A stretch of DNA of 34,293 nt, from the NCBI GenBank assembly GCA_009840175.1, contig VXOI01000009.1:1-34293 (forward strand), given 5' to 3'. Positions 1 to 34,293 of the stretch are shown piece by piece. Below the pieces are notes generated by a model, which did no database searches, was not told where the DNA came from, and worked only from the letters and a program-made list of their open reading frames with translations. Source of the stretch: Chloroflexota bacterium. Lineage in GTDB: Bacteria > Chloroflexota > Dehalococcoidia > Lucifugimonadales > UBA3495. Each line of letters starts with the position of its first letter. The stretch's first letter is position 1. A program made the position numbers and the translations under genes.

Positions 1-165
1 GTGATGGCGTGGGCGGAGTTGATGGGCGACGGGCTGGACGACTTGCCCCAGGAAAAACAGAGAGAGGTGTTGCTGCTGCTGTTGGACGAGGCCACCATCG
101 ACCGGGAAAATAACGTCAATCTCACGCTGGCAATCCCAACGGAAGATTTGGCGTCGATTGACGAA
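1..165 (+). pseudogene. C-terminal fragment of a large serine recombinase
   Basis: The plus-strand frame open from the first base carries the typical tail of a large serine recombinase: a helical stretch with QREVLLLLLDEATID followed by NNVNLTLAIP and a short acidic end. In the family this follows the zinc-ribbon and coiled-coil part and lies at the very C terminus. The fragment starts at the contig edge, so its upstream part is missing rather than shown to be lost. After about base 165 the frame runs antisense into the recombinase N-terminal part on the minus strand, and the residues beyond this point (GSQCRL...) are not family-like. It is probably the other end of the same or a very similar gene, in inverted orientation. 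Confidence 0.7.
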
Positions 166-904
166 CCGGTATCAGGGTCCCAGTGTAGACTTCGTTGTTC
201 AGAATCTTGACGATGGTGGTCTTGCTCCATTTCTTCCCCCTGGCGGGGGAAACGCCTTCGGCGTCAAGGGTCTTGGCCACATCTTTGAGAGTCTTTCCCT
301 TCAGCGCCAGTTGGAAGATTCGCCGCACCACCTTGTCGGCGGGCGGGTCGAGTTCCAGCCTGGGACGTTTCTTGGCCCCGTCCTGGACATAGACCTTCCT
401 GTACCCGTAGGGGGCGCAGGTGGACATCCAGAAGCCCCGCGACGCCGCTTCCCGCATCCCCCGGACCACCTCCTGCGCCAAATTCTCGCTGTAGAATTCG
501 TCCACTGACTCGATGATGGCCTCCATCAGCTTGCCGGTTGGGGAGTCGTCGGCGTGTTCCGTGATGGAGACGACGCGGATGCCCTTGCGCCGCAGCATGG
601 ACTTGAAGGCCACGGCGTGCTCCCGCTTGCGAGTGAATCTGGAGAACTTCCAGACCAGGATGACCTGGAAGGGAGACTTGGCCCGGCCTCCTTCGTCGAT
701 CATCCTGCGGAACTGGGGCCTATCGGCGATCCTACCGCTCTCGGCTTCGTCGATGTACTCCCTGGTCACCGTATAGCCGTTGTCCCTGGCGTAATCCCGG
801 AGCGCCCTGAGCTGGGCGGCTACGGAGAGGTCCACGTCCTGGCGGTCGCTGGAGACCCGGGCGTAAAGGGCCGCCGGTGTGGGAAGCTGTATCTGCTCCT
901 TCAT
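122..904 (-). pseudogene. Serine recombinase/resolvase, N-terminal half, truncated
   Basis: The first ~150 residues are the resolvase catalytic domain: ALYARVSSDRQ holds the nucleophilic serine, and the later VWKFSRFTR is the conserved arginine-rich segment. Then comes a Recombinase (PF07508-type) DNA-binding domain with PYGYRKV near residue 165 and a closing NNEVYTGTL near residue 240. Large serine recombinases are usually 450-600 residues. Here the homologous part stops at about residue 245, and the last ~12 residues are antisense to the C-terminal fragment on the other strand. The start ATG at 904 has a good Shine-Dalgarno (AGAGGGGGACATT before ATG). The zinc ribbon and coiled coil needed for integrase-type activity are absent, so the gene is probably dead or mis-assembled. 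Such enzymes move islands and phages, which fits its place at the edge of a defence island. Confidence 0.85.
160..176. other. Inversion junction between two recombinase fragments
   Basis: Family-like sequence read from the plus strand (C-terminal end) stops here, and family-like sequence read from the minus strand (N-terminal half, up to YTGTL) begins here. The exact base cannot be fixed by eye. It may be a genomic inversion or an amplification/assembly chimera. Confidence 0.6.
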
Positions 905-1997
905 AATGTCCCCCTCTTGCTATGAATGACGGTGGTCGGTAGCAGGTTGACCTGATTCCGGAATCTTGAATCTCGGTCACCTTCAAGGGGGATTGCGGAC
1001 TCGGGGTTGATCCTTGGCCTGGCTAAAACCGCAGTGGTTGTCCCAGCGCTGGCTGGTTGCCTGGGCGAATCCATTCATTTCCTAAGGGTGGGACGTTCTT
1101 CCCACCGTTTCCTTCAGGTCATACAAGTGGCCCCATTAGAAGGCTGTTTTGGGGAACGTGGTCGTCTCAACATTGATGGCCAGGGAAAGCCACCAGTAAT
1201 TCCACCCTGCTCGTTATTCTGTCGGGCTGTTCGAATTCTGGACCATCTAGCCCGTTGTTAACCATGTGAGCGTCCTGCAAGCAAAAGGCAATTGATACAG
1301 TCGGCCTGGAAAATTGCGCAGTCACCCCGCTCGATTTCGGATGTCTGGCCGGGCCGGGTGCAGTTGGACATATCCGCGTACCGCCTACATGGCCTTCCGG
1401 TAGTCCGTTCCGCAAGTGGGCGTCCGAGTTAGCAGTCCATCCTGCCGATTCGGAACGGGCATTGACTCGGCTCTCGTGCCTGTTTGCTCGCACGTCCTCC
1501 CTACACGGGTTTCCGGCGTCAATTGCCTGCCTGACCTGTAATCTGGTGTCCAGTGTGGAATGGTTGTCCCGCGTCAGCTGGACTTGTCGAATTGTCGTAC
1601 CCAAATTTGTTGGTTCGCCTCCTCCGCCACGCTGGCTTCGTCCCGCAGTTGGGCGGCATCGGTATGGCTGGGGACTTCAATCCTTTATTCCGCTGATAGG
1701 AGATCCGCCGGCGGACAGAATACCTGGACGACGTGCGGGTGGACCGGAACCGCAGCTCAAGCTACGACGCTTCCTCACCTTCGGCCTGTGGCGGGATCAG
1801 GACGCCGGTGGGTAGTTGGCGTGGGAGCCGAATCGGAGTGGCTTAGCAGCGATGTAGCAGTAAGCAATTGGTGCGGGAAGGGGCTAAAAGGCGGGTTTCG
1901 GGGTTCCCAGGACAGGGATGGGAATGAATAATTGAATGCGTTGTCTGGCTTTTTGCAGTGTTTCCAGCCCAGAAAACTGGAGGGTCCTTCCTCGACC
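905..1997. other. Gene-poor region, no supported gene
   Basis: About 1.1 kb with only short overlapping ORFs on both strands. None has a recognisable domain, a convincing ribosome binding site or family-like composition. ORFs such as 1167-1604 minus and 1462-1815 plus are arginine- and proline-rich in the way of chance frames. It lies between the recombinase and a partial response-regulator copy and is probably decayed accessory DNA. Confidence 0.5.
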
Positions 1998-2255
1998 CGG
2001 ATCGTGTGCTTGGGATAGAGCCTTGCTCTCCCGGCGGCGAACTGGAAACCCCGACGATTGGCCTTCTGATACTGGACGTCGGGGTAGGTCCCTACGACCA
2101 AGAACCACCGGATGATGGGAACACAGAAGACGCAGAGAACTTGGCGGAGGAAGATGGTATCAGGATTATAGCTGCCGTTCGTAAGAGGCGATTCGTGCCC
2201 GTGGTGTTCTATACGGGCCTTGTTTACAAGGTTCGAGGAATGGAATCACCGGTAG
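1998..2255 (+). pseudogene. Partial copy of the receiver-domain gene at 14300
   Basis: The plus-strand frame reads LLILDVGVGPYDQE, then GIRIIAAVRKRRFVPVVFYTGL and MESPV, nearly the same as the receiver domain of the intact gene at 14300-15511. The DNA is also closely alike across roughly 2040-2255. Relative to the intact gene there is an in-frame 12-base deletion near 2020. Homology ends abruptly after GAATCACCGGTAG at 2255. The N-terminal DDD metal-binding aspartates, the Lys-containing VEKTEG segment and the whole C-terminal domain are missing. The surrounding ORF (1958-2272) stays open, but it has no good start signal and no partner kinase. I read it as a remnant of a second copy of the kinase/regulator system. 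Confidence 0.8.
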
Positions 2256-2561
2256 CCTTACGACTTCCATAGGCTACCCTTGTTATCTCGCAACTCAATT
2301 CCATCAGTAGATCGGTGGTTCGGTGACGGGCCTTAGTGTAATGTATTGCGAACTGTTCGGTGGGAAGTCCCAATCAAGGGGAGTGAGCAGCGCTTATTCG
2401 TGACCTGCCAGGCCAAACAAGCTCAAGAAGTACAGTGAAACTCGTACATGCGATGACCTTCCTCTTGTCTTACCCGGTTTAGATTAACCCTCGGAATGCC
2501 CGTTTTCAGCGAACCAGTTTCCGGAAGGTGAACCAGAGACCGCTCAGACTACCCTTGGGCT
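2256..2561. other. Intergenic stretch with a dispersed repeat copy
   Basis: About 300 bases between the regulator remnant and the convergent end of the minus-strand nuclease-like gene. No gene is seen. It holds one copy of the short repeat described at 2348. Confidence 0.5.
2348..2370 (+). repeat. Dispersed repeat copy 1
   Basis: GCGAACTGTTCGGTGGGAAG with following TCC. It matches the copy at 15902 at 19 of the first 22 positions, same orientation. It lies just after the regulator remnant. Confidence 0.5.
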
Positions 2562-3083
2562 TCACAAACCACGACCTGACAGTGCTCTCACACACAATGA
2601 TGCAAACGAAGCTCGCCGAATCCGACGGCACGCGTCATTCAACATCTTCAAGTACTCTGATGTCCAGGCGTCCGAAAAATCCCTATCGCTGAGAGCTTCC
2701 AGCAATATATTGGAACTCGGTTTTCTGTCGACTAGGCGCTCGGCCGGGACCACTATCCAGCGCGGTGTGGGGAAACCGATAGCCAAAGCGAAGTAGCCGA
2801 CTGCCCCGGACGAATCCAATAACGAGTCGAAATCTTCATTGGTCAATTGCCGCGGCCGTGGGCCGCTAACCTCAGCTTCAATCTCGAAGCGAAGCTCTTC
2901 TGCGCCTCTGAATGCGACGATGTCTGGATGCCCAAACTGGTTAATCTCTTTTATTCGGCAATTGAGCCGCATTAGTATGTGGGCAGCCATCGCTTGCACC
3001 TTGTATCCGAATTCAGAGGAGGAAACACTCAAGCGTAAATCCTCAATGCACTCGGACGCTCGCAATACTGCCTGGTCATTCAT
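2562..3083 (-). CDS. Small possible PD-(D/E)XK nuclease paired with a Rad50-like ATPase
   Basis: This is a 173-residue protein of no family I can name. An N-terminal helical part (FGYKVQAMAAHILMRL) is followed by NQFGHPDIVAF at residues 48-58 and a strand LRFEIEAEV at 64-72. This spacing of an acidic PD motif and a downstream hydrophobic strand with alternating acidic residues recalls the restriction-endonuclease-like core, with D54 and E67/E69 as metal ligands. The usual lysine of (D/E)XK is not evident, so the call is tentative. Its ATG overlaps the stop of the upstream ATPase gene by eight bases (ATGAATGA), which implies coupled translation and a joint function. It is the last gene of a three-gene operon. 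Mre11-type phosphoesterase motifs are absent, so it is not the usual Rad50 partner. Confidence 0.7.
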   Translation of the reverse strand: MNDQAVLRASECIEDLRLSVSSSEFGYKVQAMAAHILMRLNCRIKEINQFGHPDIVAFRGAEELRFEIEAEVSGPRPRQLTNEDFDSLLDSSGAVGYFALAIGFPTPRWIVVPAERLVDRKPSSNILLEALSDRDFSDAWTSEYLKMLNDACRRIRRASFASLCVRALSGRGL

Positions 3084-5160
3084 ACATTATCTTCAGGGTT
3101 GGCCCTCTGTGTGGAGACCAACCGGTGGGCTCGATGATAACGTAGCTGTCCTCATCGAATACCTTCGGGATCATTTCTTGAAAGCGCTCAGTTTCTTGGG
3201 ACGCAACAATAAGCTGAACGTTGCGTCCGAGTTCGCGCAAGCGCTCCAAAAGAATATTGATGTGTTCCGTGTCCAAGGCTCGCGTGGGGTCGTCCAGCAT
3301 AACGAGGTAGACCTCGGTGGGGGTATCATCTGTCTGGCTGAACGCAAAGTGAGGGACCACAACCAAGGCGCTCTCTGCCTGGCCATTCAGTACGCCCGTC
3401 GGGTCTTCTCTACCAGTGGGATCTTGACTGCTTGCAACCCGAAGCTGCAGCTTCGGCAAGACAGAATTCGTGATTATCAGTCGGTCATACCAAGGGTGCT
3501 GCGTCAAGGCACTGAAGGCCCGGGAAAGGACTTCTGAGACACGAGGAATTTCCTGTCCTAATTGTTCGTTGAGCTGGGAATTCACTACCTCTTCAATTGT
3601 ACGGGCAGATTGCCCAAATGCCACCAGAGAATCGTAGGACTCTATGACTCTGTCGAGTTCCCTTCTATTTATCTGCAGGCTATTGAGTCGTCTTTGTATC
3701 CGGTGAAATCGGCTTTCTTCTTTAAGCCTGTTCAGTTCAGCTCGCTTGGATGCGGACCATGCGTCTTGGTCCTCCATCTGAGCATCGATAATGGATTCCT
3801 TCTGAACGTAGTTCTCGATCAATTGATCAATGTCTTCTGCCTCTGCCAGCCTGGCTTTGTCCTCGCTGTCAACAAGAGCCGCGGCATTCACCTCGTTGTC
3901 ACGTAACGATTTCAATCGGGATTCTTCTGTTCCGAGACGAAGTTCTAACTCTTCAGATTCTTGAAGTCGAGATTCAAGCTCGGCAACTATCGAACCTGCG
4001 GAGTCATCAGATTGGGTTGCGGTGCCCTGGAGGGTCGACTCCAAGACCTGCCGGTCGTGGTGAGAGTCACAGATCGGGCAGGGTACTTCCTCAGAGTCGC
4101 CCCGTCCAATTAAGTCAATCGCGTCGCGAACGATTCTTCCCTTTATGGATTCTGTTGTGGCTTCGAATTTCGCATCCGTTAGTTTTTGCTGCAACTCGTC
4201 GGCCGTTTGGTCATCGTACACATCCGCCAATTTGCCCTTGGTGCCTTGGATGATGGACTCCTGTGTCTGGATTTGAGCCGATACGCTGCGCAATTCTTCC
4301 AGTAGTCCTCGCGATTTGGCTAACTCCTCCGATCTTTTCTCTAAACTGCCTCGGTCTTGGGTGCGTCTCTCGCTGAGTGAGCTTTCGGCGCTCTCTAACA
4401 AGGCTTCAAGGGATGACCCTTGCAAGTCATCACCGGGAGGTTTTCCGGTGATTTCTTCAATGAAACGGCGGGCCTTCTGTTCTGACGCTGCGATTGATGG
4501 TGCTGGCCCGGTGCCCCAAGGTGGTGCGTTAAGGATACTGCTTCGACGGGTCTGCTCCTCTGCTATTTGACCGTCGATGTTCTTACGGACATCCGTGAGT
4601 TCCTCGTCTAATTCGTGCTCCAGGTCAGTCTGGTCTTCCAAGAAATCATTAAGGTTGCTTAGCAGCGCTCGTGGATGCGTAAGACCGAGGTAGTTGAAGA
4701 CGGTCCTTTCAAATGGGTCAAGATCCTCCGGCTGTCTGCGGAGTGGAGCCGATTGAGGGGCGAAGATAATATGCGTACCCTCACCAGCATCCACGGAGTC
4801 GAGTTGAGGCATTACCTCCCTCAAGGGGCGCCTGTTTCCATGGCGGTCGGTCAGGATGGGCTCGCTACTACTGCCGGTGCCGAGGTTTAGAGTACGACGA
4901 AGAGTCCATAGTTCTCCGTCACGAATCAACCTGACCGTAACGCGACAATCGCCAGAATAGTGCTGGTTCTTTACGACCTCGTTAGGTCGGTACGCCGAAC
5001 CGAATAGACCCCAGCGAACGGCCTCTACAATGCTAGATTTCCCGTTGCCATTGCGGCCAAGTAGGAACACGTGCCGACTCTTGAAGTCTATTGCCTGCGA
5101 AGATGCAAATCCCTTGAATCCTTCTATTTCCACGCTTTGAACACTGAAGCCCGTCGCCAC
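3076..5160 (-). CDS. Rad50/SbcC-like SMC ATPase with zinc hook
   Basis: This 694-residue ATPase has the split ABC head of the Rad50/SMC class. Walker A is GRNGNGKSS at residues 35-43. Long charged coiled coils span about 170-355 and 385-515, with a CPIC zinc hook at 361-364 at the turn. A degenerate signature LNGQAES lies at 591-597, Walker B VMLDDP at 619-624 (an aspartate where LDEP is usual), and the D-loop ALD at 628-630. It is shorter than SbcC (about 1000) or eukaryotic Rad50. By family it should dimerise through the hook and bind DNA ends. The GTG start at 5160 has GAGAGGT upstream and lies five bases after the stop of the 66-residue gene. No Mre11/SbcD gene is near; the overlapping downstream gene is a small nuclease-like protein. 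This suggests a defence system related in logic to Lamassu or DndD-type ATPases. Confidence 0.88.
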   Translation of the reverse strand: MATGFSVQSVEIEGFKGFASSQAIDFKSRHVFLLGRNGNGKSSIVEAVRWGLFGSAYRPNEVVKNQHYSGDCRVTVRLIRDGELWTLRRTLNLGTGSSSEPILTDRHGNRRPLREVMPQLDSVDAGEGTHIIFAPQSAPLRRQPEDLDPFERTVFNYLGLTHPRALLSNLNDFLEDQTDLEHELDEELTDVRKNIDGQIAEEQTRRSSILNAPPWGTGPAPSIAASEQKARRFIEEITGKPPGDDLQGSSLEALLESAESSLSERRTQDRGSLEKRSEELAKSRGLLEELRSVSAQIQTQESIIQGTKGKLADVYDDQTADELQQKLTDAKFEATTESIKGRIVRDAIDLIGRGDSEEVPCPICDSHHDRQVLESTLQGTATQSDDSAGSIVAELESRLQESEELELRLGTEESRLKSLRDNEVNAAALVDSEDKARLAEAEDIDQLIENYVQKESIIDAQMEDQDAWSASKRAELNRLKEESRFHRIQRRLNSLQINRRELDRVIESYDSLVAFGQSARTIEEVVNSQLNEQLGQEIPRVSEVLSRAFSALTQHPWYDRLIITNSVLPKLQLRVASSQDPTGREDPTGVLNGQAESALVVVPHFAFSQTDDTPTEVYLVMLDDPTRALDTEHINILLERLRELGRNVQLIVASQETERFQEMIPKVFDEDSYVIIEPTGWSPHRGPTLKIMYE

Positions 5161-5165
5161 TGACC

Positions 5166-5366
5166 TTACCTCTCTTTGAATTCGTCAAGTAGGCTTCTTA
5201 CGTTGCTTTCAAGCCGTTCCCTTTCGGCGTCCAAGTAAGTCTTGACAGCCTCGGGTCCTTCCCTATTAAAGTAGTCGGCCATCGGCGCCCACAACTCTCT
5301 GGTTTCTGGAGACAAACGCTGTGTGACCATCTCACTAAAGGAACGGTTCGATTTTTCCTCTGCCAC
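5166..5366 (-). CDS. Small helical protein, first gene of the Rad50-like operon
   Basis: This 66-residue protein is rich in charged residues and probably all helical (LDAERERLESNVRSLLDEFKER at the end); I do not recognise the family. The GTG start has a strong Shine-Dalgarno, AAGGAG, five bases upstream, better than that of many neighbours, so it is very likely translated. It precedes the Rad50-like gene by five bases and must be in the same operon. By position it could be a small accessory or regulatory subunit, as in Lamassu systems, where a small protein accompanies the SMC ATPase and effector. That comparison rests on gene order only. Confidence 0.7.
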   Translation of the reverse strand: MAEEKSNRSFSEMVTQRLSPETRELWAPMADYFNREGPEAVKTYLDAERERLESNVRSLLDEFKER

Positions 5367-5820
5367 CTTATCTCCTTATTAGCCATTTACGTGGGAAACG
5401 CCCTTACGTAGTCGCTCGTGACCTCCCCCCATTATACAGGATCGCTATCAGTAGGGCAGAACACGCCTCACCTCATTCTGGTGAAGCAGTTCTCCAACTT
5501 CAGTCAGATGGGCGGGCATGGAGTTCCGCACCAAGGAGCGTCATCTACCTTTCCCTTTCCAACCCGAATGTCTGATCATACTATGGGGTGGTAACAGACA
5601 TAGAATTGCGGCGACTCCACCTTTGGTTTGCAAATGCAGGCTCATGAGATGAGCTTTCTTAACAACGAAAAAGGGGACTCAGGTCCGACGATTGGTAAGG
5701 CCAATCTGACCGGGCCAGAGATATCCGACATGAGCCGGACGTAACCCGAACCTTCCGGTGGGAGGTCTCTTTCCGATTTCAGATCAAACTAAGCCGATCC
5801 CACCGCGTCATGGTGTGGCA
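5367..5820. other. Intergenic region upstream of the Rad50-like operon
   Basis: About 450 bases with no supported gene. It should hold the promoter of the minus-strand operon starting at 5366 and the 3' end of the DUF262 transcript. It also holds repeat copy 2. No convincing terminator hairpin was seen. Confidence 0.5.
5747..5773 (+). repeat. Dispersed repeat copy 2
   Basis: CGAACCTTCCGGTGGGAGGT followed by CTCTTTC. It matches the copy at 15903-15929 at 24 of 27 positions, same orientation. It lies 48 bases from the stop of the DUF262 gene. Confidence 0.6.
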
Positions 5821-7566
5821 CTACTGGGGTCGAGGCCAACGGCAAATAGCCCGTTCAGCAAGGCTAGCTGTTCTGCCGGCAATCTGCTGCGGACCCCACG
5901 TCTCATTTTGCTCAAGGACTTCCCTGGCAGTTCTGTAGATCGTCTCATTCCGTAGGCGGCTTCGAGCCTCGTCCCAGTCAGCAGATCCCTTTGTCGAGTT
6001 ATCAGATTGGCTCAGCGGTACGAGGTTTCCAAGCAGACCGAGAATTTGGTCTCGCTCCTCCTTGTCTTCGGGAAATTCATTAGCCCAGGTGCCTTTGAGC
6101 GATTGCGGAGCTAGGTGATCAACCGTAACCGCCTTGAGCTGCTCTGGCGAAAATGGGTTCGTTTTGTGAGCGTCGATCTCAAGCTCACACAGCACATAGC
6201 CGTCAAGGCGGCGTCCATAGAACGGCTTGCTTGGGATATCTCTTCGAAGCTGTTCGTCGTCTGGGAAGTCGATGGTTCTAGTCTGAAGGTCGGACACAAG
6301 ATTTCCTGGATTGCCGCCGTTCTTCCCCCATAAACTCTTGAACACCGCGTGGAGTCCGGTTGGCTCTCGACCTGAGAAGGCCCTCCTGACCAAAAAGGAC
6401 TCGACAATTCTCAGGCATTCGGCAGCGTCAGAGACACTCAGCTCACCTAACCGTTGAGCCCTGAGCAACTGGATCAGAAATGCGTAGGTCACACGGGGAG
6501 CAGGCATACGAGCGAGTCGTTCCACCCATGTCGCTATCTCTGGTGTTGATGAGTAGCTCACTCCAGCTGACAGGGCGTTGTACTCGGGCACGAATTGCCC
6601 GAGATCCTTGATGATGAGTTCCGCGGTTTTGGCGGAATCATCGATCCCTCGAAACTCTTTGTCCCAGTGATCGTTGAGTGCGCCGAACGCCTTAGCGACC
6701 GTCGCTCTGTCGTTGACCGTAAGGGTGAACGGGTAGTAATAATTGTCGAGCTGCTGTCGATTCGCGAACGACTTTTCGAAGGGATCCCAGTGCTCGTTGT
6801 ACAACCGCATCGCAGTGGTTGCATCAGCCGCGAGTCGCCTGAAGATCTCGTTCTTCACAAGATCACCGACAGTCAGAGGTTGACCCGGGCGGTTCAAACG
6901 ATTGAATACCTCGTTTGGGTGGTGTCGTTCAGCAATATTGATGGCTGCAATCTCGACTCTGTCGACGATTGTTAGTTCCAGGGCCTTCAGCGATTCGCGG
7001 TTAAAGCCGTCCTCGCCTAAGCACCTAGCGCGCACCTCTGACTGAGCTCGCTCAAGTGCCGCAGTCATCCTTCCTTGCCTGAAGCTAGCGCCAGATGGCA
7101 GGTTCCAGTTGACATCCAATTTTCGACACAGGGAGATGAACTCCGGCGTATCCGGTATGGTTGGGAAAAAGCGGGGCGTACCTCTCGTCGTTGTGCGAGT
7201 GGACATCAAGAATGCTTCTGCGACGTCTGTAGCATCGTTCGGGTGTCCATGCTCTTGCCATTCTAGCGCGACGGCGAGGAGCGCGAAGAACAGGGTTGTA
7301 ATCCGCTGCTGTCCGTCCAGCACGAGGAACTCCTCAAGGGTGCCTGTGCTAGGATTGCTAGCCACTTCGTGCTTCAAGATGATCGCGCCCAAGAAGAGAG
7401 CCTCGGATTCTCCCTCTTCGACTAGTCTTATATCCTCCCAAAACTCGTCAAGGTTTTTTGAGACCCACGAGAATCGCCGTTGATAGAGAGGTGCGGAAAG
7501 CCGTCGCTCAACCTCAAAGACACTACGTACGTTGACGCAACTGTCTTGCTGTCTCATTAACGTCAT
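5821..7566 (-). CDS. GmrSD-type DUF262/DUF1524 protein (type IV restriction-like)
   Basis: This 581-residue protein has an N-terminal DUF262 (ParB/Srx-like) domain with APLYQRRFSW near residue 25, LFLGAIIL near 58 and the hallmark LVLDGQQRITTL at 81-92. The C-terminal DUF1524 HNH nuclease-like domain shows VDHLAPQ near 482 and LLGNLVPLSQSDNSTKG near 515-530. In GmrSD and related enzymes the first domain binds NTP and gates the HNH domain, which cleaves modified phage DNA. I chose the internal ATG at 7566 because AAAGGAGGAATTTACAC stands right before it; the track ORF start at 7656 has no such site. It is a single-gene system here. Related DUF262 proteins also occur in other defence contexts such as BREX, so the substrate is not fixed. 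Confidence 0.9.
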   Translation of the reverse strand: MTLMRQQDSCVNVRSVFEVERRLSAPLYQRRFSWVSKNLDEFWEDIRLVEEGESEALFLGAIILKHEVASNPSTGTLEEFLVLDGQQRITTLFFALLAVALEWQEHGHPNDATDVAEAFLMSTRTTTRGTPRFFPTIPDTPEFISLCRKLDVNWNLPSGASFRQGRMTAALERAQSEVRARCLGEDGFNRESLKALELTIVDRVEIAAINIAERHHPNEVFNRLNRPGQPLTVGDLVKNEIFRRLAADATTAMRLYNEHWDPFEKSFANRQQLDNYYYPFTLTVNDRATVAKAFGALNDHWDKEFRGIDDSAKTAELIIKDLGQFVPEYNALSAGVSYSSTPEIATWVERLARMPAPRVTYAFLIQLLRAQRLGELSVSDAAECLRIVESFLVRRAFSGREPTGLHAVFKSLWGKNGGNPGNLVSDLQTRTIDFPDDEQLRRDIPSKPFYGRRLDGYVLCELEIDAHKTNPFSPEQLKAVTVDHLAPQSLKGTWANEFPEDKEERDQILGLLGNLVPLSQSDNSTKGSADWDEARSRLRNETIYRTAREVLEQNETWGPQQIAGRTASLAERAICRWPRPQ

Positions 7567-7826
7567 GTGTAAATTCCTCCTTTGGCAATAAGCCTTACGC
7601 CCACGCTCAATGACCTCCGGGTTGCCCCGAATACACGACCGACGCGAGAGAGACATTCTGGCGGTGATGGCAGTCTGGCTGCCCGGTCACTCGGTGGCTA
7701 CCGTTACCGGAGTTGGTGAGCAACTAATTCATTATGCCACTGCTATGCGAAACAGGTTGTCGCATGACCAATGTTTTTCAACCCAGCCAGCCATGGTCCG
7801 TGCCAAACACCACAAAGAATCGGAAA
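7567..7826. other. Intergenic, upstream of the DUF262 gene
   Basis: 260 bases between the DUF262 start and the end of the Pycsar effector gene. It holds the strong ribosome binding site of the DUF262 gene. No further gene was seen. Confidence 0.4.
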
Positions 7827-8330
7827 TTAGAAGCTGCCCCAACCCAGCAATATGACCCAAAAGACAACCGAGAGGAGGCTCAGGTAGTACGCCCACCGGA
7901 CACGGCGCATTTTGGTGCTGGCTATCCAGGAAACCGTGTGAATCTGGTCCAACAGTTGACGCTCAATTGTCTCAGTCCCCATTGAAGTTGCTTGCTCTCT
8001 TAAAGACTCCAACGACATCGCCGCGATGTCCTCAAAGTAGATGAGGGATCCCCCGGTTCTCGGATTTCTGGGCAGGTAAACGCTGGTGGCAAACGCAACA
8101 ACACCGATGACAGATAGGGCGTAGAGCGCGAGCACTCCCGCCAGCACGGCCGACTCCACGCCCCAAGGCTCTTTTCCGATTATGGGAGCAAGTCTCTCGA
8201 ACCGGGCCGCCACTGTGCCTGCCAGTGCAACCTGGAGGGCCAGCACTGGTGCCGCCTTGCTGTCCGCCGCTCTCGTAAACCCAATCGCCCGGGACAGCGA
8301 TTCGTAATGGGACCTGAGACGCTCCTCCAC
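7827..8330 (-). CDS. pycTM: Pycsar membrane effector (PycTM-like)
   Basis: This 167-residue protein has the DUF5706/Pycsar effector layout. A short N-terminal helix with FTRAADSKAAPVLALQVALAG forms the first membrane segment. A second segment lies around AVLAGVLALYALSVIGVVAF. A helical soluble part follows (YFEDIAAMSLESLREQA, ERQLLDQIHTVSWIASTKMRR), and a last membrane segment, YYLSLLSVVFWVILLGW, ends the protein. In Pycsar, cCMP or cUMP made by the partner cyclase binds the effector, which then permeabilises the inner membrane and kills the infected cell. The GTG start at 8330 lies three bases after the cyclase stop, so the pair is co-translated. The gene is full length. Its identity rests on the layout together with the neighbouring cyclase. 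Confidence 0.85.
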   Translation of the reverse strand: MEERLRSHYESLSRAIGFTRAADSKAAPVLALQVALAGTVAARFERLAPIIGKEPWGVESAVLAGVLALYALSVIGVVAFATSVYLPRNPRTGGSLIYFEDIAAMSLESLREQATSMGTETIERQLLDQIHTVSWIASTKMRRVRWAYYLSLLSVVFWVILLGWGSF

Positions 8331-8333
8331 GTT

Positions 8334-9170
8334 TCACCTAGCGGGACGTTGACCCGTAATAATCGCCTCGCAGAATTCTGCGCCGTGTCGCTCGCACCAA
8401 CCGGCCCTGCGCGTATAGACACTTCCGAAGTCCAGCCCCAATCCCTTTGGCGCAGCTTGTTTCGCCCACAATCTTGATGCTTGGCCGGTGGAAGCGCTCA
8501 ATCCCGGTCCTCGATTTCTACCGCCGCAGCCGCAGGACCAGATCAGGGCCTGTTGCCTTAACTTGGCAGCCCTTTCGTATCCGGCAAATACCCTGTCGGA
8601 CGCCGCCACCTGGTTGGGTCCGGCTGCGGAGCTCAGCTTGGCGGCCATGTTTACGGTCTTTCCGGCCCAAACTTCATTCCGTTTGGTTCCCTTCAATCCA
8701 AGTTGTCTCACGAGCAGGGTACCCTGGTCGATACCAACCCCGACCTCAAGTTTCCACTGAACCGAGGCGTCTTTCTTGAATCTCACGGCAACGACTTTTT
8801 CCACTTGGCTTCTCATGGTGATGGCGCAAGCGGCCGCATGGAACATAGACCTCTGGCCGCCGAACAGCCCGAATATCCCATCTCCTTGGATATCGACATA
8901 TCCCGCCGAGAATCTTTCCAGAACTACGGTCATTGCCCTGATGAAGTAGGTGTACGCGAGAGCCGCTGCTTCCGGCGAAACGGACGAACTGAGCGCGGTC
9001 GAACCTTTGAGGTCGGCGAACACGGCGGTGACGTTTGGAATCCGCCACCACAATCCCCTGCTGGCTGGTCCAGTCTCCGGAACTTCGGCCTGATCGATCA
9101 CCTGCACGCCGAGCTTGGCTTGGTCATTCAATTGGGCAACAACGGCTGTCGAAATTTCGTCAAGTATCAA
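8334..9170 (-). CDS. pycC: Class III nucleotide cyclase of a Pycsar system (PycC-like)
   Basis: The 278-residue protein has a class III cyclase core. VFADLKGST gives metal ligand D53, YVDIQGDGIFGLFGG the second, D97 (D93 is also near), and EVWAGKTVNMAAKL carries N174 in the place of the transition-state asparagine. Where adenylate cyclases have arginine four residues later, there is K178, a change I associate with Pycsar cyclases. A cysteine-rich C-terminal tail (WSCGCGG, then GWCERHGAEFC) is also like PycC. The product should be a cyclic pyrimidine nucleotide, though substrate choice cannot be read with certainty. The start is weak: TTG at 9170 behind GGGGCAGAAAC, and the frame stays open for about 18 codons upstream without a standard start. 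It is followed directly by the membrane effector. Confidence 0.85.
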   Translation of the reverse strand: MILDEISTAVVAQLNDQAKLGVQVIDQAEVPETGPASRGLWWRIPNVTAVFADLKGSTALSSSVSPEAAALAYTYFIRAMTVVLERFSAGYVDIQGDGIFGLFGGQRSMFHAAACAITMRSQVEKVVAVRFKKDASVQWKLEVGVGIDQGTLLVRQLGLKGTKRNEVWAGKTVNMAAKLSSAAGPNQVAASDRVFAGYERAAKLRQQALIWSCGCGGRNRGPGLSASTGQASRLWAKQAAPKGLGLDFGSVYTRRAGWCERHGAEFCEAIITGQRPAR

Positions 9171-9276
9171 GTTTCTGCCCCGGTTGATGTTGATCTGGTA
9201 GAGGGTGGCCTTACAGCCGGGATGTTCAACACTGGCTCAACTCCACACATCAACCAATCGTTCCGCAGAGGTTTTT

Positions 9277-11196
9277 TTACCTGCCAAGACCCGTGGTACA
9301 TTGAGCGCGGACTGGACAGTTCTTACACTTGGGCGCACGGGCTGTGCAGACCATGGCCCCCAAATCCAGAAGAGCCTGATTCCACTTTGCATCCGCGCCC
9401 TCGGCTCCGGCCAGTTCATAAAGCGAAAGCCTGAGATCCCACTTAGGTTGCTTGGGACCCTTGCCTGACACCCTGCGGGCTATCCTCATCGTGTTGGTGT
9501 CCATGATCACGCTGGAACGACCAAAAGCAAAACAGAGAACCGCGGAGGCTATATAATCGCCCACGCCTGGGATGGCAACCATTCCCTGCCAGTTGTCAGG
9601 CACCTGACCGGCCGCCCTGTCCCTGATGAATTCGGCAGCAGCGCCAAGATTCGCGGACCGCCAGTGGAGTCCGAGGGAGGCCAACGAAGGTTCGAGGGCC
9701 TCCAGGTTGTCTAGGAAAGAATCAGGCGTCCCACCCAATCTGAGCAGTTCGTCAGCCACCTTTGCCACCTGCTCGGCCCTTGTCCGGTGAAGGCACATTT
9801 CAAGCAACAAGGTCTGCCAGGGATTCAGGTCAGAGCGCCTCCAGGGAAAGTCACGCCTGTTCCACTTGAACCATTGAATTAGGCTGTCCCGAAAGGAAAT
9901 CCTGTATTCGGCCCTGTTCTCTCTGACCACCGAGTGGACTGGACTGTCGCCAAGGACTTGTTTCACCGACGAAGCTATAGCCGAAGCGAGCATCGGGGGA
10001 ACTGCGTTGCCAATTTGCCGATACCTGCTGGACGGGTGTCCGGCAAACCTGAATACATCGGGAAAGGTTTGAATTCTGGCCGCCTCCCGTATAGAGAGGG
10101 TGCGGTCCTCTCTCGGATGGATGTACCAGTAACCATCCTTGGCTATATGAGCGGTAATGGTCCTGGACAGGCCTTCGAAGGACAACCTTACATACTTATC
10201 ATTGAAAATATCGGATCGGTATCTCCTGGAATCTTCGGGTACGTCCAGGTAGGTATCTCCGGGGTTCAGTTGAGAGTAAATCAGCGCGTCATCCGGTCGC
10301 ACCGCCCTAGTCACATGATCCCGAATCCGCCGGGATTCCTCGCCTCGCAATCCCTTTCTGAGCGACTTCGCCAGTGCTGAGGAAGGTGGACCCTCATACG
10401 CCTGGGTTTCGCCCCTGGTATCCGCAGGAACCACTGGAAGGTCACCGATGGCCTGCCCCACCGTCGGTTGCCTCCCCCGAGGTTTGGGCCACTCAAATTT
10501 CCCATTTCCTGCAATCCCGACTACAAAGAGACGTGAGCGATGCTGAGGAACACGATACTGCCACGCCTGCAGCATCTTCACGTGCACTTCATAGTCACGG
10601 CCCTTCAGCTCATCCATCAGGGCAACCAACAACGCCCCTCCCTGAGCTTGGGCGAAATCGGGAACGTTCTCAAATAGCATGGCCTTCGGATTCAACCTGT
10701 CAATAACGGAAAAGAAGCTCCGCCACAGGTCGGCCCTGTCATCGAGAACCCTGCGGTTGCCCGTCCTAACCAGGTTCCCAATCTTGGAGACGCCGGCCCT
10801 GGAGAACGGCTGGCAGGGAGGACCACCCGCCAAGAGGTCAACGTCTTCAATGCCCCATTCATCCAATTGGTGAATGAAGGCAGAGGGATCGGCAAGATCC
10901 CCCGTCCAGGTGAGACTCTGAATATTAGCGGCATGGGTTTCGGTCGAAACAGGGTCGAAGTCTGCCGCGGCGATGACGGAGAAGCCCGCCTCCTCCAATC
11001 CCAGGCTCAACCCGCCGGCGCCGCAGAAGAGGTCTATCGCCCAAGGGCGTGGGCGTTCTTCCAACCACGTGCGTACGGCATCCCCGTCGTTCGGGTCCGG
11101 CGACATCTGGTGAGGGACTAGTTTTATCCGTTCCCCCCGGTGGGTGGGCAGTCTGTAGGACGAAGGTTTTTGGGCAGTTTCGGAAGGATTATCCAT
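9277..11196 (-). CDS. Cytosine-5 DNA methyltransferase fused to a MIG/MutY-type DNA glycosylase
   Basis: The N-terminal part (residues 52-415) is a complete m5C methyltransferase. It has AIDLFCGAGG (motif I, 53-62), GGPPCQPFS with catalytic C128, FENVPD (175-180), QHRSRLFVVG (218-227), a target-recognition region and YRQIGNAVPP (392-401). Residues ~435-639 form an HhH-GPD glycosylase: FPWRR, then IPGVGDYIASAV (542-553), MDTNTMRIARRV (565-576) and a 4Fe-4S loop C617-X6-C624-X2-C627-X5-C633. The Y548 and D566 pair resembles the Methanothermobacter G:T mismatch glycosylase MIG, which is also linked to a GGCC methyltransferase system. Such an enzyme would remove thymine arising by deamination of the methylated base. 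No separate restriction nuclease is adjacent. It is divergent from the kinase/regulator genes at 11642-15511. A degenerate AGGA lies 13 bases before the ATG. Confidence 0.93.
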   Translation of the reverse strand: MDNPSETAQKPSSYRLPTHRGERIKLVPHQMSPDPNDGDAVRTWLEERPRPWAIDLFCGAGGLSLGLEEAGFSVIAAADFDPVSTETHAANIQSLTWTGDLADPSAFIHQLDEWGIEDVDLLAGGPPCQPFSRAGVSKIGNLVRTGNRRVLDDRADLWRSFFSVIDRLNPKAMLFENVPDFAQAQGGALLVALMDELKGRDYEVHVKMLQAWQYRVPQHRSRLFVVGIAGNGKFEWPKPRGRQPTVGQAIGDLPVVPADTRGETQAYEGPPSSALAKSLRKGLRGEESRRIRDHVTRAVRPDDALIYSQLNPGDTYLDVPEDSRRYRSDIFNDKYVRLSFEGLSRTITAHIAKDGYWYIHPREDRTLSIREAARIQTFPDVFRFAGHPSSRYRQIGNAVPPMLASAIASSVKQVLGDSPVHSVVRENRAEYRISFRDSLIQWFKWNRRDFPWRRSDLNPWQTLLLEMCLHRTRAEQVAKVADELLRLGGTPDSFLDNLEALEPSLASLGLHWRSANLGAAAEFIRDRAAGQVPDNWQGMVAIPGVGDYIASAVLCFAFGRSSVIMDTNTMRIARRVSGKGPKQPKWDLRLSLYELAGAEGADAKWNQALLDLGAMVCTARAPKCKNCPVRAQCTTGLGR

Positions 11197-11641
11197 CGTT
11201 CAGTAAATCCTCAGCCGGAAGAGAATGTCCGGCTGCCCTCAGCGACTCCGCGAGGATGGAGGTATCCACTCAAGAGGGCAGGGCAGGCCTCCCGGCAAGT
11301 CCACCGAACCGGAGATGCTGAACTCGCCCATCCATTAAGCTCTGAAAGCCATTCAGGGGCACATTCTAACATCCCTCACCGGCCCCGATGCTGTTGCATC
11401 CGTCTGCGAGCTACCGAATGCAGACCGTTGCTCTCCAACCTCCCAGCAAGAAGTGACCTGGGGGCGATGAAGCATCACAGAGCCGTATGGTATGCTGGTG
11501 GAAAGCAGGGATCATCATTTCCAAGCGGGTCAGGTGGTCCTTAAGGGTATCCCACCGGGGCAGTATCAATCTGAACCCTCGTAGTTATGGCAGGGTTGCC
11601 CGCCCAACCCCAAGCGGCATCAAGTCACGGAGAGTAGCGCG
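11197..11641. other. Divergent intergenic region between methyltransferase and small RHH-like gene
   Basis: About 445 bases separating the minus-strand methyltransferase from the plus-strand genes. It is the natural place for divergent promoters and control sites of both arms. I see no gene and cannot fix promoter boxes by eye. ORFs 11049-11321 and 11140-11544 are chance frames. Confidence 0.5.
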
Positions 11642-11938
11642 ATGAAAGCGGAGATCAATGTCCCGGACCACTTGGCCGAAGCCTTGGACTTCATGGCGGA
11701 GTGCGACGGTCAGACGCCCGATGAATACATCCAAGAGCGGGTGATACTCTACCTGCAGGATTGGCTCTACCACATCAAGGACCCTGACCACGGAATAACA
11801 CGTTCCATCTGCGGGCATTACGGCGGTCCCAATTTGGTCACGGCCCTCGGTGCTGAGGAGCAGACTCCCGGGCTGCTCACGCCAATCCAGATGTGTTCGG
11901 TATGCCTTGCGGCTCAAGCCAAAAACCACGATCCCTGA
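11642..11938 (+). CDS. Small RHH-like protein with Cys/His cluster
   Basis: 98 residues. Residues 1-42 (KAEINVPDHLAEALDFMAE, then TPDEYIQERVILYLQDWL) follow the ribbon-helix-helix pattern: a short strand, then two helices. The second part has C57-x-H59 and C85-x2-C88, which could bind zinc. I do not know this exact family. The ATG at 11642 has CGGAGAG about ten bases upstream. It lies between the divergent methyltransferase and the kinase gene, 178 bases before the latter, where a C-protein-like regulator of an R-M locus would be expected. A repressor role is inference. A small hairpin, ACCGC-TTC-GCGGT, lies just downstream (11949-11961) but has no T-run. Confidence 0.6.
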   Translation: MKAEINVPDHLAEALDFMAECDGQTPDEYIQERVILYLQDWLYHIKDPDHGITRSICGHYGGPNLVTALGAEEQTPGLLTPIQMCSVCLAAQAKNHDP

Positions 11939-12116
11939 CGGGGTCCCCACCGCTTCGCGGTCAGTCCAGGGCAATGATTTGACGCTCGAATCAGCAGGGC
12001 TTCCCTGAAGAGTTGGGCTCCAGTCCGCAGGGATAGACCGGTGAGGGGATATTACGTATGGAGTAGAAACTCCAGGGTCATGGACGAATGGCCTTGCCCC
12101 AAGGATGGGCATTGAG

Positions 12117-14303
12117 ATGACAGATACAGCGAATTCCACATCGGGGACCAGCACGCTTCGCCCGAGGGCCCGCATTCTTCGCACTCTTGGCGACGAACTG
12201 ATCAGCAGCGAAGCCGTCGCGCTGATGGAGCTCGTCAAGAACTCCTACGATGCCGACGCCACCAGGGTACTGGTGAGATTTCACGGGCCTCTCGAAATCG
12301 GGAAAGGGAAGGTCGAGGTCATTGACAACGGTCATGGAATGTCGCTGGAAACCATCCAGACAACCTGGATGGAGCCGGCCACCCTCTCCAGGAAACGGGA
12401 GCGGAGAAGCCAACGATTGGGTCGTCGCGTTCTGGGAGAAAAAGGGATTGGGCGATTCGCCACCTCACGCTTGGCCAACTTCCTTGAAGTGGTGACCCGT
12501 CGGGCGGAGTCAGAGCAGGAAACCCGAGTCTATTTCGACTGGGCGCAATTTGACAACGAGGGGAAATACCTGGACGAGGTTGAGGTTCTGTGGGAGGAGG
12601 AAGACCCCACGGAACTCGCACCGGGTGGTATCGTCGAACGACTGTGGGACTCCGGTGGAGAGCCGAATCTGGACGATCTGACCCACGGCACAATCCTCCG
12701 AATGGAGCAGTTGCGGAGCAACTGGAGCGGGTCTGAATTTGAGGATCTGCGGACCAGATTGTCGCGCCTGGTATCGCCCTTCTTTGGAGACGAGCTGTCA
12801 GCAAGGAATGACCAATTCGAGCTGTGTCTTGACCTTCCTCCGCCGTTCGAACAGCAGTCCGGTATCGTCGAACCTCCCGAACTGCTCCGTAGTCCTCATT
12901 ACGTATTGAAGGGCACGATAAATGCGGACGGTCGCTATGACTTTGACATCGGTCTGCGGGATGGAGGCAGCGAGGAGTCAATTCAGGGCGAATTCAACCC
13001 CAAAAGCCATGAACCGGAATGTGGTCCCATAGGAGTCGAACTGCGGGTTTGGGACCGGGACCCAACTTCCATGGCCGAACTGGTGGAGCGTCATTCGTTC
13101 CAATCGGTTTCCCAGGTCAGGGGGATGTTGGACAATGGCGCCGGCATCAGTATCTATCGGGACGGGTTCAGAGTGCTGCCCTACGGCGAACCGGACGATG
13201 ACTGGTTGCGGCTGGATATGCGTCGTGTGCAGAACCCCACACTTCGACTGTCAAACAACCAGGTCTTGGGCTACGTGTTAATCTCATCCGAGGGAAACCC
13301 GAATCTCAGGGACCAGAGCAATCGGGAGGGTCTCATCGAGGGCCCCCCTCTGGACGGCCTCAGAGAGTTGGTCAAGATGACCCTCCATGAACTTGAGGTT
13401 CGGAGGTACAAGCTCCGTCATCCAACTCCCCAACCCCGGCGGCGGCAAGCCGGGGGCCTCTTTGCCGACCTCGACCTGGCGACTGTCCGCGATTATGTGC
13501 AACGCCAACACCCGGATGACCATCATCTAAGGCAATTGGTTGGGAATGCGGAAAGGGAACTGGAAACCCGCGCCCAGGGAATTCAGGAAGTTCTTTCCCG
13601 CTACCACCGTCTGGCTGCTCTCGGACAGCTGATAGATGTTGTTCTGCATGACGGCAGAGCGCCTCTGGCAAAAATAAACAATGAGGCTGTCCTGGGACTG
13701 CGGGACGTAGACCGTTCGGGACAGGGCAGTATGGCCGCTATCGTGAAACTTGGGGACAGATTCAGAGGTATCGTGACCCAGTCCGACGCACTGGCAACCA
13801 TCTTCAGAAAAATCGAGCCATTTGGCGGAAGGAAGCGGGGGAGACCGGGATTGGTCTCGTTAGAGGAAGTGATAGCGAATGCCTTTTCCGTTCTCGACAC
13901 CGAGATTGCGGAAGTCGGAGTGGAGATAAGCCTGCCGGATACCAAGACCCAGGTCACGGTGGACCAAGCAGAGATTCAGCAGGTTGTCATCAATCTCCTA
14001 CAAAACAGTCTGCACTGGCTGCGTCATGTGCCCCAGGACACCCGACAAATCTCCGTTCACGTGCGGCGAAGAGAGCCGGATGAGGTGGAGGTCGTATTCT
14101 CAGATAGCGGGCCCGGTGTGAGTCCCGATTTCAGGGATCGAATTTTCGACCCGTATTTCTCCACCAAACCGGACGGAGTGGGACTTGGATTGACAATCGC
14201 CGGGGAGATAGTGAATGACTACTACGCAGGGGACCTCGAATTGCTGGAAAATGGTCCCCTTGCCGGAGCGACGTTCCGAATTGTCCTGCGTCGCCGGGTG
14301 TGA
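12117..14303 (+). CDS. Histidine kinase with two GHKL ATPase domains
   Basis: This protein of about 728 residues has two complete GHKL ATP-binding domains. The N-terminal one, of the Hsp90/MutL type, shows ELVKNSYDADA near residue 38, DNGHGM near 70 and GEKGIGRFA near 107. The C-terminal one, of kinase type, shows VINLLQNSLHWL, DSGPGV and FSTKPDGVGLGL in the last 110 residues. Before it lies an H-box-like segment, VVLHDGRAPLAKI, with H511 as the likely phospho-acceptor. There are no membrane segments, so it acts in the cytoplasm. Its stop overlaps the start of the receiver gene (GTGA). The first domain may sense DNA or protein by an ATP-driven clamp, as MORC/MutL-like ATPases in predicted R-M loci do. 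The start is uncertain: ATG 12117 has AAGGA eleven bases upstream, while ATG 12105 abuts AAGG. Confidence 0.85.
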   Translation: MTDTANSTSGTSTLRPRARILRTLGDELISSEAVALMELVKNSYDADATRVLVRFHGPLEIGKGKVEVIDNGHGMSLETIQTTWMEPATLSRKRERRSQRLGRRVLGEKGIGRFATSRLANFLEVVTRRAESEQETRVYFDWAQFDNEGKYLDEVEVLWEEEDPTELAPGGIVERLWDSGGEPNLDDLTHGTILRMEQLRSNWSGSEFEDLRTRLSRLVSPFFGDELSARNDQFELCLDLPPPFEQQSGIVEPPELLRSPHYVLKGTINADGRYDFDIGLRDGGSEESIQGEFNPKSHEPECGPIGVELRVWDRDPTSMAELVERHSFQSVSQVRGMLDNGAGISIYRDGFRVLPYGEPDDDWLRLDMRRVQNPTLRLSNNQVLGYVLISSEGNPNLRDQSNREGLIEGPPLDGLRELVKMTLHELEVRRYKLRHPTPQPRRRQAGGLFADLDLATVRDYVQRQHPDDHHLRQLVGNAERELETRAQGIQEVLSRYHRLAALGQLIDVVLHDGRAPLAKINNEAVLGLRDVDRSGQGSMAAIVKLGDRFRGIVTQSDALATIFRKIEPFGGRKRGRPGLVSLEEVIANAFSVLDTEIAEVGVEISLPDTKTQVTVDQAEIQQVVINLLQNSLHWLRHVPQDTRQISVHVRRREPDEVEVVFSDSGPGVSPDFRDRIFDPYFSTKPDGVGLGLTIAGEIVNDYYAGDLELLENGPLAGATFRIVLRRRV

Positions 14304-15511
14304 TTATGGCGGGAACTGAGTGGCAGGCGTTGTTCGTTGATGATGACCCCGACCTGTGCCGTCAGGTCGAGGAATATCTTGACGGGGAACTTGTCGGCGG
14401 TTCGGATCATGTCCTCCGGGTGCAGGCCATCAGTGATTTCAACAGTGCCCTGAGTGAACTGGAAACCCGACGCATTGACCTTCTGATACTGGACGTCAGG
14501 GTAGGTCCCCATGATCAGGAACACCAAGATGATGGGAACACAGAAGACGCAGAGAGCCTGGTGGAAGAAGAGGGTATCAGAATTATAGCTGCCGTTCGTG
14601 CGAGGCGATTTGTGCCCGTGGTGTTCTATACGGGCCTTGATTACAAGGTTCGAGCAATGGAATCGCCGGTAGTGCGGATAGTGGAAAAGACGGAAGGTCT
14701 GCCGAAACTGCTGCTAACCATCAGGGAAATCTTCGATACCGCGTTGCCACAGACCAATCGTGCATTGGTCCATCATTTGGAAGCGGTGCAACGTGATTAT
14801 ATGTGGGGCTTCGTTGCGGAGAATTGGAACAGTTTTGCCGGGGGCGCAGACCGCAGGGAATTGGCCTACCTGTTGGCGAAGCGTTTGGCAATCTCATTAT
14901 CCGGGCCGGGCATTCAACAGTTGGCGCAGGACATGGGTGATACCACGGGTGCATTCACATCGGATGAAAGGGTTCATCCGATGCTGTACTACCTGCTGCC
15001 ACCGGTGGAGCCAGCACCCCTTGCGGGTGACCTGTATTATGGTGCCATCGGTGAGCAGGCCGGATATTGTATTCTGATTACCCCATCCTGCGATATGGTG
15101 GCTGGAAGAGAGAAGGCGGACTTCATGCTCTTTGCTCGCTGCCTTCATCTTGCGGAGCAACCGGAATTTGCAGCCTGGAAGGCAGGACTCCCAGAACCGT
15201 CCAACAATGTGAAGCGAAGGTTGGAGTTCCTGCTTGGAAACAACCGACAGGGTGGCCAACCCGAGAGGTTCTACTTCCTTCCAGGAGCTCTCACCCTGCC
15301 CAATTTGGTGGTGGATTTCCAGCAGTTAGTGACCCTGCCACGAGGCACAGCGAATGGTCTGGAGCGGAGAGCGTCCCTCGATAGCCCCTTCGCCGAAGCA
15401 TTCCTAGCACGCTTCGCCCGGTATTTCGGTAGATTGGGAACACCGGACCTAGATGTGGATTCCGTGATGTTCAGATTAAACCAGCAATTCGGCGGTCAAA
15501 GTTTGTCTTGA
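14300..15511 (+). CDS. Receiver-domain protein with uncharacterised C-terminal domain
   Basis: Residues 10-135 form a receiver domain with all key residues: D14/D15 in LFVDDDPDL, phospho-acceptor D65 in LLILDVRVG, T111 in VVFYTGLD and K130 in VEKTEG. The loop after D65 is longer than usual and acidic (HDQEHQDDGNTEDAES). The remaining ~265 residues are a domain I cannot name. It has ILITPSCDMV near 258, LEFLLGNNRQ, FYFLPGALTLPNLVVDF, and ends near FARYFGRLGTPDLD. It contains no helix-turn-helix that I can see, so the output is probably not simple transcription control; an effector role is possible. The GTG start overlaps the kinase stop; ATG 14306 is the alternative. A near-identical partial copy of the receiver lies at 1998-2255. 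Confidence 0.85.
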   Translation: MIMAGTEWQALFVDDDPDLCRQVEEYLDGELVGGSDHVLRVQAISDFNSALSELETRRIDLLILDVRVGPHDQEHQDDGNTEDAESLVEEEGIRIIAAVRARRFVPVVFYTGLDYKVRAMESPVVRIVEKTEGLPKLLLTIREIFDTALPQTNRALVHHLEAVQRDYMWGFVAENWNSFAGGADRRELAYLLAKRLAISLSGPGIQQLAQDMGDTTGAFTSDERVHPMLYYLLPPVEPAPLAGDLYYGAIGEQAGYCILITPSCDMVAGREKADFMLFARCLHLAEQPEFAAWKAGLPEPSNNVKRRLEFLLGNNRQGGQPERFYFLPGALTLPNLVVDFQQLVTLPRGTANGLERRASLDSPFAEAFLARFARYFGRLGTPDLDVDSVMFRLNQQFGGQSLS

Positions 15512-15767
15512 ATATCGGCAACCGTCCCTGGTTGTCCTGCTGTGCTGAGTGGCAGCCTTTCAGGGAATCAAAGGTCGCTGCTGTGGATCTGCTCGGCAAA
15601 TAGAGACCTGCGAAACGGCAATACACGCAAAGCCGGTTTGCTACTACCCCGTTAACCGTGCTTGCCTTAACCTACTAGGAGTACAACGAAAATGCGGGTA
15701 CAGGCGAGCGGTACGACCGCGGGAGCCTGAAACGCTAAAATCACCGCACATACCGCCGGTAGGGGAG

Positions 15768-15786
15768 GGAGTCGCTAGGCGACTCC
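15768..15786 (+). terminator. Hairpin downstream of the receiver gene
   Basis: A perfect 8-base stem with a 3-base loop (GGAGTCGC-TAG-GCGACTCC) followed by TTT. It lies about 256 bases after the receiver stop. The T-run is short, so a terminator role is only likely. Confidence 0.45.
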
Positions 15787-15821
15787 TTTCCACTTTCTGT
15801 GGCGGCCTAGCGCCCAGTGAC

Positions 15822-15862
15822 CACTGGATCTTTAGGAGGCTCTATTGTTGGTCGATCCAGTG
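15822..15862. repeat. Inverted repeat CACTGGATC / GATCCAGTG
   Basis: Two perfect 9-base arms at 15822-15830 and 15854-15862, separated by 23 bases. It could form a stem-loop in RNA or be a protein binding site. Confidence 0.5.
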
Positions 15863-15901
15863 ATGCAACATCTGTTCTGGTACCCCTAAGAGTACCGTGA
15901 T

Positions 15902-15929
15902 GCGAACTTTCCGGTGGGAGGTCTCCCTC
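15902..15929 (+). repeat. Dispersed repeat copy 3
   Basis: GCGAACTTTCCGGTGGGAGG followed by TCTCCCTC. It is related to the copies at 2348, 5747 and 30211. Confidence 0.6.
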
Positions 15930-16184
15930 TAAAGTAACCAGGGACGCTGAGCTGGCTGCACCGTGAAGGCAACCGTAATCCCTCGGTGGATCCGGGGGCC
16001 TTAGAAACGCCCCCTGGCGCGCCGCCACCGCCAATTCACACCCAGATTATGCACCCACGCCGCGCCGGTGGCAACCCCAGAGCCGGGTGAGGCAATTTCT
16101 GCGGATGTACAAGGCCTTGAGCGACGATGACCCGTCATCACGTTCCATACGCAAAGGGAAGTACGATTGCCTGGTGGGCATATT

Positions 16185-16317
16185 TTGACGATAGGCTGAA
16201 CCGTCTTTGAGATGTGGCTGAGAACCCTGTGACCATAACACCGAAGCCTCAAAGCTAGTCTGAGCCCATTGGGGCGGGCCTGACTTGACGATAGGCAGTA
16301 GCACCTTCGAGATGTGG
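16185..16317. repeat. Two 33-base repeat cores exactly 100 bases apart
   Basis: Cores at 16185-16217 and 16285-16317 share TTGACGATAGGC at one end and GAGATGTGG at the other, with the middle diverged and the same length. Read on the minus strand both also give HISK...PIVK...PP, in different frames. Only two units are visible. Confidence 0.6.
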
Positions 16318-16488
16318 ATGGGATTGTAACCACCGTACAGGATTTCGGATGCCCAAGGTTCGTACCGGCGCTGGCCCAATCGCGTACTAAGCGAGAGCAT
16401 TGTCGCCTGACGTTGCAACTGCTAGAAAAGTGTCTTCCCTGGAAGAGGTCGCCAGATGCCATCCCGCGCCTGGTGAGCAGCACCATGC

Positions 16489-17370
16489 CTATTGGCCTTG
16501 AATCGCGCGGATAGTCTCGGTTAACTCAACTGTCAATTCCTCAAGTCCCTGCGCGTTCGGCAAATATCTGACGTATCTGATGTGCCGAAGATCGAATGGT
16601 ACATCCTCGTCGTTTTGCACGATCATAATTACATCGCGGTTTCGCGCATGGGCGAGTCCCGTTTCATACAATACGTTGGGATTTCGCCCCGTAAGGTCAC
16701 TGACCACCAGCTTGCTCTGTTCTATGGTTCTGAAGACGTCGTCGATGATGTGCGTAGGACCGTATATCTCGTCAACTCGCAGCGGCTTGAGGCGTAGCCC
16801 TTGGCACGTCTCCCTCACCGCCTCGTAAACAGGATTAAAAGCTGTATCGAAAGGCATCATTACCGCGACGTGTCCGAGGTGTGCCAAGGGCCACGGCTCC
16901 ACACTGAACGCTTTTGGGCATTTTTCAATAGGTTGCTGATTGAGCAGTTGCAGGACGCTTTCCATGAGATTGCCATTCTTTACAGCCCAATGAGTACGTC
17001 GTGTTTCGTCGATCCCGCTACTGCTGAGGAAAATATCGAAGAGGCCGCTGTTGAAGACTTCCTCTGAGGTGAACCTGCCGAACAGATGGTCGAAGCGAAA
17101 ACGTATATTCGTTCCCTGATTTTCGATTTGGTCGATGCGGCTTACGAAGGCCGGCTGACCGAGATTATCAGGGTGGCGCTCGGCTACCACCAGAGTGGGA
17201 AGATCGCTCAGATCTTTCAAGTTGTCACTGAATTTGGATTTCAAGCCACCATCGGTGCCTTCAAGCATTCTACCCGCAGGGAAGTAACCCCATCCGGACA
17301 GGCTGCGAAAGACCGGGTGGTCGGTGGCTGCATATACGATCAAATTATAATGAGTCTGAGACCATTCCAT
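16489..17370 (-). CDS. Deoxyribosyltransferase/TIR-like protein with unknown N-terminal domain
   Basis: 293 residues. The C-terminal ~130 residues form a nucleoside deoxyribosyltransferase/TIR-like Rossmann domain. It has HVAVMMPFDTAFNPVY near 167, RVDEIYG near 198, SKLVVSDLTGRNPNVLYETGLAHA near 219-241, with E236 in the place of the catalytic glutamate, and VPFDLRHIRYV. Members of this superfamily in defence islands break or modify NAD or nucleotides. The N-terminal ~160 residues (with LPTLVVAERH and FRFDHLFGRF) match nothing I know and may be a sensor. I place the start at ATG 17370 because AAGGA lies seven bases before it; the track start is a GTG 18 bases upstream. It follows hsdR on the same strand with a 162-base gap, so it may be independent. 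Substrate is unknown. Confidence 0.75.
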   Translation of the reverse strand: MEWSQTHYNLIVYAATDHPVFRSLSGWGYFPAGRMLEGTDGGLKSKFSDNLKDLSDLPTLVVAERHPDNLGQPAFVSRIDQIENQGTNIRFRFDHLFGRFTSEEVFNSGLFDIFLSSSGIDETRRTHWAVKNGNLMESVLQLLNQQPIEKCPKAFSVEPWPLAHLGHVAVMMPFDTAFNPVYEAVRETCQGLRLKPLRVDEIYGPTHIIDDVFRTIEQSKLVVSDLTGRNPNVLYETGLAHARNRDVIMIVQNDEDVPFDLRHIRYVRYLPNAQGLEELTVELTETIRAIQGQ

Positions 17371-17532
17371 GGCAATTTCCTTATGCACCTGTAGGCGTGT
17401 CGATGCCTGCCATTGTCATCGTAATCTCGTTGAGTAGGGCCGGAATCCGGCTACCGATTTTGGATTTGACAGAATTCGGTCCGTCAAGCCTATAGGTTGC
17501 CTCGCAGCAACACAAGGGGGCAATGATATCTC

Positions 17533-20500
17533 TCAGGCCAGCGCCCAACCGTCCGACAGCACCTCCGCTTGTTCCAGCACGGTTAGAATAGCCTTTTCTT
17601 GCTTGTCGGGAGGATAGCCATGTTTGCGCAGGATACGCCGGACCAAGACACGGAGCTGCGCTCGGACGTTCTCTCGCAGCGTCCAGTCGATGGTGACGTT
17701 GCTACGGACGGTTTCCACCAGCTCGCGGGCGATGGCGCGGAGTGTCTCGTCACGCAGCATCTGAACGGCGCTGTCGTTGGTTCCCAGGGCATCGTAGAAA
17801 GCTAGCTCATCATGCGTCAGGCCAAGCTTTTCACCCCTAGCGCTGGCTTCCCGCATCTCGCGGGCCAGTTGGATCAGTTCTTCAATCACCTGCGCAGCTT
17901 CAATTGCGCGGTTTTGATAGCGGCGGAGGGTCTGTTCCAACATCCCGGCGAAGGAGCGGGCTTGAACCACGTTGGTGCGCCGACGACTTGCCACTTCGCC
18001 CCGGAGCAGCTTTTGCAGCAACTCCACCGCCAAGTTGCGCTCAGGCATCCCCTGAACCTCGGCCAGAAATTCGTCGGACAGCACCGAGATGTCGGGTTTG
18101 TCCAAGCCGGCGGCGGCGAAGACGTCAATCATGCCTTCGGACGCCACCGCACGGGAAACTATCTGCCGTACCGCCAAGTCCAAGTCTTCCTCCGGGCGCG
18201 CCTCCCCCGCCGCTCGCTTGGACAATGCCGCTCGCACTGCCTGGAAGAACCCCACATCGTCGCGGATGCGGAAGGTTTCTACGTGCGGCACAGCCAGGGC
18301 AAAGGCTTGTGAGAGTTCACGGACTGCAGCCATACAACGATCCTTGCCGCTTTCCTGGGCCAGGATGTGCTCTTGTGCGGGAGGAAGCAAACCCAAACGC
18401 TCCGCTGGTGCGCCAGTAGTCCATTTGGACCAGTCGAAGCCGTGAAACAGCGCACAGCATACGTCGTACTTTTCCAGCATCGCGGCTACTGCCTCTTCCT
18501 TGTCGATGGCGGTGCGCCCCGTTCCTCCGCTCTCGGTGTAAGTGACCAATGCTTGCCGCAGATCGTTAGCCAGCCCAAGGTAGTCCACCACCAGCCCGCC
18601 CGGCTTGTCCTTGAACACCCGGTTCACCCGAGCGATGGCCTGCATCAGCCCATGGCCACGCATCGGTTTGTCCAGGTACATGGTGTGCAGGCTGGGCGCG
18701 TCGAAGCCGGTCAGCCACATATCCCGCACCAGCACGATGCGGAAGGGGTCGTCAGGGTCCCGGAAGCGGTTGCCCAGCGCCTCCCGCCGGGCCTTGTTTC
18801 TCACGTGCTTCTGCCACTCCGGCGGGTCCGATGCCGAACCGGTCATCACCACCTTGATGTTGCCCTTGGCGTCATCATCATCGTGCCACTCCGGGCGTAG
18901 ACGAGCCAGCTCGTTGTAGAGGTCAACGCAGATGCGCCGGCTCATGCACACCACCATCGCCTTCCCTTCCAGTACTTCCAGACGCTGCTCGAAGTGGTCC
19001 ACAATGTCCTGGGCAATCTGCTTGACCCGGTTTTCGGCGCCGACGACGGCCTCCAACTGCGCCCACTTGGTCTTCAGCCGCTCCTTGCGCTCGATTTCCT
19101 CGCCCTCGGTTGCCTCCTCAAAGTCAGGGTCAATAGTGGGCCGCTCGCTTTCATCCAGTTCCAACCGGGCCAGGCGGCTTTCGTAGTGGATGGGCACCGT
19201 GGCCCCATCCTCAACCGAACGCTGGATATCGTAGATGCTGATGTAGTCGCCGAACACCGCCCGGGTGTTGGCGTCATGCAACTCGATGGGCGTGCCGGTG
19301 AAGCCAACGAAAGAAGCGCTGGGCAGGGCGTCCCTCATGTGCCGGGCGTAGCCGTCGATGAAGTCGTACTGGCTGCGGTGGGCCTCGTCGGCGATGACGA
19401 CGATGTTACGCCGCTCCGATAGAGTGGGATAGGTGTCGCCTCGCTCCTCGGGGAAGAACTTCTGGATGGTGGTGAACACCACACCCCCCGCGTTTACAGA
19501 CAGTTTTTCCCGCAGGTCGGCCCGGCTTTCCGCCTGCACCGGAGGCTGGCGCAACAGGTCCTGGCAGCGGGAAAATGTGGTGAAGAGCTGGTCGTCCAAG
19601 TCATTGCGGTCGGTGAGAACCACGATGGTGGGATTCTCCATAGCCTGCTCGCGGACGATGGCGCCGGCGTAGAAGGCCATGGTCAAGCTTTTTCCCGAAC
19701 CTTGGGTGTGCCAGACTACCCCGATTCGGCGGTCGCCCGGTTCTCCTCCTGACCTTCGTCCTGTTTCATACCTGCCCCGAATGGGTCGCGATGCAATCCT
19801 CTGCCCTTCCCGCTGTAGATCCGCTGCCCGCAGGGTCTCACTCACGGCGGCGCGAACGGCGTGAAACTGGTGGTAGCCGGCCATCTTCTTGACCAGCCGC
19901 CCGCTGCCGTCGTCATCAAAAACTACGAAATCTCGCAGCAGCGCCAGACATCGCTCTGGGTGGCAGGCACCCTCCAGCATCACTTGCAACTCAGTCAGGT
20001 CAGGACCGGCCAGGGTCTCGCCCGTAGTAGTGCGCCAGGGCTTGAACCACTCACGCCCGGCCCCCAAGGCGCCGATCCGGGCTTCAAGGCCGTCGGAAAC
20101 CATCAGCATTTCGTTCATGGAGAACAAGGAGGGCAGTTCCGACTGGTAAGTCTGAATCTGTTGCCAGGCGCTCCAGATGGTAGCGTCCTCGTCGGAGGGG
20201 TTCTTCAATTCTATAATGCCTAAGGGCAGGCCATTCACAAACAGGACGACGTCGGGGCGGCGGGTGTTCCGGTTCCCGCCCACCGTGTCGGTTAAGCTAA
20301 ATTGGTTGACCACCAGCCAATCATTGGCCGCCCAATCGTCGAAGTCGATGACCTTGGCCGGCTCGCCCCGCATGTTGCCGTCGGCAGAGCGATACTCCAC
20401 GTTGACGCCGTTGACCAGCATCCGGTGAAAGGAGCGATTGCGGGCCTCCAACGTCGCCCCCTCAGGGTGGGTTAGCTTGCGGAAGATGTCCTCCAGAGCA

Positions 20501-20700
20501 TCAGCGGGCAGGCCGCGGTTAATCTGGGCGAGGGTATTTCGCAACCGATGCTCTATGATCACCTGACTGTAATCGTTACGTTCGAAGTTAGGCGTCTCAG
20601 GAGCGATGTCAGGGCCGTACATCACGCGCCAACTAAGACCCTCCAGCCAAGCGAGTGCTGCCTGTTCGACAACATACTCTGAGAGTAGAGCTCTGTTCAT
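17533..20700 (-). CDS. hsdR: Type I restriction enzyme motor/nuclease subunit HsdR
   Basis: The 1055-residue protein has the normal length and order of HsdR. The N-terminal nuclease domain has [22 protein letters not shown] with D150 and E164-L-K166. The superfamily 2 motor shows [12 protein letters not shown] near 340, [21 protein letters not shown] and GFTGTPI in the first lobe, and [21 protein letters not shown] and [10 protein letters not shown] in the second. A long helical C-terminal part follows, which contacts the methyltransferase. It translocates DNA with ATP and cleaves unmethylated foreign DNA away from the target. All motifs look intact. Its ATG overlaps the stop of the HEPN-like gene by ATGA, so it is the last gene of a six-gene operon. 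Confidence 0.96.
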
Positions 20701-21353
20701 GGCTCCACCTCTTCCATGGCTTCTTCCCCAAAGGTACCTATCAATTTCCCACCGAGATCTCGATAGGCTGGGTGGTCGACAGCAAACAACAACTCGCTAG
20801 CATAGTAATCCTGCTCACCTACGGTGATGATACCGTACTGCGCGTCAATAGCCATATCGAAATCCCTTTCTTGAGCCGGAGGCTGCTGTGGAGTTCGATC
20901 AAGTATCGCTTGTTCGAGCGCAGCTTCGGGGTCGCCAACCTCAAAGAGGACCGAGAATATCCAAAGTGCAGCGTTTCGAGCGATCTGAAGGGTGATTATG
21001 TCGGGTATTCCCTTCTGACCACCGTGATACTGCTCGTTCCGTTGACGGTGCGCCCAAATGATGTGCGATTTTTCTATTGACCAAGTAAGGCTTCTTTTCT
21101 CCAGTTCCTTCTCGAAGAACCCAAGCTTGGTGAGATAGTCTTGCATCCATTGGTTGACATCATCCCTTTTGTACTGGCGCCCTCCTCGTTGGACCGGATG
21201 CAGCGTAAGGTAGGTCGTGATTGCCACCTCAATGGCATTATCGAAGCTGATGAGTGCAATGCTGCGACCGAAATCGTCTGCTTCGCGCAGGTGACTTTCC
21301 GCATGAACCATCAACTCGAACGGACCAATGGCCCATGGGGGGAGAGAGGTCAT
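20697..21353 (-). CDS. HEPN-like protein inside the type I operon
   Basis: 218 residues, mainly helical. The first ~150 fit a HEPN domain: [19 protein letters not shown] forms an early helix and [12 protein letters not shown] carries R105-N106-x3-H110, the RNxxxH metal-free ribonuclease motif. It is not the classic HepT RX4HXY, because GG follows the histidine. The last ~60 residues ([20 protein letters not shown]) look like a small beta-rich domain of unknown role. The gene overlaps hsdS by four bases upstream and hsdR by four bases downstream, so it is an obligate part of the operon. PrrC, a tRNA anticodon nuclease with a HEPN-type core, lies at the same place in EcoprrI. A second toxic layer released when the R-M system is inhibited is my inference. 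Confidence 0.72.
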
Positions 21354-22993
21354 GGTGCTTCCTCAGTTAGCAAACATTTCGGTTGCCTTACCTCTAACCC
21401 TCCCGACACCAGTCTCGGCAGCAGCACATCCCGCTGAGCGGCCAAAGAGCGAGAGCCGAATTCGTTGGTCCTGAGCTTCTGTTCCAACGGTAGCACCCAT
21501 TTAGCGAACCTGCCGACTAGTTCGTCCGTTGGGGATATTACCGACAGGGTCTCGAACTGCTTTCTGGTAATCGCGCCGAAAACCGTACCTGTTTGCTCGT
21601 ACCGCTCAAACTCGGACTGCATAGCCCAGGCTGAATAGTAGGTGAATGCACCGGACTCCGATTTGTGTCGCAATGCGGCTACTCCTCTGCCGATGCAGCA
21701 TTTCTCCCAAGCCATGTTCAGGGCACCAACGGGTGCTCTAACACTGACCAATGTATCGCCTCCTTCGGCAATTCGATTAGGTGACGAGCAATATTTTCGG
21801 TTGCTGGGAAATCGCGCCCCAAAGTCGGTGCTACCTTGAAAGAACGGCAGTCCTTCGCCATGGTCATTGTAAGTGTTTCCCGGTGGTGATTGCCCCATCG
21901 TGAGATTAAAGCAATCCCCTAGCGACTTCACCTCCCACCCTTCCGGTATCTCGCCCAACTCCGAGTCCACGAGCCGGTCAGGAAACAGGTCCCACAGCTC
22001 CGGCGGGAGGTACGGTTCCCGTCCTTCCAGCTTGGCGCGGACCGGGCCGAAGTCCACGAACCAGTCCTCAAAGATGGCACGGGCCATGGCTTCCAGCGTT
22101 TCGTTCATCCGCCGGTTGAGCTCAATCTTGTCGTCCAGCGTACCGAGGATGTGAGCGATTGAGCGTTGTTCAGGTAAGGGCGGGAGCATGAACATAAACT
22201 GCTTGATCCGATCCGGGGACGTATGTTTCACCGTCGTTCCGGTCGCACTCGCGAGGATCTCGTGGCGATAGTCTGCGGTGCACATGACGTAGTAGAGGAA
22301 TCTCGTATCAACGGCATCGGTTCCCTTGAGGGAAACCTTTCCAAGACGTTGGTTGTGCAAATAGCGAAGTCCCTCTGGGCCTTCGGGTACGAGTGCCGGG
22401 TAACCAAGAGTGTCCGAAAGTTTGCTGAGGTCGGTCATCGTGACCAGCAAATCACCTGTGCTGAGGACAAACTCTTCGGGAACATACCCATCGTAAAATT
22501 TGAACTTCTCACCCTTAAACCCTCCGCCTACGGCAAAGTTACCAGGCGTAAGCAGCACATCTCCTCGGGGTTCGTCGTGGATGTTTTCACCCTTGAAAGC
22601 GAACCCGTGCTTTATATCAACCAGGTCTCCGATAGACACCTGGGCCCACCCACCGTAACCCTTTGACGTCGATTTGAGCCGCATGTCCTGCACGACCACG
22701 TAACTGCGTTCAATCGCCCGTTGAAAACTCTCCGGCAACCTTGCCCAGTCGTGGACCTGAATCGAGATAGGGATGTTGGACTGCTCTAATGCCTCGACGA
22801 GTTCGACGTATTCGTTGCCCAAGGGTTCCAGGGTAGGGCCGCGCAACACCAGATCCAGGTCGCTGCCGTCGTGGCTCCGGCCGCTAACGCGGCTGGCGCA
22901 GGCCCACACTTCGGCGTCGGGCACGTACTCGTGCACTAGCGCATCGAGTTGTTCCCGGTAGCGGAGGAGGAAGTCCAAGCGGTCAGTCATCAT
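21350..22993 (-). CDS. hsdS: MNT nucleotidyltransferase fused to type I specificity subunit HsdS
   Basis: 547 residues, about 100 more than a usual HsdS. Residues 1-105 are a minimal nucleotidyltransferase: CASRVSGRSHDGSDLDLVLRG has the (G)S-X10-DXD pattern with S34, D45 and D47, but alanine at the glycine position. From residue ~110 it is HsdS: a first target-recognition domain (VSIGDLVDIKHGFAF), the conserved linker LPPLPEQRSIAHILGTLDDKIELNRR, a second domain from IPEGWEVKSLGDCF, and the closing LPLEQKLR part. HsdS reads the DNA target for HsdM and HsdR. The MNT part is joined to the partner HEPN gene, which overlaps by ATGA, so this is a HEPN-MNT pair built into an R-M system. Start ATG 22993 has GGAG five bases upstream. 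Confidence 0.88.
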   Translation of the reverse strand: MMTDRLDFLLRYREQLDALVHEYVPDAEVWACASRVSGRSHDGSDLDLVLRGPTLEPLGNEYVELVEALEQSNIPISIQVHDWARLPESFQRAIERSYVVVQDMRLKSTSKGYGGWAQVSIGDLVDIKHGFAFKGENIHDEPRGDVLLTPGNFAVGGGFKGEKFKFYDGYVPEEFVLSTGDLLVTMTDLSKLSDTLGYPALVPEGPEGLRYLHNQRLGKVSLKGTDAVDTRFLYYVMCTADYRHEILASATGTTVKHTSPDRIKQFMFMLPPLPEQRSIAHILGTLDDKIELNRRMNETLEAMARAIFEDWFVDFGPVRAKLEGREPYLPPELWDLFPDRLVDSELGEIPEGWEVKSLGDCFNLTMGQSPPGNTYNDHGEGLPFFQGSTDFGARFPSNRKYCSSPNRIAEGGDTLVSVRAPVGALNMAWEKCCIGRGVAALRHKSESGAFTYYSAWAMQSEFERYEQTGTVFGAITRKQFETLSVISPTDELVGRFAKWVLPLEQKLRTNEFGSRSLAAQRDVLLPRLVSGGLEVRQPKCLLTEEAP

Positions 22994-23002
22994 CGCACTC
23001 CG

Positions 23003-24745
23003 CTAGTTCTCTGACTGGTATTCCAGCAGAGATGATCTGCCTATTACGTCAAGAATTCGGATAGTTGCCTCCCGCCCGTCCGCATCGGTCATCCGCAGGC
23101 GCTCTGCAAAGGTGAACGAAACGGGCTGCTGCTTTCCTTGGTTAATCGCGATGTTGGAAGCGTACAGGTAGGTCCGGTCATGAGTGTCGCGGATGGGGTT
23201 CAATCTGCCCTTGACAACAGGCAGGTAACCCGTTCCCTCGGCGAAGATAACACTTCCACCTCCGCGGAGAGGTTGCAGGTCGATGGATAAAGACCCGTGA
23301 CTAGGGACCCACTCTCGCTCCACGTATCCGCAGCAGCCTGTGGCGGCGGCAAACACCGTCATGGGGAGATGGGTAGTGTACAAGTCCACGGAAGCTTCGC
23401 CGTTTTCGTCCGTGGCTGCATCCTTCCAAGTCTTGTTCGGGAATAGAGCAAGCACGGCGGCCCCTGGCAGGGGTTGACCGCCGGAGCGCACAGCAATAAT
23501 AGCTCGGGCGGGGCTTTGGTCCAGGACTGCTGCCGGAACGGTGAGGCGGACTTCCGAACCGTCAATGAGTTGATAGTCAGGTATTTTGCCGGACAGTTCA
23601 CGGGTTTCGCGCAAAATGATCTGAACGCCGTCTCCCCGCCGTTCCATAATATACTGTCTATCCTCCGCACCACCGATGCCACCCACTGGCATACGCGTCA
23701 GCACGGAGGTCAATGCTTCGTTACGGGTCGCCTGACGGTCAGTCATACTGTCAAGGGTCAAATTGTTTGGGAGCGAACCGGGCGACTGGATCTCCACGCG
23801 GTCTTCAAAAATTGACAAGCGTATCTTGCTGGAGCGTATTGAATAGTCGCGATGGACAACAGCGTTGACTATAGCCTCGAAAAGTACCCTCTCACTGTAT
23901 TGCGGCAGATTCACGCGGGCAGGGTCTTTTCGGGACGCCACCCGTATATTTCTCAAGGCAAAGGCGACGGCTTCACCAATTTGCTGGTTAATCGGTCCGA
24001 CTATCTCCTGTGCGTCAATTTGGCCGGATGCCCGGTCCAACCCTCTGTAGCGAGTTGCCGTGATGCCGGCGTTGGCAAGCCATTGTTCGGGATGCCGAGT
24101 GCACAGCAGCACACCGGCCACGGTGGCGCGTAGAATCCCGGCATCGTCGTTGGCCAACATGGCCAGCTTCGTCAATCCTGCCTCGGGTTCAGCCGCTCCT
24201 TCCACGCTCAACAAGGGTCTCCAGAGCATCTCGTCCAAGGTATTAAAACCGGTTCCGGGAATTGTCTGCTCGTCGTAGGAAGAAAACCGCCCCTGGCCTC
24301 TCCGTTGAGCAAGGCGCAGGCGCTCATCGCTGGTCATTCTGCGCTTTGTACCGCCCACTCGAATATAGCTGCCACCGGAGCTGTCATACTGCGTGTCGCC
24401 CTGCGTGACCTCTACCAATAGCAACCGCTTACCATCGACCTCCCGGTGATAGGTCCGGATGCGAACCGCCGGCTTGATGGTGTCGGTGCTTACCTCAACC
24501 AGCAGGGAGTCCAATGCCACCATCTGCTCACGTGACATACCCTGCACTTCACCTTCATCGGTTACGCCACAAAGCAGCATACCGCCGTCAGCATTGGCGA
24601 AAGCCGCTATTTCGTCAGACCAGTCGCTGCGGCTCGGCCCTGTCGGGCGATTTCCAGCGAATTCTATCGCCTTGAACTCCCAATTGCTGTCTTCACCAAG
24701 CTGCAAACGAGAGATGATTTCGTCGTTATCGAACGTCATGATCAT
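23003..24745 (-). CDS. AlbA_2/Schlafen-type ATPase-like protein in the type I operon
   Basis: 580 residues. The N-terminal ~130 residues are an AlbA_2 (Schlafen core) domain with WEFKAI at 22-27, EIAAFANADGGMLLCGV and GGSYIRVGGTKRRM. The middle, about 180-400, is the HATPase_c_4-like part of such proteins (FEAIVNAVVHRDYS, then SPGSLP and RNEALTSVL). The last ~150 residues are an unusual beta-rich region, starting at AVRSGGQPLPGAAVLALF, like a carboxypeptidase regulatory or invasin-type fold. Family members are often called transcription regulators; Schlafen cores elsewhere are RNA- or tRNA-cleaving. The start overlaps the stop of the peptidase gene (ATGA; a second ATG lies six bases on), and hsdS follows after nine bases. 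Its role in the R-M complex is unknown. Confidence 0.82.
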   Translation of the reverse strand: MIMTFDNDEIISRLQLGEDSNWEFKAIEFAGNRPTGPSRSDWSDEIAAFANADGGMLLCGVTDEGEVQGMSREQMVALDSLLVEVSTDTIKPAVRIRTYHREVDGKRLLLVEVTQGDTQYDSSGGSYIRVGGTKRRMTSDERLRLAQRRGQGRFSSYDEQTIPGTGFNTLDEMLWRPLLSVEGAAEPEAGLTKLAMLANDDAGILRATVAGVLLCTRHPEQWLANAGITATRYRGLDRASGQIDAQEIVGPINQQIGEAVAFALRNIRVASRKDPARVNLPQYSERVLFEAIVNAVVHRDYSIRSSKIRLSIFEDRVEIQSPGSLPNNLTLDSMTDRQATRNEALTSVLTRMPVGGIGGAEDRQYIMERRGDGVQIILRETRELSGKIPDYQLIDGSEVRLTVPAAVLDQSPARAIIAVRSGGQPLPGAAVLALFPNKTWKDAATDENGEASVDLYTTHLPMTVFAAATGCCGYVEREWVPSHGSLSIDLQPLRGGGSVIFAEGTGYLPVVKGRLNPIRDTHDRTYLYASNIAINQGKQQPVSFTFAERLRMTDADGREATIRILDVIGRSSLLEYQSEN

Positions 24746-25350
24746 CCCACCTCGCGTTGCTGGAAAGGCTGGCCCAGCTTTTGAGCTACTTCTTCGGGTA
24801 GGTCAGGGAAATGGTCTCGCAATACCACTGGCTCGACTTCGCCAATGCGAAGCCCCAAACGGCAACGGATGTGCTTTACCGCTGGAATCAAACCTGCGAT
24901 AAACGGTTCCAGTAGTGATTGCGCTTCTCCATATGCTCCTTGGCGATGTTCAACTTCGGGTACACGAGAGTTCTGGTACCACGAGGCAAGACCCTCTTCA
25001 AGCCAGTTGGTGTTACGTCCGGCGGTAGCAGGCTCCCAGGGGTCCAGCAAGTGAACGCATTCGTGGGCAAGTTGCCAACGGGCTCGGGCTGGGTCCGTCA
25101 ACGCATTTCCGCTCAGGCGGATGATGATGTGTCCGAGTCTTCCGTTACCATCGCCAGGATACCAAAGATGAGGAGGCCTATCCGGCGCCGGGTCGATGTC
25201 AATTCCGGTGACGCAATATGAGCGGTCTCTAGGACCGAATAAGTCCTCGAGTTCCGCCAAAAACCGACTGGTACATTCGGGAAGCGTGAGTTCCCTTTCG
25301 CCTCCTTCCGCATCGGGTTGAATCAAGAAAAGAGACCCTAACTTATTCAT
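24742..25350 (-). CDS. HExxH zinc metallopeptidase-like protein in the type I operon
   Basis: 202 residues from ATG 25350, which overlaps the hsdM stop by eight bases (ATGAATAA). The track ORF starts 246 bases further up, but that part is antisense-type sequence inside hsdM and has no start signal. [13 protein letters not shown] at 92-104 gives the HExxH zinc motif (H96, E97, H100), and [11 protein letters not shown] at 115-125 gives a downstream glutamate as in gluzincins. It lacks a signal peptide and membrane segments, so it acts in the cytoplasm. I know no exact family. Its place as second gene in the operon suggests that it cleaves a component or a phage protein, for instance to release the HEPN or MNT parts. 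That is inference. Confidence 0.75.
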
Positions 25351-26938
25351 CGCCGAACCCCAGCCGTTCCAGGTTCTCGGCGATGGCAGTGTCCAGACGA
25401 TTGGCGTCGTTCTGCTGCTCACGCCATTGGGCGGCGAGGCGCGCCATCTTCTCCTGGAAGGGTTCGCCGTCGTCAGGCTGCGGCTCAGCGCCCACGTAGC
25501 GGCCCGGTGTGAGGACGTGGCCATGCTTGCCGATTTCCTCCTGTGATGCGCTCCTGCAGAAGCCGGGTACGTCTGCGTATTCCGTATCGCAGTCATTATT
25601 CCGCCAAGCGCGGTAGGTACCTGCGATACGGGTTATATCCTCGGCGGACAAGTCCCGGTGGGTGCGGTCCACCATGTAACCCAGCTTCCGGGCGTCAATG
25701 AACAGCGTCTCCCCGGTGCGCGTTTCCCCCGCGATGCGGCCCTTGCGGAGGAACCAGAGGCAGGCAGGTATCTGGGTGGAGCGGAATAGTTGCCCCGGTA
25801 GGGAGATGATGCAGTCCACCAGGCCCGCCTCAACAATGCCCTTACGGATTTCACCCTCACCCGACTGATTGGACGACATGGAGCCGTTAGCCAGCACAAA
25901 CCCAGCGATGCCCCGGGGCGCCAGGTGGTACAGGAAGTGCTGTACCCAGGCGAAGTTGGCGTTTCCTGCTGGCGGGACGCCATACTGCCACCGCTGGTCG
26001 TCCCGCAATCGTTCTCCCCCCCAATCGGAGACGTTAAAGGGTGGGTTGGCCAGGATGTAGTCGGCCCGCAGGTCGGGGTGGCGATCGTTGTGGAAGCTGT
26101 CGCCAAAGGCAATCTGCCCTTCGATACCTCGAATGGCTAGATTCATCCGGGCCAACCGCCAAGTCGTGTAGTTGGATTCCTGTCCATAGATGGAAAGGTC
26201 CCCTCTGGCCCTTCCGCCGTTGCCGTTCCCGGTGGCGTGGGCGCGTATGAAGTCAACGGATTGAACGAACATCCCGGAGGAGCCGCAGCAGGGGTCGTAG
26301 ACCCGGCCATGGTACGGCTCCAACATCTCCACTAGCAGCCGTACCACCGCGCGGGGGGTGTAGAATTCGCCGCCCTTGCGCCCTTCGGCCAATGCGAACT
26401 GTTCCAGGAAGTATTCGTACACTCGGCCCAGCACGTCGGTGGCCTGAGTCTCGGCGCCACCGACTCTGATATTGCTTACTAGGTCCACCACCTGGCCTAG
26501 TCTCTGTTTGTCGAGGGCATCCCTGCCATACTCCTTGGGCAATACGTCCTTGAGCGCGGGGTTGTCCCGCTCCACTGCGGTCATGGCATCGTCCACCATT
26601 CTGCCTATGGTGGGCTGTCGAGCTTGGTTTTTCAGGTGTTGCCAGCGTGCCTCGGGCGGTACCCAGAATATGCTTTGGGCGCGGTATTCGTCGGGATCCT
26701 CCGGGTCGGCGCCCTGGTCTCGCTCGTCCTCTAGCTTGGCGTAGGCTTCCTCGAAGGCGTCAGAGATGTACTTGAGGAAGATGAGGCCCAGGACGACGTG
26801 CTTGTATTCGGCAGCGTCCATGCTGCCCCGGAGGGCATCGGCCATTCGCCAAAGTTCAGCGCGGTAGTCCGCAACCGCATCGCCGCCCGAAGCAGCCATT
26901 GGACCGCCGCTATTCCGTTTCCTTCTTGCCGTCGTCAC
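25343..26938 (-). CDS. hsdM: Type I DNA methyltransferase subunit HsdM
   Basis: 531 residues. The N-terminal helical domain ([19 protein letters not shown]) is followed by the N6-adenine methyltransferase core: [39 protein letters not shown] (AdoMet motif I) and [17 protein letters not shown] with the NPPF catalytic motif. The C-terminal part ([12 protein letters not shown], then LTPGRYVG) is typical. It methylates adenine in the target set by HsdS and protects host DNA. It is the first gene of the operon. Its start is GTG 26938 with AAGG overlapping; ATG 26899 is an alternative. The stop overlaps the peptidase start. Confidence 0.95.
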
Positions 26939-27179
26939 CTTGTTTCACTCCCGCATCTGTCTTCGGGACGCCACCTGTCCGCCCCCCTTTATGACTGTTC
27001 CGCTCCAGGCCCTTATCTATACCGGGCCAGGAACCTTGAAAAGGCACCGTACCCTGTCGAGGCCACTATTGACTCTAAAGATAGGCTTCCTGCCTCGTTA
27101 GGTCAATGCGCTAACAGCGAGCGACACGATGACCGGGGCCTGTACATACACCATCCTGGCGCGCCCGGCATGACTGCCG
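26939..27179. promoter_or_regulatory. Presumed promoter region of the type I operon
   Basis: 240 bases upstream of hsdM. Because all six genes overlap or nearly touch, the operon promoter should be here. I cannot fix -35 and -10 boxes by eye. Confidence 0.35.
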
Positions 27180-28100
27180 TCAGCCCGGTGCCAGTGGTTT
27201 CCCCGTACGCGGATCATATCCCGCGTACGGATAATGCCTGAGTTGCTGCCAACGGTCGCTGCGCCGGGCGTCCGGTAGGCGCGCGGCGGCAACGCTCACT
27301 TTCCTCAGCCAGTGCGTCTGTTCAGCATGCCAGTCTTGCAACATCGACCATCGTCCGTCCTGCTGGTACGCGGCCTGCTCGCACGAGAGCATCCCACCCA
27401 GGGTCAGATGGACGCCGTCCTACTGATCCGCCGCCGCGGCCAATCGGGCCCCAACCTGCCATCGGGATCCATGCGCGGGAACTCCAGGCAGATTTCGTGC
27501 CAGTTCGCTGGGTGATTGATCTCCCGCACCCTCACGTCCTGTTGGAATTCGACCTTCCACATTGCCAGAGGGAAAGCTGAGATGTGGTCCGCCGACGTGA
27601 TGGCGAAGGCAGTAACTTCGGGCGTGGTTCCGCTTCTGAGCGTCGAAGTCAGCTGCCATGAGGTCGGAACCGGGTCGAGGTCTCGCTCCTCCGAGGGGGC
27701 CGCCTGGCTGCCTCCAGCTGTCGGCATCAAAGGGTTTCAGTGGGTCTTGGTTTGGGTTGTGATCGGCATTCAGGTTTCCACCAGGCATCCGAGGGGACGA
27801 CCAAACTTGGTTAGCCAGATCAACGGGTTCCCACCACTACGCAAAGGCCGGATGGCTGACTATGCGCAGGGCCAAGTCTTCTTGTGCCCGGGCGTCGTTG
27901 AACGCCATCCTCTGGTTCATGTCACCATCACCGTCGGTATACGGGTCCATGAGGTCCATCGCCGATGCCACCAGCCAGAAACTCACCTTCGGCTCAGCGA
28001 AATGCTCCAAGGGCAGATGACGGTTTTCGGACACGTCGAGGACGAGAGCGCATCCCACCGGAGAATTCAGCAACGCTTGGGCCCTGGTCTCGTTATTCAT
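27180..28100 (-). pseudogene. Broken gene of unknown family with nonsense and frameshift mutations
   Basis: Three minus-strand pieces make one protein-like sequence. From ATG 28100, behind GAGGACAGGATC, it reads MNNETRAQALLNSPVGCALV and on to IVSHPAFA. A TAG at 27837 interrupts an otherwise continuous frame that goes on as WWEPVDLANQVWSSPRMPGG, so a tryptophan codon may have mutated. The protein-like character then moves to the frame of ORF 27404-27730 (LTSTLRSGTTPEVTAFAI, then NWHEICLEFP). It moves back near 27410 for a last part, VHLTLGGMLSCEQAAYQ to DPRTGKPLAPG. At least one stop and two frameshifts are needed. I do not recognise the family. Sequencing errors could explain part of it, but three in 900 bases favours decay. 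Confidence 0.55.
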
Positions 28101-28457
28101 GATCCTGTCCTCGTATGTTCGGCCTGAATGGGCTTCGTTTTCCACGGTTCTATCGTTCTCAACTGCGCCACAGCCCAGCGTGGCCATGCGCCGCAGCAAT
28201 CGGGTCCGTTTGGCCCGGACCGACTCCCGGCGAGCTTCCGTCAGTGCGTCCCGCCGCCACCCCACCTGGTCGGCAATCCGCGTGGAGCACTTCAAAGCCT
28301 GTGCTTGAAACAGACCCTTATCAATTATAGAAAGGACGCACCCGTCGCTCAATTCGGTCCCTGATATCAATGAGCCCTAACGGTTGGTTTTGGGTTGCCC
28401 GCTAGGCCACGACTCTTGCAAAATTTTGTCTAGGATGTCTTCGGAGAGAAGCCATGA
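28101..28457. other. Intergenic between broken gene and two-gene cassette
   Basis: About 360 bases. The frame of the broken gene stays open upstream to 28370, but without a good start. An AT-rich patch with CAAAATTTTG lies near 28420. No gene is supported. Confidence 0.4.
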
Positions 28458-29258
28458 TTAACTACGGCCGGCGGTATGTTCAACCCAACGAGCGGTGTAA
28501 TCCTGGATGATCGCCCAGATGATGCGGTTGATGTCCTGCATATTACTGATCCAGTCCCGCACGTGGTTGGCAGTCACAGAGGAGATGCTGGATTGACCCG
28601 TCAGGACCATGGTCGCAGTTGCCTGTTGGGCGTCGGTGGTCTCGAAAATGCTGTACAGGCTAGCAGCTCCGAAATGAACGAAGTCGGAATACCCCTGGTG
28701 CAATTCCCGAATCCATTCCGTGCCGGTGCGATCAACGATTGATCCCACCAGCACGGTGTCGAACATTCTCTTGCCATGTTTGTTTTTCATGCTTCTGGTG
28801 GAATGGCCTTCGAACCGCCTCTCGACGTATTGATTCGGCCCTCCTTCGTATTCAAGGGCAGCGTATAGCGTGAGCAGATGGTCCACGTGCATCCTGATCA
28901 GGGCCGGAGCTACGAAGTGGTTGTCCGCCCTCACCATATCGCAGAAAGCTTCGACTATGGCACACGCACGACGACTGGTCGCGTAAATCAGCGCATCATA
29001 CAGCGGCACTTCATTCCCCTCGGAAACAGCTACCAGTTCGTATAGGACCTGGGTGTACGTCGCGTGGGACTCCGACAGCTCAGTGAGCTGCTTTTCGACT
29101 TCAGAAAATTTCATTTGATCGACGTTCTCTTGCTGTGTAGAACAGGGTGCAACGTTTTGATGTACCAGGCAGACGGGTATCGAACCTAGAGCAAAACCTA
29201 ACACGATCCCGTCATCCCTTACGCTCATGAATCTGACCATACAACGCTCATCCGCCAC
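28458..29258 (-). CDS. Unrecognised helical protein, partner of a PD-(D/E)XK-like gene
   Basis: Up to 266 residues, mostly helical; I do not recognise it with confidence. A long helix pair around RRACAIVEAFCDMVRADN and LIRMHVDHLLTLYAALEY, with GYSDFVHFGAASLYSIF later, loosely recalls DUF5677 proteins. The start is unclear. GTG 29258 overlaps the upstream stop by 11 bases, ATG 29240 follows, and ATG 29114 (MKFSEVEKQL) would drop a hydrophobic stretch, GIVLGFALGSIPVCLV, that could be a membrane anchor. The overlap shows coupling to the upstream gene. A two-gene defence cassette is plausible from the setting. Confidence 0.6.
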   Translation of the reverse strand: MADERCMVRFMSVRDDGIVLGFALGSIPVCLVHQNVAPCSTQQENVDQMKFSEVEKQLTELSESHATYTQVLYELVAVSEGNEVPLYDALIYATSRRACAIVEAFCDMVRADNHFVAPALIRMHVDHLLTLYAALEYEGGPNQYVERRFEGHSTRSMKNKHGKRMFDTVLVGSIVDRTGTEWIRELHQGYSDFVHFGAASLYSIFETTDAQQATATMVLTGQSSISSVTANHVRDWISNMQDINRIIWAIIQDYTARWVEHTAGRS

Positions 29259-29997
29259 CTTCTACAAGGACCACCATTTGCAGGCCGAACTGCGTCGTCA
29301 GGAGACGGTGTGTTTCGTTCAATACCGTTTCGATTTCGTCTACTTGATCTGGTTCTTGGAAAACTGGCCCCCTTGATTCACGTAGTCGCCTGATCAAGTT
29401 TTGTCGCAGTTCGCGGAAAAATTCCTCGTCAATGGTCCGTCTTTCGTTGACGGTCGCGTAATGATCTTCGGCGGAGAACTTACCCTCAAGTCTTATGGGC
29501 TCAGATTGCCACTGGGCTACTCGCTCTTCCGAGGTAAATGTCAAGTAGTGGCGCTCGTCGTGGTGGATCCTGGGAAGGTCCCTTACAGGTACCCAAATGC
29601 TGTTATCAGTTACGCGCTTCTGGAGAAACAGCTCGTCAAACTGTCCTTGCTTGTGGAACCTGGGCGCCGCGTAAATTACGTCTTCGTAGTCCTCAGCCAA
29701 GTCCTTGAGCAGATTATGCTGATCGGACTGATTCTGAGGCGTCACTCGGAAACGATAGTGTGGTGTACCGTACTGCCCCCAATGTAGAGCACGGCTACCC
29801 CGCATAAACTCAGACAATTTGAACTGAAAGAATTTTGGATGGCCTTGATAGCCCAATTTGAGATCCCACCCCCCGCCCTCTGTTCCCTCCTTTACTAAGC
29901 TCGGCAACTCAGGAGCAGCACCTAGGCCCGGGTGGCGGTTGATGTATTCGTGGGTAAAAGCGAGTCCGTAAGAGAACTCTGAGAACTCAGGCGTCAT
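29248..29997 (-). CDS. Putative PD-(D/E)XK nuclease-like protein
   Basis: 249 residues from ATG 29997, preceded by TGAGGGTTGCC; the track start 24 bases upstream has no such site. The N-terminal half shows LPSLVKEGTEGGGWDLKL followed by KFFQFKLSEFM. This is an acidic residue, a GWD and a QxK strand, the order seen in PD-(D/E)XK nucleases with a glutamine variant. The later YEDVIYAAPRFHKQGQFDELFLQ and DNSIWVPVRDLP are features I recall from uncharacterised proteins of defence islands. No signal peptide is present. The downstream gene overlaps by 11 bases. Target and trigger are unknown. Confidence 0.65.
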   Translation of the reverse strand: MTPEFSEFSYGLAFTHEYINRHPGLGAAPELPSLVKEGTEGGGWDLKLGYQGHPKFFQFKLSEFMRGSRALHWGQYGTPHYRFRVTPQNQSDQHNLLKDLAEDYEDVIYAAPRFHKQGQFDELFLQKRVTDNSIWVPVRDLPRIHHDERHYLTFTSEERVAQWQSEPIRLEGKFSAEDHYATVNERRTIDEEFFRELRQNLIRRLRESRGPVFQEPDQVDEIETVLNETHRLLTTQFGLQMVVLVEGGG

Positions 29998-30409
29998 GGC
30001 AACCCTCACATGAGGAAGCACTATCCCACCCTATGATAACAAAATGGCTCTCAGCCAACCGTCAGCTTCTGCCCTGTATCCGACGCTTTCTCGATCCGGT
30101 CAATAAACCGATGCAGCCCCATGACGTGTCAAACATAGGCATCGGCACCCGGCTTTCCCCATTTCTGGTTGTCTCGGGGAACAGAGTGGACAACTGCTCG
30201 ACGTTGAACGAGTCGCCCACCGGAAAGTCCACCAAACTGGAAACATCAAGGACCCGTCACATCAGAATCCCGGTGAGGGTGTCATCGGCCGTTCACCGGC
30301 CAATATCGCTTATTGGTCAGGCCCTCGCCGACAACAGCGGGCGTTTTTTCTTCAGGTGTGTGAGCTGCCAACCGGATTGGAGCGACGCGAACCCACGAAA
30401 CAAGTCTGT
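29998..30409. other. Intergenic at the right edge of the island
   Basis: About 410 bases without a gene. It holds repeat copy 4, hairpins GGCCG-TTCAC-CGGCC and CCAATA-TCGCT-TATTGG near 30288-30315, and a possible plus-strand terminator, CGCC...GGCG followed by TTTTTT, near 30350. Base composition rises sharply to the right of it. Confidence 0.45.
30211..30230 (-). repeat. Dispersed repeat copy 4 (opposite orientation)
   Basis: The minus strand reads GGACTTTCCGGTGGGCGACT. It shares ACTTTCCGGTGGG with copy 3. Confidence 0.45.
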
Positions 30410-32806
30410 TCACCCAGTTCTCTGTCCCCCTTCCGGCGCATCCGGCTTTTCCATCCGGTACCCCACCCGTGGCTCGGCGAAGATGTAGGTGGGGTTGGCG
30501 GCGTCGTCCCCCAGCTTGCGCCGCAGGTGCTTCAGGTGGGTGCGCAGCGCCCGCAGGCTCCCCGGCTTGCCCGGACTCCACACCCGCCTGAGCAGCCGGT
30601 CATGGGTCACCACCCGCCCGGCCTCCACGGCCAGCGCCGCCAGCAGGTCGAACTCGATGGGGGTCAGCGCCGCCGGGCGTCCCGAGACCGTCACGCTGCG
30701 AGCGGCGTAGTCGATGGTCAGGTCGCCCAGCGCGAAGGGCTCCGCCGGCGCCGGGAACTCGGGTTCCCCGACCCGACGCAGGGCCGCCCGCACCCGGGCC
30801 ACCAGCTCCGTGGGCGAGAAGGGCTTGGCGATGTAGTCGGCGGCCCCCTGCTCCAGGAGCCTGGCGACCACCTCGTCCCGGCCGTAGGCCGACAGGAAGA
30901 TCACCGGGATGCGGGAGACGGCAAAAAGGTCCCCCATCAGCTCCTCCCCATCGCGCTCCGGCAGCATCAGGTCCAGCAGGGCCAGGCGGGGGCAGTGTTC
31001 CGCCATCAGCGCCAGCGCCTCCTCCGGGTCTGCGGTCACCACCGGCCGGAAGCCGGCGGTGGAGAGGGCGTCCCGCACGGACCTGAGCGCCAGAGGATCG
31101 TCGTCCACCACCAGGACCGTTCCGGCGCATTGACCGTCTCCCGGGGAGCGGGCGGCGCGACGGGCCGGTTCCGTCTCCGGGACCACCGGCAGGGTGAAGG
31201 CGAACCTGGCCCCCAGGCCCGGCCCGTCGCTCTCGGCCCGGATGCGGCCCCCGTGGGCCTCCACGATGCCCTTGCAGATGGCCAACCCCAAGCCCGTGTT
31301 GCCACCCGAACCGGAACCGTCCATCTCTGTGCCGGAGAACCTGCGGAACAGGTGGGGCAGGTCCTCGGCGGGTATTCCCCGGCCCCGGTCGGCCACCGAG
31401 ACCTCGACGTGGCCGGCCTCCCGCACGGCGGACACCCGGATGACCGAGTCCCCCGGGGAGTGCCGGGCCGCGTTGGACAGCAGGTTGCCGATGACCTGGA
31501 CGATGCGCTGCCGGTCGGCCAGCACCAGAGGCAGGTCCGGCTCCAACTCCATAGCCAGATGGTTCCGGCCGCCGGAGCTGGCGAAGACGTTCCGGGCCCG
31601 GTCCACCAGCGTGGCCACCTCCGCCGGCTCCGGGTCCACCGGCAGCGTGCCCGTCTCGATGCGGGCCACGTCCAACAGGTCGCCGATGAGCTCCCGCATG
31701 TGGTCGGTCCGGTCGGCGATGATCCGGAAGAACTGGCGCATCTCGGCCGGGTCCAGCCCGCCGGCCGACTCCAGCAAGGTGGCGATGGAGCCCTTGACCG
31801 CGGCCAGGGGCATCCGCAGCTCGTGGCTGACCATGGCCAGGAACTCGGCCCGCAGCCGCTCCTGCTCCTCCAGGGGAGTCAGGTCCTGCATGGTGACCAC
31901 CACAGTTTCCACTTCCCCTTCCCCGGACGGAGCGCCGGTGCGGATGGGCGTGGCGTTGAGCAGCACTCTCACGCTCCTTCCGTCGGGGGCCGCCATGACG
32001 ATCTCCTCGGCCCGCACCGCCTCGGTGGAACCCAGCAACCGCGCGATGGGGAACTCCGCCAAGGAGAACTCGCTGCCGTCGGCGCGGCGCACGGTGATCA
32101 GCCCCAGCAGGTCCTCGGGCTGCTGGCCGGGGTCGCACAGGCCGTCGACGATCCGGCGGGCCTCCCGGTTGAAGGACACCGAGGCCCCGGTCTTCACGTC
32201 GAAGACCACCACGCCCACCGGGGAGATGTCGATGAGGGTCTCCAGGCCCGCCCGGGCACGCTGCTCCTCCCGGTGCCGGCGGGTGTTGGCGATGACCAGG
32301 GCCGCCTGGGAGGCGAACATCACCATGGTCTCCTCGTCTTCCTGAGTGAACTCCCGGCCCGGTTCGTCGCTGCCCACCAGGATGGTGCCTGACCGCGCGC
32401 CCTGGTGCAGTATTGGGGCCGCGATGAAGGCGGTGATGGTTACGGGGGATCGGAACTCCGCAAGGCCGATGGACCCGGTGAACTCCTCCAGCCGGCCCCA
32501 CCGCAGCGGTCCCGTAAGGGCGTTCAGGTACTCGAAGAACACCTGGCCCTGGGGGGTCTGCCACAGCCGCTCCACGTCGCCGGGTTCGAAGCCCAGGACC
32601 AGGTGGTCCTCCACCCGGCCCGCATCGTCCAGGGTGATGATGGCGGCGTAGGGCGCGTCGGTCAGGGACCGGGCGCTGTCCATCACGGCTCGCAGCGCCG
32701 TGTCCACGTCCAGGCTCTCGTTGATGCGGAGACTGGCCGCGCTCAGGCGGGAGAGGCGGTCTCCCGGCGGCTCCGTTCCCCGATACGGCTGGCCCTCATT
32801 CTCCAA
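30410..32806 (-). CDS. Hybrid histidine kinase-receiver-winged-helix regulator
   Basis: 798 residues in one chain. A GAF domain (about 25-180) is followed by a PAS-like domain (about 185-310), then HisKA with MVSHELRMPLAAVKG, HATPase_c with NLLSNAARHSP, DRGRGIP and NTGLGLAICKG, a receiver domain with LALLDLMLPERDG and a lysine in YIAKPFSP, and an OmpR-type winged helix (LTPIEFDLLAALA, then LRTHLKHLRRKLGDD and VGYRME). Sensor, phospho-receiver and DNA-binding output are thus fused, so it may act without a partner. No membrane segment is present, so the signal is probably cytoplasmic. The TTG start at 32806 has GGGAGGT six bases upstream. The gene is visibly more GC-rich than the island and belongs to the host backbone. 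Confidence 0.93.
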   Translation of the reverse strand: MENEGQPYRGTEPPGDRLSRLSAASLRINESLDVDTALRAVMDSARSLTDAPYAAIITLDDAGRVEDHLVLGFEPGDVERLWQTPQGQVFFEYLNALTGPLRWGRLEEFTGSIGLAEFRSPVTITAFIAAPILHQGARSGTILVGSDEPGREFTQEDEETMVMFASQAALVIANTRRHREEQRARAGLETLIDISPVGVVVFDVKTGASVSFNREARRIVDGLCDPGQQPEDLLGLITVRRADGSEFSLAEFPIARLLGSTEAVRAEEIVMAAPDGRSVRVLLNATPIRTGAPSGEGEVETVVVTMQDLTPLEEQERLRAEFLAMVSHELRMPLAAVKGSIATLLESAGGLDPAEMRQFFRIIADRTDHMRELIGDLLDVARIETGTLPVDPEPAEVATLVDRARNVFASSGGRNHLAMELEPDLPLVLADRQRIVQVIGNLLSNAARHSPGDSVIRVSAVREAGHVEVSVADRGRGIPAEDLPHLFRRFSGTEMDGSGSGGNTGLGLAICKGIVEAHGGRIRAESDGPGLGARFAFTLPVVPETEPARRAARSPGDGQCAGTVLVVDDDPLALRSVRDALSTAGFRPVVTADPEEALALMAEHCPRLALLDLMLPERDGEELMGDLFAVSRIPVIFLSAYGRDEVVARLLEQGAADYIAKPFSPTELVARVRAALRRVGEPEFPAPAEPFALGDLTIDYAARSVTVSGRPAALTPIEFDLLAALAVEAGRVVTHDRLLRRVWSPGKPGSLRALRTHLKHLRRKLGDDAANPTYIFAEPRVGYRMEKPDAPEGGQRTG

Positions 32807-32854
32807 CTTGCGACCTCCCTGGGGGTTCTGGGGTGGCTGGCCCGAGAGGGCTTG

Positions 32855-32883
32855 ATTGGGCCAATTCTAGCAAATTGGGCCAA
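32855..32883. promoter_or_regulatory. Direct repeats upstream of the hybrid regulator
   Basis: ATTGGGCCAA occurs at 32855-32864 and again at 32874-32883, a 19-base period, about 50 bases upstream of the regulator start. OmpR-family regulators bind direct repeats, so this may be a self-control site. Confidence 0.4.
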
Positions 32884-33071
32884 AGTTCACCATGAGCTCA
32901 CTGAAATGGGAGCTAACTTCACCCCTAGTTCATGCATAAATCCCTAAAATCTTTGCACGACGCCTATGGAACTTTTTGTCCACGGGTACTTGGTCTTCGA
33001 GGACCCGGCGAACCCCGTGGCATTCCCAATGGCCGACGGAGAAACGCCATTACAAGGAGGATCCGGCAACC

Positions 33072-33176
33072 ATGTTCAGCGGTAGAGGGAAGATGACCCA
33101 CCCGCGCCGCCCGTCGAGGGTGGCTATGCCCGTTACTCTCCTGTCAGGCCCCCCGACGTTGGGGGTTCAACTCTGA
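33072..33176 (+). CDS. Possible short peptide with strong ribosome binding site
   Basis: 34 codons from ATG 33072, preceded by AAGGAGGATCCGGCAACC, the best ribosome binding site in the area. The peptide (MFSGRGKMTHPRRPSR...) is basic and matches nothing known. Its stop overlaps an ATG opening a second frame (33176-33376) that begins like a signal peptide (RLLPALAAALLWPP) but then loses protein character. This could be a leader, or the remains of a secreted-protein gene. Confidence 0.25.
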   Translation: MFSGRGKMTHPRRPSRVAMPVTLLSGPPTLGVQL

Positions 33177-33475
33177 TGCTGGCCGCGTCGTGGCGACGGC
33201 TCCCCGCTCGCCTGCTGCCGGCCCTGGCCGCTGCCCTGCTGTGGCCGCCGCATCAACAGAAACAAACTCTCCCCGTACAACAGCATTATCACACGACCAC
33301 AACGGAAACGACATTGACTGCAGACATAGCGGGATCCGGGACCAGATCGGACACGGTGTGGTTGGCTTTAGCGTAAACACCGGAGATGAACCGAAACCGG
33401 GTCAGAAAGAAGGCGCCTGGCACACCGCACCAAGGCACGCGAACGCACCGGAAACTCGAACAAGGAAGGGCTCTG

Positions 33476-34200
33476 ATGACATCGATCAAATCTCACGCAC
33501 CGGCTTTCAACTTCAAGGGTAGGACCTTGACTCTGGCCGCGTTTATGGTGGCGCTCATGGCCGCCGTTCTATGGGTTCCCGGCAACCATTCAAGCGCCAA
33601 TAACGCCATCGTTGTGAACCTAGAGGTAGAGCAAGGATACGAGAGCGCCCTTCTCACCTGGAACGACCTGAGCAAACACACCGATATCGCTGGCTTCCAG
33701 TACAGATACCATAATCCGAACCACGCCCGTGGCTGGACCGACATACCCAACAGCAACCGTTACAGTACCGTCTACAAGGTACAGGGTCTGAATCCCAGAA
33801 GTAATTACTCGTTCAAATTGCGGGCGGTGGATGAGTCCGGCAAACTGGTAGGACATCAGTCGGACGACATATACGTGGACATTCCAGATGTCCTAAATTT
33901 GACAGGCGTGGCTGGCGACGGTCACGTTGTGCTGGATTGGACCGGGGATTCACAATATGAGCCGGACCGGGATGGCGCTGTTTTCTGGTACCGGGTCAGG
34001 ACCGGCGCCACCAGCACGTACCCTGAAGGGTGGAAATCGTTGGACCCGCGCAAGCGTCGTATCGAAGGTCTATCCAACGGCACCGGTTACGCTTTTCAAG
34101 TGCAAGAAGGGTCACGCGATTACGCCAACGCCATATCCAACGAATGGGTGGGCTGGCCGGAAGACACGACGCCACCGACCGTCGATACAATAACGAACCA
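33476..34200 (+). CDS. Secreted fibronectin type III protein, 3' end lost at contig edge
   Basis: From ATG 33476 (AAGGAAGGG upstream) the protein has a signal peptide-like N terminus (TLTLAAFMVALMAAVLWVPG) and two FN3 domains. The first covers ALLTWNDLSKHTDIAGFQYRY to YSFKLRAVDESG; the second covers VVLDWTGDSQ to GYAFQVQEGS. A closing linker WPEDTTPPTVDT suggests that another domain should follow. FN3 proteins of this kind are exported and take part in surface binding. The track start at 33386 is 30 codons longer and has no site. The last five residues of the track ORF (KLIHI) come from adapter sequence, so the true C terminus is unknown. Confidence 0.8.
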
Positions 34201-34202
34201 GA

Positions 34203-34293
34203 AACTTATACACATCTGACGCTGCCGACGATCTTACCCGTGTATATCTCGGTCGTCGCCGTATCATTAAAAAAAAAATCGGGCGGGGGGGTG
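34203..34293. other. Illumina Nextera adapter, index, P5 end, poly-A/poly-G (not genomic)
   Basis: CTTATACACATCT (34205-34217) is most of the Tn5 mosaic end. GACGCTGCCGACGA (34218-34231) is the Nextera read adapter. Then come eight bases TCTTACCC, and then GTGTATATCTCGG...GCCGTATCATT, the reverse complement of the P5 end with two mismatches. A run of ten A and a G-rich tail follow, as in reads that run past the insert. The eight bases differ by one from TCTTACGC, the reverse complement of an index I recall as S517. Confidence 0.93.

Follow-up and report, generated by a model that had tools for sequence, protein, structure and literature searches.

We found that the end of the window, a stretch of 34,293 bases from a Chloroflexota genome, is almost certainly an untrimmed Nextera adapter read-through and thus a technical artefact, with an FN3 gene that probably resumes after the scaffold gap that follows (probability about 0.98 for this reading). 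The last 95 bases (34199-34293) come from one poor-quality read and are not bacterial DNA. The window comprises bases 1-34293 of scaffold C19, which is 35,920 bases long and belongs to an assembly of 268 scaffolds (4.31 Mb, 94.65% complete). Its end is a contig end within a scaffold, since a 10-N gap occupies 34294-34303 and a further 1,617 bases come after it. The first-pass annotation had placed an adapter at 34203-34293 and stated that the contig ends there. Our results bear out the adapter nature of this segment but move its start, most likely to 34199, and the statement about the end is true of the contig but not of the scaffold, which goes on after ten Ns.

Adapter elements at the contig end

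The i5-side Nextera read-through was aligned without gaps to positions 34199-34268, where 56 of its 62 fixed bases were identical (6 mismatches). A scan of the window, covering either strand, gave a runner-up position with 31 of 62 matched and 31 mismatches, and the binomial chance of a 56/62 agreement is about 2e-27 per position. Read in order up to the window end, the terminal segment is CAGAAACTTATACACATCT GACGCTGCCGACGA TCTTACCC GTGTATATCTCGGTCGTCGCCGTATCATT AAAAAAAAAA TCGGGCGGGGGGGTG. All of its elements lie on the + strand. The mosaic-end complement, CTGTCTCTTATACACATCT, is matched at 15 of 19 bases by 34199-34217; the four mismatches all fall in the initial six bases (CAGAAA for CTGTCT) and the final 13 are perfect. 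Immediately 3' of it, at 34218-34231, the complement of A14, the read 1 transposase adapter, is present as GACGCTGCCGACGA with 14/14 identity (adapter sequence as given in PMC3906532). The inner 27-mer CTTATACACATCTGACGCTGCCGACGA (34205-34231) is without mismatch. Next comes the i5 index TCTTACCC (34232-34239), which agrees at 7 of 8 bases with the reverse complement of S517, TCTTACGC, one of the 18 S5 indices; the probability that a random 8-mer lies this near any of the 18 is 0.7%. The P5 complement GTGTAGATCTCGGTGGTCGCCGTATCATT is matched at 27 of 29 bases (34240-34268, two mismatches), and it is succeeded by ten A's (34269-34278) and by the G-rich no-signal tail TCGGGCGGGGGGGTG (34279-34293). 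A's after P5 and then G's are the usual mark of reading beyond the end of a library molecule, the G's being dark cycles in two-colour chemistry. The adapter thus sits at the contig end and faces outward, with the 10 Ns directly after it, and the previously proposed order of mosaic end, read adapter, 8-base index, P5 and poly-A/poly-G tail with a few errors is confirmed.

Because four of the initial six mosaic-end bases are mismatched, the exact boundary between genomic and adapter sequence is uncertain, the genomic part ending at 34198 or extending up to 34204. When all 19 bases of the mosaic end were searched for in the window with as many as 3 mismatches allowed, nothing was found because this copy carries four, an example of how a strict screen overlooks such an adapter. 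The mosaic end plus the A14 complement is the sequence given for trimming read 2 (PMC3906532), and the read therefore came from the i7 side. Compared with a Nextera or Nextera XT read-through (CTGTCTCTTATACACATCTGACGCTGCCGACGA followed by i5 and P5; first part per PMC3906532), the segment shares the element order, the inner 27-mer, the length and identity of the index, P5 and the tail, but differs in its damaged initial six mosaic-end bases and in three further one-base errors, of which the index has one and P5 two.

The course of events that best explains these data begins with a Nextera molecule sequenced from the i7 side as read 2, its insert being too short to fill the read. The read ran through the insert into the mosaic end, A14, the i5 index and P5, and then off the molecule into A's and dark-cycle G's. 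Damage to the initial mosaic-end bases probably let the adapter escape trimming, and the assembler would have taken the adapter read as the dead-end tip of a contig, which paired reads presumably joined to the next contig across a nominal 10-N gap.

Adapter copies elsewhere in the assembly and in public genomes

Sampling the contig ends of the assembly by pattern, which yields tallies for part of the assembly, we found the i7-side Nextera adapter at the outer ends of C147 (5-32), C259 (33-60) and C51 (29464-29486), with damaged mosaic ends in each. In the same sampling, poly-G or poly-C was present at the ends of C19, C27, C39, C61 and C100 and next to 10-N gaps in C40 and C72; at the far end of C19 (34294-35920, locus L024) this artefact spans about 110 bases. 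In C147 a perfect 34-base palindrome, CCCTAACCCTCCCCCTCGAGGGGGAGGGTTAGGG, adjoins the adapter at 39-72. This is its single occurrence in the genome when up to 3 mismatches are allowed, a partial sequence similar to it adjoins the adapter in C51, and the hairpin may account for the assembly break in C147. Among 196 relatives, the i5-side pattern was found in G125 only, on two contigs, and the i7-side pattern in two others, G127 and G056.

Adaptors are counted among common contaminants (PMC10898089). When 84,980 species genomes were scanned for exact matches, the inner 27-mer was found in at least 120 public records and at least 126 copies, and the 126 copies among the matches listed lie a median of 14 bases from the outward end. 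These contaminated ends resemble the present one in that the adapter, with the same 27-mer, faces outward at a contig end, but the present copy adjoins a 10-N gap within a scaffold and has a damaged instead of an intact mosaic end. In all four adapter copies of our assembly the initial six mosaic-end bases carry 3 or 4 mismatches, whereas in the public copies listed they are intact in 119 of 126 and carry more than 2 mismatches in none, a comparison (4 versus 126) that is indicative only, as the public copies derive from few studies with shared origin and were picked by an exact match to the inner 27 bases. Most simply, the public contigs would have been built from untrimmed reads and the present assembly from trimmed ones, in which only reads with a damaged adapter start survived; that these reads escaped trimming is suggested by the damage at the start of 4/4 copies here, unlike the 126 public copies listed. 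Adapter read-through as the cause, also proposed in the first-pass annotation, is thus supported by the element order, the index identity, the A/G tail, the sibling artefacts and the outward position of the 27-mer in public records. Reads leading from the adapter into genomic DNA, named there as counter-evidence, have no counterpart in the scaffold, which continues only across the N gap.

The FN3 gene and the scaffold gap

The biological 5' part of the FN3 gene consists of 271 codons on the + strand, from the ATG at 33386 to the last native codon, AAC (N271), at 34198. Its residues 78-159 match Pfam fn3 (PF00041; E=7e-12, 45.8 bits against a curated cut-off of 25). The gene end KLIHI* had been called non-biological and this holds, because the false stop codon TGA (34217-34219) spans the junction of the mosaic end and A14. 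Frame arithmetic places the start of codon 272 exactly at 34199, so that if the adapter starts there Q272 is probably adapter-derived too, and the false end is likely the six residues QKLIHI* rather than five.

After the gap, one frame beginning AYDNDDIIQVRVMFSEPVDV runs through 125 codons without interruption; it is open from 34305, its stop codon ends at scaffold position 34682, and the other two frames reach a stop within 20 codons. The 125 residues are similar to Ig-like repeats which, at other places in the genome, occur in one reading frame with FN3-type repeats. Repeats similar to the segment were found in this genome and also in 13 of 58 relatives. In C152 and C197, matches to both gene halves lie in frames of equal length (1685 and 1523 codons, respectively), and we read them as one protein each. 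The native part ends in DTTPPTVDTITN, which is like the beginning of an Ig-like repeat from a relative (L035, DTTPPTVSSITITSDPGDDDTFGPGDDIEVTVTFSE). Aligned by eye, the left side of this repeat is like the native end and its right side is like AYDNDDIIQVRVMFSE, with which the post-gap frame starts; some 8 residues would be missing by this alignment. Judged from reading frame and domain similarity, the FN3 gene probably has about 125 more codons on the far side of the gap and ends at scaffold position 34682. By itself the post-gap segment had no Pfam match, and NCBIfam and PDB searches of it returned nothing convincing. A search of the genome_contigs collection for an FN3-protein orthologue reaching across the gap gave no hit; across 40 genomes (its own and relatives) there were only weak FN3-repeat matches, with none in the single same-genus genome. 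A second copy of the contig-end DNA was not found in the genome itself.

Three other explanations were weighed. With 13 bases intact of the mosaic end, itself a hyperactive form of the ends that Tn5 has in nature, one might envisage that the genome contains a genuine transposon end of the Tn5 type. This is exceedingly improbable and we rejected it: inward of the 19-bp end, where transposon DNA was looked for, come the synthetic A14 oligo, the index and P5 instead, and no other copy was found in the genome except for the i7-type adapters at contig ends. A different possibility has the scaffold join wrong, the post-gap piece coming from another Ig-like repeat protein of this genome. Several proteins with FN3 and Ig-like repeats are encoded there (C114, C152, C197, C257), and such repeats could mislead scaffolding, but the post-gap DNA is on the right strand and its frame begins just at the point of the domain break. 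Assuming a linker of the length seen in two relatives, only about 8 residues would be missing, as estimated by eye. We therefore regard a wrong join as unlikely.

It is also conceivable that the adapter is present but the FN3 gene truly ends nearby, with the false stop close to the real one, as the lack of a Pfam domain in the post-gap frame might suggest. Against this, the native end looks like the start of an Ig-like repeat, the post-gap sequence is the continuation of such a repeat, and only one of the three post-gap frames stays open, which makes a nearby end quite unlikely. An adapter read-through that interrupts a gene probably resuming after the gap remains our preferred reading.

Other contents of the window and consequences for the assembly

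The rest of the window holds a defence-like island at 3076-26938. It comprises an SMC_N ATPase (3076-5157), GmrSD (5824-7656), a C5 DNA methylase (9280-11196), a protein with two HATPase domains (12105-14300) and the type I restriction genes hsdR (17536-20700), hsdS (21353-22993) and hsdM (25346-26938), with a Schlafen/AlbA protein (23006-24745) between hsdS and hsdM. Near the left end, a serine recombinase of 260 codons on the - strand (125-904; Resolvase and partial Recombinase domains) is apparently truncated. At 30356-32806, an open + frame of 678 codons faces a 798-codon gene on the - strand for a GAF/histidine kinase/response regulator protein; Pfam gave no match for the + frame, which is probably a shadow frame arising in GC-rich DNA.

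On balance, we lean towards the view that the adapters which persist in trimmed assemblies have been selected for damaged initial bases, so that screens anchored on an intact mosaic end miss them, and that they can make false gene ends beside scaffold gaps. Gap-side adapters with a damaged mosaic end can slip past screens that are limited to sequence ends or to exact matches. The contig ends and gap edges of this assembly need removal of adapter and poly-G, bases 34199-34293 should be masked, and the gene end QKLIHI* is unfit for protein databases. The finding adds nothing biologically new; what it affects is data quality.
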